NCBI GenBank assembly: GCA_003133225.1
Contig: PKWL01000077.1
Span: 1-63,033, forward strand
Reading direction: 5' to 3'
DNA from: Janthinobacterium sp.
GTDB taxonomy: Bacteria > Pseudomonadota > Gammaproteobacteria > Burkholderiales > Burkholderiaceae_D
DNA length: 63,033 nt
How positions within the stretch are numbered: the stretch's first letter is position 1; every line of letters starts with the position of its first letter. The translations under genes were made by a program, and so were the position numbers. This document shows, one piece after another, positions 1-63,033 of the stretch. A model generated the notes under the pieces. That model saw only the letters and a list, made by a program, of their open reading frames with translations, was not told the DNA's origin and made no database searches.

Positions 1-636
1 CGCGAGGGGGAACTTCAGTTTAGCGATTTGCATATGCCGAAGATGGATGGTTATGAATTAACTGCCGCGATTCGTACCCAAGAGCAGGGTTTCCGCCGCA
101 TCCCGATCGTGGCCCTGACCGCCAACACCCTCAAAGATGAAGCCGATCGTTGCCGGGTGGCCGGCATGGACGCTTACCTGAGCAAGCCCTTGCAACTGGC
201 GGATCTGAAAGCGGCCCTGAAAACATGGCTGCCGGACGCAGTATCTAATCTGGATTCACGCGCCGAAGTAGTCACCCATGCAGTAACCGGAGGCGCGCCC
301 GCTCAGGCGGTAGACGTCGGCGTGCTCGAAAGCCTGATTGGTAACGACCCTGCCGTGATTCTCGAGTTCCTAAACGACTTTCGGATCAGTGCTGGAAAGA
401 TAGCTCTCGAATTGAAAGCCGCCTGTACCGATGGTCGGTCGGCTCCGGCAAGCGAGCAGGCGCATAAGCTCAAATCTTCGGCGCGCGCCGTGGGCGCCTT
501 GGCTCTCGGCGAGCTATGCGCGCAGATGGAGACCGCCGGCAACGCGGACAGCACTGAAGCGCTGGCGGCGCTATTGCCCCCGTTCGAGCAAGAACTAGCC
601 GCCGTGAACGCATTTCTCGATTCCTGGCAGGCGTAG
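1..636 (+). CDS. C-terminal part of a hybrid sensor kinase: receiver plus HPt domains (partial)
   Basis: The reading frame is open from the first base, so the gene begins before the window. The visible part holds the second half of a receiver domain (phospho-acceptor region SDLHMPKMDG, switch region ALTAN, conserved KP lysine-proline) followed by an HPt domain with the phospho-histidine motif AHKLKSSARAVGAL. It closely resembles the C-terminal third of the hybrid kinase at 2116-4893, including the LHMP and AHKLK stretches, so the two are paralogs from a local duplication. By family knowledge it relays phosphate from a kinase core to the receiver and then to HPt. The sensor part cannot be seen. 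Confidence 0.85.
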   Translation, partial: REGELQFSDLHMPKMDGYELTAAIRTQEQGFRRIPIVALTANTLKDEADRCRVAGMDAYLSKPLQLADLKAALKTWLPDAVSNLDSRAEVVTHAVTGGAPAQAVDVGVLESLIGNDPAVILEFLNDFRISAGKIALELKAACTDGRSAPASEQAHKLKSSARAVGALALGELCAQMETAGNADSTEALAALLPPFEQELAAVNAFLDSWQA

Positions 637-678
637 CGTGCAGATCGCCGCGACGTTGTTAAATGAAAGACAGCGAGA

Positions 679-1977
679 ATGAATAAATCAACCCTTAGGA
701 TTCTAGTTCTCGACGATGAGCCCTTCATGCTCAAGCTGATCGCCCACATGCTAGTCGGGCTGGGATTTACCTCGGTGACGACTTGCGATAACGGATCTGC
801 GGCGCTAGATTGTGTCAATGCCACCGGCAACTCGCCAAATCTGATCCTGATGGACTTGAACATGCCAAGGATGGACGGAATCGAATTCGTTCGTAAGCTA
901 GTCGAGCACAACTATAGCGGCAGCCTCATATTGGTCAGTGGCGAAGACGAACGCGTGCTGCAAATGGCGGAGAAGCTGGTTCTGGCACACAGCATTACGG
1001 TGCTGGGGCATCTGAACAAGCCCGTTTCGTTAGCGGGACTATCCACGTTGATGGAAAAGTCCATACGTGTGAAAACAGCACCGCAAACGCCTAAAAACGT
1101 GTACAGCGCAGACCAGGTGCGAGCCGCCATCGCCAACGGCGAGCTCGTCAACTACTACCAGCCCAAGGTGGCCGTCGCCAGCGGCGCGGTCGTTGGCGTG
1201 GAGACGCTGGTGCGCTGGCGCCATCCGGCGCATGGACTAGTGTTCCCAGACCAGTTCATCGGCGTTGCCGAAGAGCATGGATCGATTGATGACCTGACAC
1301 GCGTGGTGCTAAGTAGCGCGATGACTCAGGCCAAGGCCTGGCGGCAAGCTGGGCTGCACATTCGCGTGGCGGTTAATGTATCGATGGACAACCTGTCGTC
1401 GGTGACTTTTGCCGATTTCGTGGTCGGAGCCGCCGCCGCGGCAGACGTGGCGGCACAAGATATCGTGCTGGAGGTGACGGAAAGCCGCCTGATGCTGGAC
1501 CAGCGCGCGCCGCTCGAGATCCTGGCCCGGTTGCGGCTTAAGCGTTTCCGCCTTTCCATTGATGATTTCGGCACCGGCCATTCTTCGCTGGCTCAGTTAC
1601 GCGACATCCCCTTCGACGAACTCAAGATCGACCAAAGTTTTGTCCACGGCGCCTGGCACGACGCGACCGCGCACGCAATATATGACGCCAGCCTTGGTCT
1701 GGGCAAGCAACTCGGCATGGAAGTGGTCGCCGAAGGGGTGGAAGACCGCGAGGACTGGGACTTGGTGCGACGAACGAAATGCGACCTGGCGCAAGGTTAT
1801 TTTATAGCGCGGCCAATGCCAGCCGCTGATCTGGCCGGCTGGCTGGATTCCTGGCAGGGGCGCAAAGCGCAATTGTTGAAAGCCGGAACCGTGACGGAGA
1901 ACAGCCCCAGGAGCGAGCCTGCCAGAGATAGCCTGGCTACCCTCATGTCCCAGGTAACACCAGCAATTCCGCGCTAG
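679..1977 (+). CDS. Response regulator with EAL c-di-GMP phosphodiesterase domain
   Basis: This 432-residue protein has an N-terminal receiver (LVLDDEPFML acidic pair, MDLNMPRMDG acceptor Asp, LNKP lysine) and a C-terminal EAL domain from about residue 145. The EAL signature is ETLVRW. Other catalytic positions appear kept: NVSMDNLS, the Glu in LEVTES, the DDFGTG loop, LKID, AEGVED and AQGYFIARP. It should therefore be an active c-di-GMP phosphodiesterase switched by phosphorylation. The partner is probably one of the flanking hybrid kinases. An ATG at 663 runs quickly into a stop, so 679 is the first usable start. The last 40 residues after the EAL domain are low-complexity and of unknown role. 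Confidence 0.9.
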   Translation: MNKSTLRILVLDDEPFMLKLIAHMLVGLGFTSVTTCDNGSAALDCVNATGNSPNLILMDLNMPRMDGIEFVRKLVEHNYSGSLILVSGEDERVLQMAEKLVLAHSITVLGHLNKPVSLAGLSTLMEKSIRVKTAPQTPKNVYSADQVRAAIANGELVNYYQPKVAVASGAVVGVETLVRWRHPAHGLVFPDQFIGVAEEHGSIDDLTRVVLSSAMTQAKAWRQAGLHIRVAVNVSMDNLSSVTFADFVVGAAAAADVAAQDIVLEVTESRLMLDQRAPLEILARLRLKRFRLSIDDFGTGHSSLAQLRDIPFDELKIDQSFVHGAWHDATAHAIYDASLGLGKQLGMEVVAEGVEDREDWDLVRRTKCDLAQGYFIARPMPAADLAGWLDSWQGRKAQLLKAGTVTENSPRSEPARDSLATLMSQVTPAIPR

Positions 1978-2115
1978 TCGAGGTCGAATCAGAAGTCCGA
2001 TTATGAAACTTACTAAGCCGTTGGCATACTGGAGTTTGGCAGCGTATCGGTGGTATCAAGATGTGAAAGATTAGTGATCACAACGCCAGCATCACCAACC
2101 TAAAGAGTCTGCAAC

Positions 2116-4893
2116 ATGGATATTTTGCGAGATCGCCAATTAACGTTTCTGGCCTACCCTTTATGGAAGGAATTCCTGACGGTTGGAATACTCTTCGTCT
2201 TGCTCGCAGGGTTGCCGATCGCGGCATGGCTCGACATGAAGGGCATCACGGAAGCTGCGTTGCAGCGCCAGGCGACCGACCTAAATGCGATCATGAACGG
2301 GATACGCAGTTTTTATAGTCGCGATGTCGTCGCTCGCGTTCTAGCGAAGGACGGCGAATCGATCCAGGTTCTGCACAATTACTTGGAAGTGCCGGGTGCG
2401 ATTCCGATACCGGCGGCGTTTTCGCTTGCGCTTGGCAGTGTTGTTTCAAAAAACCAATCGAACGTGAATTATCGTTTTGTCTCCGACTATCCATTCAAGA
2501 ATCGCCAGCCGCACATGCTCGATGAATTCGAAAAGACGGCATTGGCGACATTACGGTCGAGTGCAGAGAAAACACCACAGGTGGAAGTCATCACCACAGG
2601 GTTGAACACACGCGTGCGCGTGATAACACCGGTTCTGATGAGTGCCGCCTGCGTCAGTTGCCACAATTCTCATATCGAGAGCTTAAAACGCGATTGGAAA
2701 GTCGGGGATGTGCGCGGCATCCAGGAAATCTCTGTTAACCAACCGCTTCCCCTTAACGTATGGACGTTTAAATTCACGCTGCTGTATTTGCTGTCCATCG
2801 CAGCGGTAGGCCTATCCATTATTTTTTTGCTGCGCAAACAAAACCACGCCAGTCAATACATGAACAAGGCGCTGCGCGAGAACGAGGCTGCGCTGCAGGC
2901 GGCACGCCAGAAGGCCGAAGATTCCGCCATGGCAAAATCCGATTTCCTATCGGCCATGAGCCACGAAATCCGCACTCCGATGAACGGCGTGATCGGCATG
3001 GTTGACGTGCTGCATCAGACCAGTCTCAAGGGCTATCAGTTGGAGATGGTCGATCTCATCCGTGAATCGGGATTTTCGCTGCTGGCCATTATCGATGATA
3101 TCCTCGACTTCTCCAAAATCGAGGCCGGGAAACTGGACATCGAGCGGGTTCCCATGTCGTTGGCCGACGTAATGGAAAAGACCTGCAATATGCTGGATCC
3201 CTTAGCCGAGAAAAATGGCGTGGAACTGACCCTTTTTGTCGACCCGGCGTTGCCCGGAAAAGTCCTGGGCGATGCGTTGCGCCTGCGCCAGGTGCTGGTC
3301 AATCTTACCAACAACGCGATCAAGTTTTCCAGCGGTCAAGAACGGCGGGGCCGGATATCGATGCGCGCGCTGCTGACCGGGCACAACACGAACCAGGTAA
3401 TGGTGGAGGTTCAAGTAACCGACAACGGTATCGGAATGGACGAGCAAATCGTGGCGCGCCTGTTCACTTCGTTCACTCAGGCCGACAGCTCAACGACCCG
3501 GCGTTTTGGTGGCACCGGGCTGGGTTTGTCCATTTCCCGCCACCTGGTGGAAATGATGGGTGGGGAAATCGCGGTGCAAAGTGTGCCGGCTCAAGGCTCC
3601 ACCTTCACCGTGCGTCTGCCCTTCTTGCCGCTGCAGGGCGCTAGCGAACCAATGCCATTCCAGGTGGCCGGGCTTGCGTGCCTGGTGGTGGGGGATGCGG
3701 ACGAGCTGGCCGATGATCTCGCCGCGTATCTTACATACGATGGCGCGACCGTCGAACGGGTTCCGGACCTCGCGGCCGCCGAGGAAAAAGCTGGTACGCT
3801 CTCGTCCGGCTTGTGCGTGTGGGTCATCGTGACAGAGGGAGAATTGCAGGCGCCGGACGATTTGCGCGCTGCAGCCGGTACCCGGCAGGAGCTTGATGCC
3901 CGCTTCGTCGTTGTAGAGCGAGGACAACGCCGACGACTGCGGGTCGAGGCGGCCGACATGGTGATCGTGGATCGCAATGCCCTCAACCACCAGACGCTGC
4001 TGCGCGCCGTGGCAGCCGCTGCCGGTCGCACCAAGCACGACGAACCGCCGCAGCGAACCGGCAAAGACGAAGCTGCAATCCAGCCGCCGTCGCGTGACAA
4101 GGCTCGCCGCCAAGGAAGGTTGATCCTTGTGGCCGAAGACAATGAAACGAACCAGAAGGTGATCCTGTACCAGCTTCATCTGCTCGGGTTCGCCGCAGAT
4201 GTGGCCAACGACGGCCAGCAGGCGCTCGAGCGCTGGGAGTGCGAAGACTACGCGCTGCTTCTGACCGACCTGCACATGCCGACAATGGACGGCTACAGTC
4301 TCACTCTCGCCATCCGCAGCCGTGAAGCAGACGGCAAACAGCGTATTCCGATCATCGCCCTGACCGCCAACGCCCTCAAGGATGAGGCCACGCGCTGCCG
4401 CGCCATTGGCATGGACGGCTATGTGACCAAGCCAGTACGGCTTGAAGATTTGCAAGCCGCACTGGAAAAATGGCTGCCAGCCGCGACCGAATTAAGGCTG
4501 GCGATCCCAATGTCTACCGCATCCGGCGCCAAGTCGGGACCTGTAAATGTGAGCGTACTGAAAACCTTTGTGGGCGAAGATGCGGCAGTGATTCAAGAGT
4601 TTTTGCAGGATTTCCGGGCCAGCGCGTCCAAGGCTGCGGTCGAACTAAGGCGTGCCTGCCAGGTTGGAGCAGCCGCGGAAGCGGGCGCGGTGGCTCACAA
4701 GCTCAAGGCCGCGGCGCGCTCGGTGGGCGCGCTTGCGCTTGGCGATCTGTGCGCGGAGTTGGAAGGCGCTGGCAAGACTGGCGATACGGAAGCGATGGGG
4801 ACGCTATGGCCAAGGCTTGAGGCGGAAATGACAGCCGTGGACGAATATCTGGGGTCCCATGACGAGCGCGCCTACCAGAACGCGCATGACTAG
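2116..4893 (+). CDS. Hybrid sensor histidine kinase with heme-c-like sensor domain (DUF3365/Tll0287-like)
   Basis: A 925-residue membrane kinase. A transmembrane helix lies at about residues 16-40 and a second at about 218-240. Between them is a periplasmic domain with a single CXXCH motif (CVSCH, C179-H183), typical of DUF3365/Tll0287-like redox sensors. Then come HisKA ([10 protein letters not shown], His283), HATPase_c ([23 protein letters not shown]), a degenerate receiver-like stretch (about 515-650), a good receiver (VAEDNETNQ, Asp718 in [12 protein letters not shown]) and an HPt domain ([10 protein letters not shown], His861). The layout is BvgS/EvgS-like. The heme motif suggests redox or gas sensing, which is inference. 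Its C-terminal end is paralogous to the fragment at 1-636. Confidence 0.92.
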
Positions 4894-4968
4894 CAAGAAA
4901 AAACCCATGGATGAAAAATCCAAATGCAGGAATCGATGGTCGAAGTTTTATGATTGGAAAAAACTGAA

Positions 4969-6165
4969 ATGAACAAGCCTCCTGCCGCAACTATCCTGAT
5001 TGCATCGGACAGCACAGCCGACGCGGCGTTAGTAAAAAAGCTGCTGGATCCGGAATTCGATCATGTCTTCACTTCCATGGATCCGGAGCGTGCGGTTGAG
5101 GATTTCGAGCAGCGCCGCCCTGACGTACTGGTGCTGGCGTTCAACGCACTGGAAAAATCCGAACGCTATTACCTCGGGCTTTATCGCCGCGGCGGCAAGC
5201 TCAATTTGCAAGACCATCGCACGATCATTTTGTGCGACAAGGACGAAGTCAAACGGGTTTACGAGTTGTGCAGGAGGCAGCACTTCGACGACTACGTGCT
5301 GTTCTGGCCAATGACGAACGACGCACCGCGCTTGCCAATGTCGGTGCATCATGCACTGCGCGATTTGGCCGCGACTAGGGGCGAGGGGCCGGCGCCGGCG
5401 GAATTCGCGGCCCAAGCAAGGCGTTTGGCGGAGCTGGAAGCCGTGCTAGATCACCAATTGGCGCAAGGTGGACAACGCATTGAGGCCGCCAGTCGCGCCA
5501 TGGAACAGGCTGAACTGGGAGTTGGCGAAGCGCTGGACGGATTTTCACGGCGACTGATGCAAGGCGAACTGCCGGAGGTGGCCGAGATTAAGAGTGTCGA
5601 CGGCTTGAAGCGAGAGATCAACCGCATCAGGCGCGACGAAATCGGGCAGAGCTTCAATGCCGCTGCCGAGTTAGTGCAACCACTCAAGCAGTGGGCAGAC
5701 GAATTCCGGCAGGAATGTTCGCCTCACATTGAATCAGCTCGCGCCCTGAAAGCGATGGCCGAACGCATACGGCCAGTTGTGCTGGTGGTGGATGACGACG
5801 ATTTTCAGCGTAAGATCGTGGGCAAGTTGCTCGAAACGCAGAACTATCGCCTGGTGTTTGCCGCCAGCGGCGCCGACGCGCTAAGCATGTTGCGCACAAT
5901 GCGCCCCGACGTCATCCTGATGGATGTCGTCATGCCCGAGATCGACGGCATGGAAGCCACTCGGCGCCTAAAAACCATTCCTCATTTTACCGACGTGCCG
6001 GTGGTAATGATAACCGGCAAGAGCGACGGAAATGTTGTGCTCGATAGCATAAAGGCTGGAGCGACTGATTTTGTGGTAAAGCCGTTTGATCGCGAAACCC
6101 TAATTGCCAAAATCGCTCGCGCGTTGGGTACAACGGCCGCATTACCAGCCTGCCTGGAACCATAA
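4969..6165 (+). CDS. Two-receiver response regulator, N-terminal receiver degenerate
   Basis: About 398 residues. The N-terminal 125 residues fold like a receiver (TILIASDSTADAALVKKLL) but lack the usual acidic pair and acceptor Asp. A helical middle section rich in Glu, Arg and Gln (about 130-265) follows, with coiled-coil character. The C-terminal receiver is intact (VLVVDDDDFQRK, LMDVVMPEIDGMEA, VMITGKSDG, VVKPFDRETL). There is no output domain, so it probably works by protein interaction within this signalling cluster. A TTG at 4954 is in frame, but I prefer the ATG at 4969, which gives a normal receiver N-terminus. It lies 75 bases after the hybrid kinase and is probably co-transcribed. 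Confidence 0.85.
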   Translation: MNKPPAATILIASDSTADAALVKKLLDPEFDHVFTSMDPERAVEDFEQRRPDVLVLAFNALEKSERYYLGLYRRGGKLNLQDHRTIILCDKDEVKRVYELCRRQHFDDYVLFWPMTNDAPRLPMSVHHALRDLAATRGEGPAPAEFAAQARRLAELEAVLDHQLAQGGQRIEAASRAMEQAELGVGEALDGFSRRLMQGELPEVAEIKSVDGLKREINRIRRDEIGQSFNAAAELVQPLKQWADEFRQECSPHIESARALKAMAERIRPVVLVVDDDDFQRKIVGKLLETQNYRLVFAASGADALSMLRTMRPDVILMDVVMPEIDGMEATRRLKTIPHFTDVPVVMITGKSDGNVVLDSIKAGATDFVVKPFDRETLIAKIARALGTTAALPACLEP

Positions 6166-6284
6166 CTTTGCCGCTTGCAAACTTATGTTTTCGGGTCAAG
6201 TATCGCGTTGGCTTCTGCGTGGGAGCTGACCTGCACCTTACAGCTTGCAGCCGGCCCCCCAATCTCTGGAGCATGGCTTTCCAA

Positions 6285-6322
6285 GGGGCACACACAGGAT
6301 TCGGAAAAAATCGGGCGCTAAG
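6285..6322 (-). repeat. 38-bp Tn3-family terminal inverted repeat
   Basis: The 38 bases begin GGGG and end GCTAAG with the central block GGATTCGGAAAAAATCG. This has the length and layout of Tn3-family ends. The transposase remnant at 6312-6560 runs toward it, as expected for the tnpA-proximal end. A near copy with degraded outer bases sits at 10617-10654. Confidence 0.8.
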
Positions 6323-6560
6323 CCAATTCACTCGTCTTTTTGAGGTGGTTCCGCAGCGGCCGAAATTGTTCGTTGACCTTCCAATTTTGGCGCCATATGT
6401 AATCCCCGGTCAGGTTGATGTGTTCCCGGCCAGCCATGGGCGACAGGTACTGCAGCAAGGAATCGTCTTTCAGGCTGCCGCCATCGCGCAGCGCGCTCGT
6501 TCCAGATAAACCATTCCCAGGCACGATCACCACCGTCACCAGGTTTGACCGGCGGATCAT
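6312..6560 (-). pseudogene. Tn3-family transposase C-terminal remnant (copy 1)
   Basis: Read on the minus strand, the translation contains DDSLLQYLSPMAGREHINL followed by TGDYIWRQNWKV and FRPLRN, the hallmark C-terminus of Tn3-family TnpA. Upstream, the stretch normally reading NLVTAAIVLWNTVYLERA is recognisable but damaged (NLVTVVIVPGNGLSG). The homology stops at the palindromic promoter of the next gene. Only about 80 of roughly 990 residues remain, so it is inactive debris. Confidence 0.75.
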
Positions 6561-6586
6561 TTGCAACTGAATTGCAAATGATCCGC
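6552..6586. promoter_or_regulatory. 15-bp perfect inverted repeat, probable Fur/Zur-family operator
   Basis: Left arm 6552-6566 (GCGGATCATTTGCAA), 5-base spacer and right arm 6572-6586 are an exact inverted repeat. It overlaps the -35 element (TTGCAA, 6572-6577) of a promoter whose -10 is TACAAT (6595-6600) at 17-base spacing. It sits just upstream of a Fur-family regulator, so autoregulation is the simplest reading. Confidence 0.7.
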
Positions 6587-6600
6587 GCTTGCACTACAAT
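6572..6600 (+). promoter_or_regulatory. Sigma70-type promoter of the Fur-family regulator
   Basis: TTGCAA at 6572-6577 and TACAAT at 6595-6600 with a 17-base spacer. The predicted start of transcription is near 6607, about 27 bases before the preferred ATG at 6634. Confidence 0.6.
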
Positions 6601-6633
6601 CTGCATTTACAAATGAGTTGCACAGGTGTCACG

Positions 6634-7071
6634 ATGGCAACACTATCCTTATTTGAGCACGCAGAAGCACTCATCAAGCAACTCGGCGCACGGGCGACGG
6701 CAGCGCGGATCCGAGTGTTGGTCTTTTTATTGACGCAACAAAGTGCGGTAACGCACCACCAAATCGAGTTCGCCTTGAATGCAGACGGGAAAATCGATCG
6801 GGTTACGTTATACCGTGCGCTAGACTGGCTTACCGAGACGGGCTTGGCCCACAAGGTCGTCGGTGTCGATCGCGCCTGGTGTTTTCTGGCAAACAGTAGC
6901 GATATCGCGCATCACCAGCACGCGCACTTCAAGTGTCAGCGCTGCGCCAAGGTGATTTGTCTCAAAAATTTGCGGTCGAGCGGCCAAGTGCCACTTTTGC
7001 CTGAGGGCTATCGCGAAATGGAAATCGAAGTGACCGTAAAAGGGTTTTGCGCGCAGTGTGCACATGAATAA
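6634..7071 (+). CDS. Fur-family metalloregulator, probably Zur-like
   Basis: About 145 residues from the preferred ATG. An in-frame ATG at 6589 exists but would lie inside the predicted promoter. The N-terminal winged helix carries the Fur-type recognition region (KIDRVTLYRALDWLTETGLAHKV, positions about 50-72). The C-terminal half has the His-rich turn HHQHAHFKC and two Cys pairs (CQRC and CAQC) expected for the structural zinc site of Fur, Zur and PerR proteins. The genes that follow (two Cys/His-containing small membrane proteins and a TonB receptor) point to control of zinc or another metal. Assignment to Zur rather than Fur is inference from context. Confidence 0.8.
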   Translation: MATLSLFEHAEALIKQLGARATAARIRVLVFLLTQQSAVTHHQIEFALNADGKIDRVTLYRALDWLTETGLAHKVVGVDRAWCFLANSSDIAHHQHAHFKCQRCAKVICLKNLRSSGQVPLLPEGYREMEIEVTVKGFCAQCAHE

Positions 7072-7159
7072 TGGGCTTGGGCAAGACAGACCCGTTTTTT
7101 TGGGATGTCATGGTGGAAAGTCTTGACGTGAGCCAAAACTGAGGTCGAGCAGCGAGGTA

Positions 7160-7175
7160 GCATAAAACATTATGC
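7160..7175. promoter_or_regulatory. Small inverted repeat upstream of the DUF2946-like gene
   Basis: GCATAA, 4 bases, TTATGC. A weak sigma70-like pair (TTTGCG 7200-7205, TAAAAT 7222-7227, 16-base spacer) lies downstream. It may be an operator for the metal-uptake genes, but it does not match the large palindrome at 6552-6586. Confidence 0.3.
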
Positions 7176-7325
7176 AAACTCGGCACGCTGATGGTGTGCT
7201 TTGCGAAAAATAGTACTTTTGTAAAATCCGCCGTTTAAAACAGTCTGTAAGACAAGACGAAATGATTTCATTGTAAGCGGGTAAGTGTGCTCTCTATGCG
7301 GGTAAGCAAATATTTTGGTGGTTGT

Positions 7326-7631
7326 ATGCATCGCAAGGCGCGGTTTCATCGCGTCGTGGCGTGCGTCGTTCTGCTTATGCTCGCCATACAGCTATTCGGC
7401 ATGGCACACCACAAGCACGCCTATGCGGAAACCGCGTCCGATTGTGCCGCTTGCAGTTTTGCGCAGCACCTGCCGTCCGGTCTTCCTCCGTTCGCCGTCG
7501 AGGTGGCACCGACGGTGGCATTGGTCAGCTACCAACGGATGGCATTCGTTAGCATCCTCTTCGTCCTCTCTCAGTCGAACTATCTGATTCCGCACGCTCA
7601 AGCGCCGCCGGTCCACATTCCCTCGCACTAA
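7326..7631 (+). CDS. Small secreted or membrane protein, DUF2946-like
   Basis: About 101 residues. The N-terminus (MHRKARFHRVVACVVLLMLAIQ) is a signal peptide or single membrane helix. It is followed by MAHHKHAY and a CAAC motif, then a hydrophobic segment (MAFVSILFVLSQ). This layout fits DUF2946-type proteins found next to metal transporters in betaproteobacteria; their biochemical role is not established. In-frame alternatives are a GTG at 7287 and an ATG at 7296. I chose 7326 because the signal sequence then starts at the first residue. It may bind metal through its His and CXXC residues (inference). Confidence 0.6.
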   Translation: MHRKARFHRVVACVVLLMLAIQLFGMAHHKHAYAETASDCAACSFAQHLPSGLPPFAVEVAPTVALVSYQRMAFVSILFVLSQSNYLIPHAQAPPVHIPSH

Positions 7632-7801
7632 ATTTGTTGTCGTAGAAATGAGCATCAAGGCGCGCCATCGCCTGCGGGCTTGTGGCCTGCTCACATCTCA
7701 TGACAATAGCCCGAACCGCGCGTTCGCGACCCTTTTCGCGCCTATCACCCGTGCACTGCCCGACGAAATGCCGGATGGAGCAGTTCATCCGGCGCAAAGC
7801 C

Positions 7802-8179
7802 ATGCCAAGAAAGTCGCGCCCAGACATGCTCGATACGTCGTTCATTATTATTCGCCTGTGGCGCGCCAGTCTGGGTCGGCTGCCGCAAGCATTTGCGCAT
7901 GGAAGATGGCGCTCGCTCACTGCGCTGTGCATGGCGCTCGCGTTTGCCTTATTGCTGATGACGGCGGCGAGCCATCACCATAAGGACAGTCAAGAGAGCC
8001 GCGCCTGCGCCGTATGCGGCGCAATCATCGACAAGCTTGCCGGTCACCCAAGCACGCCCACGGCGGTTTTCGTCCCGGTGCTGTTGTTATACAGAGTCGA
8101 GATCGCGCCGCAGTATCATTTTATTGTCTCCCTTCGACGAATACTGCCGCCAAGCTGCGGCCCGCCCACCATCGTCTGA
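7802..8179 (+). CDS. Second small DUF2946-like protein upstream of the TonB receptor
   Basis: About 125 residues from the chosen ATG. The frame is open further upstream (to 7682) and starts at 7775 or 7826 are also possible. It has one clear hydrophobic helix (LTALCMALAFALLLMTAA), then SHHHKDSQ and a CAVCGAII motif: the same helix, His cluster, CXXC order as the gene at 7326. It ends 85 bases before the TonB receptor. Probably a membrane-anchored partner of metal uptake; no catalytic motif is visible. Confidence 0.55.
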   Translation: MPRKSRPDMLDTSFIIIRLWRASLGRLPQAFAHGRWRSLTALCMALAFALLLMTAASHHHKDSQESRACAVCGAIIDKLAGHPSTPTAVFVPVLLLYRVEIAPQYHFIVSLRRILPPSCGPPTIV

Positions 8180-8264
8180 GCGAACCCTGGTTCGCGTTCC
8201 GCCGACTCCCTTTTTGAGGCGCCCGCTCGCGGCCGCGCCTCGCACTTGCTATTAGAGGTTACCC

Positions 8265-10454
8265 ATGCACCGTATTCCCCCATTGCGCACACTGCCGCTG
8301 ATTCTCGCCGGCTTGTTCATCGCTTCGTCCGCCTCGTCGGCGGCGCCCGTTATACCGGAGCCGGCATCCGATCCGGCGCTCTCCGATGCCGCCGCGCCGG
8401 CTGCGGAAATGCAGCGGGTTGAAGTTGCCGCCGCCCATTTGAAGAGTGAACGGATCGAGCTGTCGCCCAAAATCGGCACCACCGTCTACACCATCGACAC
8501 CCACATGATCGATGCCTTGGGCCAAGGCAGCGACACGCCATTCAATGAAGTGTTGCTGCGCCTGCCTGGCGTCGATCAAGATTCAAAGGCGTCCGGCTCC
8601 CTGCATGTGCGCGATGATCACGGCAATGTGCAATATCGCGTCGACGGGGTGCAACTGCCGGAAAGCATTACCGGATTTGGCCAGTCGATCGACACACGGT
8701 TCATTGAGCAAGTCGACTTCGTGACCGGGGCTCTGCCGGCGCAATACGGCTTGCGCACGGCCGGCATCGTGGATATCCAGACGAAGGAAGGGGACACGGC
8801 GCCGGGCGGGCGCATCGGCGTACAGGTTGGGAGTCACAATTATCTTGAGCCGAGCGCGGAATTTTTCGGTAGCGTGGGCAAGTTCAATTACTACCTGTCC
8901 GGAAGCTATTTGGCGAATTCACTTGGCATCGAGAACCCGCTGCCGACATCTAATGCGTTGCACGACAAGACGACGCAGGAAAAATCCTTTGGCAACTTGT
9001 CCTATTTTGTGGACAACAGTACCCGGCTCGGCCTGCTGTTTGGCACCTACAACGGGAAGTTCCAGATACCGGATAATCCATCCCAAACTCCGCAATTTTC
9101 CTTGATCGGCCTTAGCGACGCGAATACCGGGTATAGCGCGATTCCTTCATCCCAGATTAATGAGAATCAAGACGAAGTGAATCGCTTCTTTGTGCTGTCG
9201 TTCCAAAAAAGTCTGGGAGACTTGAGCTATCAGGCATCGTTTTTCCATCAATATTCCGATCTCCACTATACGCCGGATGTGGCAGCGGACCTGATCTACC
9301 TCGGCACGGCGTCCGACACCTTGCGCTCTAACACCGCGAATGGCCTGCAGCTCGACGCGAGCTTCAAGCTCAATGCGGATCATACGGTGCGTGCCGGAAT
9401 AGACTATACGCGGCAGGTGACCGCAAGCGACAATACCGTGAGCGTCTTTCCGACCGATAGTAGCGGTGCGCAAAGCAGCACCAATCCGATCACCATCATC
9501 GATAACTCAGGCAAGACGGGAACCCTCGAAAGCATCTACTTGCAAGATGAATGGCACATCTCCAAACCAGTCACGCTCAATTACGGTATCCGTTACGATC
9601 ACGTCGATGCGTTCATCAACGAGCAGCAATGGAGTCCGCGCCTTAACCTGGCCTACAAGATGAGCGACAGCACAGCGTTCCACGCCGGTTATTCGCGTTA
9701 TTTCACGCCTCCCCCGCAAGAGCTCGCATCGCAAAGCAGCATCAACTTGTACGCCAACACCACGAACGCCCCCAGCGTTCCCGTGTCGGATCCGGTGCGG
9801 GCCGAGCGCACCAACTATTTCGATCTTGGGGTTAGTCAGAAAGTCGGTGAGCGTCTGACGCTGACGGCCGATACCTACTATAAAAAAATCGCAAACCTGA
9901 TCGACGAGGGGCAGTTTGGACAAGCCCTGATCTTGTCGCCCTTCAATTATGCGCAAGGATATGCGAAAGGCCTGGAGTTGTCCGGTGTCTATGCTCAAAA
10001 ACAGTGGGGCGCGTTCCTGAACTTTACCGTCGAAAAGGCGCAAGGCGAAAACATCACTTCCAGCCAGTCGCTCTTTTCACCGGACGAGTTGAGTTACATC
10101 GCCAATCACTATATCTACCTGGATCACGATCAGACGATATCGATAACTGGCGGCATGCACTACCATTTTGGGGATTCGCAGGTGAGCACTGATTTCATCT
10201 ATGGCAGCGGCCTACGCAATACTCCTGCGGGCGGGGCACCGAACTCAACCGAACTACCTGGCTACACGACGGTCAACGGGGCATTGACCCACACATGGAA
10301 GGGAACACCGTTCGGCAAGGTGGAAGGCAGGCTGGCAATCATCAATATTTTCAACAAAAGCTATTTATTGCGTGACGGCACCGGTGTTGGCGTTGGTGCG
10401 CCGCAATACGGGGCCAGCAGGTCACTTTTCGCCGGTCTATCCACGAACTTTTAA
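8265..10454 (+). CDS. TonB-dependent outer-membrane receptor, probable metal or metallophore uptake
   Basis: A 729-residue protein with a signal peptide ([19 protein letters not shown]), an N-terminal plug domain (about 50-190; [26 protein letters not shown]) and a long beta-barrel rich in alternating aromatic and polar strands. It ends in an aromatic residue (LSTNF), as outer-membrane proteins do. Plug motifs fit the TonB-receptor family. The start has an upstream AGAGG. The preceding Fur-family regulator and His/Cys-rich small proteins suggest a zinc or similar ion as substrate, but nothing in the sequence proves the ligand. It lies between two Tn3-family remnants. Confidence 0.85.
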
Positions 10455-10616
10455 CCGAGCAGAAAGTTGAGTTGACGTGAGCGGAGGCGAGGTTTATTGG
10501 GCTCGCCTCCGCAGCCGCATCGATTTGCTGTATTGATGGGTTTTTGGGTTCGTTCCAATGACTTGATCTCCCGGATTTTAATTTCCAATGGCAGTCCCTC
10601 TAGGCATTCTGAATAC

Positions 10617-10654
10617 GCCAACGCACACAGGATTCGGAAAAATCGGGCGCTAAG
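10617..10654 (-). repeat. Degraded Tn3-family terminal inverted repeat (copy 2)
   Basis: It matches the repeat at 6285-6322 from CACACAGGATTCGG to GCTAAG with one A fewer. The outermost GGGG is not kept. It marks the tnpA-proximal end of the element remnant that runs to about 12456, in the same orientation as copy 1. Confidence 0.7.
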
Positions 10655-10659
10655 CCAAT

Positions 10660-12456
10660 TCACTCGTCTTTGAGGTTCCGCAGCGGCCGAAATTGTCCGT
10701 CGTCGACCTTCCAATTTTGGCGCCATACGTAATCCCCGGTCAGGTTGACGCCGGCGCAGCTCGACGTTTTGTAACCAGTCCAGGATGAAAAGCGTGAGTT
10801 CGATGCGGCCCAGCTCGCGCAGCGCGATCGCCAGGCCGTTCTGGCGCGGATAACTGCCGAGCTTGCGCAGCATGAGCGATGCTGTGACGGTGCCATGCTT
10901 TATCGACGCCGCCAGGCGCAGGATTTCGTCCCAGTGCGATCGCAGGTGCTTGATATTCAGCGTGCCGCCAATCATGGCCCGCAAAGCTGGATAGTCCTGG
11001 ATGCTTCCCGGTATGTACAGTTTGGTGTCGCCGAGGTCGCGAATGCGCGGCGCGAAGCGAAAGCCCAGCGTATGCATCAGCGCGAACACGTGGTCCGTGA
11101 GGCCGGCGGTGTCGGTGTAGTGTTCCTCGATGCGCAGGTCCGATTCGTGATAAAGCAATCCGTCGAGCACATAGGTCGAGTCCCGGACGCCGACGTTGAC
11201 CATCTTGGTGCTGAACGGAGCGTAATTGTCGGCAATGTGTGTGTAGATCATCTTTCCCGGTTCAGCGCCATACTTCGGGTTGATGTGTCCGGTACTCTCG
11301 GCCCGGCCGGCGGCACGGAAGCGCTGGCCATCCGACGACGACGTGCTGCCGTCGCCCCAGTTGATGGTGAACGCATGGCGGGACTGGGCGTTGACGAGTT
11401 CGGCCAAACTGGCTGAGTAGGTTTCGTCCCGGATGTGCCACGCCTGCAACCAAGACAGCTTCGAATAGGTCGCGCCTGGGCTCGATTCCGCCATCTTGGT
11501 CAGGCCGAGGTTGATTGCGTCGGCCAGGATCGCCGACAGCAGCAGTGTCCGGTCCTTGGCCTGCTCGCCGTTTTTTAGGTGGACGAAGTGGCGGGTGAAT
11601 CCGGTCCAGTCGTCCACGTCCATCAGCAGCTCCGTGATCTTGATGCGCGGCAGCATCCCGCTGGTGAGGTCGATCAGTGCCTGGGCCGACTCGGGCACCA
11701 CTGCATCCTGCGGGCTGATTCTTAGGCCAGTGTCGGTGATGATTGCGTCCGGCAGTTCGTTGGCCAGCGCAAGCCGGTTGACCGTGGCCAGCTGCTGGTT
11801 CAGCAGCAGCACGCGTTCAAGTAGGTACTCGTCGAGGTCGGGGTTGATTGCAATAGGCAGCGTGCGCGCCTGCCTGAGTTCGCTGAATTTTTTCGGCGGC
11901 AGCAAATATTCCTCGAAATCCCGAAACTGGCGGGAACCCTGCACCCATATATCGCCAGAGCGCAGGGAATTCTTCAGCTCGGATAGCGCGCATATCTCGT
12001 AGAAACGACGGTCGATGCCCTCGCCGGTGACGACGAGCGGCTTCCAGCGCGCTTTGACGAATGCGATGGTAGCGTCTTCCGGCACCTTGCGCGCTCCGGT
12101 ATTGTTCATTTCACGCACCACGTCGATGGCATCGAGCACTGCTTGCGCTGCCGGCGCCGCCTTCAGCTTGAGCACGTCAAGGAACTCGGGCGTGTAGCGG
12201 CGCAGTGTGCTGTACTGCTCTTCGATCAGCTGTAGATGGTCAAATGTCGCGGGCCGAGCGAGCTGGGTGGCCTCGGTAACGCTTTGTTCAAATTCAGTCC
12301 ACGGCAGCACGGCCTCGATAGCGGCATAAGGATCGCCGCCCGATTCTTTGGCTTTGACCAGCGCGCGGCCAATTCTAGAATACAGACGCACCTTGTCGTT
12401 GATCGCTTTGCCTTGCTTCTGAAATTGCTCCTGATGCTTGTTCTGATAATTATGGG
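10660..12456 (-). pseudogene. Tn3-family transposase, 5' truncated with internal deletion and frameshift
   Basis: Read on the minus strand, about 560 residues of a Tn3 TnpA are present, from [19 protein letters not shown] to [20 protein letters not shown]. All three catalytic acidic residues seem kept ([30 protein letters not shown]). Near 10750 the frame jumps: the end [14 protein letters not shown] and FRPLRN is joined directly after ELRR in another frame, so the stretch in between is deleted. The 5' third of the gene is lost where a different transposase begins (about 12450). Non-functional. Confidence 0.85.
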
Positions 12457-12474
12457 CTTAACCCCATATTATCA
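12443..12474. other. Junction of two truncated mobile elements
   Basis: The Tn3 transposase homology ends in [10 protein letters not shown] near 12450. Homology to a Mu/TniA-type transposase begins with TPYYQNAKQESFWGRVEG near 12460 on the other strand. The junction lies in an imperfect inverted repeat (TGATAATTATGGG, 5 bases, CCCCATATTATCA). Confidence 0.55.
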
Positions 12475-13072
12475 AAACGCGAAGCAGGAGTCATTCTGGG
12501 GCCGCGTCGAGGGGCGCCTGATGGCCATGCTCGAAGGCGAAGTCAGCCTCACCATCGATGCGCTCAATCTGTCAACGCAAGCTTGGGTTGAACAAGAATA
12601 CCACCGCACGCGCCACTCGGAAATTGACGCAACGCCGCTGGCACACTATCTCGCAGGCCCGAACGTGGCCCGTCCATGCCCAGCGACTGCCGTGCTCGTT
12701 GCCGCCTTCCGCATCGAAGTCGTACGCCGCCAGCGGCGCTCAGACGGCACCGTCAGCCTCAATGGCGGGCGCTTCGAGATACCGTCCCGTTATCGCCACT
12801 TCGAACAAGTTCACCTGCGCTATGCTCGCTGGGATCTGTCCCGAATAGATATGGTCGATCCGCGTACCGGTGCCATCCTGTGCCCGGTCAAGCCACTCGA
12901 CAAGTCAGCCAACGCCAACGGCCAGCGCCGGCGTCTGTCCCCGGTGACGGCCGATCTGTCGCCGCTGCCACCGAAGGGTCTGCCTGCCTTGATGACTGAA
13001 CTGCTGGCCGACTACGCCGCCACAGGCGTGCCGCCAGCCTATCTTCCCACCATAGACGAGAGTGCTGCATGA
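12460..13072 (+). pseudogene. Mu/TniA-type DDE transposase, C-terminal part
   Basis: About 200 residues. It starts inside the catalytic domain (PYYQNAKQESFWGRVEG, which precedes the last acidic residue in this family) and continues through a Mu-transposase C-terminal domain (YRHFEQVHLRYARWDLSRID, VDPRTGAILCPVKPLDK). The N-terminal DNA-binding domain and most of the catalytic core are missing at the junction near 12450. An open frame back to 12236 exists but only reads the antisense of the Tn3 gene. Its stop overlaps the ATG of the ATPase (ATGA), a translationally coupled pair typical of transposase plus ATPase operons. Confidence 0.75.
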
Positions 13073-13911
13073 ATCAGAAATTACTCGCCCTCTATGGGCT
13101 CAAATGGAATCCTTTCTCCCCGGAGTTGCCAACCGAGGCGATCTACATTCCGGCCAAGATCGAGAACTTCTGCTGGCGCATTGAGCATGCGCAGATCCGC
13201 GAGGGCGGCTTCGCCATGATCCACGGCGATCCAGGAAGCGGCAAGAGCATCGTCTTACGTTTGCTTTCCGAACGCCTTAAAAAACTGCCTGACATCACTG
13301 TCGGCGCCATAAATCATCCGCAAAGCAATATGGCTGATTTCTATCGCGAACTTGGCGAAATCTTCGCGGTGCCGCTGAGGCCAAGCAATCGCTGGGGCGG
13401 CTTCAAGGCCCTGCGCGAGCGCTGGTTCACTCATCTCGAATCGAGTCGCTGCCGGCCGGTCCTGCTCATCGATGAAGCGCAGGAAATGACGCCTCAAGTT
13501 CTCTCTGAGCTGCGCCTCCTGGCCAGTGCCCGCTTCGATTCCCAGCCGCTTCTGTGCATCATCATCGCAGGGGATGCCAGGCTGATCGAAAAACTACGAC
13601 GCGAGGAACTCATCCCATTGGGCAGCCGCATCCGTACCCGGCTTTCCACCGAATTCGCCAGCCGCGAGGAGCTGCTGGCCTGCCTCGATCATTTGCTCGC
13701 CGGCGCCGGCAACGCCAGCCTGATGACGCCTCAGCTGTGCCACACCCTGTGCGATCACGCCGCCGGAAATTACCGCATCTTGACCACAATGGCTGCCGAG
13801 CTGCTCGCCGCCGCGGCGCAACGCGACTTGCCTGTGCTTGATGAGAAGCTCTATCTGGACGTGTTTGCACAACCCACTTTGCCCACACAGCGCCGCACTG
13901 CTGCCCGCTGA
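13069..13911 (+). CDS. ExeA/TniB-like AAA ATPase of a transposon
   Basis: 280 residues: Walker A GDPGSGKS (about 50-57), Walker B VLLIDEAQEM (about 137-146), sensor region LLCIIIAGDARLIEKL and arginine-rich LGSRIRTRLSTEF. This is the ExeA/TniB/TnsC-type ATPase that partners DDE transposases for target capture. It follows the transposase fragment with a 4-base overlap and appears intact itself. Without a whole transposase it can no longer mobilise this copy unless another copy acts in trans. Confidence 0.8.
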   Translation: MNQKLLALYGLKWNPFSPELPTEAIYIPAKIENFCWRIEHAQIREGGFAMIHGDPGSGKSIVLRLLSERLKKLPDITVGAINHPQSNMADFYRELGEIFAVPLRPSNRWGGFKALRERWFTHLESSRCRPVLLIDEAQEMTPQVLSELRLLASARFDSQPLLCIIIAGDARLIEKLRREELIPLGSRIRTRLSTEFASREELLACLDHLLAGAGNASLMTPQLCHTLCDHAAGNYRILTTMAAELLAAAAQRDLPVLDEKLYLDVFAQPTLPTQRRTAAR

Positions 13912-13929
13912 CCATCGAGAGAGTCCACC

Positions 13930-14121
13930 ATGAAAAATCTACATGACCACGGCATACCATTGCCTCCGCTTTCCGACGAAGCTGCCTTCGAGATTCTCGA
14001 TTTCCTCGGAGCCATGTACCAAATATTTGAAACGCGCTACGCCGATCAGATCGGCCGTTACTATCAGACCAGCAATATCGTCCAGTCGCCATCCAAAACC
14101 AATAACGACGAACCTTTCTGA
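13930..14121 (+). CDS. Small conserved-looking protein of the transposon operon
   Basis: 63 residues (MKNLHDHGIPLPPLSDEAAF then FEILDFLGAMYQIFETRYADQ). It starts 18 bases after the ATPase stop, preceded by GAGAGAG, and is followed by a terminator. It is acidic and helical, with no motif I can name. Position and spacing make it the third gene of the element's operon. Confidence 0.55.
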   Translation: MKNLHDHGIPLPPLSDEAAFEILDFLGAMYQIFETRYADQIGRYYQTSNIVQSPSKTNNDEPF

Positions 14122-14136
14122 TTGTTTCACATGTGC

Positions 14137-14171
14137 AAAACGCCGCGAGATCTCGAGTCTGGCGGCGTTTT
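14137..14171 (+). terminator. Rho-independent terminator after the transposon operon
   Basis: AAAACGCCGC (14137-14146) pairs with GCGGCGTTTT (14162-14171) around a 15-base loop, ending in a T run. Confidence 0.75.
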
Positions 14172-14228
14172 ACTGTCAAAGTTACACGTCAAATAGCCAT
14201 CGCCAAACGTGAACATCGGAACATCAAA

Positions 14229-15401
14229 TTAGGTGAGCACACTCACGTGGCCGGTGGCATCGGCGCTAGCCAGCACTTTATCTTTCCAGACCGGCTTCTT
14301 CTGCAAATCCGGAAAGCGTGACTCTAGACGAACCTCGATCGCCTTCGGCGTCAGACTGTTTGACGCGTCCCGCTCGCCTATCGGCTGATCAGACGCGTCA
14401 CTGGCCGAGGTGCGGATGGGGCCTTGGCTTTGGTGAGGAGATGCAGTCCCATTTGCGCGAGAAAAGCCGGTGTGGACCTTGTAGCGCAGTGAGCGGAACG
14501 GGAATGGATGAGAGCAAGAGCGAAGGTTATACACGAGAAATGTCGCGTCCGCCCGATCCCCCAGACTCAACCATTTTCCTGCGGCCACCAATGTGGTCTC
14601 ACCTTCGAACGGAAAGAAGCCTTGTGGATAGATGCTCTGCTGGACGACCGATGCTTTCAATGCCGACGTGCCGATATGCATCGCAGCACGCCAGGCGACA
14701 GGATCCAAATGCATCCGGCCAATATCTGCCGCTGACGCGCCGGATATTTTTTCGGCCAGGTCGAGGACAAGGCGCTTGGTAATTGGGTCGAATTGAGGTC
14801 TGCCATAGAGGGATTTGCGCTGCAGCGGCGGCAAGAACAGCTTGGTGATTAGCCCGCTCGACGATCCGAAATAGAATCGAATAAGCTCGATGCAGGGAAT
14901 AATTAGTTGGCGGTCACCTGGCAGCTCTACCATCACACAATAGGAATGCGTGCAGTGCAAATGCCATGGATGCTCCGACAAAGGTAGAAGGAAGCCCTTG
15001 TCGTCCAAATTCAACCCAGCCTTGACCAGGTGGACTGTGCTTTCATTGATCTGTAGCTCAACGAAGCGCTCGAGCTGGTAGTCAGGACTCGCTTCTAGTT
15101 TGCCGCCACGCCAAATATCACCGATACACAGTAGCGGCAGGGTGCCGGCCGAAATCCACACCTTCCGTTGGAACCGCGCCGGTGTTGTCGAGTCGGGGGA
15201 AAGTAAAACGGAAGGATCGCTATGAAAACTGCTGTCGAGGACCTTGGAGAGGTGCACGAGCAGTGAAGGCTGAGTCCGGCGAAATAGACGGTTCGGGAAA
15301 GCCAACTCTCCGAACCAGTCTATTCGCCAAGAATTTTCGCCCTTGGCAAGCGCCGATATTGAAGGCAACTCTCTGTTTATGAATGACTTTTTATGATTCA
15401 A
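14229..15401 (-). CDS. Possible TnsE-like transposition protein, probably C-terminally truncated
   Basis: 390 residues, minus strand, facing the transposase operon. No enzymatic motif is visible. The middle part (RQLIIPCIELIRFYFGSSSG then LITKLF) resembles the IPQLELARSLF region I recall in Tn7 TnsE, and the gene lies beside a transposon end with tandem repeats, as TnsE genes do. TnsE proteins are usually over 500 residues, so the C-terminal DNA-contacting half would be missing here. It ends with KVLASADATGHVSVLT just before an otherwise gene-free 108 bases. The family assignment is tentative; a transposon accessory gene of another kind is possible. Confidence 0.4.
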   Translation of the reverse strand: MNHKKSFINRELPSISALAKGENSWRIDWFGELAFPNRLFRRTQPSLLVHLSKVLDSSFHSDPSVLLSPDSTTPARFQRKVWISAGTLPLLCIGDIWRGGKLEASPDYQLERFVELQINESTVHLVKAGLNLDDKGFLLPLSEHPWHLHCTHSYCVMVELPGDRQLIIPCIELIRFYFGSSSGLITKLFLPPLQRKSLYGRPQFDPITKRLVLDLAEKISGASAADIGRMHLDPVAWRAAMHIGTSALKASVVQQSIYPQGFFPFEGETTLVAAGKWLSLGDRADATFLVYNLRSCSHPFPFRSLRYKVHTGFSRANGTASPHQSQGPIRTSASDASDQPIGERDASNSLTPKAIEVRLESRFPDLQKKPVWKDKVLASADATGHVSVLT

Positions 15402-15420
15402 TACCGTGTAACCAGCATAA

Positions 15421-15481
15421 ATTGTCTCATCAACTTCTGAATTTGTCTCACTAACTTCTGGATTGTCTCACCAACTACTGA
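15421..15481. repeat. Three tandem 20-bp repeats at a Tn7/Mu-type element end
   Basis: ATTGTCTCATCAACTTCTGA (15421-15440), ATTTGTCTCACTAACTTCTG (15441-15460) and ATTGTCTCACCAACTACTG (15462-15480) follow one another with about 21-base periodicity. Tandem transposase-binding sites of this size are characteristic of Tn7- and Tn5053-like ends. They run straight into the last codons of lipA. Confidence 0.65.
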
Positions 15482-16467
15482 TTGTTCACATCCACGCCGG
15501 CGTTATGCGCTTGCTGGTCAGCGTGGTAAGAGCTGCGCACCATCGCGCCGACGGCGGCGTGCTGGAAGCCCATCTTGTACGCTTCCGCTTCGAACATCTT
15601 GAACACGTCAGGATGCACATAACGGCGCACCGGCAGATGGTCGCCCGACGGCGCCAAGTACTGGCCGATGGTCAGCATGTCCACATGGTGGGCGCGCAGG
15701 TCGCGCATCACCTGTAAGATTTCTTCATCGGTTTCACCCAAGCCAACCATGATGCCCGACTTCGTGACCGCGCCCGGATAGAGCGCCTTGAAGTCACGCA
15801 GCAATTCCAGCGAATGAACGTAGTCCGCCCCCGGGCGCGCTTCCTTGTACAGGCGCGGCACAGTCTCCAGGTTGTGGTTCAAGACGTCAGGCAAACCATT
15901 CTTGAAGATCGCCAGCGCTTTGGCCAAGCGGCCGCGGAAGTCCGGCACCAACACTTCGATGCGCGTGTTCGGCGCCAGCGCGCGCGTTTTCTGAATACAT
16001 TCGACAAAATGGCCGGCGCCGCCATCTCGTAGGTCATCGCGATCGACCGAGGTGATGACCACATAATTGAGGCGCAGCTGAGCGATGGTCGTCGCCAAGT
16101 TGGTCGGCTCATCGATATCGAGCGGATCCGGACGGCCGTGGCCGACGTCGCAAAATGGGCAGCGGCGGGTGCATTTGTCGCCCATGATCATGAAGGTCGC
16201 GGTGCCTTTGCCGAAGCATTCGCCAATGTTTGGGCAGCTCGCCTCCTCACATACGGTCACGAGCTTATTCTCGCGCAAGACATCCTTGATTTCGTAAAAG
16301 CGGCTCGAGGCTGAGGCCGCCTTAACTCGGATCCAATCCGGCTTTCTCAGGCGCTCGATTTGCTCGATGGGCACGATTTTGATCGGGATGCGCGCCGTCT
16401 TGCTGGCGCCTTTTTGTTTCTCGCTCGGGTCGTAGGGGACGGTGCTGGAGGTGGTCTCGGAAGTCAT
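15475..16467 (-). CDS. lipA: Lipoyl synthase
   Basis: About 330 residues from the preferred ATG (MTSETTSS). The frame is open to 16542, but that would overlap lipB. LipA inserts two sulfur atoms into octanoyl groups on lipoyl domains. It has the auxiliary cluster motif [12 protein letters not shown] and the radical-SAM motif CTRRCPFC. The rest follows the family closely ([40 protein letters not shown]). The C-terminus is [21 protein letters not shown]; the last few codons lie in transposon-end sequence, so the natural end may have been replaced. It follows lipB by about 40 bases in the same direction. Confidence 0.95.
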
Positions 16468-16507
16468 TGGCGGCATGCCCAAGCGGGCTTTGTACGTTAA
16501 AATTGCG

Positions 16508-17212
16508 TTATTCAAGGTCTTGCTGGGGGCGTGTGCCGCCATTCATATCGAGCATTACGGCTAATTCGCGGGCCAGTGCCATTTGCACCTCGGCCAACGC
16601 CACCTGGGCCCCCATGGTTCGCATGTCCACCGTCGCTAGGCCGGCGTAGCCACACGGATTGATCCATGAAAACGGCGCCAGATCCATCGCCACATTGAGC
16701 GACACGCCATGGTAGGTACAGCCATTACCGCGCACCTTCAAGCCGAGCGCCGCGATCTTGGCGCCGCGGCGCGCTCCGCCTGCGATGTAGATGCCGGGCG
16801 CGCCGACTATGCGCTCACCCGCCAGATTATACGCCGCCAGCACATTGATGACCGCTTGCTCGATTTTGGTAACGAATTGGCGTACGTAAAGTTTGGCCCC
16901 CGGTTTGTGGCGGCGCAAGTCCATCAGAAGGTAGATCACGACTTGGCCGGGGCCGTGATAAGTCACTTCGCCACCGCGGTCGGTCTGAATGATGGGGATG
17001 TTGTGGGGCGGGATGTCGCCGCCTGATAGCAAGTGGCTGCGGTCGGCCGCCAGCCCCAGCGTAAACACGGGCGGATGCTCGACGATCCACAATTCGTCAA
17101 GCGTATCGAGCTTGCGTGCATCGGTGAAGACGCGCATGGCGGCAAACGTCGCTTCGTATTCGGCATGGCCGAGATGACGGATCAGCGCCGGATCGGGTCG
17201 GAAATTGGGCAT
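16508..17212 (-). CDS. lipB: Octanoyltransferase
   Basis: 234 residues. LipB moves octanoate from acyl carrier protein to lipoyl domains, the step before LipA. The family signatures are clear: [33 protein letters not shown], the region with [20 protein letters not shown] containing the catalytic Lys and Cys, and [14 protein letters not shown]. Upstream is ybeD and downstream lipA, the usual lipoate block. The start MPNFRPDP is the first sensible one. Confidence 0.95.
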
Positions 17213-17335
17213 GGGCAGATCGAAAATAGGGTCTCGCCCATTATACGGCAGGGTCAGTTTTGGCCCGGCTCCTGCCGCTCGCCAGCGGAAATGGCGGTAA
17301 TGGCAGCGCCTCCTAAGAGAACTTCGGCCCGAGCA

Positions 17336-17611
17336 CTACAACACGATCTTGACCATCGGGTGCGCCGTCAGAGCCGTATACAAAGCATCTAATTGTTCGC
17401 GGCTGGTGGCCAGCACCGTCACCGTCAGGCCCGTATAGTTGCCTTTACCGGACGGCCGAGCCTCCATCTTTCCCTTGTGGAATGTAGGATCAAAACCAAG
17501 CACCACCTCCTGTATCGTCGACTCAAAGTCGATGTGGGTCGGGCCCATCACCTTAATGGGAAAATCGCTCGGATAGTCGATAAGGGAATCAGTGCGCGGG
17601 ATCGCATCCAT
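17336..17611 (-). CDS. ybeD: DUF493 family protein YbeD
   Basis: About 91 residues beginning MDAIPRTDSLIDYPSDFPIK. A TTG 15 bases earlier is also in frame, but the ATG has a GGA six bases upstream. It has the ferredoxin-like DUF493 pattern (GFDPTFHKGKMEARPSGKGN, LTVTVLATSREQLDALYTAL, HPMVKIVL). Function is unknown; it is regularly found upstream of lipB, as here. Confidence 0.85.
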   Translation of the reverse strand: MDAIPRTDSLIDYPSDFPIKVMGPTHIDFESTIQEVVLGFDPTFHKGKMEARPSGKGNYTGLTVTVLATSREQLDALYTALTAHPMVKIVL

Positions 17612-17780
17612 GTTTATTCCAGTCAAATTTGATAATCAATTCAAAGCGTTGCCGGCCGCATACAACGCCGTCGGCAACGCTCGCGCTCGATTCGATCGGC
17701 GCCTCGGACACTGGTTGTCACATCGGGCATACGCCGCGGCTGGCCTGCTGCCGCTCAGATCTCTTGCGCCAGAGGCCGGT

Positions 17781-18425
17781 TCATGCCGGCGCACCGCGCT
17801 TGACAAAAAACAATGCCGTGCCGACCGCCATCAATATGCCGCCGAAGAAGCGATTTTGTTTTTTTACAGCGCGCGCATCGCGGAAAAAACGCTGCATCGA
17901 CGAGGCTAGAAACGCGTACCCATGCATGACGGCCAGATCAATGGCGCATATGGTCGAGGCCAGTATCAACAACTGAGGCAGCAACGGCGCCTCGCCCGTG
18001 ATAAATTGAGGCAGCACCGCGACCATAAAAATAATGCCTTTCGGATTCGTCGCATTGGTTAGAAAACCAGTCAGAACGCGCTTTTGCGGCGACGGCAGGT
18101 CGGCCTTGAGGCCGCTCTCGGCGTCTTGCGCCGCGACGCCGGTCCGGGTGCGCCATTGGCAAAATCCGAGGTAGATCAAATACAGAGCGCCCACGGTCTT
18201 GACCAGATTGAAGGCCAGTTCCGACGCTAGCAGCAGCGAGCCGACGCCGGCACCGGCGATAAAAAAGATCAGCAGCAAGCCCGCCTCCAAGCCAAGGATG
18301 GTGACGCTGGCTTTTTTCACGCCATACGACAAGCCATGCGACATCGACAGCACCGCCCCGGAGCCGGGCGAGACCGCAATGATGAGGGCGGCAATGATAA
18401 AAGTGATCCAGGTAGTTAAGCTCAT
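17781..18425 (-). CDS. LysE/RhtB-family amino-acid exporter
   Basis: About 214 residues with five to six hydrophobic segments. The N-terminal family signature is present (WITFIIAALIIAVSPGSGAV then LSMSHGLSYG), as are KTVGALYLIYLGFCQWR and NPKGIIFMVAVLPQF. These inner-membrane exporters expel amino acids such as homoserine or threonine; the substrate cannot be read here. ATGs at 18431 and 18425 are both possible. Transcribed convergently with nothing close by. Confidence 0.85.
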   Translation of the reverse strand: MSLTTWITFIIAALIIAVSPGSGAVLSMSHGLSYGVKKASVTILGLEAGLLLIFFIAGAGVGSLLLASELAFNLVKTVGALYLIYLGFCQWRTRTGVAAQDAESGLKADLPSPQKRVLTGFLTNATNPKGIIFMVAVLPQFITGEAPLLPQLLILASTICAIDLAVMHGYAFLASSMQRFFRDARAVKKQNRFFGGILMAVGTALFFVKRGAPA

Positions 18426-18823
18426 GCGCATTCAATCGTTGAAATAGGTCGGCAACGACAATTTTACACGGTTCTCGGCGCGGCCGGTCGCCTGGCCCCG
18501 TCACCGGGCGCAGGCAAGAGCCGCGGTTCCATGGACCCGCGCCGGTCAAATTGACGCGTCTGCTATTTTGGCCCGCTCCGCTGCCCCGTCACGCGAGCAG
18601 CGGCAAAGCGGCGACCAGCAGCAGTCTTGGCGCCGGCTCATGCAAAAGTGCGCCTCATATGACGACGCGGCCTGATATTGGCAGCCGTTGCCACCCGATG
18701 CCAGCGCCCTGGGTGGCGCTGGCATCGCAAGAATTGTGCGCTCCCTGGAACCAAATTCAACGGGCGCACTCGAATGGGAGTGCGAGGTGTCAAGCTCGCT
18801 CCATTTCGAACCACGGTTGCCCC
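18426..18823. other. Intergenic region between exporter and GGDEF-EAL gene
   Basis: About 400 bases separating two divergent genes. A frame is open from 18551 into the downstream gene but its translation looks non-coding (many His, Ser and Trp with no domain). I see no strong hairpin or recognisable operator. Confidence 0.4.
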
Positions 18824-20926
18824 ATGAGAAACCTTGAACGACGCTTGCACTTGGCATTGGAAGCTGCGCACATGGCGATTTGGGAGTCGCGTATCGTCAA
18901 TGGCGAAATCATCGACGGCACCGTACATTGGTCGGATCATGGCGCCGCACTGCTGGGACTCAAGGCGCAGCCGCTGACCCAGTTCTTTCGAGCATTTCTT
19001 GAGTTCGTCCACCCGGACGAACGAGCGCGTGTGATTGATGCCATACAAGATGGCGTTGCCCGCCGCGGCGCGTATGAGGTCGAGTACCGGGTGGCATGGC
19101 CGGACGGCTCGCTGCATCAGTTAGCCACCAGGGCGCGGGTGTTTAGCGATGAGCGCGGTGCGCCAGAGCGCACTTTGGGCGTCATCTGGGAAATCACCCA
19201 TGCAAAGCACACGGACGCCGAGCGCACCGATCTGGCCGAGGCGGCACTGGGCTCGATTTGCGATGGCGTGATCATCGCCGACGCCAATGGCAAGACGCAG
19301 ACCCTGAACCGCGCCGCGGAACAACTCACCGGCTGGAGCTACAAACTGGCCCATGGCGTCGATATTGGCGAGACCCTAAAAGTGGTCGATGACAGCAGCG
19401 CTGTGGCACTGGAAAACGTGGCCCTCACATGCTTGCGCAAGCGACAGGCCATGAGCCTATCGGCGCACAGCGAGTTGCTGCTGCGCGACGGGCGCAGCAT
19501 CGCCGTCGAAGGCGCCGCAGCCCCAATCTGGTCGCCCCTTGGCGATATTTTGGGAACTGTCGTGGTGTTCCGCGACGCCAGCCACAGGCGCCAGCCGCCG
19601 CCACTTTCCTGGCCGGCGAGCCATGATGCGCTCACCGGGCTGATCAACCGACGCGAGTTCGAAACGCAGGTCGCCGCGGCGCTGGCCTCGTCCAAACAGG
19701 ACGGCCACTTGCATGCGCTACTGTATATGGATCTGGACCAGTTCAAGAGCATCAACGATGCTTGTGGCCATGGCGCCGGCGACGTCTTGCTGCAGCTGCT
19801 GGCAAAATTGGTGCGCACCCGCAGGCGCGCCAGTGACATGCTGGCGCGCCTAGGCGGCGCTGAACTGGGCCTGTTGCTGCCGCGTTGCCGGCCCGACCAT
19901 GCGCTGCTCATTGCAAACGAGCTGCGCCAGTCGATCAAGGATTTCTGTTTTGTCTGGGAAGCCCGTTCCTTCGAACTGGGCGTTAGCATCGGCTTGGTGG
20001 AAATCAACGAAAATAGCAACTCCATGACCGAACTCGTGACTGCGGCCGAGCAGGCATGTTACCTGGCCAAGGAGCAGGGCCGCAACCGGATTCACGTCTA
20101 CCAGGAGTCCGCCCTGATGCTGGCGCCACGGCGCGGCGACAGGGCGTGGGTTGCGCGCTTGAACGAAGCCTTCGAACGCCAGTTTTTCAAGCTGTATGCG
20201 ATGCCCATCGTCAGTTTGAGCACCCCGGCCGAGATCCACGACGAAGTGCTGATCCGCATGCAAAACAGAGTGGGCAACCTGATCTTGCCGGGCGCGTTTA
20301 TGCCGGCCGCCGAGCGCTACGATTTGATGATCCCGATTGACCATTGGGTAATTAAAGCCGTCTGCCGCCATCTGAAGTCGGTGCGCGACAGCCTGCCCGT
20401 GCTGGACGCCTTCGCGGAGAACCATCGGCGCGCCTTGGCCCGCTATTCCATCAATCTGTCAGGCGTATCCATCGCCGCCCCCGGTTTGCACGACTACATC
20501 ACGCAACAGTTTGTTCAATACGCGATCGCCCCTGAACAAATCTGCTTCGAAATCACGGAAACGGCGCTCATCGCCAATCTGCCGCAAGCGCAAGTGTTCA
20601 TGGGCAAGCTCAAAGAGCTCGGTTGTCGTTTTTCGCTGGACGCTTTCGGCAGCGGCTTGTCATCCTTCACTTATCTGCAGGCCCTGCCCGTCGATTACCT
20701 GAAAATAGACGGCGCGTTTGTGCGCGATATCGCCACCAATGTCTTGCACCGGGCAATGGTCAAAGCCATCAACGAAGTCGGCCATGTGATGGGGATAAAA
20801 ACCGTGGCCGAATACGTGGAAGATGCCGATAGCCTGGCCGTGGTGCGCGAGCTCGGCGTTGATTATGCGCAAGGTTATGCGGTGGGCAGCTTGCGCCCCC
20901 TGACGGCGGGCGCGGCATATCTTTAG
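18824..20926 (+). CDS. PAS-PAS-GGDEF-EAL protein with both catalytic motifs degenerate
   Basis: About 700 residues from ATG 18824 (MRNLERRLHLALEAAHMAIW). PAS/PAC-like domains span about 1-130 (VEYRVAWPDGSLHQLATRARV) and 135-260 (SICDGVIIADANGKTQTLNRAAEQL). The GGDEF domain (about 275-430) has MDLDQFKSIND and LARLGGAEL, so the GGDEF signature is replaced. In the EAL domain the signature is DEVLIRM and the second Asp of DDFG is lost (SLDAFGSG), which removes a metal ligand. YLKIDGAFV, AEYVED and YAQGYAVG remain. It is more likely a c-di-GMP-binding or scaffold protein than an enzyme. Confidence 0.85.
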   Translation: MRNLERRLHLALEAAHMAIWESRIVNGEIIDGTVHWSDHGAALLGLKAQPLTQFFRAFLEFVHPDERARVIDAIQDGVARRGAYEVEYRVAWPDGSLHQLATRARVFSDERGAPERTLGVIWEITHAKHTDAERTDLAEAALGSICDGVIIADANGKTQTLNRAAEQLTGWSYKLAHGVDIGETLKVVDDSSAVALENVALTCLRKRQAMSLSAHSELLLRDGRSIAVEGAAAPIWSPLGDILGTVVVFRDASHRRQPPPLSWPASHDALTGLINRREFETQVAAALASSKQDGHLHALLYMDLDQFKSINDACGHGAGDVLLQLLAKLVRTRRRASDMLARLGGAELGLLLPRCRPDHALLIANELRQSIKDFCFVWEARSFELGVSIGLVEINENSNSMTELVTAAEQACYLAKEQGRNRIHVYQESALMLAPRRGDRAWVARLNEAFERQFFKLYAMPIVSLSTPAEIHDEVLIRMQNRVGNLILPGAFMPAAERYDLMIPIDHWVIKAVCRHLKSVRDSLPVLDAFAENHRRALARYSINLSGVSIAAPGLHDYITQQFVQYAIAPEQICFEITETALIANLPQAQVFMGKLKELGCRFSLDAFGSGLSSFTYLQALPVDYLKIDGAFVRDIATNVLHRAMVKAINEVGHVMGIKTVAEYVEDADSLAVVRELGVDYAQGYAVGSLRPLTAGAAYL

Positions 20927-20978
20927 TTCGCACAAGGAATAACCGCAAGGCCCTACTTCCCATCAACTTGGGGGATTT

Positions 20979-20992
20979 TGATCTACATCAAT
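20979..20992. promoter_or_regulatory. FNR box upstream of the aer remnant and hemN
   Basis: TTGATCTACATCAA is an exact match to the FNR consensus TTGAT-N4-ATCAA. A -10-like TACACT at 21014-21019 puts the box centre close to -41.5, a class II arrangement. Confidence 0.8.
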
Positions 20993-21076
20993 AGAATTGG
21001 CGCGGCGACTACTTACACTTGATTCCGCCTTGCAAAGTCGCAGGCGCTGCCTATCGATACCTGCCTAAAAGCCATC

Positions 21077-21307
21077 ATGCGTCAAAATTTGCCCGTCACG
21101 GCCCTCGAAATTGAAGTCATGGAAGGCCACGCCATCGTTTCCAAGACGGTTTTGGCAAGCCATGTCGTGTGTGACACTCGGATCAGCGGCTTTTTCGCAC
21201 AGATAGTGATCGGCGCGCCGCACATGCCGGCGCCACCTGCTAGGGCGCCGTCGCCTGCCTGGCTGGCGCCACCGGCGGGCCGCATGCAACGGCTGGCCAC
21301 GGCATAG
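21077..21307 (+). pseudogene. Remnant of an Aer-like PAS-containing chemoreceptor
   Basis: The translation starts MRQNLPVTALEIEV and goes on AIVSKTVLAS, ISGFFAQIVIGAPHMP. This matches in order the start of Aer-type aerotaxis receptors (MR-NLPVT, VSKTDLKG, SGF-E-EL-GAPHN, DMP), but the central PAS segment is shortened. The protein ends after 76 residues in Ala/Pro-rich sequence with no signalling domain. An FNR box with a good -10 lies 85 bases before the ATG, suitable for an aerotaxis gene. Now probably only a leader for hemN. Confidence 0.5.
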
Positions 21308-21403
21308 GCCGCGGCCCCGGCACCGCGGCCAAGCATGCCGCCGCGCCGGCCAATTTGAGCTCGGCCTCATCCCTTTTTCAACTTCCAACCTTGAATCGAA
21401 ATT

Positions 21404-22834
21404 ATGTCCACATCAGCTAGTCCAGCAGCAGCCTCCTCTTCGGTTGTCTTCGACGCCGCTATCATCAGCAAGATGAGCCAGTCGGGGCCGCGCTACACGT
21501 CGTACCCGACCGCCGACCGTTTCACCGCCGATTTTGGATATGGTAATTTTCTCGAAGCAGTGGCCGCCTTGCGCATGCGCGGCGGGCGCCGTCCGCTGTC
21601 GCTGTATATCCATATTCCGTTTTGCGACACCATTTGCTATTACTGCGGCTGCAACAAGATCGTGACCAAGGACCGCAGCAAGGCGGCCACCTATCTAAGC
21701 TACCTCAAGCAGGAAATCGAGTTGCAGGGCAAGCTATTTACGGGCATGAACCTGATCGAACAGTTGCATTTCGGCGGCGGCACGCCGACCTACCTGAGCG
21801 ACCGTCAGATGGAAGAGTTGATGGCCCATCTGCGCCACTGCTTCGAATTCGCGCCCGACGACGTGGGCGAGTACTCGATTGAAATCGATCCGCGCACAGT
21901 CAACCGCGAGCGCGTCTTGTCGCTGCGCGCGCAAGGCTTCAACCGCATTAGCCTGGGCGTGCAAGACTTCGACGCCGAAGTGCAAAAGGCGGTAAACCGG
22001 ATCCAGCCGGAAGCGCAGACCCTGGAAGTGATCGCAGCGGCGCGCGAGGCCGGTTTCCGTTCCGTCAGCATCGATCTCATCTATGGCCTACCCAAGCAGG
22101 ATGTGACGACGATGGAAAATACCTTGCAAAAGGTGCTCGTCGCCAACCCGGACCGCATCGCTCTCTACAACTACGCCCATCTGCCGCATCTGTTTAAGAC
22201 CCAGCGCCGCATTCACGACAGCGATTTGCCGAGCAGCGCCAGCAAGCTCGACATGCTAGCGCTTTGCATAGCGCGCCTCACGGCAGCCGGTTACGTCTAT
22301 ATTGGCATGGACCATTTCGCCAAGCCGGACGATGACTTGGCAGTCGCCCAGCGCCAAGGTCGCCTGCACCGCAATTTTCAAGGCTATTCGACCCGCGCCG
22401 AGTCCGATCTGGTCGCTTGTGGCGTGTCCGCCATCAGTTCCGTGGGCGCCATCTACAGCCAGAACGAAAAAACTCTCGACGCCTATTACGAGCGCCTCGA
22501 TGAAGGCAAATTGCCGATCGCGCGCGGCATCAAGCTCGATACGGACGACCTGCTGCGGCGCATCATCATCCAGATGCTGATGTGCAATTTCGAGCTGTCG
22601 GTCGCCTCCATCGAACAAGCTTACCCGATCGATTTCGCGCAGTATTTCGCGCCGGAGCTGGCGCAACTGGCTCTGCTGCAGGAAGATGGCCTGATCGGGC
22701 TCGACAGCAAATGGCTGAGCGTGACGCCGAAAGGGCGGCTGCTGATCCGCAATATCTGCATGATATTCGACCGCCACTTGGCGGCAGCCAAAGAAAATGC
22801 GCCCCAGCCTTTGCGTTATTCGAAAACCATTTGA
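21404..22834 (+). CDS. hemN: Oxygen-independent coproporphyrinogen III oxidase
   Basis: 476 residues, the usual HemN length. A radical-SAM enzyme that decarboxylates coproporphyrinogen III without oxygen, feeding heme synthesis at low oxygen. The cluster motif is CDTICYYCGC (about 76-85), preceded by SLYIHIPF. HFGGGTPTYLS, EIDPRTVNRERV, GVQDFDAEVQKAVNRIQP and GMDHFAKPDDDL are diagnostic. It is followed after seven bases by the TauE-like gene and then ccoI, so heme supply is linked to cbb3 oxidase assembly. The FNR box at 20979 fits anaerobic induction. Confidence 0.96.
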   Translation: MSTSASPAAASSSVVFDAAIISKMSQSGPRYTSYPTADRFTADFGYGNFLEAVAALRMRGGRRPLSLYIHIPFCDTICYYCGCNKIVTKDRSKAATYLSYLKQEIELQGKLFTGMNLIEQLHFGGGTPTYLSDRQMEELMAHLRHCFEFAPDDVGEYSIEIDPRTVNRERVLSLRAQGFNRISLGVQDFDAEVQKAVNRIQPEAQTLEVIAAAREAGFRSVSIDLIYGLPKQDVTTMENTLQKVLVANPDRIALYNYAHLPHLFKTQRRIHDSDLPSSASKLDMLALCIARLTAAGYVYIGMDHFAKPDDDLAVAQRQGRLHRNFQGYSTRAESDLVACGVSAISSVGAIYSQNEKTLDAYYERLDEGKLPIARGIKLDTDDLLRRIIIQMLMCNFELSVASIEQAYPIDFAQYFAPELAQLALLQEDGLIGLDSKWLSVTPKGRLLIRNICMIFDRHLAAAKENAPQPLRYSKTI

Positions 22835-22841
22835 GGACACG

Positions 22842-23564
22842 TTGAATCTGCTGCCGGTTTTCATCGTCGGTTTGGTCGGCAGCGTCCACTGCGTCGGCAT
22901 GTGCGGCGGCATCATCGGCGCTCTCTCGGCGGCGCCCGGGCCCGTGATCCGGATCAGGCCGCTCCACCGCCAAGCGGGCACGGTATTGGCCTATAACGCC
23001 GGGCGCATCGGCAGTTATATGGCCGCCGGGGCACTGGCCGGCGGCCTGGCGGGCGGCGTCCTGGCGCTGACGCGGATCTCGGCCCTGCAAATTGGCATCT
23101 ACTGGCTGGCCAACCTCATGCTGGCCGCGCTCGGCCTGTATTTGATGGATGTGTGGCACGGCCTAGCCCGCCTGGAAAAGGCCGGCCAATTCTTGTGGCG
23201 CCGCCTGCAGCCGCTGCTCAAGCCTTTCCTGCCGATGGATAGCGCGTTGAAGGCGCTGGCGCTGGGCGGTCTATGGGGCTGGGTGCCCTGCGGCATGGTG
23301 TATAGCGTACTCCTGACGGCCATGCTGAGCGGTTCGGCTGTGGCCGGCGCCGGCGTGATGCTCGCGTTTGGCCTTGGCACGCTGCCGGCCGTGGTCAGCC
23401 TCGGCCTCCTCGGCGTGCGCCTGCGCCTTTGCATGCAGCGGCGCGGCGTGCGTCTCGCCTGCGGTGCTCTCGTGCTAGGCTTCGGCCTGCTTGGCCTGGT
23501 GCGCGCGGCCAGCGGGGTCTCGCTCGGCTGGCTCGACGCGCTTTGCCTGACGGGCCATGCATGA
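22842..23564 (+). CDS. TauE/SafE-like integral membrane protein of the cbb3 locus
   Basis: About 240 residues, starting at TTG 22842 with GAGGACAC just upstream; an earlier in-frame start would overlap hemN. It has six hydrophobic segments and the motif SVHCVGMCGGI, with its His-Cys and Met-Cys residues, that marks this subfamily in respiratory and metal-related clusters. AYNAGRIGSYMAAGALAGGL and WGWVPCGMVYSVLL are also typical. Role unproven; a part in copper or redox handling for oxidase assembly is plausible. Its stop overlaps the start of ccoI (ATGA). Confidence 0.75.
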   Translation: MNLLPVFIVGLVGSVHCVGMCGGIIGALSAAPGPVIRIRPLHRQAGTVLAYNAGRIGSYMAAGALAGGLAGGVLALTRISALQIGIYWLANLMLAALGLYLMDVWHGLARLEKAGQFLWRRLQPLLKPFLPMDSALKALALGGLWGWVPCGMVYSVLLTAMLSGSAVAGAGVMLAFGLGTLPAVVSLGLLGVRLRLCMQRRGVRLACGALVLGFGLLGLVRAASGVSLGWLDALCLTGHA

Positions 23565-25996
23565 ACGCCGTCCTCAAAGCCGAGCTCCTCTGTTACCACT
23601 GCGGCTTGCCGGTCCCCGCCGCCAGCAACTGGTCGGTCACGATCGAGCTCGCGCAGCGTCCGATGTGCTGCCCGGGTTGCCAGGCCGTGGCCCAGACGAT
23701 TGTCGATATCGGCCAGAGCGCGTATTACCGCATGCGCTCGCAATTTGCCGCCAGCGCCGGCCAAACCATGTCGGCTGTGCCCGAACTAACTCTATATGAC
23801 CATGACGACCAGTTCCGCCTCGACGACGACAGCAGCGACGCGACCCTGTCGGTCGAAGGCATCCGCTGCGCCGCCTGTGTCTGGCTGATCGAGCGCCGCC
23901 TGGCGTGCCTGCCCGGCATTCAAAAAGTGCATCTGAACGTTGCCACCGAACGTCTGTACGTGCGTTGGCAAAACGGCGCGTGCAAGCCAAGCGCCATCTT
24001 GCAAGCAGTGCGCGAAGTGGGTTACGCGGCCTATCCTTACGACGCGGTGCGCCACGGCGAGCAGCTGCGGCGCGCCGCCAAGACGCTGGGCCGCCAATTG
24101 TTTGTCGCCGGCCTTTGCATGATGCAAGTGATGATGTACGCGGTGCCGGCCTATCTGGCCGACGATGGCACCTTAGATGCCAACATGGCGGCCCTCATGC
24201 GTTGGGCCAGCCTGCTGCTGACGCTGCCTGCGATCTGCTACTCCGCGCTGCCGTTCTTCCGCGGCGCGCTAGCCGGTGTGCGCGCCCGCTCGCCGGGCAT
24301 GGACCTGCCGGTGGCGCTGGGCATCGCTGCCGCCTTTGGCGCCAGCGTCATTGCGACCTGGCGCGGCCAAGGCGACGTCTATTTCGACTCGACGACCATG
24401 TTCATTTTCCTGCTGCTGGGCAGCCGCTACCTTGAATTATTGGCGCGGCGCAAAGCGGCCTTTGCCTTGGAGCGTCTGCAAAGTGCCCTGCCGGCGTCGG
24501 CCGCGCGCCTCGCAAATTATCCGGCCAGCCGCGCTAGCACGATGGTCGCGGCCGCGACCTTGGTCGCGGGCGACATCATCTTGGTCAAGCCGGGCGAGGC
24601 GATTGCCGCCGATGCCATCATCGTCGAAGGCAAGAGCGCGCTCGACATGTCCTTGCTGACGGGGGAAAGCGCGCCCCAATCCAAAGAGGTGGGCGACTTT
24701 GTACCGGGCGGTGCCATCAACGCCAGCTGCGCTTTGCTGCTGCGCGTGACAAGACCGGCGCAAGAGAGCACCTTGTCCGACCTGATCAAGCTAGTTGAAC
24801 GGGCTGGCCAGAGCAAACCGAGAATCGCCTTATGGGCCGACCGCGTGGCGTCATGGTTTGTCAGCGCCCTGCTCTTGCTGGCGCTGGCCACTTTCGGCTT
24901 CTGGTACTGGAGCGACCCGGCGCGCGCCTGGCCCATCGCCATTGCCGTGCTCGTCGTATCGTGCCCCTGCGCCCTGTCCTTGGCCACGCCGACGGCGCTG
25001 GCGGCGGCCACCGACCGCCTGCTGCGGCAAGGCGTGCTGATCATCCGCCCGCACGTGCTGGAAACGCTGTATCGCGCCACCCATATCGTGTTCGACAAGA
25101 CCGGCACGCTTACCCTGGGCCGGCCCGCGCTGCAGCAAGTGGACGTGTTCAACACGCTGTCAAAGGACGATTGCGTGCACATTGCCGCCGCCCTGGAAGC
25201 GGCCAGCGCGCATCCCTTGGGCCACGCCATCGTCGCCGCTGCCCGTTTGCTCGGCACCGCCCCGCCCGATTGCATGGACGCGCAGGGCGTGCAAGAGTTG
25301 CCCGGTCAAGGCCTCGAAGGACTGGTGCAGGGGCGCATCTACCGGCTCGGCAGCGCGGCCTTTGTGGCAGGCATTTGTGGTGGGCCGATCGAACATGCCA
25401 TTAGCGACGGCAGCACGCCGGTCTACCTTGGCTGCGAAGGCATGTGGCTGGCGCGCCTGCGCCTGAAGGACGCGGTGCGCGCTGACGCCGCCGCCGTCAT
25501 CGATTATTTTCGCCGCGCCGGCAAGACCTTGGTGCTCCTGAGCGGAGACCAAGACGATCTGGCCCAGACGGTGGCCCGGGATTTGGGCATCGGCAGCGCG
25601 CGCGGCGAAGTTTTACCCGACCAAAAACTCGCGTTCGTGCAGCAGTTGCAAAGCGCCGGCTTCGTGGTGGCGATGGTGGGCGACGGCATCAATGACGCCG
25701 CCGTCCTGCGCGCCGCCGACGTCTCGTTCGCGATGGGCTCGGGCGCTGTTCTGGCGCAGGCACACGCCGACAGCGTGCTGCTGTCAGGCCAGCTGGGCGC
25801 CATGGTGGTGACGGCGCGCGTTGCCGCAAAAACGATGGCCGTGATTCGCCAGAATCTGGCCTGGGCCGCACTGTATAACGCCGTCGCCATTCCGGCGGCG
25901 GCGCTCGGTTATTTAAATCCTTGGGTTTCGGGCGTAGGCATGGCGTTCAGTTCGGCCGTCGTCATCGCCAATGCCTTGGGCTTGCGCCGCATTTAG
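23561..25996 (+). CDS. ccoI: Copper-transporting P-type ATPase CcoI/FixI
   Basis: 811 residues from ATG 23561; the frame is open further upstream but only antisense or overlap to the previous gene. The N-terminus carries CYHCGLPV and CCPGCQAV Cys pairs, then a heavy-metal-associated domain with GIRCAACVWLIE. It has eight membrane helices, the CPC metal motif (VSCPCALSLATP), phosphorylation motif DKTGTLT, HP locus (ASAHPLGHAI) and GDGINDA hinge. CcoI exports copper to the periplasm for the cbb3 CuB centre. Gene order hemN-tauE-ccoI-ccoS-ccoN supports this over a detoxifying CopA. Confidence 0.93.
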   Translation: MNAVLKAELLCYHCGLPVPAASNWSVTIELAQRPMCCPGCQAVAQTIVDIGQSAYYRMRSQFAASAGQTMSAVPELTLYDHDDQFRLDDDSSDATLSVEGIRCAACVWLIERRLACLPGIQKVHLNVATERLYVRWQNGACKPSAILQAVREVGYAAYPYDAVRHGEQLRRAAKTLGRQLFVAGLCMMQVMMYAVPAYLADDGTLDANMAALMRWASLLLTLPAICYSALPFFRGALAGVRARSPGMDLPVALGIAAAFGASVIATWRGQGDVYFDSTTMFIFLLLGSRYLELLARRKAAFALERLQSALPASAARLANYPASRASTMVAAATLVAGDIILVKPGEAIAADAIIVEGKSALDMSLLTGESAPQSKEVGDFVPGGAINASCALLLRVTRPAQESTLSDLIKLVERAGQSKPRIALWADRVASWFVSALLLLALATFGFWYWSDPARAWPIAIAVLVVSCPCALSLATPTALAAATDRLLRQGVLIIRPHVLETLYRATHIVFDKTGTLTLGRPALQQVDVFNTLSKDDCVHIAAALEAASAHPLGHAIVAAARLLGTAPPDCMDAQGVQELPGQGLEGLVQGRIYRLGSAAFVAGICGGPIEHAISDGSTPVYLGCEGMWLARLRLKDAVRADAAAVIDYFRRAGKTLVLLSGDQDDLAQTVARDLGIGSARGEVLPDQKLAFVQQLQSAGFVVAMVGDGINDAAVLRAADVSFAMGSGAVLAQAHADSVLLSGQLGAMVVTARVAAKTMAVIRQNLAWAALYNAVAIPAAALGYLNPWVSGVGMAFSSAVVIANALGLRRI

Positions 25997-26008
25997 GAGG
26001 CCACCGCC

Positions 26009-26227
26009 ATGGAAGCGCTTTACCTACTCATCCCGCTTAGCATCGGCATCGTTTTTCTTGCATTATGGATATTTTTCGCCGCCTCCGACAGTGGCCAGTT
26101 CGATGACCTGGTGGGCCCTGGCTTACGCTTGTTGCAAGACGACGACAGCGGCGTGCAAAGTGAAGCGGCAGCGGACATTTGTGTGCCATGTCGTTCCGGC
26201 AATTTTGATCCAGATCAAGGTTTTTAG
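26009..26227 (+). CDS. ccoS: Cytochrome oxidase maturation protein CcoS
   Basis: 72 residues: one N-terminal membrane helix (LYLLIPLSIGIVFLALWIFF), then AASDSGQFDDLVGPGLRLLQDD, the CcoS signature. CcoS is needed for cofactor insertion in cbb3 oxidase. The C-terminal tail (about 20 residues, with CVPC) is longer than I expect for the family. Its last codons contain the FNR box that serves ccoN, so the coding sequence and the operator overlap. Confidence 0.88.
   Translation: MEALYLLIPLSIGIVFLALWIFFAASDSGQFDDLVGPGLRLLQDDDSGVQSEAAADICVPCRSGNFDPDQGF
26205..26218. promoter_or_regulatory. FNR box of the ccoNOQP promoter
   Basis: TTGATCCAGATCAA is an exact FNR-consensus match. The hexamer TAATCT at 26241-26246 puts the box centre at -41.5 relative to a start near 26253, a class II activator position. 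Confidence 0.85.
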
Positions 26228-26284
26228 CTGCTCCAGCCAGTAATCTTCATCCCTAACCTATTCGCAGCACTCAGGAGAGCATTT

Positions 26285-27712
26285 GTGGACATAGCACTGA
26301 ACTACAATTACAAGATCGTCAAGCAGTTTGCGATCGCCACTGTGGTCTGGGGCGTCATCGGCATGTTGGTCGGCGTGATCATCGCCGCCCAACTGGCCTG
26401 GCCCGCCCTCAATTTTGATATCCCCTGGCTGACGTATGGGCGCCTGCGTCCGCTGCACACGAACGCCGTAATCTTCGCGTTCGGCGTTAGCGGCCTGTTC
26501 GCCACCTCGTACTATGTGGTGCAGCGCACCTGCCAAGTCAGATTGTTCTCGGACAAGCTGGCCACGTTCACCTTCTGGGGCTGGCAAACGGTGCTGGTCT
26601 CGGCCGCCATCACGCTGCCATTGGGCATCACGCGCGGCAAGGAATACGCCGAGCTCGAATGGCCGATCACGCTGCTGATCGCCGTCGTCTGGATCGCCTA
26701 TGCGGTCGTTTTCTTTGGCACCCTGATCAAGCGCAAAGTGGCGCACATCTATGTGGCGAACTGGTTTTTCGGCGCCTACATCATCGCCGTCACCTTGCTC
26801 CACGTGGTCAACGGCGCCAGCATGCCGGCCTCGATGTGGAAGTCCTACTCGGCCTACTCGGGGGTCCAGGACGCCATGATTCAGTGGTGGTACGGCCACA
26901 ACGCGGTCGGCTTCATCCTCACCGCCGGCTACCTCGGCATGGTCTATTATTTCATCCCGAAACAGGCCGAGCGTCCGGTTTATTCCTACCGCCTGTCGAT
27001 CGTCCATTTCTGGGCCTTGATCTTCACCTACATGTGGGCCGGCCCGCATCACCTGCACTATACTGCCTTGCCCGACTGGACCCAGTCGATCGGCATGGTG
27101 TTCTCCTTGATCCTGCTGGCGCCATCGTGGGGTGGCATGATCAACGGCATGATGACCTTGTCGGGCGCCTGGCACAAACTGCGTACCGACCCCATCCTCA
27201 AGTTCATGATCGTGTCCCTGTCGTTTTACGGCATGGCCACCTTCGAAGGCCCGATGATGGCCATCAAGACCGTCAACGCGCTCTCCCATTACACCGACTG
27301 GGGCATCGCCCACGTGCATGGCGGCACCCTCGGCTGGGTCGGCTTCATCACCATGGGCTCGCTCTACTATCTGCTGCCGCGCTTGTCGGGCCAGAACCGG
27401 ATGTACAGCACGCGCCTGATCGACTTGCATTTCTGGGTCGCCACCATCGGCATCGTGCTCTACATTGCCGCCATGTGGATCGCCGGCGTGATGCAAGGGC
27501 TGATGTGGCGCGCGGTCAATCCCGACGGCACCTTGACCTACACCTTCGTCGAAGGCGTGAAGGCGACCTATCCGTACTACGTGGTGCGCTTTTGCGGCGG
27601 CCTGCTGTACCTGAGCGGCATGCTGGTAATGGCCTTTAACACTTTCATGACCTTGCGCAACCGGCAGACGGCGGCGGCCCGTATTCCCGCGCTGGCCGTG
27701 GCGCACGCCTGA
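26285..27712 (+). CDS. ccoN: cbb3-type cytochrome c oxidase subunit I
   Basis: 475 residues, start GTG with CAGGAGAG upstream. This is the catalytic heme b / heme b3-CuB subunit, with twelve membrane helices and no large loops. Ligand-bearing segments are visible: [46 protein letters not shown], and [14 protein letters not shown] with the low-spin and high-spin heme His residues. First gene of the ccoNOQP-GH operon, under the FNR box at 26205. Confidence 0.97.
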
Positions 27713-27727
27713 CTTTTGGAGTAATCG

Positions 27728-28342
27728 ATGAAATTTTCACATGAGTGGATCGAAAAAAACCCCTGGCTCTTGATCGTATTGGTGACGCTCGTCGTCAGCA
27801 TCGGCGGGCTGGTCGAAATCGTGCCCCTGTTCTTCCAGAAGTCGACGACGGAGCCGATCGCCGGCCTCAAGCCCTACTCGCCGCTGCGCCTGACCGGGCG
27901 TGACATCTATCTGCGCGAGGGCTGCTACGGCTGCCATTCGCAAATGATCCGGCCTTTTCGCGCCGAGACCGAACGTTATGGCCATTACTCCGTGGCCGGC
28001 GAATTTGTCTATGACCGGCCGTTTCAGTGGGGCTCGAAACGCACCGGCCCCGATCTGGCGCGGGTCGGCGCACGCTACAGCGACGAGTGGCACCGGACCC
28101 ATCTGAATAACCCGCGCGATGTCGTGCCAGAATCGAACATGCCCGGTTACCCATGGCTGGCGGCGACCAAGTTGGTGCCGGCCGACGTGATGCCGAAGAT
28201 GCGGGCACTAAAACGCCTGGGCGACCCTTACACCGAGGAACAAATCGCGCAGGCGCCGGCGGAGCTTGAAAACAAGACCGAAGAAGATGCCTTGATTGCC
28301 TATCTGCAAGGGCTCGGCACACTAATTAAGACAAGGAACTAG
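27728..28342 (+). CDS. ccoO: cbb3-type cytochrome c oxidase subunit II (monoheme)
   Basis: 204 residues. An N-terminal membrane anchor ([20 protein letters not shown]) is followed by a periplasmic c-type domain with one heme site, [15 protein letters not shown], and the later Met-containing [28 protein letters not shown] is typical. It passes electrons from CcoP or soluble cytochromes to CcoN. It starts 15 bases after ccoN. Confidence 0.97.
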
Positions 28343-28343
28343 C

Positions 28344-28529
28344 ATGGGGATCGAGAACCTGTTTGAACGCGCCAGCAGCATCATGACGGTGATTAGTTTC
28401 GTCACCTTCGTCGGCATCTTGTGGTGGGCCTTCATCAGCTGCCGCAGCAGCGATTTCGAGAGCGCGGCGCAACTGCCGTTTGCCGACGACGACGCCGTCG
28501 CCAACGGCGTGGAGTCCAGCCATGTCTGA
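28344..28529 (+). CDS. ccoQ: cbb3-type oxidase subunit CcoQ
   Basis: 61 residues with a single membrane helix (SIMTVISFVTFVGILWWAFI) and an acidic tail. It sits between ccoO and ccoP and overlaps the ccoP start by eight bases, the expected place for CcoQ, which stabilises the oxidase complex. Confidence 0.85.
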   Translation: MGIENLFERASSIMTVISFVTFVGILWWAFISCRSSDFESAAQLPFADDDAVANGVESSHV

Positions 28530-29451
28530 CTTTACGAGCGGCTTTTGGAACTTTTATATCGTTGTCTTGACCTTGCTCGGGATCGCCGGCTGCGGCCTAT
28601 TGCTGTACTCGCAATCGACCCACAAGGTGAGCGCGCCGAAAGAGGGCGCCGACCCGGTCGGCACCACCGGCCATGTGTGGGACGAGAATCTGAGCGAATT
28701 GAACACGCCGATGCCGCGTTGGTGGATGTGGTTGTTCTATATCACCATCGTGTTCGGGCTCGCTTACCTGTACCTGTACCCGGGCCTTGGCACCTACGCC
28801 GGACGTCTAGGATGGAAATCGAGCGGCCAGTATCAGGAAGAGCTGAAAAAGGCCGACGCCGAATATGGGCCCCTGTTCAAGCAATACCTGACGCAGGACT
28901 TGAAAGTGGTCGCCGCCGACCCCAAGGCGCATGCCATCGGTGAACGGCTGTTTTTGACCTATTGCGCTCAATGCCATGGCTCGGATGCGCGCGGCGGCAA
29001 GGGCTTTCCGAACCTGACCGACAATGACTGGCTGTTCGGCGGCACGCCGGAAACGATCCAGACCACCATCTTGCATGGCCGCAATGGGCTGATGCCGCCC
29101 ATGGGCGCTGCGCTCGGTTCCGACCAGGATGTGGCCAACGTGGCCCAATATGTGCTCAGCCTGTCAGGCTACGGCGCCGACCCGATCAAGGTCGTCTTTG
29201 GCAAAGCCAAATTCGGCGTCTGCATGGCCTGCCACGGCCCCGAAGCCAAAGGCAATCAGGCCATCGGCGCGCCCAACCTGACGGACAAGATCTGGCTCTT
29301 TGGCGGCAGCCCCGAGACGGTGATGGAAACCATCCGCAAGGGCCGCAGCAGCACCATGCCAGCCTTCATTGACTTCCTCGGCGAGGCCAAGGTGCATGTG
29401 CTGGCGGCCTACGTGTGGAGCTTGTCGAACCGCCCGGAATTTAAGCCATGA
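28522..29451 (+). CDS. ccoP: cbb3-type cytochrome c oxidase subunit III (diheme)
   Basis: About 309 residues from ATG 28522; the frame is open to 28480 but the earlier start would lie within ccoQ. The N-terminal membrane part (FWNFYIVVLTLLGIAGCGLL; WWMWLFYITIVFGLAYL) leads to two c-type heme domains, CAQCH (about 151) and CMACH (about 235), each with a downstream Met ligand. LFGGTPETI and LFGGSPETV repeats show the internal duplication of the two domains. It is the electron entry subunit. Confidence 0.96.
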   Translation: MSDFTSGFWNFYIVVLTLLGIAGCGLLLYSQSTHKVSAPKEGADPVGTTGHVWDENLSELNTPMPRWWMWLFYITIVFGLAYLYLYPGLGTYAGRLGWKSSGQYQEELKKADAEYGPLFKQYLTQDLKVVAADPKAHAIGERLFLTYCAQCHGSDARGGKGFPNLTDNDWLFGGTPETIQTTILHGRNGLMPPMGAALGSDQDVANVAQYVLSLSGYGADPIKVVFGKAKFGVCMACHGPEAKGNQAIGAPNLTDKIWLFGGSPETVMETIRKGRSSTMPAFIDFLGEAKVHVLAAYVWSLSNRPEFKP

Positions 29452-29467
29452 TGGAGCGCATACGAAC

Positions 29468-30871
29468 ATGAACACGGCAGCGCCACAGGTGATCAAGATG
29501 TACGCCGCGCGCGAAGAGATTTATGCGCGCGCGGCGAAAGGGCGCTACGCCAGCTTGCGCTGGGCCTGCGTCTGGCTGACCCAGCTCGCCTTTTACGGCG
29601 TGCCATGGCTGACCTGGAACGGCCGCCAGGCCTTGCTGTTCGACCTGGTCGCGCGCAAGTTCTACATCTTCGGGCTGGTGCTGTGGCCGCAAGATTTCAT
29701 CTATCTGGCGGCGCTGTTGATCGTTTGCGCCTACCTGCTGTTCCTGGTGACGGCGGTGGCAGGCCGGGTCTGGTGCGGCTTCGCCTGCCCGCAAACCGTG
29801 TACACGGAGATCTTCCTGTGGATCGAGCGCAAAATTGAAGGCACGCGTAGTGCCCGCATGGCGCTCGACAGGCAGGCGCCCTCGTTCGCCAAAGCGGCGA
29901 AGAAAACCGCCAAGCACACGGCCTGGGGCGCCGTCGCGCTATGGACCGGCTTCACCTTTGTCGGCTACTTTACCCCCATCAAGGTCCTGGGCCAGGAAAT
30001 GAACAGCTTCGCGCTGGGGCCTTGGGAATTCTTCTGGGTCGTGTTTTACGGGGTCGCCACGTATGGCAATGCCGGCTGGATGCGCGAACAGGTCTGCAAA
30101 TACATGTGTCCGTATGCCCGTTTCCAGAGCGCCATGTTCGACCAGGATACCTTGATCATCACCTATGACGTGGCGCGCGGCGAACCGCGCGCGCCGTTAA
30201 GCAAAAACCGCATCGCCGCCGACAGCGCTAGCGCGTCCCAAGGCGACTGCATCGACTGCACGATGTGTGTTCAAGTGTGCCCGACCGGGATCGACATCCG
30301 CCACGGCTTGCAGTACGAATGCATCGGCTGCGCGGCTTGCATCGACGCCTGCGATGGCGTGATGGACAAGGTCAAGCTGCCGCGCGGCCTGATCCGCTAT
30401 AGCACGGACCACGCGCTCGCCAATCACTTGAGCCCGGCGCAGATCAGGGAGCGCGCCTTGCGCCCGCGCGTGCTGATCTACAGCGCCATCTTGCTCTTGA
30501 TCGTGGCCGCCGTCGGCACTTCGCTGTACCTGCGCGTGCCCCTCAAGCTCGACGTCATCCGCGACCGCGGCGCGATGGGGCGCGAAGCCGAAGACGGCAC
30601 GATCGAGAACGTCTACCGCCTGCAAATCATGAATACGTCGGAACGCGCGCACCGCTACAAGATCAGCGTCTCCGGGCTGCCCTCGCTCACTTTGACGACG
30701 CCCGACGAAGTGAGCGTCGACGGCACGCAGACCTACGCGCTGCCGATTCGGCTGCGCGCCGCAGCCGGCGCCGGCAAGCCCGGCTCCAACAAAGTCGCCA
30801 TCGAACTGCAGGCGCTTGACGACGAGCGCCTGCATGTGACGGAAAAAGCCGTGTTTTTTGTACCGCGCTAA
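29468..30871 (+). CDS. ccoG: cbb3 oxidase accessory protein CcoG (copy 1)
   Basis: 467 residues from ATG 29468. A polyferredoxin-type membrane protein with five helices, a CGFACPQTVYTEIF motif, and two 4Fe-4S motifs (CIDCTMCVQVCPTG and CIGCAACIDAC), then an immunoglobulin-like C-terminal domain (NVYRLQIMNTSERAHRYKI). CcoG has been linked to Cu(II) reduction for cbb3 assembly. It lies 16 bases after ccoP. A paralog at 49895 shares the whole architecture. Confidence 0.95.
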   Translation: MNTAAPQVIKMYAAREEIYARAAKGRYASLRWACVWLTQLAFYGVPWLTWNGRQALLFDLVARKFYIFGLVLWPQDFIYLAALLIVCAYLLFLVTAVAGRVWCGFACPQTVYTEIFLWIERKIEGTRSARMALDRQAPSFAKAAKKTAKHTAWGAVALWTGFTFVGYFTPIKVLGQEMNSFALGPWEFFWVVFYGVATYGNAGWMREQVCKYMCPYARFQSAMFDQDTLIITYDVARGEPRAPLSKNRIAADSASASQGDCIDCTMCVQVCPTGIDIRHGLQYECIGCAACIDACDGVMDKVKLPRGLIRYSTDHALANHLSPAQIRERALRPRVLIYSAILLLIVAAVGTSLYLRVPLKLDVIRDRGAMGREAEDGTIENVYRLQIMNTSERAHRYKISVSGLPSLTLTTPDEVSVDGTQTYALPIRLRAAAGAGKPGSNKVAIELQALDDERLHVTEKAVFFVPR

Positions 30872-30883
30872 AAGGAGAAACGG

Positions 30884-31411
30884 ATGACGAGCGTATTGTT
30901 CCAGACGACGAGGCCATGGTACCGCTACCGCTGGCCATGGCTGCTGATGCTCGGCCCCTTTCTCGTCGTGCTCGCTGCCAGCTACACCGGTTATCTGGCC
31001 TTTTCGCGCCAGGACGCTCTGGTGGTGGGCGACTATTACAAGCGCGGCCAAGCCATCAATCAGGACCTGCGGCGCGACAGCAGAGCGGGCGCACTGGGGC
31101 TTAGCGTAACGATGCGCTACGATGCGGCCAACGCCATATTGAGCGGAACCATCCAAAGCCATGACAAGGCGCTCGCTAGCAGCGCCCTGTCGCTGCACCT
31201 GGTGCACGCGACGCAACCGGAAAAGGACATCCACCTGGAATTGCACACGGATGGCGCTGGCGCGTTTCAAACGGCGCTGCCGATGCTCGAACGCACGCGC
31301 TGGCTGGTATTAGTCGAGAATGAACAACGCGATTGGCGCCTGGAGGCCAACTGGATTTGGCCGGCCCAGCGCGAAATCCATTTCTTCGCCGAAATGGCGC
31401 CCGCCGATTAA
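30884..31411 (+). CDS. ccoH: FixH/CcoH family oxidase assembly protein
   Basis: 175 residues with one N-terminal membrane helix (WLLMLGPFLVVLAASYTGYLAF), DALVVGDYYKRGQAINQD (the FixH signature) and a periplasmic beta-rich domain ending RLEANWIWPAQREIHF. It is required for stable cbb3 assembly, probably with CcoI. AAGGAG lies upstream. The stop codon overlaps the stop of the convergent fnr gene. Confidence 0.9.
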   Translation: MTSVLFQTTRPWYRYRWPWLLMLGPFLVVLAASYTGYLAFSRQDALVVGDYYKRGQAINQDLRRDSRAGALGLSVTMRYDAANAILSGTIQSHDKALASSALSLHLVHATQPEKDIHLELHTDGAGAFQTALPMLERTRWLVLVENEQRDWRLEANWIWPAQREIHFFAEMAPAD

Positions 31412-32166
31412 TTGCAGGTGTCGGTGCCGGCCGTAATCGCCTTCAATCGGGCCGGATTGAGCAATTCGATTTCGCGGTTGGAAACGCGCAACAGGCCGTC
31501 CTTTTTGAATTTCGACAGCAGGCGGCTGATGCTCTCGATCGTCAAGCCGAGATAATTGCCGATCTCTTCACGCGACATGCGCAGCTGAAATTTGGTGCCG
31601 GAATAGCCGCGCGCTTCATAGCGCGCGGCCAGGTTCGAAATGAATGCGGCAAAACGCTGAGTTGCCTGCATATTACCGAGCAAGAGCATGACCCCTTGCT
31701 CGCGCGTAATTTCCTGACTCATCATGCGGTGGAAGTGGCGCAGCAGAGTCGGCATATCGGCCAGCAATTTCTGCAGGCTCGAAAAGGGAATTTCGCACAC
31801 TTCGCTGTCTTCCAGAGACTGGGCGTTGCAATGATGACGGTCGGCGCTGATCGCATCCATGCCCAGCAATTCGCCTCCCATCTGAAACCCCGTCACCTGC
31901 TCCGCGCCGCCCTGGTTGATCTGATACGTCTTGAAGTGGCCTAAACGGATCGCATATAGGTTAACCAGAGGGTCGCCGATGCGAAACAAGGTGGCGCCGC
32001 GGGACAGCTTGCGGCGCCGTCCGATGATCTGATCAAGCCGGTTCATATCGGCCGCATCCAGCCCCATCGGCAGGCACAGCTGCTGTATGCTGCAAGTCGC
32101 GCAGCTCGCGCGCAAGATTTCCACCGGCACGCTGGGCAAGGTTAAAGAGGGAAGCGCTTGGCTCAT
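31408..32166 (-). CDS. fnr: Fnr-type oxygen-sensing transcription regulator
   Basis: 252 residues. The N-terminal Cys cluster CATCSIQQLC and a further Cys in EVCEIPFS give the four ligands of an oxygen-labile 4Fe-4S centre. A cAMP-binding-like domain and a C-terminal HTH follow, with recognition helix GLTIESISRLLSKF (the E--SR residues that read TTGAT half-sites). It probably drives the FNR boxes at 20979, 26205 and 51529. Convergent with ccoH, with stop codons overlapping at TTAA. Confidence 0.95.
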   Translation of the reverse strand: MSQALPSLTLPSVPVEILRASCATCSIQQLCLPMGLDAADMNRLDQIIGRRRKLSRGATLFRIGDPLVNLYAIRLGHFKTYQINQGGAEQVTGFQMGGELLGMDAISADRHHCNAQSLEDSEVCEIPFSSLQKLLADMPTLLRHFHRMMSQEITREQGVMLLLGNMQATQRFAAFISNLAARYEARGYSGTKFQLRMSREEIGNYLGLTIESISRLLSKFKKDGLLRVSNREIELLNPARLKAITAGTDTCN

Positions 32167-32429
32167 GACGTCATGCTTTCTGATGGATGCTGCCAGCAGT
32201 CTACTGCATCAATCCCGTGCGCGGGTCTAATTCGTGCGCATGGGACTAGGCGCATGCGCAATTTGCAGAAGCGGTGCCGGGCGGGGACGCCAAGATGGCG
32301 CGCCGAATGGGCCTATCGGCCTGGTGGGCCCGTTTGCGCGAAGCGTCGGCGTGGCGAAATTTTCAATTGAGAATGCGTTTGTGATCATAACTTTTATATG
32401 AAATGTAAAATTAACACAATCGAGGGAGC

Positions 32430-32945
32430 ATGGACGTGACAATGAATGCCGTAACGGCAATAACCCAAGCCGAACCAGAGGACGCCCAACGCCTGGCCAT
32501 CTTGCAAAAATTGCGGATTGTGATCCGGTCAGCTCAGCGCCATTCGAGCTGGATCGAAAAGCAATGCGGCGTCAGTGGGGCGCAGTTATGGATCATGCAA
32601 GAACTACACAGCGCGCCCGGCCTTCGGGTGGGCGAAATTGCCGGCAAGCTGGCCATTCATCAGACCACGGCCAGCAATTTGTTAGATGAGTTGCAAAAAA
32701 GGGCCTTGGTCGTTAAGACGCGCGACGCCAACGACCAGCGCGTGGTCAAGCTCACTTTGTCGGACGCGGGCGAACAATTGCTGGCGCGGGCGCCCAAACC
32801 TGCGCAGGGACTGTTGCCGGCCGCACTGCTTCAGATGAAGGGGGAGCCGCTGCAAGTACTCAGCAACGGCTTACAAGGTTTACTGGACTGTATTAACCTT
32901 CTCGATGAGGAATACGGCATGTTACCGTTGCCGTTTACGATGTAA
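32430..32945 (+). CDS. MarR-family transcriptional regulator
   Basis: 171 residues with GAGGGAG upstream of the ATG. The winged-helix MarR fold is visible: CGVSGAQLWIMQEL, LRVGEIAGKLAIHQTTASNLLDEL (recognition helix) and the wing LVVKTRDANDQRVVKLTLSDAG. The effector and targets are not readable. It precedes nrdJ by 475 bases in the same direction, with no sign of co-transcription. Confidence 0.88.
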   Translation: MDVTMNAVTAITQAEPEDAQRLAILQKLRIVIRSAQRHSSWIEKQCGVSGAQLWIMQELHSAPGLRVGEIAGKLAIHQTTASNLLDELQKRALVVKTRDANDQRVVKLTLSDAGEQLLARAPKPAQGLLPAALLQMKGEPLQVLSNGLQGLLDCINLLDEEYGMLPLPFTM

Positions 32946-33419
32946 GAGCGCTCATCATTGCGCTTTTGCATGCCGGCCAAGGGGATGAAAGTGCGCGCCA
33001 TCCTGGGCGCGGGCTTGGCAGGGATGACCTGCGTTTCAAACGTGCTCGGCGTTTTCCGGCAAGAAGCGAGCGGGCGCTGATTTTTTTGTTTCGAAGGCGA
33101 GCTGAAGGCCATGGTTTTCCCAGGTCGTTTATACTGAACGCCGGACGCGCCTGCGACCATCCGGCAATATTGCTAAAAATTCCAATATGGCAGTCGGCAC
33201 TGGGCAGCGCCGTTTTTCCGGTGAGGGAAATTTGTTCGTGTATTTCGCACGCGACTTGAATAAATAGACGTGAGCGTGGCATCAGAAGGCCGAATCTGGC
33301 GTTCAGGCCGGGATCTTATTATGGGGATTAGCTCGTAGTTGCTGACAGCGGTCGGTGCCTGCGAGATTTTTTTAGAATCAATGGCTGCTTGGCCAGTGCG
33401 AAATTTCAAGGATTAATTC
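32946..33419. other. Intergenic region upstream of nrdJ
   Basis: 475 bases with no convincing gene. I looked for a cobalamin riboswitch because NrdJ uses B12 and saw no recognisable B12 box. An AAGGATT ribosome site lies just before the nrdJ ATG. Confidence 0.4.
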
Positions 33420-36275
33420 ATGCATAATTTAGAAAGCGCTGCCATTGCTTTGGCGGTACCGCAAGACATTTCAAAAGAAGTCTTGATCGAGAAGTACGCC
33501 AAAGGCGACGAAACCTCGGCCAACGAAGTGTTGGCGCGGGTGGCCAAAGCGTTGGCTGAGGTCGAACCGACAAAACGCCGCAAACAGTATGCCGATACCT
33601 TTTTGTGGGCCATGCAACATGGCTTCATACCGGCCGGCCGCGTTGCCAGCGCTGCCGGTACGGGTTTGCAGACGACCTTGATCAATTGCTTTGTGCAGCC
33701 GGTGGGAGATTCGATTACAGAAACAGTGGACGGCAAGCCCGGCATTTATACGGCGTTGGCGCAGGCGGCGGAGACCATGCGCCGCGGCGGTGGCGTCGGT
33801 TACAATTTTTCCGGGATCCGCCCGAAAGGCGCCCACGTCAAGGGCACAGGCAGCAGCGCATCCGGACCAATTTCGTACATGAAAGTATTCGATCGTTCCT
33901 GTGAAACGGTTGAGTCCGCGGGTGCCCGGCGCGGCGCGCAAATGGCCGTCATGAACATCGAGCATCCGGACATCCTCGAGTTCATCACCGTCAAGCAGGA
34001 GCGCGGCCAGCTCAATAACTTCAACATCTCGGTCGGCGTGACCGATGCGTTCATGCGCGCCGTGGAAGCCGATCAAGAGTTCGAACTCGTGCATAGGGCC
34101 GAGCCGAATGCCGACCTTAAGGCGTGCGGCGCGCACCGCCGCGATGACGGACGGTGGGTATACAGGACGGTTCAAGCCCGGGATGTGTGGGATTTGATCA
34201 TGAAGAGTACTTACGCCGCCGCTGAGCCGGGCGTGCTGTATCTTGACCGGATCAATCAAGAAAACAATCTCGCCTATTGCGAAATGATTGAGGCGACCAA
34301 TCCATGTGGTGAGCAGCCTCTGCCGGATTATGGCTGTTGCTGTCTGGGCAGTCTGAATCTGACGGCCTATGTCAAGGCGCCCTTTAGCGCGGCGGCCGAA
34401 TTCGATTTCGACTTGATGTCGGAGGTGACCAAAGTCGCCGTACGCATGCTCGATAACGTGCTCACCGAAACCAAATGGCCGCTCGAGGAACAGTCCAAGG
34501 AAGCGGCGGCCAAGCGCCGCCTGGGCCTCGGTTTCACGGGCTTGGGCGATGCCTTGATCATGCTGGGCGTGCGTTACGACGGCGAGCAGGGGCGCGATTT
34601 GGCCGTGAAAATCGCCTGTGGCATGCGCGACGCCGCCTACGCCGCTTCGGTCGATCTGGCCAAGGAACGGGGCCCCTTCCCATTGCTCGACGCCGAGCGC
34701 TATCTGGCAGGCGGCTTTGCCGCGCGCCTGTCTGAATCGCTGAAGGAGCAGATCCGCCTGCACGGCATCCGCAACTCACACTTGACCTCGATTGCGCCGA
34801 CCGGCACGATTTCGCTGGCTTTTGCCGACAATGCGTCAAATGGGATCGAACCGGCATTCTCATGGTTCTACAGCCGCATGAAGCGCATGCCCGATGGCAG
34901 TAAAAAGGAATACACGGTAGAAGACCATGCGTACCGGATGTACCGCGCGCTGGGCCACGACATTAGCAATTTGCCGGAAGCCTTTGTGTCGGCACTGGAA
35001 ATATCCGCCACGGATCACATGCTGATGGTGGCCGCCGTGGCGCCCTATGTAGATGCGGCAATCTCCAAAACGGTGAACGTGCCGGAAGATTACCTGTACA
35101 GCGAATTTAAGAATCTGTATATGGATGCCTGGCGCAAGGGCCTCAAGGGCATCACCACCTATCGCCCCAATAGCGTGGTGGGCTCCGTATTGTCGATACC
35201 GACAGCGGCTTTGGAGCCCGCGGGAAATCCGCAGACCATGACGCTGTCGGAACAGGACAAGCGCCTGGTGCTGACCGAAGTGACGATGTCGCCGCCCCTG
35301 GCATCGCTGCGTTGGCCGTCCCGTCCTGGCTTGCCGGCCGGGGCCGCCGGCTGGGTCAGCGAAACCATTCCCAGTCCGCACGGCGACTTTGCCGTCGTCG
35401 TCTCCGACAAAGACGGCGTGCCTTTCGAAGTATGGGTGCTGGGCGGGCAACCGCCGCGCGGCTTGGACGCGATCGCCAAGACCTTGTCGACCGACATGCG
35501 CGCCAACGACAGGGGCTGGTTGCGTAAAAAGTTTTCCATTTTAGCGCATGCCTTTGGCGACCCGTTCAAGATGCAGATGCCGCCCAATGGCGACCTCATT
35601 CAAGTACCGAGCGCGACGGCAGCTCTGGCCAAGTTGATCGAATGGCGTTATCAACAGCTGGGCGCGCTCGATTCCAAGCCAAATGAACCGACACCTGTTT
35701 TAAATGCGCTGTTCGCCTCGCAAGAGCCGCGCACCGGCACCGATGGCACCTTGGCCTGGGTGGCCGATATCCGCAACCCATCGACCGACGATGATTTCGT
35801 CCTCATGCTAAAAGAGCTGCAAATGCCCGACGGCAGCAGAAGGCCCTACAGCATGTGGCTGACGGGCGGCCATCCAAGGGCGCTGGACGGCTTGTGCAAG
35901 TTGCTCAGCCTGGATATGCGGGTGATCGATCCCGCCTGGATCGGCATGAAATTGCGCAAATTATTAAATTACGCCGAGCCGCGCGGCGATTTCATGGCGC
36001 GCGTGCCAGGCAGCGAGCGGCAGGCCAGTTATCCATCGACCGTGGCCTACATTGCGCAACTGGTGATCCATCGCTATGCCATGCTAGGCATTCTGACCAA
36101 AGAAGGGTTTCCCATCAACGCCATGGGCGTCGTCATGGCCGAGCCGACCCATCGCCCCGTCGCCAGCACGACGCTGGCCGGAAAACTGTGCCAGGAGTGC
36201 GGAAACAGCGCCGTCATCAAGAAAGATGGCTGCGAATTTTGTACTGCCTGCGGGGCCATTGGCAGCTGCGGCTAG
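33420..36275 (+). CDS. nrdJ: Adenosylcobalamin-dependent ribonucleotide reductase (class II)
   Basis: 951 residues. It reduces ribonucleotides with a B12-derived radical and so works with or without oxygen. Family motifs: [57 protein letters not shown] (active site), [12 protein letters not shown] and [20 protein letters not shown]. After about residue 590 come repeated domains ([20 protein letters not shown] and [20 protein letters not shown]), and the C-terminus has zinc-ribbon Cys residues ([14 protein letters not shown]). It suits the low-oxygen lifestyle suggested by hemN and fnr. Confidence 0.95.
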
Positions 36276-36350
36276 GCGCGCACGGCGGCAGGATTGTGGG
36301 TAAGCTGGCGCCATCCTGAAAGTTGGCGTGCGCCTCGCGCACCTTGTGCG

Positions 36351-36376
36351 GAAAACCTGGCCGTGGCCAGGTTTTC
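36351..36376 (+). terminator. Rho-independent terminator after nrdJ
   Basis: Perfect 12-base arms (GAAAACCTGGCC, 36351-36362, and its complement 36365-36376) around a two-base centre, followed by TTTTG. Confidence 0.8.
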
Positions 36377-36581
36377 TTTTGCCCGTCTCCATTATGCAAA
36401 TTACCCTGCCGATTACCCGGCAGGCGGAACGCGATGGGCGCAGCCCGCGAAATCGAGCAAAAGCACCAATTTACCGCCAACTAAAATGGCAGTAGCAAGA
36501 GGGGCCATCACGGAGAATGTGGCGCAATTAATCAGCCACCTCTGGTAAGTGGGAAGGGTCTTGTCCGTTATAATTGACGCA

Positions 36582-37664
36582 ATGAGCTATCTTCAACCTC
36601 TATTTAGTATGTGGACGCCGATTTCGCCCCCCTTGAAGCGAGTCCTGATAGCCAAAACGACCCAGTTGGGTGATCTCGTCATCAGCCTGCCGATGGCAGC
36701 GGCCTTGAAACAACGGGATCCGAACTGTACGGTTATTTTATTGGCCAATCGCAAAACGGCGGAGCTTGCCCGGTATTGCGCCGATATTGATGAGGTATAC
36801 AGCGAGCCGGACACGGCCGAAGAGTTGGTCGCTTTGCTCGATTCCCTCCATATCGACATATTCATTCAAGCCAACAATGCGCAGCGCGCGGCAAAAGCGG
36901 CCTACGCGGCGGGCATTCCAATTCGCATCGGATCCCTGTCCCGACTCTACAATTTACGATGGTGCACTCACCTCGTAGCAGTCTCGAACCCCTATCACGG
37001 CCTCAACAAGCGCATCCTTGATCTGCAGTACCTTCGTCCCTTAGGTATCCGCGTCGATGGTTTAGACGCCGTGTTGGACCTAACCCATTTGGCTCCGCCA
37101 CCTCTGGCCCCGGATTTATTGTCCGTCCATCCCGACCGCTTGGCCCAAGGGCGCCACACCATCATCCTCAGTCCAGCCTTGATCACGGCCCGCGCCCACC
37201 AATGGCCACTGGAATCGTATACCAAGCTAATTACGAGTTTGGACCCAAGCCAATTTCACTGGTTCATCTGTGGCGTGGCGGGCGATCGGGAAAACCTGCG
37301 CCCTTTGCTGGAACGGCACCAGCACGAGCCCAACGTGACGGACCTGGTTGGTCAATTCACCTTGACGCAGTTCATGAGTTTCATGGCCGCTTGCGATGGT
37401 TTGATCGCCGGCAGTACGGGCCCCCTTCATTTGGCGGCCGCCTTGGGTATCCATACTTTGGGCTTGTTTCAATCTCGCAAAATGGATCTGCAACGGTGGC
37501 ATCCCTTAGGACGCTCGGCGGCGGTGATCCACAGCGATGTGCGTTGCCTAGGCGAACGGCGGGCGGCGGGCGGTGGGGGGGGCGCTCCCTGTCCGTGCAT
37601 TGCCGCTATCAAACCGGAAACCGTCGCCGGCCGGGTGCGGGCGTGGTTCGAGGAAGTTTCCTAA
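36582..37664 (+). CDS. Glycosyltransferase family 9 (heptosyltransferase-like)
   Basis: About 360 residues. N-terminal KRVLIAKTTQLGDLVISLPM is the GT9 signature, followed by LANRKTAELARY. The C-terminal nucleotide-sugar domain has LVGQFTLTQFMSFMAACDGL and IAGSTGPLHLAAALGI. These enzymes add heptose or related sugars to lipopolysaccharide. In-frame starts at 36549 and 36609 are possible; a TATAAT at 36569-36574 would exclude the first. The tail RRAAGGGGGAPCPC is Gly-rich and matches a G-run in the DNA. Single gene between terminators. Confidence 0.88.
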   Translation: MSYLQPLFSMWTPISPPLKRVLIAKTTQLGDLVISLPMAAALKQRDPNCTVILLANRKTAELARYCADIDEVYSEPDTAEELVALLDSLHIDIFIQANNAQRAAKAAYAAGIPIRIGSLSRLYNLRWCTHLVAVSNPYHGLNKRILDLQYLRPLGIRVDGLDAVLDLTHLAPPPLAPDLLSVHPDRLAQGRHTIILSPALITARAHQWPLESYTKLITSLDPSQFHWFICGVAGDRENLRPLLERHQHEPNVTDLVGQFTLTQFMSFMAACDGLIAGSTGPLHLAAALGIHTLGLFQSRKMDLQRWHPLGRSAAVIHSDVRCLGERRAAGGGGGAPCPCIAAIKPETVAGRVRAWFEEVS

Positions 37665-37752
37665 AATCGCTGTGGGCATCGAGCGCAATTTTGCGCGAAA
37701 TACAAGACCGTGCGGGAAACGCTTGTTACGGATTCATGCCAGCGTGGTCAAA

Positions 37753-37774
37753 GCGTCCGATTCGAATCGGACGC
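37753..37774. repeat. 22-bp perfect palindrome between convergent genes
   Basis: The 22 bases read identically on both strands (GCGTCCGATTC and its complement). It lies between the 3' ends of the glycosyltransferase and hemerythrin genes. It has no T run, so it is a poor terminator, and could be a protein site or cruciform. Confidence 0.5.
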
Positions 37775-37844
37775 GCTGTCCCGGCCCAGGCCCCGCTGGG
37801 AAAGCCGTCGCGCTTCGTCCGAAAAGTGGGCTGCGCGATGGCGC

Positions 37845-38465
37845 TCACAGGGGGACTGCGCGCGCGTCACCAGCCTCGGCGAGGCTTGAACCGAGGCCAA
37901 TGGGCTCTGGGGCAATCATGGCAATACGGGTAAACAGTTCGACGTAGAGCGGATCGGGCGGGTATTTTCCCGTCAGGGGGTCGCAGTTGCTGGCGAACGC
38001 GGCGTCCAGTTCGGCCCAATCGGCGTCATCAAGAAACTTTTCGGCCTCGGGCAGGATCACGGATTCTTCCAGGCGCATATGGCCCAGATAGAACGCAACA
38101 TAGCTGTTGGCAGCGGCGTCAAATAAACCCCGGCGCGACTCGCCCAGCAGTTCCCACGCCAGCAAATGGTGCTGCAACTCGCGCACAGCGCCTTCCACGA
38201 ACCGGTGATCTTGCTCAAGCTGCGCCACTGTGGCCGCCACGTGAGGCGCCAGACGCAGCACCTTCGGAAACAACAAATCCGACTCTTTGGGGTGGTGCCT
38301 CCGCTCCGGAAATTCGTCGATATAAAACAGCATCGCGCGCAAGGCGTCAAAAAACTGCTCTCGATCATTGGCTGGCCCGCGCTCGACCATCAAAGAGAGC
38401 GAGCGCAACATGGACGCCAGCGCCCCGTGTTCGTCGCGAATGATGCGCATGCTTTCATGGGTCAT
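37845..38465 (-). CDS. Hemerythrin-like HHE domain protein
   Basis: 206 residues starting at MTHESMRIIRDEHG with GGAAGGAG upstream. The four-helix diiron ligands appear in order: DEHGALASML, RRHHPKESDLLF, LEQDHRFVEGAV, GHMRLEESVILPEAEKFL. The C-terminal tail (DPLTGKYPPDPLYVELFTRI) is typical of the betaproteobacterial HHE proteins that bind oxygen or nitric oxide or protect iron centres. Convergent with the glycosyltransferase. Confidence 0.88.
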   Translation of the reverse strand: MTHESMRIIRDEHGALASMLRSLSLMVERGPANDREQFFDALRAMLFYIDEFPERRHHPKESDLLFPKVLRLAPHVAATVAQLEQDHRFVEGAVRELQHHLLAWELLGESRRGLFDAAANSYVAFYLGHMRLEESVILPEAEKFLDDADWAELDAAFASNCDPLTGKYPPDPLYVELFTRIAMIAPEPIGLGSSLAEAGDARAVPL

Positions 38466-38827
38466 GCTAGAGACTCCTTCCAATGGGTAAACGCTCGCGC
38501 GGCTGTGCCTGGGACTTGCCCGCACTTTTGATCACCATTTGCTAGGCGTATGCATAGGAGCATCCTGCGAGCAGTCAAACTGCAACTGTTTTGATTCTGG
38601 TCGCCGCCCTAAGCGCCGCTGGCACTGGGCCGCTAGGGTCGCGCAGCTGCGCGCATGCCACAATCGGTTTCGCCCGTCTTAAAGAGAACCGGGCGAGCTA
38701 AATGTTAACCATTTGAACCGCGCCATCGACACTATGTCCGAACTTGCCAGGCGCAGTCAAGCGCGATGAAGGAAAATCTGTTTGTGGGCCGCTGCAGGGC
38801 GTGCACGGCACCGGCCCATATGACAAA
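38466..38827. other. Intergenic region between hemerythrin and mto operon
   Basis: No gene is supported here. The far side holds the mto-operon terminator (38828-38859). The hemerythrin promoter must lie near 38500-38600, but I could not assign clear -35/-10 elements. Confidence 0.35.
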
Positions 38828-38859
38828 GAAGCCCATCGCCCGAGGGGGCGATGGGCTTC
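38828..38859 (-). terminator. Terminator of cymA / mto operon
   Basis: Perfect 14-base arms (38828-38841 GAAGCCCATCGCCC and 38846-38859) with a 4-base loop. Read on the minus strand it is followed by TTTGTC, and it lies 115 bases beyond the cymA stop. Confidence 0.75.
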
Positions 38860-38974
38860 AAGTGCCGGGCCGCAAAATGTCTTGTCGGCGACGGCTTTTT
38901 CGAGACTGGTCGCTCGCATTGCTGCGCGGGCGGCCGCCCATCACTATAGTGATGGTGATGCGAAGTGCGCCAAC

Positions 38975-39571
38975 TTAGTCTTCGTTAGGATCTTTATATT
39001 CCTTTGGCAACAGATGGGCGATTCCCTTGTGGCAATCAATACAGGTCTTGCCATCTTTTTTCGCCTCGGCGTGGTTCAGCTGCGCCTTCGGTTTTTGCTT
39101 CCTGGAATCCATGGCATCGAAATTATGGCAATTGAAGCATTCGCGTGAACCGGACGCCTTCATCCGATCCCATTCGTGCGTCGCCAGCACAATGCGCTTG
39201 GCTTCAAATTTTTCCCGGGTATCGATGTCGCCGGTCAGCTTGCCCCACACTTCGAAGACTGCCTTGGCCTTGCGCAGCATCTTGCGGCCCCATTCATGCG
39301 GCACGTGGCAGTCCGAGCAAACGGCGCGAACACCGGTGCGGTTGCTGTAATGGATGGTTTCCTTGTATTCCATGTAGACGTTGTCGCGCATTTCATGACA
39401 ACCGATACAGAACTCGAGCTTATTGGTCGCTTCCATCCCCGTATTGAAACCGCCCCAAAATACGATACCGGCAATGAAGCCCACCACCAGCAACGTCAGC
39501 AACGAATACTTGGCGCTGGGTCTTCTCAGGATCGCCCAGAAGCCGGTTTTCTTTGATATATCATCATTCAT
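38975..39571 (-). CDS. cymA: NapC/NirT-type tetraheme cytochrome (CymA/ImoA-like)
   Basis: 198 residues: one N-terminal membrane helix (YSLLTLLVVGFIAGIVFWGG), then four CXXCH sites (CIGCH, CSDCH, CFNCH, CIDCH) in the NapC/NirT layout (NTGMEATNKLEFCIGCHEM; SNRTGVRAVCSDCHVPHEW). This inner-membrane quinol/quinone-linked protein exchanges electrons with periplasmic cytochromes. In Sideroxydans-type Mto clusters the same gene lies beside mtoAB. GGAGG is six bases before the ATG. Three hairpins separate it from mtoB, so it may be expressed at a different level. Confidence 0.92.
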   Translation of the reverse strand: MNDDISKKTGFWAILRRPSAKYSLLTLLVVGFIAGIVFWGGFNTGMEATNKLEFCIGCHEMRDNVYMEYKETIHYSNRTGVRAVCSDCHVPHEWGRKMLRKAKAVFEVWGKLTGDIDTREKFEAKRIVLATHEWDRMKASGSRECFNCHNFDAMDSRKQKPKAQLNHAEAKKDGKTCIDCHKGIAHLLPKEYKDPNED

Positions 39572-39736
39572 AATTTTTCCTCCGTAGGTAAAGCAATTAA
39601 TTGAAAAACAGAATGCCGGAGATGCAGCCGGCCATCGGAAAAATCCACGGCGAAAGGCCCTGGATCTTCAAATGGCCTTTTGCTGCCTGCGCATTCATGA
39701 TTTTTCGTGTGCTGCTAAAACGATTTCTCAAAAAAC

Positions 39737-39761
39737 ATTGCAGTGACGGCGTCACTGCAAT
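39737..39761 (-). terminator. Hairpin with T-run between mtoB and cymA
   Basis: ATTGCAGTGACG and its exact complement flank one central base. On the minus strand GTTTTTTGAG follows, so it can act as a rho-independent terminator or attenuator upstream of cymA. Confidence 0.65.
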
Positions 39762-39877
39762 AAAAAGTGCCAGCAAGAGCCCACGCAAAATACACGCGAG
39801 ACACGCTTGCCGAAACAGACTGCGTGCTGTGCCAGCCACAAATTTTTTAAGGCTTTACTTCCTTTTGATGCTCGTAC

Positions 39878-39908
39878 AAAAACGGGGCCATATAAGCGCC
39901 CCGTTTTT
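39878..39908 (-). terminator. Second hairpin in the mtoB-cymA spacer
   Basis: AAAAACGGGGC (39878-39888) pairs exactly with GCCCCGTTTTT (39898-39908) around nine bases. The stem is symmetrical, so it would work as a terminator in either direction. Confidence 0.7.
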
Positions 39909-39936
39909 GAGGATGAAGCTATTACCGGCTACAACA

Positions 39937-39976
39937 GCTCTGTATCAGCGGCGGTATTTTGCCGCTGACACAGAGC
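39937..39976 (-). other. Third, long hairpin directly after mtoB
   Basis: 16-base arms (39937-39952 and 39961-39976) with one mismatch around GGTATTTT. It lies 75 bases downstream of the mtoB stop. No T run follows it; an mRNA-stabilising or processing structure is possible. Confidence 0.55.
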
Positions 39977-40050
39977 CAGACACGATTTACGAGAGCGGCG
40001 AAATGGGCATGGATACAAAGTAAAGATCATGCTCAATTTCACCGGTTTTC

Positions 40051-42450
40051 TTAAAACGTGTAGATGTAGCTCGCGCTAACGACATTGACGATATAGCTTT
40101 GCGGTTGCTGATTGGTTGGCAGCACGCCCGTCGAGTTGAAGCCATATTGCAAGGCGTTATACGCATAGTCAGTCGACCTGAGCTTTTGGAACAAATAACC
40201 CACAGCAATTTTGCTTGCCTTGTTGAGTTGATAGCTGCCGCTCAGTTTTGCCCTAAACATCTCGCTCTTGATATCTGGGGTACTGCCGCAAGTGAGTGAA
40301 GTTGAAAGACCACAGGTAGGATTGGCTACAACACCAGCAGCGTTGGTTTCAGGAGAAGTCGAATAGCTAGTCGTTCCCAACGAGTAGGTCAAATCGCCGC
40401 CGAGATCAAGTTTGCCGCCCATCAACCCCTTTTGCGTTACGTTGACGCCAGCCGTGTTGTCTTTATCTTTGAGCTGGTTGGTAAACGTATTGACGGGAGG
40501 AGTCTGGGGCAGGGGGAAATTTCCCACACCATTCGTCAAATCGCGGTGCCGGTTTTGCGCAGTGAAATACGCTGACACAGCGCCTTTTTCCATATAGGCA
40601 TAGGTGGCATCCAGATTGGCGCTCCAGTTGGCACCCTTTTGCACGCCCAGCGTCGAGTCGTCGTATTTGTCATCGCGGTACTTACCACTTAGACTCACGC
40701 TCAACTTGTCGTTGGCCTGCCAGTTGACACCCGCCTTCAGCATCTGCTCTTTGCGTGAAGCATCAAAGAAGGCAACATACCCTGCATTCTCGTAGCCTTG
40801 CGATTCAGCCTGCAAAGGACTGTAGAAGAACTGGTTGACATCAGCTTTTTTGTCCGCATAGCTATAGCCGGCATTGAAAGTAAGCGCATCGCCGGCCTTT
40901 AGCTTATAGTCGCCAACCAGCTTATTTTCATTGCTTTCAGGAACTTGAGCGCAGGAGGTACTGATATAGCCAAGTCCTGCTGCAACAACAGCGGGCTGCG
41001 CACGCGCACCGGTCTGGTTGTTGTTGGCCAGATCATTGTCGCACCAGCGCTTGATACCCTCATACTCATAAGCCAAATGCAACTTATTGTTCGAGTCAAT
41101 GCGGTAATCCCCGGACAGTTCCGCCTGGGTTTTCTTGTTGCTCATGGGCGCGTTCACCGACGTCTCATTGCCACCACCGAGAGTGATGAACTTGTAGATA
41201 TTCGACGTCGTTTGATTATCGCGCTCGTTATACTTGACCCCGGCGCCCAGCGTCAGATCCTTGATCGAGTTGTCCGTCACCTTCAAATCGGCGTGCGTGG
41301 TCACGACCAGCCCATCGAGCGAAGTTGCCGGCAGTCCGCCTGCCTGCACGATGGCAAACGGATACAGCTCGTTTTGCCTGTTGCGGGCATACGACAAGCC
41401 GCCCACCAATTTCGTTTCTGGCCGGATGCTATAACCACCGGTCAGATTGAACTGATTAAAATCGTTGCTGGGCGCGGTGCTAAGCGTGTCTAGCGGCAAA
41501 TTAAACGCGGTACCCGTGGGGACTGCAGGAGTGCCGCCAGAGACGAACGGGTTCGGCCAGGTCAAGCCGTCGAAGCCGTCGCGCAGGAAGGAGCCATAGT
41601 AACCGACTGTGAAGAAAGCGTCGTCTCCCGCCCAGTTGAGGTTCAACGTGTAATTGTTGGTCGTGTAATTGGTTGGATTCAACAAAAAGATGCTTTTCTC
41701 GTTGCCAAAGGTGCTGCCATTCGGTCCCTTACCGTCGGCATCGGTACCCGACCCGATGAGTTTGGCGCCGCTTTGCGCGATCCGGTTGTAATCGAACTTG
41801 ACGTTCCATTGCTTGTCGAAATTGTATCCTGCGGCAAAGCCGGTCGTCGAACGGTCCGAGTGAACATCAACCGTGTGGAAGTCACCTAGCTGAGCGGGGG
41901 TCAACGCTTGTGCGCCTTGCAATCCGCCCACTTGGGCTGCACCGAGGACAGGCAAGGCGGTATTGACAACGCCAAAATTAGATGGGAAGGTGAAGGCGTT
42001 ACCGCCCATACGTCCCACTAACGGCGTTTGAAAATCGTCCGCGATGTTGTGATGCAACTCATCGTAGGTGATGCCAAAATTCCATTTCCCTTGGTCGCTT
42101 ATGGTCGCGCCCAGATTGCGGGAAGTGGTGCCGAGGTCGGTTCCGTTGACGTCCCAACGAGTCGTACCTACACCGCCGTCGTAGGCATTGTAGGCGTCGC
42201 CGCCGCGAATGCGGAAGTTGCCAATCACATCCGTGCCTTTTTCGTCGAGGCCGTTATACTCGCCGAATTTGGCGGAGTCCCGGGAGACATGCTCGGCGCC
42301 GAGTTCGATAAAGTTGGTCGGGCGTGTCAAGGCCGCGACGTCATCGTCCGCAGCAACCGCAACGAGCGGCATCGCGAACATTGCCAGCAAGGCCCCTTGC
42401 ACCGCCAGGGTGAGAGTGCCGACAACAAAAATTTCTTTATTTGTTTTCAT
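40051..42450 (-). CDS. mtoB: MtrB/PioB-family outer-membrane porin-like protein
   Basis: 799 residues with a signal peptide (TLTLAVQGALLAMFAMPLVAVA cut near AADDD). A long beta-barrel follows, with repeated alternating strands (WNVKFDYNRIAQSG, TLNLNWAGDDAFFTVGYYGS, SVSLSGKYRDDKYDDSTLG) and a terminal aromatic residue (ASYIYTF). It matches the MtrB/PioB family of decaheme-associated barrels, which sheathe the decaheme cytochrome through the outer membrane. No N-terminal CXXC pair is present; the few Cys are in the central and late parts. mtoA is immediately upstream. Confidence 0.9.
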   Translation of the reverse strand: MKTNKEIFVVGTLTLAVQGALLAMFAMPLVAVAADDDVAALTRPTNFIELGAEHVSRDSAKFGEYNGLDEKGTDVIGNFRIRGGDAYNAYDGGVGTTRWDVNGTDLGTTSRNLGATISDQGKWNFGITYDELHHNIADDFQTPLVGRMGGNAFTFPSNFGVVNTALPVLGAAQVGGLQGAQALTPAQLGDFHTVDVHSDRSTTGFAAGYNFDKQWNVKFDYNRIAQSGAKLIGSGTDADGKGPNGSTFGNEKSIFLLNPTNYTTNNYTLNLNWAGDDAFFTVGYYGSFLRDGFDGLTWPNPFVSGGTPAVPTGTAFNLPLDTLSTAPSNDFNQFNLTGGYSIRPETKLVGGLSYARNRQNELYPFAIVQAGGLPATSLDGLVVTTHADLKVTDNSIKDLTLGAGVKYNERDNQTTSNIYKFITLGGGNETSVNAPMSNKKTQAELSGDYRIDSNNKLHLAYEYEGIKRWCDNDLANNNQTGARAQPAVVAAGLGYISTSCAQVPESNENKLVGDYKLKAGDALTFNAGYSYADKKADVNQFFYSPLQAESQGYENAGYVAFFDASRKEQMLKAGVNWQANDKLSVSLSGKYRDDKYDDSTLGVQKGANWSANLDATYAYMEKGAVSAYFTAQNRHRDLTNGVGNFPLPQTPPVNTFTNQLKDKDNTAGVNVTQKGLMGGKLDLGGDLTYSLGTTSYSTSPETNAAGVVANPTCGLSTSLTCGSTPDIKSEMFRAKLSGSYQLNKASKIAVGYLFQKLRSTDYAYNALQYGFNSTGVLPTNQQPQSYIVNVVSASYIYTF

Positions 42451-42471
42451 AATAAATTTCTTTCCCTGAAA

Positions 42472-43437
42472 TTAGCGATGCAGAAACGCGCCGGATGGGG
42501 AGTTCGACCCATGGACCATGACATGGCAATTCATGCAATCGCGAGCGCCAGCACTTGGGTTCACAGCTTTGCCTGCCGCAGCAGTAAGACCACCTTGAAC
42601 GCCGGCGACGTTGCCAGCAATTGGGCCACTACTTTGATGGGGACCGTTATGGCACTCGATGCACAGGAACGGAGCGCGCGATTTCAGGAGCGGGGTGATG
42701 TTCGAACCGTGCGGCGTATGGCAGTTGGTGCAGTCTTCCGTCACAGGCTGATGTTCCCACAGGAACGGGCCGCGTTTTTCAGCGTGGCAAGTAAAGCAGG
42801 TTTCCGTCACGGTATTTTTCTTGAGCAACTTTGGACCGGCCGAGCCATGCGGATTGTGGCAGTCTGAGCAAACGACCTTGCCGGCATCAATAGGATGGGT
42901 GGAGATTTTGTGGGTGTCGGCTCTTTGCTCTTTGTGGCAGGCAAAGCAGACTTCGGTTTGCGTCTTCTTGCTCAGCACCTTGTCAGCTGGTGCATGCACC
43001 GTATGGCAGTCATTGCAAGCGAGCTGGTTGATCTGATGCTGACTACCTTCCCAATGGGTCCGAGCGGTTCCCTTGTGGCAAGTCAGGCAGACAGCGGCGC
43101 GCGCTTTTTCATCGGACTTTTTAAATGCGCCCTTGTTGAAAACGACATCCGGTGCGGCGCGGCTTTTCCCGTTCTGATCGCCTTTCAAGTGCTCTTCACT
43201 TGAACCATGGCAAGATTGGCAGCCGGGGGTGCGTGCATCGCCCTTGACGCCGTGTTTGGTCTGGTAAATTGACAAGACGGGTTTGTTTTCTGACTCATCG
43301 TGACACTTAGTACAAACCGCATCGCCCTTCAAGGTTCTATCAGCAGCTGGAGCATTGTTCTGTGCCAGTGCCGATCCACCGATTCCTAGGCTCCCTATGA
43401 GCCCGACTACCGCCAACATTTGTCGCATGAACTTCAT
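42472..43437 (-). CDS. mtoA: Periplasmic/outer-membrane decaheme c-type cytochrome (MtrA/MtoA/PioA family)
   Basis: 321 residues with a signal peptide (MLAVVGLIGSLGIGGSALAQ) and exactly ten CXXCH motifs: CTKCH, CQSCH, CLTCH, CNDCH, CFACH, CSDCH, CFTCH, CTNCH, CIECH and CMNCH. Their roughly even spacing and length match MtrA/MtoA. With the barrel MtoB it would form a heme wire across the outer membrane. GGGAGAG lies before the ATG. It lacks the long N-terminal extension I recall for PioA, which favours the MtoA/MtrA type. Direction of electron flow (Fe(II) oxidation or metal reduction) cannot be read from sequence. Confidence 0.95.
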   Translation of the reverse strand: MKFMRQMLAVVGLIGSLGIGGSALAQNNAPAADRTLKGDAVCTKCHDESENKPVLSIYQTKHGVKGDARTPGCQSCHGSSEEHLKGDQNGKSRAAPDVVFNKGAFKKSDEKARAAVCLTCHKGTARTHWEGSQHQINQLACNDCHTVHAPADKVLSKKTQTEVCFACHKEQRADTHKISTHPIDAGKVVCSDCHNPHGSAGPKLLKKNTVTETCFTCHAEKRGPFLWEHQPVTEDCTNCHTPHGSNITPLLKSRAPFLCIECHNGPHQSSGPIAGNVAGVQGGLTAAAGKAVNPSAGARDCMNCHVMVHGSNSPSGAFLHR

Positions 43438-43581
43438 GTTATCTCTCCCGAGAATTCATTGCTTTTAAAAAAAATAAACGAAACATCAAAAAATGTCGCT
43501 GCTATTGTCGCAGCTTGAATTTCCCCAGTTTCGCGTCGATCCTAGACGAACCTCTTCAGGCTCGAAATTCCTTGTTCGCTA

Positions 43582-43932
43582 TTACAGCGACAAAATCCAA
43601 TCAACAACGTTTTTGATTTCGCTCATATCCTTGGTCTTGATGATCTTGTGATCTTCTTCATGACCGTCTGGGAATTTGGCTTTTTCACCGCTCGTGATAT
43701 GTTTGATCAGGCGCGCTTCTGCGTCGCTTTTGCCGCGGTATTTCTCGGCAACGGAGTGGTACGAAGGGCCGTCCTTGGCCTTGGTGATCGAATGGCATTT
43801 GAAGCAGCCGTTTTGCCGAACCATCGTTTCTGCCGCGGCGGCGTCGAGCGCATAGGCGGAAGTCGAAATGAGCCCCGTCGAAGCGAAGGCGATCATTGCG
43901 ACCAGCTTGCTGATGTTACATTTTGATTTCAT
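43582..43932 (-). CDS. mtoD: Monoheme class I cytochrome c (MtoD-like)
   Basis: 116 residues: signal peptide (LVAMIAFASTGLISTSAYAL), then ETMVRQNGCFKCHSITKAKDG with one heme site, DGPSYHSVAEKYRG, and a late Met (KTKDMSEIKNVVDWILSL) as likely axial ligand. It is the small periplasmic carrier that sits beside mtoAB in Mto clusters, shuttling electrons between CymA and MtoA. First gene behind the sigma54 promoter candidate at 44002-44018. Confidence 0.88.
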   Translation of the reverse strand: MKSKCNISKLVAMIAFASTGLISTSAYALDAAAAETMVRQNGCFKCHSITKAKDGPSYHSVAEKYRGKSDAEARLIKHITSGEKAKFPDGHEEDHKIIKTKDMSEIKNVVDWILSL

Positions 43933-44001
43933 TTTTTTCTCACTGACTAGTAGGTGGATGAAACCGGTTTTTTTTTGGGACCATGTTTCAAGCCTTTATT
44001 A

Positions 44002-44018
44002 AGCAAAAATAAGGCCAG
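44002..44018 (-). promoter_or_regulatory. Sigma54 (-24/-12) promoter candidate of the mto operon
   Basis: On the minus strand the bases read CTGGCCTTATTTTTGCT. GG and GC are separated by exactly ten bases, and TGGC and TTGCT match the -24 and -12 elements. Transcription would start near 43991, about 60 bases before mtoD. Confidence 0.65.
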
Positions 44019-44299
44019 GCAAACAGCATTGGCCCGCCCGTCTTTTTTGCACCGCAAACTGAAGGCGCGCGGTGCCGTTTGCAGGCCCACGAAGGGTAAG
44101 AAAATGTTCTTGAGGAGCTGCCGATGCACTCCATGCGTGTCTTTGGGGCATGAATCCACCTTGTTGATTACATTGATTTTTTTCCCGTGTGGAAAGGATG
44201 GATCGGGCTTTGGGCAAGACGCGGCACACAATTTTTGGCTTGTAAGGTGGCGCCAGCCCTGATACTTTGACGCGCCTTGATCCACCTCCTATGGCAATA

Positions 44300-44313
44300 T
44301 TGATTTAAATCAA
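44300..44313. promoter_or_regulatory. FNR box upstream of the mto operon
   Basis: TTGATTTAAATCAA is an exact and fully palindromic FNR-consensus match. No good -10 lies at the class II distance on either strand, so it may act from a distance or as a repressor site. Confidence 0.6.
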
Positions 44314-45007
44314 TACGAGTACGAATTTCTCACTGACGGGAAAAAAAGAAAGGGAATAGTCAAAGTTGAGAAACAGCCGTTGGCCGATCTGGCACGCGCC
44401 ACCAGTGGTCTTCGCCGCTTCGCCCCCCAGTTCGACGCTTGCACGGCAAGTAGGCTTAAAGCCCACCTTCTCTCGACCTCGCCCCCCGGCGCGGACGCCT
44501 CATCTTGAGAATTCCGCCGCAGCGCCCTGAGTGGGTTTGTGTTGGCGGCGCTTGGTCACCATTTTGGCCTGGCCCCAAAAGGCGCCGCAACTTCTCGGGC
44601 CGTCAGCGGGTGAAATTGGCGTATCCGCACTCGAACGCACAAGCGGCAATGGCAAGAGCGATACTCATTGCAAGTGAAAGTCGATCCCCGACGCATCTGG
44701 AGCACAGGCCGTTCCCAGCGAGAGGTCAAGCGGTTGGTCTTCGAAAGCGGCTTGCCGAGCGGGCCGTTAAGGGACAGCGCCAATGCTTAGGCGGCGCTTC
44801 CCGAATCTGAGAGAAACGCTTTTGCGCGCCCCATTTGCGGGAAAAAAATGGATTTTCCAAATTTTGGCACATAGGCCAATAATCAATGAGTCACTAATTA
44901 ACCCGCACGACAGTATGGGACCGCCCATTCATGAAATGGCGGCAGTTGCGGAAAAAATAACGCAAGACGGATGCAAAGTGCTCGCCCGTTGAAAAGACGC
45001 TTTCCGT

Positions 45008-45024
45008 CTGGAACGAAAATTGCT
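45008..45024 (+). promoter_or_regulatory. Sigma54 (-24/-12) promoter candidate of the ccsA-like gene
   Basis: CTGGAACGAAAATTGCT has GG and GC ten bases apart and differs from the consensus CTGGCACG-N4-TTGCT at a single position. Transcription would start near 45035, giving a leader of about 150 bases. Confidence 0.65.
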
Positions 45025-45188
45025 GTGACCAAATTAATGGAGGTCTTCTGAACTTTGCCGTCGTCTTTGTTTCGGCGTCGGCATTGTCCTGGGCTCCAAC
45101 TGGGAAAGTGTGTGGATCCGTCGAGCTTGACGGGGGTTGCATGAGTGCAGGTCCCCGCTCACAAGCCACGGCAAAGAGAGAAATCGCA

Positions 45189-46175
45189 ATGAATCGAGGG
45201 TATGTGCCCATTAACGGTCAGTCTCGGCTTGTGCCCGCCGTGTTATGCGCTCTGGTCGTCATCGGGCTCGCACTCATCGGTGCGATGGAGTACCTGGGAG
45301 TGGTGAGTCTGACGGCAAACGCGCCGTTGAAGCAGCTTTTTTCCTATAAATTGATTAGCTACGCCAATCTTCTACTGATTGGATCAACCATTCTTTACGT
45401 CGCCCACCTGTGGTTTACGGCGCCGGCCGTGGGACTGTGGGCCACTGGCACGGCGGCCGTCGGGGCCCTTGGCCTCGTAGCCGGACTGGTGGCGCGCGCG
45501 ACGGAACATCACACCGGGCAGATTCCCCTGATTGGTCTGTCCGAGGTGATGTCGCTGTTTATAGCCATGACCGTCGTCATTTACCTGGCCATGGAAAGAG
45601 CCTATCGCACCCGCTCGGCGGGCGCCTTCGTGATGCCGATCGTGGCCATTGCCGTATTGTTCGAGGCATGGCTCGTATCGGACTATCTGGTGTCGCCGGG
45701 GAACCGCCTTCCTCTCCTTCGCAGCTACCTGATACATATTTATGTTTTGGCCAATCTCCTTGCCTACAGCGCATTTGCGGTGGCGGCCGCGGTGGGCGTC
45801 ATGTACTTGCTGCGCCAGCACGTGGAAACTCATCCTCTGGCACCCGGGTTTGCCCTGCGTGAACGGCTTGGCTTGGCGCCAATAGCGCGCCTCCTGCATC
45901 TGGCCATTTTCCTGGGCTTTGCCGTGTTTTCTTGCGCGACGCTGCTTGGCATTGCCTTAGCCCATGAGGCCGGGGAGCCGTTTTGGGCATGGGATGCGAA
46001 AAAAACAGCGGCGCTCCTAGTTTGGATTTGGTATTTCGGCTACTTTTATCTGCACTATGGAAAAAAATGGCGCGGCATGCGCATGGCGTGGTGGGCCATC
46101 CTCGGCTTTGCATTGACCGTGTACGGCTTCCTCGGTCTGAACCTGTTTTTGCCCGTGTTACATGCATATGGTTAA
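45189..46175 (+). CDS. CcsA/ResC-type cytochrome c biogenesis membrane protein
   Basis: About 328 residues from ATG 45189 with AAAGAGAG upstream; the frame is open to 45084 without further hydrophobic sequence. Eight or so membrane helices and the tryptophan-rich heme motif region GEPFWAWDAKKTAALLVWIW, then YLHYGKKWRGMRMAWWAILG, identify the CcsA heme-handling family (system II), also shared with CcmC and CcmF. No CcsB/ResB partner is beside it, and a complete system I (ccmA-I) follows 7 kb away. Placement next to the mto genes suggests help in maturing the multiheme cytochromes. Confidence 0.8.
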   Translation: MNRGYVPINGQSRLVPAVLCALVVIGLALIGAMEYLGVVSLTANAPLKQLFSYKLISYANLLLIGSTILYVAHLWFTAPAVGLWATGTAAVGALGLVAGLVARATEHHTGQIPLIGLSEVMSLFIAMTVVIYLAMERAYRTRSAGAFVMPIVAIAVLFEAWLVSDYLVSPGNRLPLLRSYLIHIYVLANLLAYSAFAVAAAVGVMYLLRQHVETHPLAPGFALRERLGLAPIARLLHLAIFLGFAVFSCATLLGIALAHEAGEPFWAWDAKKTAALLVWIWYFGYFYLHYGKKWRGMRMAWWAILGFALTVYGFLGLNLFLPVLHAYG

Positions 46176-46802
46176 AGTAAGCGTCAGGTAAAGGGACGCT
46201 AAGCTGGCACCGCACGCTAAATAATCGCGGCTTGCTGGCCAGAATATCTTTTGGACCTGCATGTCGAACCGAATGAGTTAACATGGAGCTTCTTGACGGT
46301 AAATGAATAATTGGTGTCGCGCCCGCTTCCCGAGCGCGCGCGGCATGGGGTGAATGCGGCTGGGGGGGCGCCGATGGATGGGCGCTATTTTTCCCTAGGC
46401 GCATCGCGCCTTAGTCCGTGCGCAGGCATCCCTTGCGGGAATCGGCTTCGAACGCCGCGCGTGGCCCAAGCCCGCATGTGCGTCTCAATTTTTAATTTTC
46501 AGCGTAAGCGATGTTCTACCATCCTAGCGTGGGACAATGTCGGGCCAGCGCGCGCTCCTTAGTTCGTTCCACTGAGCCGGACCATGGCGGCGCCCTGGCG
46601 CGGCCATGGCAAATACTTCTAATATGTTGGGATAGCAAATCTGGCTTACTCGCATGTTGGCAGCGCCCATGGGCTTGTCCGCGGACCCGTGTGAATGCGC
46701 CAGGCCGGGCGAACTGGACAATTTCGCGAGTTCGTGCGGGCGCGGCCGAGGAAAAAGCTGGTTCGCCACTAAACAATTGAGTATGTTCTTGATAGCAAAT
46801 TG
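46176..46802. other. Intergenic region upstream of the mto-linked kinase
   Basis: About 630 bases without a supported gene. A weak hairpin (AGCGTC, nine bases, GACGCT) follows the ccsA-like gene. I could not find a -24/-12 pair with correct spacing or a clear sigma70 promoter for the kinase. Confidence 0.35.
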
Positions 46803-48377
46803 ATGAAGCTGATATCTTTTTTCACCCGGCGCCCGATGCAGCCCGACAACGCGCGGGCAGCGGGTGTCCCCGCGCCCGCGCCGAAGGAACCGCGTTTCGT
46901 CCTGTCCATCAGAACCAAGGGTTTGATCGTCATCACGACGCTCATTGCCTATTCGATCATTATCGCCATTTTTGCATTTAATCAAAAAAACCTCTTGTTG
47001 CACGATTTCGAAGAAATACAAGGGGCGCTTGAAACCGAGGCCATGTTAAAGCAGGCCGACCTATCGGCCTTCCATGCCGTCATGGCGATCTTTGCCAACG
47101 TCGATGCGGCCGACCATGTGGAGGCCATGCAGCGCATCGAAATGCATCATCAGACCTTGCTCGATCTGGAGGCCGAGTTGTCGGCGCGCCTGCCCAACGA
47201 TTCCTTAAACGAGGCTGATTTGAACGCGGACTGGGAACTGGCCAATAAGAACCCCTCCAAGGCCAATTTGAACCGGCTGGTCGTCGAACTGATCAAAGTG
47301 AAGAATGATTTCGCGTTACTCACGGAACAAGTGCAGGAAATCCGTAAATCCATGTCCGCCCGTTACCGCACCCAGACCGATTCGGTGGCGATGACCACCC
47401 TCTTGCTCGGCATGCTGGGCCTGGGCCTCTTGGGCGCGATCATCATCTTGTTTTTCCGCCGCTTGACGGACGATTTGCGCATCCTGCAAAGCAGGGCGCT
47501 CGACATCGTGAATGGCTTTCGCGGTCAGCCCATGGCCATTACGCGTCACGACGAAGTGGGCCGCCTGATGGTCGCCGTCAATAACATGGCGGCCACACTC
47601 GACTTGCGCGATAAAGAGCTGATGCTGGAGCGGCAAAAGTATTTTCATCAGGAAAAGATGGCGGCAATTGGCACCTTGGCCGCCGGCGTCTCGCACGAAA
47701 TCGGCAATCCCATCGCCGCCATTTCCGGCATCGCGCAAGACATGATCGAACGGCGCACGGGGAACGGCGCCGATTGCAGGACGGGAAATTGTCACGATTG
47801 CCGGCCCGACCTCATTTATGTGCAGACCGAGCGCTTGGCCGCCATCACGCGCGAAATTGCGGAGTTCGCGTCACCGCGCGCGGTTGAGCCGCAGCTACTC
47901 GACTTGAATGCGCAACTGCGCAGTACCAGCAGTTTGATCCGCTATGACAAGCGCCTGCAGGGCGTCACCTTGCGCCACGATTTGGATCCCCAGTTGCCGG
48001 CGATTTACGGCGTCGCCGATCAACTGACCCAGCTCATCATGAATCTGTTGATCAATGCCATGGATGCCCTGGAAGGCAAGGCGGACGGCACCCCCACCAT
48101 CGTCATCACCACGCGCGCCGACCCTGAGCGAGCCTGCGTCGTGATCGAGGACAATGGCCAAGGCATCGACCAGGAAACGCTGGCCCGCGTTTTCGAGGCT
48201 TTTTTCACGACCAAGCCGGCCGGGAAAGGCACCGGCCTCGGATTGTCCTTGTGTTACTCGATCACAAAGCGCCACGGCGGCACCATCGAGATCGATTCCA
48301 CCCCGGGTTTGGGGACGCGGGTCCAGGTTTTTTTCCCTTTGAACGATACAGTTTATAACGAAATGAATTCACTATGA
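46803..48377 (+). CDS. Membrane sensor histidine kinase of an NtrB-like pair
   Basis: 524 residues. Two membrane helices (GLIVITTLIAYSIIIAIF and TTLLLGMLGLGLLGAIIILF) bracket a 150-residue, mostly helical periplasmic domain rich in acidic residues and Met, then HAMP, HisKA (GTLAAGVSHEIGNPIAAISG) and HATPase_c (NLLINAMDAL, IEDNGQGI, GKGTGLGLSLCYSI). Between the two HisKA helices is an unusual insertion with CRTGNCHDCRPDL, a CX4CX2C arrangement. It overlaps the response regulator gene by four bases, so the two form one signalling unit. The signal is unknown; redox state, metal or quinone are possibilities. Confidence 0.9.
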   Translation: MKLISFFTRRPMQPDNARAAGVPAPAPKEPRFVLSIRTKGLIVITTLIAYSIIIAIFAFNQKNLLLHDFEEIQGALETEAMLKQADLSAFHAVMAIFANVDAADHVEAMQRIEMHHQTLLDLEAELSARLPNDSLNEADLNADWELANKNPSKANLNRLVVELIKVKNDFALLTEQVQEIRKSMSARYRTQTDSVAMTTLLLGMLGLGLLGAIIILFFRRLTDDLRILQSRALDIVNGFRGQPMAITRHDEVGRLMVAVNNMAATLDLRDKELMLERQKYFHQEKMAAIGTLAAGVSHEIGNPIAAISGIAQDMIERRTGNGADCRTGNCHDCRPDLIYVQTERLAAITREIAEFASPRAVEPQLLDLNAQLRSTSSLIRYDKRLQGVTLRHDLDPQLPAIYGVADQLTQLIMNLLINAMDALEGKADGTPTIVITTRADPERACVVIEDNGQGIDQETLARVFEAFFTTKPAGKGTGLGLSLCYSITKRHGGTIEIDSTPGLGTRVQVFFPLNDTVYNEMNSL

Positions 48378-49753
48378 AATCCCTGGACGTGATGGTGATT
48401 GACGATGAGCCGGCGATCCGCCAGATACTGGCAGCGCATTTGCTCAAGGCCGGCTGCAACGTGTGTCAGGCGCCCAACGGCCTCGAGGCCTTGGAACGTT
48501 TGTCCAAGGGCGATATCGATGTCGCCATTTGCGACATCAAGATGCCCGACATCAGCGGCATCGAACTGGTGCGCCGGGCCCGCGCGTCCGGCCTCGAGAC
48601 CAATTTCATCATGATGACGGCGTTCGCATCGGTCGACACGGCGATCGAAGCCATCCAAGCCGGCGCCTCCGATTACATGATCAAACCGGTACGCAACGAA
48701 GAGGTGCTGCACCGCCTCCTAAAAATTAGCGACATGCGCGGCCTGCGCGCCGAAAACCGCGTCCTGCGCAGTTTGGTGCAGGGCAATAAGGAAGACCAGT
48801 TCGCCTTCCTCTCGCCCGTCATGCGCGATCTCGATCGCTTGATCGACAAAGTCTCGCCCACCGACAGCACGGTCCTCGTGACCGGGGAAAGCGGCACCGG
48901 CAAGGGCGTCATCGCGCGCCGCATTCATCAGCAAAGCCCGCGCACGAATGCCCCATTCATCCCCGTCAACTGCGGCGCGTTGCCGGAAAATCTGATTGAA
49001 AGCGAATTGTTCGGCCATACCAAGGGCGCCTTTACAGGCGCCGACAAGGCTCGAAAAGGCCTCTTTCTGGAAGCCGATGGCGGCACCATTTTTCTCGATG
49101 AAATCGGCGAATTGCCGCTGCTCATGCAAGTAAAACTGCTGCACGTGATCGAAGAGAAATCAATCAGGGCCGTCGGCAGCGAGCAGGCGCGGCGGGCCGA
49201 CGTGCGGATCGTGGCGGCCACCAATCGCGACCTGGCCCAAATGGTGGCCGAAGGGCGCTTTCGCGAAGACTTGTATTTTCGCTTAAGCGTTTTCCAGATC
49301 CATGTCCCGCCCTTGCGTGAGCGCAGCGAGGATATGGCGAGATTGGTGCAGTTTTTCCTGCACCGGGGCATGAAACGCATGAACGTGGAGGGCGCCATTT
49401 CAGTCGATCCGGAAGTCGAAGAGCTGCTCGACGCCTACGAATGGCCGGGCAACGTGCGCGAAATGGAGAACGTCATCGATCGCGCCTTGATTTTGGCGGA
49501 CAAAGGGCAAATCACTTGCGCCGATCTGCCCCCGCAAATCATCAAGAATGGGCGCGCCGCCACGCCCGAATTGGCGATACAAGATTGCGGCGAGAGCCTG
49601 CGTGACCAGGTCCGGCGCTTCGAGAGTGCGTTAATCGGCAAAGCGATCAATGAGGCCGATGGCGATCGCCGCGTGGCCGCGCAAAAATTGGGGATGGGCT
49701 TGTCCAGCCTGTATCGCAAACAGGAAGAGTTTGAAACGCTTGGACTGCTGTAG
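48374..49753 (+). CDS. Sigma54-dependent response regulator (NtrC family)
   Basis: 459 residues with receiver (VMVIDDEPAIRQIL, CDIKMPDISG, MIKPVRNEE), AAA+ domain (Walker A GESGTGKG, GAFTGAD loop that contacts sigma54, GGTIFLDEIGELPL, LRERSEDM) and a Fis-type HTH (DRRVAAQKLGMGLSSLYRKQ). All motifs needed for sigma54 activation are intact. Two sigma54 promoter candidates lie within 5 kb upstream, at mtoD and the ccsA-like gene, and no other obvious target is near. It is the likely direct activator of the mto region. Confidence 0.95.
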   Translation: MKSLDVMVIDDEPAIRQILAAHLLKAGCNVCQAPNGLEALERLSKGDIDVAICDIKMPDISGIELVRRARASGLETNFIMMTAFASVDTAIEAIQAGASDYMIKPVRNEEVLHRLLKISDMRGLRAENRVLRSLVQGNKEDQFAFLSPVMRDLDRLIDKVSPTDSTVLVTGESGTGKGVIARRIHQQSPRTNAPFIPVNCGALPENLIESELFGHTKGAFTGADKARKGLFLEADGGTIFLDEIGELPLLMQVKLLHVIEEKSIRAVGSEQARRADVRIVAATNRDLAQMVAEGRFREDLYFRLSVFQIHVPPLRERSEDMARLVQFFLHRGMKRMNVEGAISVDPEVEELLDAYEWPGNVREMENVIDRALILADKGQITCADLPPQIIKNGRAATPELAIQDCGESLRDQVRRFESALIGKAINEADGDRRVAAQKLGMGLSSLYRKQEEFETLGLL

Positions 49754-49894
49754 TTTAGGGCCCGAGGCGTTCGCCCTTGCGTGCCGGAACCAGTGCGCGA
49801 AAAAGTGCCGGGCCGCTTTGAGGCGCGCGCCCGGAGCACTGGGCGGTGCCATGGAGACGACGGCAGGTGAGAATTTGAACGGCCAGTTGCCGTC

Positions 49895-51277
49895 GTGAAC
49901 AGGCCTCCAAGCGCTACGATCTATGTGCGCGCCACTGCCGGCTGCTACACCAGAACGCGCTGGCTGTGCATAGGAGTCACGCAGCTGGTCTTCTACGGCT
50001 TGCCGTGGTTGCGCTGGAACGGACGCCCAATGGTGCTGTTCGACTTGGCGGCGCGAAAATTTTATCTCTTTGGCATCGTGCTGTGGCCGCAAGACCTCAT
50101 TTATCTGGCCGCGCTTTTGATCATCTGCGCCTGCACGCTTTTCCTGTCAAGTGCGCTTGTCGGGAAACTCTGGTGCGGCTTCGCGTGCCCGCATACGGTC
50201 TTCACTGAAATTTTCATGTGGATTGAGCGCCGCATAGAAGGGGGGCGCAGCGCGCGCATGCGGCTAGACATGGAACCCGCCTCGCGCCGCAAATTGCAAA
50301 AGAAAGCGATCAAGCATGGCGCCTGGTTGCTGCTCGCGTTTTGGACCGGATTGACTTTTGTCGCTTATTTCACGCCGATCCGGGCTCTGCTGCAGGGCTT
50401 GGCGAGCGCCGCTCTAGGCCCGTGGGAATGGGTTTGGATTGCACTCTATGGCGCGCTCGCCTACGTCAACGGGGGCTTGATGCGGGAGGCCGTGTGTCGC
50501 GACATTTGCCCCTATGCGTGTTTCCAGAGCACCCTCTTCGACCGCGATACGCTGGTCGTGACCTACGACACGGCGCGCGGCGAGCCGCGCGGCCTGCGCA
50601 ATCGGAAAAGTCTTAGCCAAAACCTGCGCCAGGGCGATTGTATCGACTGCACGCTATGCGTCCAGGTGTGCCCGACCGGCAGCGACATCCGCCGCGGTTT
50701 GCAATCCGATTGCATGGGTTGCGCCGCCTGTATCGATGCTTGCGATCTGGTGATGGACAAAATCGGGGCAGTGCGCGGCTTAATTCGCTATTCAACGCAC
50801 AACGCCCTCGCGCGCCAACTGTCGCCGCGGCAAATGCGCGCGCGCATCCTGCGCCCGCGCGTGCTGGCCTACGCGGGCATGCTGGCAGCGCTTTGCGCCG
50901 CTTTTGCCGGCTCGCTTGGCACGCGCCTGCCCTTGAAGTTGGACGTGATGCGTGACCGCCTGGCCTTGGAGAGCGAGGCGGCCGAGGGCGTCGTCGCGAA
51001 CGTCTATCGGCTCCACATCATGAATACGGACGAGCGAGCGCATCGTTACCATATCGCCGTCTCCGGAATCGACACCATCACGCTCGCATCACCCGCCCAA
51101 GTCGTCCTGGAAGGGGGCGCCGCACGCGACGTGGCGGTGCGCGTTGGCGTCACCCGCGGCCACACCGCGGCGGGGGCGCACCCCATCGTCTTCGAGCTGC
51201 AAGACGAGAACGATGCCCGCCTGCGCCTGCGGGAAAAAGCCGTGTTTTTGGTGGCACGCGCGAAAGCGGCGCCCTGA
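49895..51277 (+). CDS. CcoG-like polyferredoxin membrane protein (copy 2)
   Basis: 460 residues, GTG start. Same plan as ccoG at 29468: WLCIGVTQLVFYGLPWLRWNG, CGFACPHTVFTEIF, 4Fe-4S motifs CIDCTLCVQVCPTG and CMGCAACIDAC, and the Ig-like tail NVYRLHIMNTDERAHRYHI. It begins 142 bases after the sigma54 regulator in the same direction and is not part of a cco operon. It may supply reduced copper or another electron-transfer step for this region. The clear divergence from copy 1 in sequence but not in motifs suggests an old duplication with retained function. Confidence 0.88.
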   Translation: MNRPPSATIYVRATAGCYTRTRWLCIGVTQLVFYGLPWLRWNGRPMVLFDLAARKFYLFGIVLWPQDLIYLAALLIICACTLFLSSALVGKLWCGFACPHTVFTEIFMWIERRIEGGRSARMRLDMEPASRRKLQKKAIKHGAWLLLAFWTGLTFVAYFTPIRALLQGLASAALGPWEWVWIALYGALAYVNGGLMREAVCRDICPYACFQSTLFDRDTLVVTYDTARGEPRGLRNRKSLSQNLRQGDCIDCTLCVQVCPTGSDIRRGLQSDCMGCAACIDACDLVMDKIGAVRGLIRYSTHNALARQLSPRQMRARILRPRVLAYAGMLAALCAAFAGSLGTRLPLKLDVMRDRLALESEAAEGVVANVYRLHIMNTDERAHRYHIAVSGIDTITLASPAQVVLEGGAARDVAVRVGVTRGHTAAGAHPIVFELQDENDARLRLREKAVFLVARAKAAP

Positions 51278-51383
51278 CAGCTAAAAATTCCAGGCCTTTG
51301 GCAAAAAAAATGAAGGGCTTTGGTGTGAAAAACCGCATCCGGATGACGCATAAAACAAGGTTGCAACAATGGGCTTTCGGTGA

Positions 51384-51414
51384 AAAAAACCGACTTGGGG
51401 CACGCCCCGGTTTT
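51384..51414 (+). terminator. Terminator-like hairpin after the second ccoG
   Basis: GGGGC-AC-GCCCC inner stem (51397-51408) inside an AAAACC/GGTTTT outer stem with a five-base bulge. T residues follow. Confidence 0.55.
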
Positions 51415-51528
51415 CATTCACAAATAATGTTGGCTTTTTTAAGCCGTTGTTTTAGCATGCGTTTTTAATTTATGACGGCAAGGTGAGAGCTTGATGCCGT
51501 GTGATTTCCCGGGCGCTTATGGCATAAT

Positions 51529-51577
51529 TTGATCTGGATCATAAAAATGCGAATACCATGTTGGTATCATGCTGCTT
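51529..51577 (+). promoter_or_regulatory. FNR/DNR-type class II promoter
   Basis: TTGATCTGGATCAT (51529-51542) is one base from the FNR consensus. TATCAT (51565-51570) gives a start near 51577, placing the box centre exactly at -41.5. A second inverted repeat ATACCA-TGT-TGGTAT (51553-51567) overlaps the -10. Confidence 0.75.
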
Positions 51578-51605
51578 GATCTTGAACAAGAAACATGAAA
51601 AAACG

Positions 51606-52283
51606 ATGGACGATGTCACGCCCAACCTGAAAAGCATTCTCGCCAATACGTCCTTGTTCCAGATGTTAGACGAGAGCCAGCTTGACGAAATCGTAGCCAA
51701 GACCAGCCCGCTGCGCCTAGCCCAGAACATCTGCGTCGTCAATCAAGGCGACGCCGCCGAAGGCACATTCTGGGTCGTCTATGGCCAGGTGCAAATTGGC
51801 CTGTATAGCAAGCAGGGCGGCGAAAAGACGCTCGAGATTTTGGGACAGGGCAAATGCTTCGGCCTCGGCGAAATGCTGCTGGAGCAGCCCCATCTGGCTT
51901 TTGTGAAAACCACCATCGACTCCATGTTACTGCACACCGAACGCGCTGCGATTTTGCAAATTGCGCAGGAAAATTTCAGTTTTGCCCATTCCTTGATGAC
52001 CTGCGTCGGGCGCCAGCTGTATGGACTGGTGCGGGACATCGGCAGTTACGCGCAAACGGCAAGGCAACGCCTGGCCGGGTATTTACTGCAGCAACGCCGG
52101 CGCGAGAGCAGCGACGATATTGAACTGGTTGCCAACAAGACGCTCATTGCTTCCCGCCTCAGCCTGACGCCGGAAACCTTGTCCCGTTTGTTCCATGACT
52201 TTTCCGCCGAAGGATTGATCAAGGTCTCCGGACGCCACATCACGTTACTCGACTGTGAAAAATTGTCGGCCTTGATTTCCTAA
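51606..52283 (+). CDS. Crp/Fnr-family regulator without Fe-S cysteines (Dnr-like)
   Basis: About 225 residues from ATG 51606 (MDDVTPNLKSIL). It has a cyclic-nucleotide-binding-like domain (GDAAEGTFWVVYGQVQIGLY, GLGEMLLEQPH) and C-terminal HTH with SRLSLTPETLSRLFHDF, keeping the E--SR residues that read FNR-type half-sites. The N-terminal Cys cluster of Fnr is absent, as in Dnr/NnrR proteins that sense nitric oxide through heme. Its own promoter carries an FNR-like box at -41.5, so it is likely under Fnr control or autoregulated. ccmA follows 69 bases later. Confidence 0.88.
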   Translation: MDDVTPNLKSILANTSLFQMLDESQLDEIVAKTSPLRLAQNICVVNQGDAAEGTFWVVYGQVQIGLYSKQGGEKTLEILGQGKCFGLGEMLLEQPHLAFVKTTIDSMLLHTERAAILQIAQENFSFAHSLMTCVGRQLYGLVRDIGSYAQTARQRLAGYLLQQRRRESSDDIELVANKTLIASRLSLTPETLSRLFHDFSAEGLIKVSGRHITLLDCEKLSALIS

Positions 52284-52352
52284 ATTAATGATGAAACGCA
52301 AGAAAATTTCGGCGCAATTTGCGTGCGCGCCGCTTGCGTGTAGAGGGGGCAA

Positions 52353-52988
52353 ATGAGTCTACAAGCGTATCACTTGGCTTGCACGCGCGGCGAGCGCGAA
52401 CTGTTCCAAAACATCGGCTTCGACCTCCATGCGGGCGACGCCATGCGGGTCGCCGGCGCCAACGGCAGCGGCAAAACCAGCCTGCTGCGCATGCTGTGCG
52501 GTCTTGCCTTTCCGGCGGCGGGAGAAGTGCGCTGGAACGGGCGCAACATCCGCTCCGCGCGCGAGGAATTCGGCAGCGAACTGATCTATCTCGGCCATGC
52601 CAACGGCGTCAAGGACGATCTGCTGGCCTGGGAAAACGTGGTCGTGGCCGCGACCTTGTCGGGCACCCCGGTCGGGCGCGACCAAGCTTACGCCGCCCTC
52701 GGCGCACTCGGTTTGGCCAGGGCCGCCGATTTGCCGACGCGCGCCTTGTCGCAAGGGCAACGCAAACGGGTCGCGCTGGCGCGCCTGCGCCTCAGCATGC
52801 AAACGCCGCTGTGGATACTCGACGAGCCCTTCGCCGCGCTCGACCAGGATGCGGTCACGGAACTATGCGCGACGCTCAACCTGCATCTAGCGCAGGGCGG
52901 CATGGTCATTTATACAACTCATCAGGAAATCAATCTGACTTCGCAGCGCTCGCTCCATCTCGACCTGAGCCGGGATACCCTATGCTAA
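52353..52988 (+). CDS. ccmA: Heme exporter ATPase CcmA
   Basis: 211 residues, ABC ATPase of the CcmABCD complex that releases holo-CcmE for cytochrome c maturation. Walker A GANGSGKTS, signature LSQGQRKRVALARL, Walker B LWILDEPFAALD and H-loop TTHQE are all present. Preceded by AGAGGGGGC. Overlaps ccmB by seven bases. Confidence 0.95.
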   Translation: MSLQAYHLACTRGERELFQNIGFDLHAGDAMRVAGANGSGKTSLLRMLCGLAFPAAGEVRWNGRNIRSAREEFGSELIYLGHANGVKDDLLAWENVVVAATLSGTPVGRDQAYAALGALGLARAADLPTRALSQGQRKRVALARLRLSMQTPLWILDEPFAALDQDAVTELCATLNLHLAQGGMVIYTTHQEINLTSQRSLHLDLSRDTLC

Positions 52989-53650
52989 AGGCACTTTGCT
53001 GCGTCATCCGGCGCGACTTGCTGCTGGCGTTTCGGCGCCGCTCGGACGTGTTGACCACCTTATTCTTTTTTATTATCGTCGCTACCCTGTTTCCCTTGGG
53101 CGTGGGACCTGAACCTGCGCTCTTGCGCACAATGGCACCGGGCATTCTCTGGGTGGCCGCGCTGCTGGCATCAATGCTGGCGCTCGGACGTTTGTTCGCG
53201 CTCGATTTTGCGGACGGGACCCTCGAGCAAATGCTTCTTTCCGCCGAACCTTTGACCGTGATCGTGATCGGAAAAGTGATGGCGCATTGGCTGGTATCGG
53301 GTCTGCCGCTGGTCTTATTGGCGCCCTTGCTGGGCGTCCAGTTCGACCTCTCGCGCTCGTCCGTGGCGGTCCTGTTTTTCAGCCTGCTGGTGGGGACCCC
53401 CGTATTGAGCCTGATCGGCGCGATCGGCGCCGCCCTGACGCTGGGCGTGCGCGGCGGCGGGGTGCTGGTATCGCTGCTGGTGCTGCCTTTGTACATCCCC
53501 GTCTTGATCTTCGGCGCCGGTGCGGTCGGCGCCGAAGCGAGCGGCTTGGGTAGTAGCGCGCATTTGCTGCTGCTAGGTGGCATACTGGCAGGCGCAGCCG
53601 CGCTAGCGCCCTGGGCCACCGCGGCCGCCTTGCGCATTTCCCTCGAATGA
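52982..53650 (+). CDS. ccmB: Heme exporter membrane protein CcmB
   Basis: 222 residues from ATG 52982. Six hydrophobic segments; family stretches RDLLLAFRRRSDVLTTLFFF, FADGTLEQMLLS and LIGAIGAALTLGVRGGGVL. It is the permease partner of CcmA. A longer frame to 52319 exists but only reads ccmA in another frame. Confidence 0.94.
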   Translation: MLKALCCVIRRDLLLAFRRRSDVLTTLFFFIIVATLFPLGVGPEPALLRTMAPGILWVAALLASMLALGRLFALDFADGTLEQMLLSAEPLTVIVIGKVMAHWLVSGLPLVLLAPLLGVQFDLSRSSVAVLFFSLLVGTPVLSLIGAIGAALTLGVRGGGVLVSLLVLPLYIPVLIFGAGAVGAEASGLGSSAHLLLLGGILAGAAALAPWATAAALRISLE

Positions 53651-53847
53651 CATGGCACGACAATTGCTTAAAAGGAATAAAACTGATTTTATCACGCGCC
53701 CTTGCGCCACCCCCTGCCTTCTTGGCTGTAACACGCGGGCGACGCCGAGCGGGCGCAACGCGTCTTTTTCTCATTTTCGGGAAATCCAATTTCCTCGTGT
53801 AGCGGGGCGGCGTAGCCCCCCAGACCCTATTTTTTGGAGCATATAAG

Positions 53848-54630
53848 GTGTCCATTTCCAACAACATTCCTATCGGCGCACGCGAATCACACCGCATCCA
53901 CTGGTACAAATACGCGTCGCCACAGACTTTTTTCCCGATTGCGGGAAAATTGATCCCCTGGTTTTCCGCTATCGCGCTTGTCCTTGGCGTCATTGGTGTC
54001 TATGTCGGCTTTTTCATGGCGCCAACCGACCGTCAGCAAGGCGACGCCTATCGCATCATTTTCCTGCACGTGCCGGCGGCATGGATGTCAATGGTGGTCT
54101 ACCTGATCATGGCATTTTGGGCCGCCATGGGCTTAGCCTTTAATACGCGCCTGTCGTCCATGATGGCCAGCGCGCTCGCGCCCACGGGCGCCATGTTTAC
54201 TTTCCTCGCTTTGTGGACAGGCGCGCTGTGGGGCAAGCCGACCTGGGGCGCCTGGTGGGTCTGGGACGCGCGCCTGACCTCGGAACTGATCTTGTTGTTC
54301 TTGTATGTCGGCTTCATGGCGCTGCAGGCCGCGATCGACGAACCGCGGCGGGCCGATCGGGCCGGCGCCGTGCTCGCCTTGGTCGGCGTCATCAATGTCC
54401 CCGTCATTTATTTTTCCGTTCAATGGTGGAACACCTTGCACCAGGGCTCGTCGATCAACTTGAAGAGCGCCCCGAGCATGGCGCTCACCATGCTGATGGG
54501 CATGCTGATCATGGCGCTCGCGTTCTGGGCGTACACGATTGCCATGACGATGCTGCGCCTGCGCTGCATCGTGTTAGAGCGCGAGCGGCATACCGATTGG
54601 TGCAAACAATTCATGGAGACACAACGATGA
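53848..54630 (+). CDS. ccmC: Heme lyase component CcmC
   Basis: 260 residues, GTG start. Six helices with the WWD heme motif (WGAWWVWDARLTSELILLFL) and flanking His residues (IIFLHVPAAWMSM; WWNTLHQGSSIN). CcmC loads heme on to CcmE. About 200 bases separate it from ccmB, an unusually wide gap for this operon, with no gene or terminator visible in it. Confidence 0.95.
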   Translation: MSISNNIPIGARESHRIHWYKYASPQTFFPIAGKLIPWFSAIALVLGVIGVYVGFFMAPTDRQQGDAYRIIFLHVPAAWMSMVVYLIMAFWAAMGLAFNTRLSSMMASALAPTGAMFTFLALWTGALWGKPTWGAWWVWDARLTSELILLFLYVGFMALQAAIDEPRRADRAGAVLALVGVINVPVIYFSVQWWNTLHQGSSINLKSAPSMALTMLMGMLIMALAFWAYTIAMTMLRLRCIVLERERHTDWCKQFMETQR

Positions 54631-54800
54631 TCTGGGACAGCTGGAGCGACTTTTTCGCGATGGGCGGCTACGCCTTGTACGTTTGGGGCTCGTTTGGGGT
54701 GGTTTTCGGCTGCATGGCCGGCGAAGTGCTGCTCGTCTCGCAGCGCTCGAAATCGATCCGAGCGCAGCTTTGCTCTGCGCGCGCAAGGAACAAACAATGA
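54627..54800 (+). CDS. ccmD: Heme exporter protein CcmD
   Basis: 57 residues: a single membrane helix (MGGYALYVWGSFGVVFGCMA) and a basic C-terminal tail. It overlaps the end of ccmC (ATGA) and the start of ccmE (ATGA), exactly where CcmD lies in this operon. It holds CcmABC and CcmE together. Confidence 0.88.
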   Translation: MIWDSWSDFFAMGGYALYVWGSFGVVFGCMAGEVLLVSQRSKSIRAQLCSARARNKQ

Positions 54801-55291
54801 AACCGAGGCATAAACGCTTGATCCTGATCGTCGTCGCGCTGGGCGTGCTGTCTCTGGGTGGCTGGATGCTGGCGTCGGCATTCAAGAAGAACCTCGTGTT
54901 TTTCTTCACGCCCACTCAAATTCTGGCCGGCGAAGCGCCGCGGGGCAGCAACTTCCGCATGGGCGGCATGGTCGAAAAAGGCAGCTTGCAACGCCAGAGC
55001 GACGGCGTGACGGTCGCCTTCGTCGTCACCGACACCGCGCACAGCATCCGCGTCCATTATCGCGGCATTCTGCCCGACCTGTTCCGCGAGGGCAAAGGCG
55101 TCGTCGCCGAAGGCAAGCTGGGCGACGACAAGCTGTTTTTAGCCGATGAAGTGCTGGCCAAGCACGATGAAAATTACATGCCTCCAGACGCCGCCTATGC
55201 GCTGAAAAAGGGCAAAGAAGCCAATCTCGCCAAAAACGCCAGCGCTGCCGCTGGCGCCACCGTCGGCAACCAAACCAAGGGTAGCAAATGA
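54797..55291 (+). CDS. ccmE: Heme chaperone CcmE
   Basis: 164 residues: N-terminal membrane anchor (LILIVVALGVLSLGGWMLAS), OB-fold domain (NFRMGGMVEKGSL, VHYRGILPDLFREGKGVVAEG) and the heme-attachment region VLAKHDENYMPPDA with the covalent His. It carries heme from CcmC to CcmF. ATG overlaps the ccmD stop. Confidence 0.96.
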   Translation: MKPRHKRLILIVVALGVLSLGGWMLASAFKKNLVFFFTPTQILAGEAPRGSNFRMGGMVEKGSLQRQSDGVTVAFVVTDTAHSIRVHYRGILPDLFREGKGVVAEGKLGDDKLFLADEVLAKHDENYMPPDAAYALKKGKEANLAKNASAAAGATVGNQTKGSK

Positions 55292-57279
55292 CTCCTGAAA
55301 TCGGTAATTTCTGTTTAATGCTGGCGCTGTGCCTGGCGCTGGTGCAGGGCATCGTTCCCATCGCCGGCTCCTTTCGCGGCAACGCGCGCTGGATGGCGCT
55401 GGCGCGTCCGGCCGCGGCCGGGCAGTTCGTCTTTGTCTCGATCGCGTTCGCATGCCTCGTTTCCGCCTTTGTCACGAACGATTTTTCCGTCAACTATGTA
55501 GCGTCCAATTCGAATTCGACCTTGCCGCTGTACTACCGCATCGCCGCCACCTGGGGCGGCCACGAAGGATCGTTGCTGCTGTGGGCCCAGATGCTGGTGC
55601 TGTGGACGTTCGCCGTCGCCCTCTTTAGCCGCCAGCTGCCCGATGAAACGATCGCCCGCGTGCTGGGCGTGATGGGTTTGATCAGCGTGGGCTTCCTCAG
55701 CTTCATGCTGTTTACGTCCAATCCGTTCGAGCGTTTGTTGCCGGCGGCCGCTGATGGACACGATCTGAATCCTTTGTTGCAAGATTTTGGCATGATCATT
55801 CATCCGCCCTTGCTCTACATGGGCTATGTCGGCTTTTCGGTCGCCTTCGCCTTCGCTCTGGCCGCCCTGATGGGGGGCCAGCTCGATGCCGCATGGGCCC
55901 GCTGGTCGCGGCCATGGACCTTGGTGGCGTGGATGTTTTTAACGCTCGGTATTTTCTTGGGCAGCTTCTGGGCCTACTATGAGCTCGGCTGGGGCGGCTG
56001 GTGGTTTTGGGACGCCGTGGAAAACGCATCCTTCATGCCGTGGCTGGTCGGCACGGCGCTGATCCATTCATTGGCCGTCACGGAAAAGCGCGGCAGCTTC
56101 AAAAATTGGACCGTGCTGCTCGCCATCATCGCCTTCTCGCTGTCGCTCCTGGGCACCTTCCTCGTGCGTTCCGGCGTCTTGACGTCGGTGCACGCCTTCG
56201 CGACGGATCCGCGCCGCGGCCTATTCATCCTCGTGTTCCTCGCGGTCGTCATCGGCGGCTCGCTCTTACTGTACGCTTGGCGCGCACCCAAGGTCGGCCT
56301 GGGCGGCAAATTCGGCCTCTTCTCGCGCGAATCCATGTTGCTTGTCAATAACGTCCTGTTGCTGGCTGCGGCTGGCACCGTCTTGTTGGGCACGCTGTAT
56401 CCTCTGTTCCTCGATGCCCTCGATCTGGGTAAAATTTCAGTGGGGCCTCCGTATTTCGAAGCCGTATTCGTACCCTTGATGATCCCCGTTCTCTTGCTCA
56501 TCGCGGTGGGGCCGTTCGTGCGCTGGAAGAATGCATCGGTGCAAGGTCTACTGCATCGGCTGCGTTATATTGCGCTCGCCACGCTGCTGTTTGCAGTGGC
56601 CGCAGCCTTGTTGTTCGCACCCTCGCCCATGGTGGTGCTCGGTGTCACCTGCAGCGTCTGGATCCTCTTGGCCACCGCATCCCACCTGCTCGAGCGCTTG
56701 CGCCATGCGCCGGCCGGCGCCTCGCTGTGGCTGCGCATTTCAAGTCAGCCGCGCAGCTACTGGGGCATGCTGGTCGCGCATGCCGGTATTGCCGTGTTCG
56801 TTTCCGGGGTGACGCTCGTCAAAGGCATGGAGACGGCCAACGACGTCAGCATGCGCGTCGGCGACACCACCAGCGCCGGCGGCTATACCTTCCGCTTCAC
56901 GGATTTGAAGGACATCAAGGGCCCCAACTACACGGCGACGCAAGGCACTTTCGAAGTCACCTACGGCGGCACCAAGATTGCGACGATGACCCCGCAAAAG
57001 CGCCTCTTCACAGTGCAACAGATGCCAATGACGGAAGCGGCGATCGACCGCGGCTTTACGCGCGACCTGTACGTGTCCTTGGGCGAGGCGACCAGCCAGG
57101 ATGTGTGGGTGGTGCGCGTGCAGCACAAGCCTTTCGTCGGATGGATCTGGGCCGGTTGCCTGATTATCGCTTTCGGCGGCTTCCTGGCCGCCTCCGACCG
57201 CCGCTATCGGATGGCGTCGAGCCGGCGCCGGGCGGCGCAGGAAGCAGCGCCCGGCGCCGCCCTTGGCGTTGCCGTTTGA
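55288..57279 (+). CDS. ccmF: Cytochrome c heme lyase subunit CcmF
   Basis: 663 residues with about fourteen membrane helices. WWD motif ELGWGGWWFWDAVENASFMP, the preceding WGGHEGSLLLWA and IIHPPLLYMGYVGF with heme-ligand His, and a periplasmic domain after about 520 (VTLVKGMETANDVSMRVGD). Its translation is coupled to ccmE (ATGA overlap). It attaches heme to apocytochromes, including the many c-type hemes encoded in this window. Confidence 0.96.
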   Translation: MTPEIGNFCLMLALCLALVQGIVPIAGSFRGNARWMALARPAAAGQFVFVSIAFACLVSAFVTNDFSVNYVASNSNSTLPLYYRIAATWGGHEGSLLLWAQMLVLWTFAVALFSRQLPDETIARVLGVMGLISVGFLSFMLFTSNPFERLLPAAADGHDLNPLLQDFGMIIHPPLLYMGYVGFSVAFAFALAALMGGQLDAAWARWSRPWTLVAWMFLTLGIFLGSFWAYYELGWGGWWFWDAVENASFMPWLVGTALIHSLAVTEKRGSFKNWTVLLAIIAFSLSLLGTFLVRSGVLTSVHAFATDPRRGLFILVFLAVVIGGSLLLYAWRAPKVGLGGKFGLFSRESMLLVNNVLLLAAAGTVLLGTLYPLFLDALDLGKISVGPPYFEAVFVPLMIPVLLLIAVGPFVRWKNASVQGLLHRLRYIALATLLFAVAAALLFAPSPMVVLGVTCSVWILLATASHLLERLRHAPAGASLWLRISSQPRSYWGMLVAHAGIAVFVSGVTLVKGMETANDVSMRVGDTTSAGGYTFRFTDLKDIKGPNYTATQGTFEVTYGGTKIATMTPQKRLFTVQQMPMTEAAIDRGFTRDLYVSLGEATSQDVWVVRVQHKPFVGWIWAGCLIIAFGGFLAASDRRYRMASSRRRAAQEAAPGAALGVAV

Positions 57280-57372
57280 ACGAAGGCGTTGCGCGCCGCG
57301 CCCAAGCAATATTGTTCGACGGCATGAGCTGTGGCGTCGGCACCCGCAAACTGAAGACGGAAAGTTGGGACA

Positions 57373-57900
57373 ATGAAACGATTTCTTTTACCCCTAGGCA
57401 TATTTATCGCATTGCTGCTGTTTCTCGGTGTCGGGCTGCGTTTGAATCCGCGCGAAGTACCGTCGCCCTTCATCGGCAAGCCGGCGCCCAGTTTCAAATT
57501 GTCGCAACTAGGTGACGCCGAACAGACCATTTCGCCGTCGGACATGGCAGGCCAAGTCTGGCTGTTGAATGTCTGGGCCTCGTGGTGCGTGTCGTGCCGC
57601 GAGGAGCATCCCATCTTGCTGGAGTTCTCGCGCCAAGCGGTGGTGCCGATCGTGGGCCTCAACTATAAGGACGCGCGGGCCGACGGCAATGGCTGGCTGC
57701 GTCAATTTGGCAATCCCTACAAGGTGTCGGCCTTCGATGCCGACGGCCGGGTCGGTATCAATTATGGCGTGTATGGCGTCCCCGAAACATTTGTCATTGA
57801 CAAGCAGGGCGTGATCCGCATGAAGTACATCGGCCCGGTGACCCTTGAGGTCATCAACACCAAACTTTTACCTTTGATCAAAGAGTTAAATCGTGCGTAA
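57373..57900 (+). CDS. ccmG: Thiol:disulfide interchange protein CcmG/DsbE
   Basis: 175 residues with an N-terminal anchor (LLPLGIFIALLLFLGVGL) and a thioredoxin fold with active site WASWCVSCREEHP, GLNYKD, and the cis-Pro YGVYGVPETFVID. It keeps apocytochrome CXXCH cysteines reduced for heme ligation. It starts 93 bases after ccmF and overlaps ccmH by eight. Confidence 0.93.
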   Translation: MKRFLLPLGIFIALLLFLGVGLRLNPREVPSPFIGKPAPSFKLSQLGDAEQTISPSDMAGQVWLLNVWASWCVSCREEHPILLEFSRQAVVPIVGLNYKDARADGNGWLRQFGNPYKVSAFDADGRVGINYGVYGVPETFVIDKQGVIRMKYIGPVTLEVINTKLLPLIKELNRA

Positions 57901-58363
57901 ATTATTGTTCGGCTGTTTGCTTGCGCTATCGAGCGCGCTCGCCCTTGCCAATGTCGCGCTACCGGTGGCCGCTGATCCGGTGCTGGAAATGCATGTCATG
58001 GCCCTATCTGCAGAGCTGCGCTGCCTCGTGTGTCAAAACCAGACGATCGCCGACTCGCATGCCGATTTGGCGATCGACTTGAGAAACCAAGTGCGCGAAA
58101 AGCTGGCCCAAGGCATGTCGGACCAGGCCGTGGTCGACTACATGGTGGAACGCTACGGCGATTTCGTTTTGTATCGGCCCCCGTTCAAGGCCACCACCTG
58201 GCTCCTGTGGTGCGGTCCTTTTCTGTTGATGATCGGCGGAGTCGGCTTCCTCATTCGAAATCTGCGCCGCCGCCGCCCCCAAGTGGACGCCTTGCCGCCA
58301 GCCGAAACGGAGCGCGCCGCCAACCTGCTGCGCGCCACTACTGAAACTAAGGAAACGAAATGA
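57893..58363 (+). CDS. ccmH: Cytochrome c maturation protein CcmH
   Basis: 156 residues, GTG start. Signal peptide (LLFGCLLALSSALALANVAL), the redox pair in LRCLVCQNQTIADSHADLA, LAQGMSDQAVVDYMVERYGDF and a C-terminal membrane helix (LLWCGPFLLMIGGVGFLI). It is the single-domain CcmH form, with CcmI as a separate protein downstream (ATGA overlap). Confidence 0.94.
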   Translation: MRKLLFGCLLALSSALALANVALPVAADPVLEMHVMALSAELRCLVCQNQTIADSHADLAIDLRNQVREKLAQGMSDQAVVDYMVERYGDFVLYRPPFKATTWLLWCGPFLLMIGGVGFLIRNLRRRRPQVDALPPAETERAANLLRATTETKETK

Positions 58364-59595
58364 CCGCATTTTTAATCGTCGCCGCGCTCTTGATGGGCGG
58401 TGCCCTGCTGTTCATTTTACCCACGCTGTTGCGTAAAGAAGCCGTCGTGACCCGGCATGCCCTGCGCGATGAAGCCAATTTGGCCGTGCTGCGCGACCAG
58501 TTGCGCGAACTCGATGCCGATCTCGCGGCCGGCACCATCGATGCGCCCGGCTATGACAGCTCAAGGAAGGAACTGGAAAGACGCGTGGCCGAAGATGTGC
58601 AGCCAGGCGTCGCCAGTACCGATTCCAAGGGGGACCGGCGCTGGAGCGCCGTGCTGCTCGGCCTAGCCATTCCCGTCGTCGCGGTCGCGCTGTATTTACT
58701 GCTTGGCTCGCCTGATGGGCTCGACCCGGCGCAGATCGCATCCAAGGACCAAGCTCATGAGGTGACCAAACAGCAGCTGATCGACATGGTCGCCGGGCTG
58801 GCCCAGCGCTTGAAAGACAAACCGGACGACGCCGATGGCTGGAACATGCTGGCGCGCTCTTACGATACCTTGGGCCAGTTCCCCGAAGCGGCCGCTGCCT
58901 ATGCACACTTGGTGACACTCGTTCCCGGCAATGCCGATGTGCTGGCCAACTACGCCGACACCCTGGCCATGTCACGCAATAGAAGCATGCAAGGCGAACC
59001 GGAACAGCTAATCGAGCGCGCACTCCTGGCGGACCCGTCGAATGTCAAAGCGCTTTCCTTGTCCGGCAGTGCCGCATTCGAGCGCCACGACTATGTGGCC
59101 GCGGTCAAACAATGGAAAAAAATCCTCTTGCTGGTTCCACCAGAGTCCGATACGGCAAGCACCACCATGAGTAATATCGGCGAGGCGCAAGGCTTGGCGG
59201 GTGATCCGGCCGCCGCGCAAAAGCCTGTTGCTAAGGCGCGCGCCGCAGCCGCCACCGAAGTGGGAGGGACCGTCGAGCTTGACGCTACGCTGCGCGCCAA
59301 AGTGAGCGGCGCCGAAACCGTGTTCATCTTCGCCCGCGCCGCGCAAGGACCGCCTTTCCCACTGGCAGTCCTGCGCAAACAAGTGAAAGATCTTCCGTTC
59401 AATTTCGTGCTCGACGACAGCATGAGTGTCATTTCCAGCGCCAAACTATCAAGCTATCCAATGGTGGTGGTTGGCGCGCGCATTTCAAATTCGGGCAGCG
59501 CGACGCCCAGTGCCGGCGACTTCGAGGGTGTGACCGAGCCGGTTCGTCCAGGCGCGAAACATGTCAAGATCCTCATCAATTCGCAACGCAACTAA
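58360..59595 (+). CDS. ccmI: Cytochrome c maturation protein CcmI (TPR)
   Basis: 411 residues. Two membrane helices (FLIVAALLMGGALLFILPTL and VLLGLAIPVVAVALYLLLG) bracket a Leu-rich segment (LRDQLRELDADLAAGTIDAP), followed by TPR repeats (DGWNMLARSYDTLGQFPEAA, VLANYADTLA, ALSLSGSAAFERHDYVAAV) and a C-terminal beta domain (VFIFARAAQGPPFPLAVLRK). CcmI presents apocytochromes to CcmFH. Last gene of the ccm operon. Confidence 0.93.
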   Translation: MTAFLIVAALLMGGALLFILPTLLRKEAVVTRHALRDEANLAVLRDQLRELDADLAAGTIDAPGYDSSRKELERRVAEDVQPGVASTDSKGDRRWSAVLLGLAIPVVAVALYLLLGSPDGLDPAQIASKDQAHEVTKQQLIDMVAGLAQRLKDKPDDADGWNMLARSYDTLGQFPEAAAAYAHLVTLVPGNADVLANYADTLAMSRNRSMQGEPEQLIERALLADPSNVKALSLSGSAAFERHDYVAAVKQWKKILLLVPPESDTASTTMSNIGEAQGLAGDPAAAQKPVAKARAAAATEVGGTVELDATLRAKVSGAETVFIFARAAQGPPFPLAVLRKQVKDLPFNFVLDDSMSVISSAKLSSYPMVVVGARISNSGSATPSAGDFEGVTEPVRPGAKHVKILINSQRN

Positions 59596-60193
59596 AGCGT
59601 GGGTGCCGCTGCTCGTGGCGCTCGCCAAGGGGGCCGCGGGCCAGTTGGAGCCTACCGGGAGCCAGCTTGGCCCTGGGCTGTCGCCCACACGCAGCGAACG
59701 GCCAATGGGCGACGACGCCGCGGCGGAAGGCTCGGCAAAGTAGCTTGACGCAGGGCCCTGGCCCGGTGGCGGCGCGCTGCCGGATCAAGCGCTGCGTCTG
59801 CACGGTCCCCTTTCGAGCCCGCCGCAGGGGCCAGGCCACACGGCGGGGCGCAGCGCGGAGCGACAACGGAGCCCGACTCAGCAGCAGAAAATTCGACCCA
59901 CGGAGCCTTTATGACGCGGCGCAGGGAACAAAAAAACAAGCAGCAAACTTCGACTACGGGCGGGCAGCGCCGGCGCCAGTCGGACCAGGCTCGGCGCGAT
60001 GCGCCCAAAGCCGACAACCGCGCCTCCGGCACCAAGCCCGCCGCCGCCACGCAAAGGTGCGCGCGATCCTTGCCGTGGACGGCCGGCCGGACACCTGCTG
60101 GCGCGCCTTCAAAAACCCAGGACATGGCAATCTTGCGCGCCGACTGCCTCCCATGCAAATTCACTTGAATTCTATTTTGGCCAAAACATACCT
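59596..60193. other. GC-rich intergenic region upstream of the PatZ-like gene
   Basis: About 600 bases. A possible 85-residue very basic frame (59911-60168) has a GGAG before its ATG but no recognisable domain and a composition like antisense frames, so I do not call it. No clear promoter or terminator was found. Confidence 0.35.
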
Positions 60194-62872
60194 ATGGACA
60201 AGCATTATCTGACCCCGCTGTTCTCGCCCACCTCCATTGTCGTGTTGGCAGGCGCGCCTGACGAGCCTGAACGTCAAACCAGCTACGGTCGCAGCATCAG
60301 CGCCCAGATACGCGAGAGCGGCTTTGCCGGGCCCGTGACGTTTCTCGACGTTAGCATGAGCGGCACCCTAAGCGACTTGGTCCACGCGCGCGCCGATTTG
60401 GCGGTGATCGCCCTGCCCAACGAGGAACTGGCGTTTGCGCTGGAAGTGGCCGGGCGCATCCAGTGTCAGGCCGCCATCATCATTTCATCGGGCGTCGATC
60501 TGGCGCATGCAAAAGAGCTGCATGCGATCGCCCGTAAATACGGCATGCAATTACTGGGGCCAAACTGCCTCGGCTATCAACGTCCGCGCCTGAAAATCAA
60601 TGCCAGCGTGGCCGGTGTCTTGGCGCAACCGGGCTCACTGGCGCTGGTGTCCCAGTCGGGTGCGCTGACCTCGTCGATATTGGACTGGGCCGGCAAGAAC
60701 GCCGTGGGCTTTTCGACCGTGGTGTCGCTGGGACAAAACACATCGGTCGATTTGGCGCAAACTCTCGATTTTCTGGCGACCGACCCGGCCACCCAAAGTA
60801 TCGTGATCTACATGGAAGGCATACACAATGCGCGCCGCTTCATCAGCGCCTTGCGCGCCGCCGCCAACACGAAACCGGTCGTGGTGCTCAAGGCCGGGCG
60901 CAAGGCTGCCGGATCGCAAGCCGCCTTGACCCATTCTGGTGCCATCGTCGGCAGCGACGAAGTGTTCGACGCCGCCTTGCGCCGGGCCGGTGCGGTGCGC
61001 GTCAAATCGTTCGTGCAACTTTTTTCCGCCGCCAAATGTCTGGCCTCGAACCATCGCCCCGTCGGTTCCCGCCTGGCGATCGTGACCAATGGTGGCGGCC
61101 CCGGCGTCTTGGCCGCCGACTGGCTCACCGAGCTTGAATTGGACCTGGCCTGCCTGTCACCGGCCACGGTCACGGCACTGGCGCCGCAACTGCCGCCGCT
61201 CGCCACCCTCACGCACTTGGTCGACCTGTCGGAGGAAGCGGGCCCGCAACATTACCGCGCCGCCATCGAGGCTTGTTCCGGCGATGCCGCGGTCGATGGC
61301 GTTCTGGCCATTTATTCGCCCAAGCTGGGCAGCAACCCGACGGAAGTGGCTGCCGCACTAACCAGCTTGCATGCCGGCATGAGCAAACCCCTGCTCACGT
61401 GCTGGATGGGCGATGAAAAGGTCGCCGAAGCCCGGCAAGTGATCAACGGGGCCGGCATTGCCACCTTCCGCACGCCGGAAGCGGCGGTCGATGCCTTCCA
61501 TAACATCGCCTCCTTTTACCAGAACCAGCAACTGCTGCACCAGACGCCGCCACCCTTGTCGCAACTGGCGCAGCCGGATCTGGAAGGGGCGCGCATGTTG
61601 ATCGAAAGCGTGTTGGCGGAACGGCGCATGGTGCTAACTGAAATGGAGTCGAAAGCTCTTTTGGCCGCTTTCCATATCCCCATCACCCAGACCATCTTGG
61701 CGCGCAGCGCCAACGAGGCGATCTTGATCGCCAGCCAGATCGGCTACCCGGTCGCCCTCAAAATCGACTCGCCCGACATCGCGCATAAGTCCGATGTGCA
61801 AGGCGTCGTCCTCAATGTTCTAAATGCCACCGGCGTACGCGACGTCTACAGCGACATGATAGCGACCGTGCGCAGCCTCAAGCCGGAGGCGCAGATCAAC
61901 GGCGTAACCATCCAAAAAATGTCTGGCAAGAAGCGCGGGCGCGAACTGTACATCGGCCTCGTCACAGATCAGCCTTTCGGGCCGGTCATCACTTTCGGCG
62001 CCGGCGGCACCATGATCGAGCTGATCGACGACCGGGCGGCTGAGTTGCCGCCGCTCAATCAATTTCTGGCGCGACGCCTGATCCAGCGTGTGCGCTCGGC
62101 CGCCACCCTGGGCGAATGGCGCGGCGCCCCGGCCGCCGATCTGGAAGCGATTGAACACGTCTTGCTGCGCGTGTCGGAAATGGTGTGCGCCTTGCCGCAA
62201 TTGCGGGAAATGGACATCAACCCCTTAATCGTCGACGACGCCGGGGCTTTGGTGGTGGACGCCCGCATTGTCGTCGACCATGCGCCGCCATCGGCCCACC
62301 GCTACGACCATCTGGCAATCCTGCCCTACCCGTCAAATTATGCGCAGGACTGGCCGCTGCGCGGCGGCGCCCAATATACGATGCGCCCGATACAGCCCGA
62401 TGATGCCACGATGCTGCAAGAGTTCATGCGCAAATTGTCGGACAAGGCGCGTTACTATCGCTTTGTCTCATCCATGCGCGAACACTCAGAACGCATGCTG
62501 GCGCGTTACACCTTGATCGATTATGACCGCGAAATGGCACTCGTTGCCGTCTACAAGCAGCGCGCGCCGACCAGCGACGGTGAATTTAGTGAAACCGAAC
62601 GCATCATCGGCGTCTCGCGCTATGTTGCCAACCCCGACCTTAGCAGTTGCGAGTTCTCCCTCGTCGTCGATGACGAGTTCAGCGGTCAAGGGTTGGGCTC
62701 GCGCTTGATGCAGTCGATCATGGACGTGGCGCGCCACAAAGGCTTGACGGAAATCGACGGTCTGGTGCTCACGAAAAACACCGGCATGTTGAAATTGATG
62801 AAAAGCCTTGGCTTCGACATCCAGTATTATGCGGATGACCCGGATTTCAAACTCTGCAGCAAGGCCTTATAG
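60194..62872 (+). CDS. Acyl-CoA synthetase (NDP-forming)-like / GNAT acetyltransferase fusion (PatZ type)
   Basis: 892 residues from ATG 60194; the frame is open further upstream but only as non-coding sequence. Order: CoA-binding and ligase-like domains (LGPNCLGYQRP, VSQSGALTSSILDW, ALTHSGAIVGSDEVFDAA), ATP-grasp (GYPVALKIDSPDIAHKSDVQ, FGPVITFGAGGTMIELIDDR, MDINPLIVDD), then a C-terminal GNAT domain (about 725-892) with the acetyl-CoA motif FSGQGLGSRLMQSI. E. coli PatZ has this layout and length and acetylates lysines on metabolic enzymes. The His in THSGA is where NDP-forming synthetases carry the phosphohistidine, so ligase activity cannot be excluded. Confidence 0.88.
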   Translation: MDKHYLTPLFSPTSIVVLAGAPDEPERQTSYGRSISAQIRESGFAGPVTFLDVSMSGTLSDLVHARADLAVIALPNEELAFALEVAGRIQCQAAIIISSGVDLAHAKELHAIARKYGMQLLGPNCLGYQRPRLKINASVAGVLAQPGSLALVSQSGALTSSILDWAGKNAVGFSTVVSLGQNTSVDLAQTLDFLATDPATQSIVIYMEGIHNARRFISALRAAANTKPVVVLKAGRKAAGSQAALTHSGAIVGSDEVFDAALRRAGAVRVKSFVQLFSAAKCLASNHRPVGSRLAIVTNGGGPGVLAADWLTELELDLACLSPATVTALAPQLPPLATLTHLVDLSEEAGPQHYRAAIEACSGDAAVDGVLAIYSPKLGSNPTEVAAALTSLHAGMSKPLLTCWMGDEKVAEARQVINGAGIATFRTPEAAVDAFHNIASFYQNQQLLHQTPPPLSQLAQPDLEGARMLIESVLAERRMVLTEMESKALLAAFHIPITQTILARSANEAILIASQIGYPVALKIDSPDIAHKSDVQGVVLNVLNATGVRDVYSDMIATVRSLKPEAQINGVTIQKMSGKKRGRELYIGLVTDQPFGPVITFGAGGTMIELIDDRAAELPPLNQFLARRLIQRVRSAATLGEWRGAPAADLEAIEHVLLRVSEMVCALPQLREMDINPLIVDDAGALVVDARIVVDHAPPSAHRYDHLAILPYPSNYAQDWPLRGGAQYTMRPIQPDDATMLQEFMRKLSDKARYYRFVSSMREHSERMLARYTLIDYDREMALVAVYKQRAPTSDGEFSETERIIGVSRYVANPDLSSCEFSLVVDDEFSGQGLGSRLMQSIMDVARHKGLTEIDGLVLTKNTGMLKLMKSLGFDIQYYADDPDFKLCSKAL

Positions 62873-63011
62873 GTAAGTCTACCAGCGGCCCTGGTACGGC
62901 GTGTCGGAAGCGGCGCATGGGAAGTACGCATGGTCAATGGTCGGCAAACCTGGAACCTGCCACGGCGGCCCGCTGCGTGCAGCTGATGCAAAAAGCACTG
63001 GAACGCATGAA

Positions 63012-63033
63012 GGGGAGTACGCAGAATTCGGAA
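63012..63033 (+). repeat. Probable Tn3-family terminal inverted repeat cut by the window end
   Basis: The last 22 bases begin GGGG and contain GCAGAATTCGGAA. They match the first 22 bases of the repeat at 6285-6322 at 17 positions. The orientation implies a Tn3-family element extending beyond the window. Confidence 0.5.

Follow-up and report, generated by a model that had tools for sequence, protein, structure and literature searches.

An Mto-type conduit variant with a linked cytochrome c maturation system and a candidate sigma54-type regulator in a Janthinobacterium draft genome

The Mto system of Sideroxydans lithotrophicus ES-1 comprises mtoD, mtoA, mtoB, imoA and pmcA (slit_2494-2498). 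According to the available part of PMC13390432, a CXXCHXM motif at heme I is present in ImoA and missing from CymA. For Sideroxydans CL21, regulated iron oxidation and mtoD expression are described in the available text of PMC12442390, which does not name the regulator. The locus analysed here lies on contig PKWL01000077.1 of a Janthinobacterium sp. assembly (GCA_003133225.1; host genome G000), of which the whole stretch of 63,033 nucleotides is called the window. It is a variant of the known Mto conduit, new in detail (Table 1). Judged from its sequence, the mtoD-mtoA-mtoB-imoA cluster probably imports electrons, either from Fe(II) outside the cell or from some other solid donor, and the cell is predicted to have no cytochrome c maturation system besides the nearby System I.

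Table 1. Positions, strands and supporting matches of the features in the window
Feature	Position	Strand	Basis
cbb3 oxidase ccoO and ccoP-like frame	27728..29451	+	ccoO TIGR00781 above cut-off; two-heme frame 28480-29451
imoA/cymA, inner-membrane NapC/NirT tetraheme cytochrome	38975..39571	-	198 aa; 4 CXXCH; PF03264
mtoB, outer-membrane barrel	40051..42450	-	799 aa; 0 CXXCH; TIGR03509, PF11854, 6R2Q_B
mtoA, decaheme cytochrome c	42472..43437	-	321 aa; 10 CXXCH; TIGR03508; 6R2Q_A; tree
mtoD, periplasmic monoheme cytochrome c	43582..43932	-	116 aa; 1 CXXCH; PF00034; PDB 4XXL 135 bits, E=1.1e-38
sigma54-like -24/-12 site	44002..44017	-	85 bp upstream of mtoD; 1 mismatch
FNR-type palindrome TTGATTTAAATCAA, exact	44300..44313	.	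between mtoD and ccsA-like gene
sigma54-like site	45009..45024	+	upstream of ccsA-like gene; 1 mismatch
CcsA-like membrane protein, start uncertain	45084..46175	+	PF01578; no ResB partner in genome
sensor histidine kinase	46800..48377	+	HisKA/HATPase; NCxxC in dimerisation-domain region
sigma54-activating response regulator	48374..49753	+	Response_reg, Sigma54_activat, Fis HTH
second ccoG (FixG-like)	49895..51277	+	TIGR02745 455 bits
CRP/FNR-family regulator	51558..52283	+	
ccmA	52353..52988	+	TIGR01189 212 bits, above cut-off
ccmB, start approximate	53003..53650	+	TIGR01190 249 bits, above cut-off
sigma54-like site, perfect	53653..53668	+	between ccmB and ccmC; 0 mismatches
ccmC	53848..54630	+	TIGR01191 above cut-off
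ccmD candidate	54627..54800	+	57 aa; position and membrane-like sequence only
ccmE	54797..55291	+	NF009729 above cut-off
ccmF, heme lyase	55288..57279	+	TIGR00353 763 bits, above cut-off
ccmG, ccmH, ccmI	57373..59595	+	ccmG TIGR00385, ccmI TIGR03142 above cut-off

MtoA scored 291 bits against TIGR03508 (cut-off 192) and matched chain A of PDB 6R2Q with E=1.4e-67. The directly adjoining mtoB, which places an MtrB/PioB-family barrel next to a DmsE/MtrA-family decaheme cytochrome, reached 455 bits against TIGR03509 (cut-off 240), 401 bits against PF11854 with the entire model covered, and E=1.4e-14 against chain B of 6R2Q. The closest solved relative of MtoD was PDB 4XXL, which we take to be MtoD of S. 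lithotrophicus ES-1. The tetraheme protein scored 252 bits against PF03264 and 297 bits against TIGR02161, slightly below the cut-off of 310.6. In the initial annotation these genes were read as a mono-, a ten- and a four-heme cytochrome and a barrel, encoded in one direction in the order mtoD-mtoA-mtoB-cymA. All four genes were found on the minus strand with the expected heme motif counts, and the frameshifts named as a possible objection did not appear, the genes being intact open frames in this assembly. Family models, relatives of solved structure, gene order and the position in the tree upheld the Mto assignment, and the cbb3-bearing character of the genome was upheld by ccoO and ccoG family models and a two-heme ccoP-like frame. 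The NapC/NirT class of the tetraheme protein stood as well, but its name did not: imoA is preferred to cymA because the heme I motif, CIGCHEM, fits CXXCHXM. The interval 38975..43932 contains the mto genes, but it is too narrow, as the linked genes span about 38.9-59.6 kb. That reading had overlooked the ccm genes linked to mto, the sigma54 regulator and, in another part of the genome, the System II loss.

Possible partner proteins of the conduit were searched for at several levels. Scanning of CXXCH frames with a minimum length of 70 aa revealed no surface multiheme cytochrome in the window, in line with the earlier remark that MtrC/OmcA is not found nearby; the remaining frames were two in the cbb3 region and one kinase. 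No PmcA counterpart was found, as 29.5-63 kb contained no additional CXXCH frame of that length or longer; PmcA belongs to the ES-1 gene set and was not used as a defining Mto criterion. The wider search for mtrC/omcA that had been proposed was performed with one OmcA/MtrC-type model, TIGR03507, which we take to represent the OmcA/MtrC family and which gave zero matches in the whole assembly. Beside mtoAB, where the neighbours are mtoD and imoA, no HiPIP gene pioC was recognised, and beside the mto genes no DmsAB-type gene.

In a quick tree, the window MtoA paired with locus L004 (support 96) within a clade of 39 rows (support 99) that includes Gallionella, Sideroxyarcus, Ferrovaceae, Polaromonas and an Oxalobacteraceae MAG. 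The phylogeny suggested earlier thus groups it with Gallionellaceae MtoA, in a set of rows without ES-1 MtoA and without reference MtrA or PioA. Since a large multiheme cytochrome occurs in the neighbourhood of 9/39 rows of this clade, clade membership alone is compatible with MtrC-type partners. MtoA was detected in 2/40 genus genomes and in 19/392 family genomes, a count of strong matches only that leaves out the weak matches G126 and G148 (E about 1e-4); the conduit is indeed not standard equipment in this lineage, as had been supposed. Both MtoA copies of G028, the only other genus member with MtoA, sit outside the window clade. Because the mto genes are off-composition (GC 0.524; tetranucleotide distance 0.277 vs 0.092 for window 14-36 kb) and absent from 38/40 genus genomes, they were likely acquired horizontally. 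Noviherbaspirillum presumably belongs to the Oxalobacteraceae. It is presented as rich in pio/mto components in the available text of PMC10654088, and mto-type genes in Oxalobacteraceae are in this respect already partly in print.

The genes ccmABCDEFGHI are all present in one cluster that begins 8.4 kb from the mto cluster, with ccmD assigned by position only and ccmH by a TIGR03147 (NrfF) match under the cut-off. CcmF was under the cut-off of TIGR03145 and over that of NF007691, both of which are named NrfE. The ccm genes are host-like (GC 0.60, tetranucleotide distance 0.125), and because G057 additionally shows a ccoG-fnr-ccm-nrdJ arrangement without mto, ccm may predate mto here. ResB was searched for in 40 genus genomes and 73 chosen family genomes. 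Both ResB and the CcsB-type model were found in 39/39 other genus genomes and neither in the host genome. At the native System II site, lysA and a cytochrome gene flank the missing ccsB-resB stretch, and contig C25 is unbroken there, so that native-site loss of System II is documented in a genome with System I near mto. Since resB-ccsB is missing, c-type cytochromes are likely made through System I only, as predicted from gene content. The CcsA-like protein of the window scored 117 bits against TIGR03144, under the cut-off of 187.6, matched CcsBA 7S9Y with E=2.4e-4 and showed 35-38% to the CcsB proteins of the genus. It is a divergent CcsB relative that is present in the genome without ResB, and was rejected as a System II part because the ResB search of the genome finds none. 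Among 72 CcmF-bearing family genomes, ResB was lacking in 8/18 with Mto and in 13/54 without (p=0.14; G047 and G349, with weak ResB matches only, scored as lacking), and the System II loss may therefore follow from System I alone.

The sigma54 two-component pair begins 3 kb from the mto cluster. Its response regulator has counterparts of 76-80% near mtoD in L184, L193, L194 and L208, and the kinase of 63-67% in four relatives, with NCxxC kept in 5/5 sequences. The adjoining ccsA-like gene suggested PilS/PilR. This label was rejected because a further pair of this kind, matched by the two window proteins at 41% and 27%, is encoded on contig C50, and because in relatives the pair of the window has mtoD and ccm genes in its vicinity. 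A sigma54-like site before mtoD was found in L184, L193, L194 and L208 as well, and thus at 5/5 loci with the regulator pair, window included; G028 also has one. Corresponding counts were 7/76 loci for mtoD, 7/96 for mtoA, 2/17 for ccmA and 10/24 for ccmC, and 0/30 and 0/31 for the control genes cymA and ccmF. No site was present before the kinase at the 4 loci tested or at the place corresponding to the ccsA-like gene in L184. In the window, such sites preceded 3/50 ORFs, namely mtoD, the ccsA-like gene and ccmC; owing to ORF choice, the mtoD sites in L193 and L208 went undetected by the 50-ORF method, and both were taken from other scans. Across the window, 7 sites were found vs 6.81 expected, which is no excess over chance. 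The FNR-type motif had 10 matches at one mismatch or fewer vs 1.54 expected, 3 of them exact; besides this palindrome, no convincing inverted-repeat regulator site common to the loci was detected. Rfam matches at gathering score and tRNAs both numbered zero in the window. The kinase and sigma54 activator are named here as a candidate dedicated regulator of the mto genes. The pair would activate mtoD via the sigma54 promoter and perhaps also drive its own operon and ccmC onward, with FNR contributing low-oxygen control.

Whether mto and ccm belong together was assessed across the family. CcmF occurred in 18/19 MtoA-bearing genomes vs 54/373 without MtoA (Fisher 1.4e-13), which extends the known link between conduits and cytochrome maturation from mtrCAB to mtoAB, and within genera 13 co-occurrences were observed vs 5.4 expected (p=6e-7). 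A resident System I with a redundant, lost System II, near which mto later landed without functional bond, is rather unlikely in view of both excesses. The host-like ccm composition, which mto does not share, the mto-free arrangement in G057 and the non-significant link of ResB loss to Mto would fit such a chance meeting, as would the absence of the ccmC promoter-like site wherever else the regulator pair was found (0 of L184, L193, L194, L208). It is opposed, however, by the spacing of the nearest copies, at most 15 kb in 11/11 family genomes in which a single contig carries both genes, by contiguous mtoD-A-B-cymA-ccm in G080 and mtoA-mtoB-cymA-ccm in L016, and by ccm genes near mtoA at 12/78 loci with flanks of at most 7 kb. 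It is highly unlikely that the contig of the window, in whole or in its mto portion, was binned from another organism. The draft assembly consists of 158 contigs, with 98.4% completeness and 2.7% contamination, and the mto composition is foreign, but mto and ccm share their contig with lipA, which encodes the only LipA of the assembly, a protein with full-length matches of 83-91% to relatives. The lipA flank resembles other contigs in composition and in DNA identity to relatives (74-82%, vs 67-84% for contig C25), and ResB is missing from the genus-matching C25 too.

The direction of electron flow was weighed in the same way. An outward conduit, with an MtrAB-like exit to Fe(III), electrodes or DMSO-type acceptors and a tetraheme protein that oxidises quinol like CymA, is unlikely. 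It would be consistent with the DmsE name of the MtoA family model, with the low-oxygen control suggested by the FNR box and, in the available parts of PMC13390432 and PMC8805035, with the replacement of CymA by ImoA in Shewanella and the bidirectionality of Mtr conduits. The missing match to the one OmcA/MtrC-type model, the lack of a recognised DmsAB-type gene alongside, the clade shared with Gallionellaceae and the ImoA-like heme I speak against it. Moreover, electron uptake is favoured because a RuBisCO search of the host genome revealed a cbb (Calvin-cycle) operon in the same assembly, on contig C134, which is itself off-composition and has no marker-based link to the genus. Fe(II) oxidation is the direction we infer for the conduit. 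MtoA, threaded through the MtoB barrel as suggested by 6R2Q homology, would take up surface electrons, and MtoD, by analogy with the ES-1 work, would hand part of them to the cbb3 oxidase as the likely final acceptor. ImoA would exchange electrons with the quinone pool, from which CO2 fixation through the Calvin-cycle operon could be fed. With this rare trait, the lineage gains a likely oxidiser of iron or another solid donor. A further possibility, tentative and somewhat unlikely, is that System I of an acquired electron-uptake island replaced the native System II, so that all c-type cytochromes, including cbb3, would depend on the island, with their supply partly under its regulator. If true, the island would be locked into the genome by cytochrome dependence, which would explain the fixation of extracellular electron transfer following horizontal transfer.

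Compared with PioABC of Rhodopseudomonas palustris, the window shares a decaheme cytochrome and an MtrB/PioB-family barrel, but its mtoAB are flanked by imoA and mtoD instead of a recognised pioC. As in the mtrCAB clusters with adjacent ccmA-I genes, which are horizontally spread, the conduit adjoins System I genes; unlike the window, those clusters carry mtrC, and four of the named strains retain System II, with native-site System II loss not described in the available text (PMC8805035). The ES-1 Mto system is like the window in its decaheme MtoA, MtoB barrel, MtoD and NapC/NirT tetraheme protein with CXXCHXM heme I, and in having no MtrC alongside, and differs in its pmcA. In the window, the conduit occurs together with linked ccmA-I, a sigma54 two-component pair and a second ccoG, in a host family that includes Oxalobacteraceae, in which the conduit is rare, and in a genome that has lost its native System II.

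The products of the mtoD-mtoA-mtoB-imoA cluster were identified unambiguously by family and structure matches. MtoD matched 4XXL, which we take to be MtoD of ES-1, at E=1.1e-38. MtoA scored 291 bits against TIGR03508 and matched chain A of 6R2Q, MtrAB of Shewanella baltica (PMC10654088), at E=1.4e-67, and MtoB scored 455 bits against TIGR03509 and matched chain B at E=1.4e-14. The gene order and common direction proposed in the initial annotation were borne out, with 1, 10, 0 and 4 CXXCH heme motifs, respectively. The fourth gene had been called cymA; its product is indeed a tetraheme NapC/NirT-type protein (PF03264, 252 bits), but ImoA is the more apt label, since the heme I motif CIGCHEM fits the CXXCHXM signature described for ImoA and not CymA (PMC13390432). 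The reported lack of a surface multiheme cytochrome was confirmed for window frames of at least 70 aa, among which the only further multiheme protein was a two-heme ccoP-like frame. Moreover, the TIGR03507 profile, presumably of the OmcA/MtrC family, had no match in the whole assembly. A hemerythrin-domain gene adjoins the imoA end of the cluster.

Positions of features in the window and, where stated, in locus L205 of contig C134
Feature	Position	Strand	Remarks
mtoD-mtoA-mtoB-imoA	43932-38975	minus	four genes, all intact, in that order
CcsA-like protein	45084-46175		35-38% to genus CcsB; 7S9Y E=2.4e-4
Hybrid histidine kinase	2116-4893		Tll0287-like domain, one CXXCH
Tn3-family transposase gene	10451-12391		DDE domain; ~26 kb from mto cluster
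Hemerythrin-domain protein	37845-38525		
Exact FNR palindrome	44300		
Exact FNR palindrome	20978		before hemN
Exact FNR palindrome	26205		between copper-ATPase gene and ccoO
Small one-heme cytochrome frame and sulfide-dehydrogenase-like flavoprotein	L205 4363-5982		beside cbb operon; flavoprotein by weak model match

The conduit proved as non-standard in its lineage as had been suggested: an MtoA match was obtained in 2 of 40 genus genomes and, as strong matches leaving out two weak ones, in 19 of 392 family genomes, and identities of at least 70% were confined to the source assembly, G080, G075 and G072. In a quick MtoA tree of 101 rows, which holds no reference MtrA, PioA or ES-1 MtoA, the window protein paired with that of locus L004 from the Oxalobacteraceae MAG G080 (support 96), inside a 39-row clade (support 99) that also contains Gallionella, Sideroxyarcus, Ferrovaceae and Polaromonas. 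A large multiheme cytochrome is encoded nearby in 9/39 rows of this clade vs 14/41 of the second large clade, and thus neither is uniform in this respect. G028, of the same genus, has two copies, one placed inside the 41-row clade and the other in a small group of its own, and independent gain of MtoA by the two genus members is therefore likely. The mto genes are atypical in composition (GC 0.524, distance 0.277), and the identity to L004 of 45-46% for MtoB against 72-76% for MtoA points to mosaic or uneven evolution. The Tn3-family transposase gene suggests that mobile DNA is present in this region.

The source assembly comprises 5.74 Mb in 158 contigs, and the window contig carries its single copy of LipA, which is 83-91% identical to relatives over full-length matches and was found in 39 of 40 genus genomes (exception G028). 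DNA identity of the lipA-side flank to relatives is 74-82%, comparable to contig C25 at 67-84%, and the composition of window positions 14-36 kb is near that of other contigs (distance 0.092).

ResB and the CcsB-type gene (TIGR00353, loose threshold) of the System II route of cytochrome c maturation were each found in all 39 other genus genomes and were absent from the source assembly, while CcmF of System I (ccmA-I) exceeded its cut-off in 4 of 40. At the native System II site on contig C25 (mrcA, msrP, msrQ and c4 named from reading of the proteins, lysA over TIGR01048) the order is mrcA, lysA and a cytochrome c4-like gene; G028 has mrcA, lysA, msrQ, msrP, ccsB, resB and c4-like, and the msrQ-msrP-ccsB-resB stretch also occurs in G002, G003, G011 and G031. 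Since contig C25 is unbroken there, an assembly gap cannot account for the absence at this site. Due to the fact that cytochromes needing heme attachment remain (ccoO, ccoP-like frame, mtoA, mtoD, imoA and the c4-like gene) and System II is missing, System I would likely be their sole maker. Overall, we consider it probable that an mto electron-uptake set lies near a System I that is predicted to be the only cytochrome maturation route. G080 (MtoA-positive) likewise has no ResB; its CcmF-positive, MtoA-negative genus mates G106, G155 and G167 have ResB, and the MtoA-positive G028 retains both systems. It is rather doubtful that System I of an acquired island replaced System II, leaving all c-type cytochromes dependent on the island and part of their supply under the electron-uptake regulator.

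Counted at E below 1e-70 with fragments included, CcmF occurs in 72 of 392 family genomes, namely 18/19 with MtoA vs 54/373 without (Fisher 1.4e-13); the lone MtoA-positive exception, G123, is 68% complete. Within-genus co-occurrence was 13 observed vs 5.4 expected (p=6e-7), in counts taken from a genome listing that omits six genomes without a match. In all 11 family genomes with mtoA and ccmF on one contig the nearest copies are no more than 15 kb apart; the remaining seven with both carry them on separate contigs. The genes are contiguous as mtoD-A-B-cymA-ccm in G080 and as mtoA-mtoB-cymA-ccm at locus L016. In 12/78 loci, mtoA has ccm genes in its vicinity. That mto and ccm are neighbours by chance, with no functional bond, seems improbable; on its side, and against joint arrival here, stand the host-like composition of the window ccm genes, a ccoG-fnr-ccm-nrdJ arrangement lacking mto in G057, and the absence of ResB from CcmF-positive genomes, which is not significantly more frequent with Mto (8/18) than without (13/54; p=0.14).

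Divergent from mtoD, the island that holds the System I of the preferred reading encodes the CcsA-like protein, a histidine kinase, a sigma54-activating regulator, a second ccoG, a CRP/FNR-type regulator and ccmA-I. Curated cut-offs were passed by ccmA, B, C, E, F, G and I; the sole match of ccmH was the NrfF model, under cut-off, and ccmD was assigned from position. For ccmF, the cut-offs of the general CcmF/NrfE model and NF007691 (named NrfE) were exceeded, and that of TIGR03145 (NrfE) was not. The CcsA-like gene adjoins the kinase/regulator pair though the genome has no ResB; its product might handle heme or act in sensing. Counterparts of the kinase (63-67%) and regulator (76-80%) stand close to mtoD and ccm genes in G080, G311, G284 and G216 (loci L184, L193, L194 and L208), with ccoG also near the pair in the last three, all of one genus. 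An NCxxC motif is common to 5/5 kinase sequences, and a redox or metal-sensing role would be a guess. At L193 and L208 the kinase/regulator/ccoG/ccm block adjoins mtoD and a 664-aa eight-heme cytochrome, and the regulator may therefore serve MtrCAB-type islands too. The hybrid kinase elsewhere in the window is possibly a heme-based sensor.

Regulation of mto and ccm by the sigma54 pair and FNR is predicted from site patterns. Scanning for TGGCAYN5TTGCW with at most 1 mismatch gave 7 window sites vs 6.81 expected, no excess over chance; three precede mtoD, the CcsA-like gene and ccmC, the only 3/50 window ORFs that have one within 250 bp upstream. Across loci, sites lie upstream of mtoD in 7/76 (p=1e-5) and of ccmC in 10/24 (p=2e-14), p-values that are optimistic because the rows are related, and upstream of cymA in 0/30 and ccmF in 0/31. 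All five kinase/regulator loci (the window, L184, L193, L194 and L208) have a site close upstream of mtoD (distance computed for all but L208). None precedes ccmC in the four loci other than the window, and the kinase is preceded by one in 0/4 loci checked, which makes control of ccm by the pair the weakest link of the prediction. This outcome slightly reduced the weight given to the preferred reading and also that of System II replacement by the island, and marginally raised that of a chance neighbourhood. FNR-type sites with at most 1 mismatch numbered 10 in the window vs 1.54 expected.

Electron uptake for CO2 fixation is favoured because the assembly (G000, the one genus member searched for it) encodes the RuBisCO large subunit together with neighbouring genes for CbbX, phosphoribulokinase, fructose bisphosphatase and a CbbR-like regulator. 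Contig C134, which carries this Calvin-cycle operon, deviates in composition (GC 0.55, distance 0.189) and is perhaps a second acquired region; the cytochrome and flavoprotein genes at L205 hint at sulfur lithotrophy too.

Among titles and abstract openings, no report of System II loss with mto or of a sigma54 regulator of mto was recognised. In print, ccmA-I is described beside six mtrCAB clusters, with four strains retaining System II (PMC8805035), Noviherbaspirillum is listed as one of the genera in which pet and pio/mto components abound (PMC10654088), and two CcmH/Nrf-type biogenesis proteins are among genes distinct to iron-oxidising Gallionellaceae (PMC10734462). For ES-1, one account states that PmcA serves ImoA, whereas MtoD shows no interaction with ImoA and may feed a terminal oxidase (PMC13390432). 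The present cluster differs from ES-1 Mto in that PmcA is absent from the window, and the likeliest branch would run from MtoD to the cbb3 oxidase.
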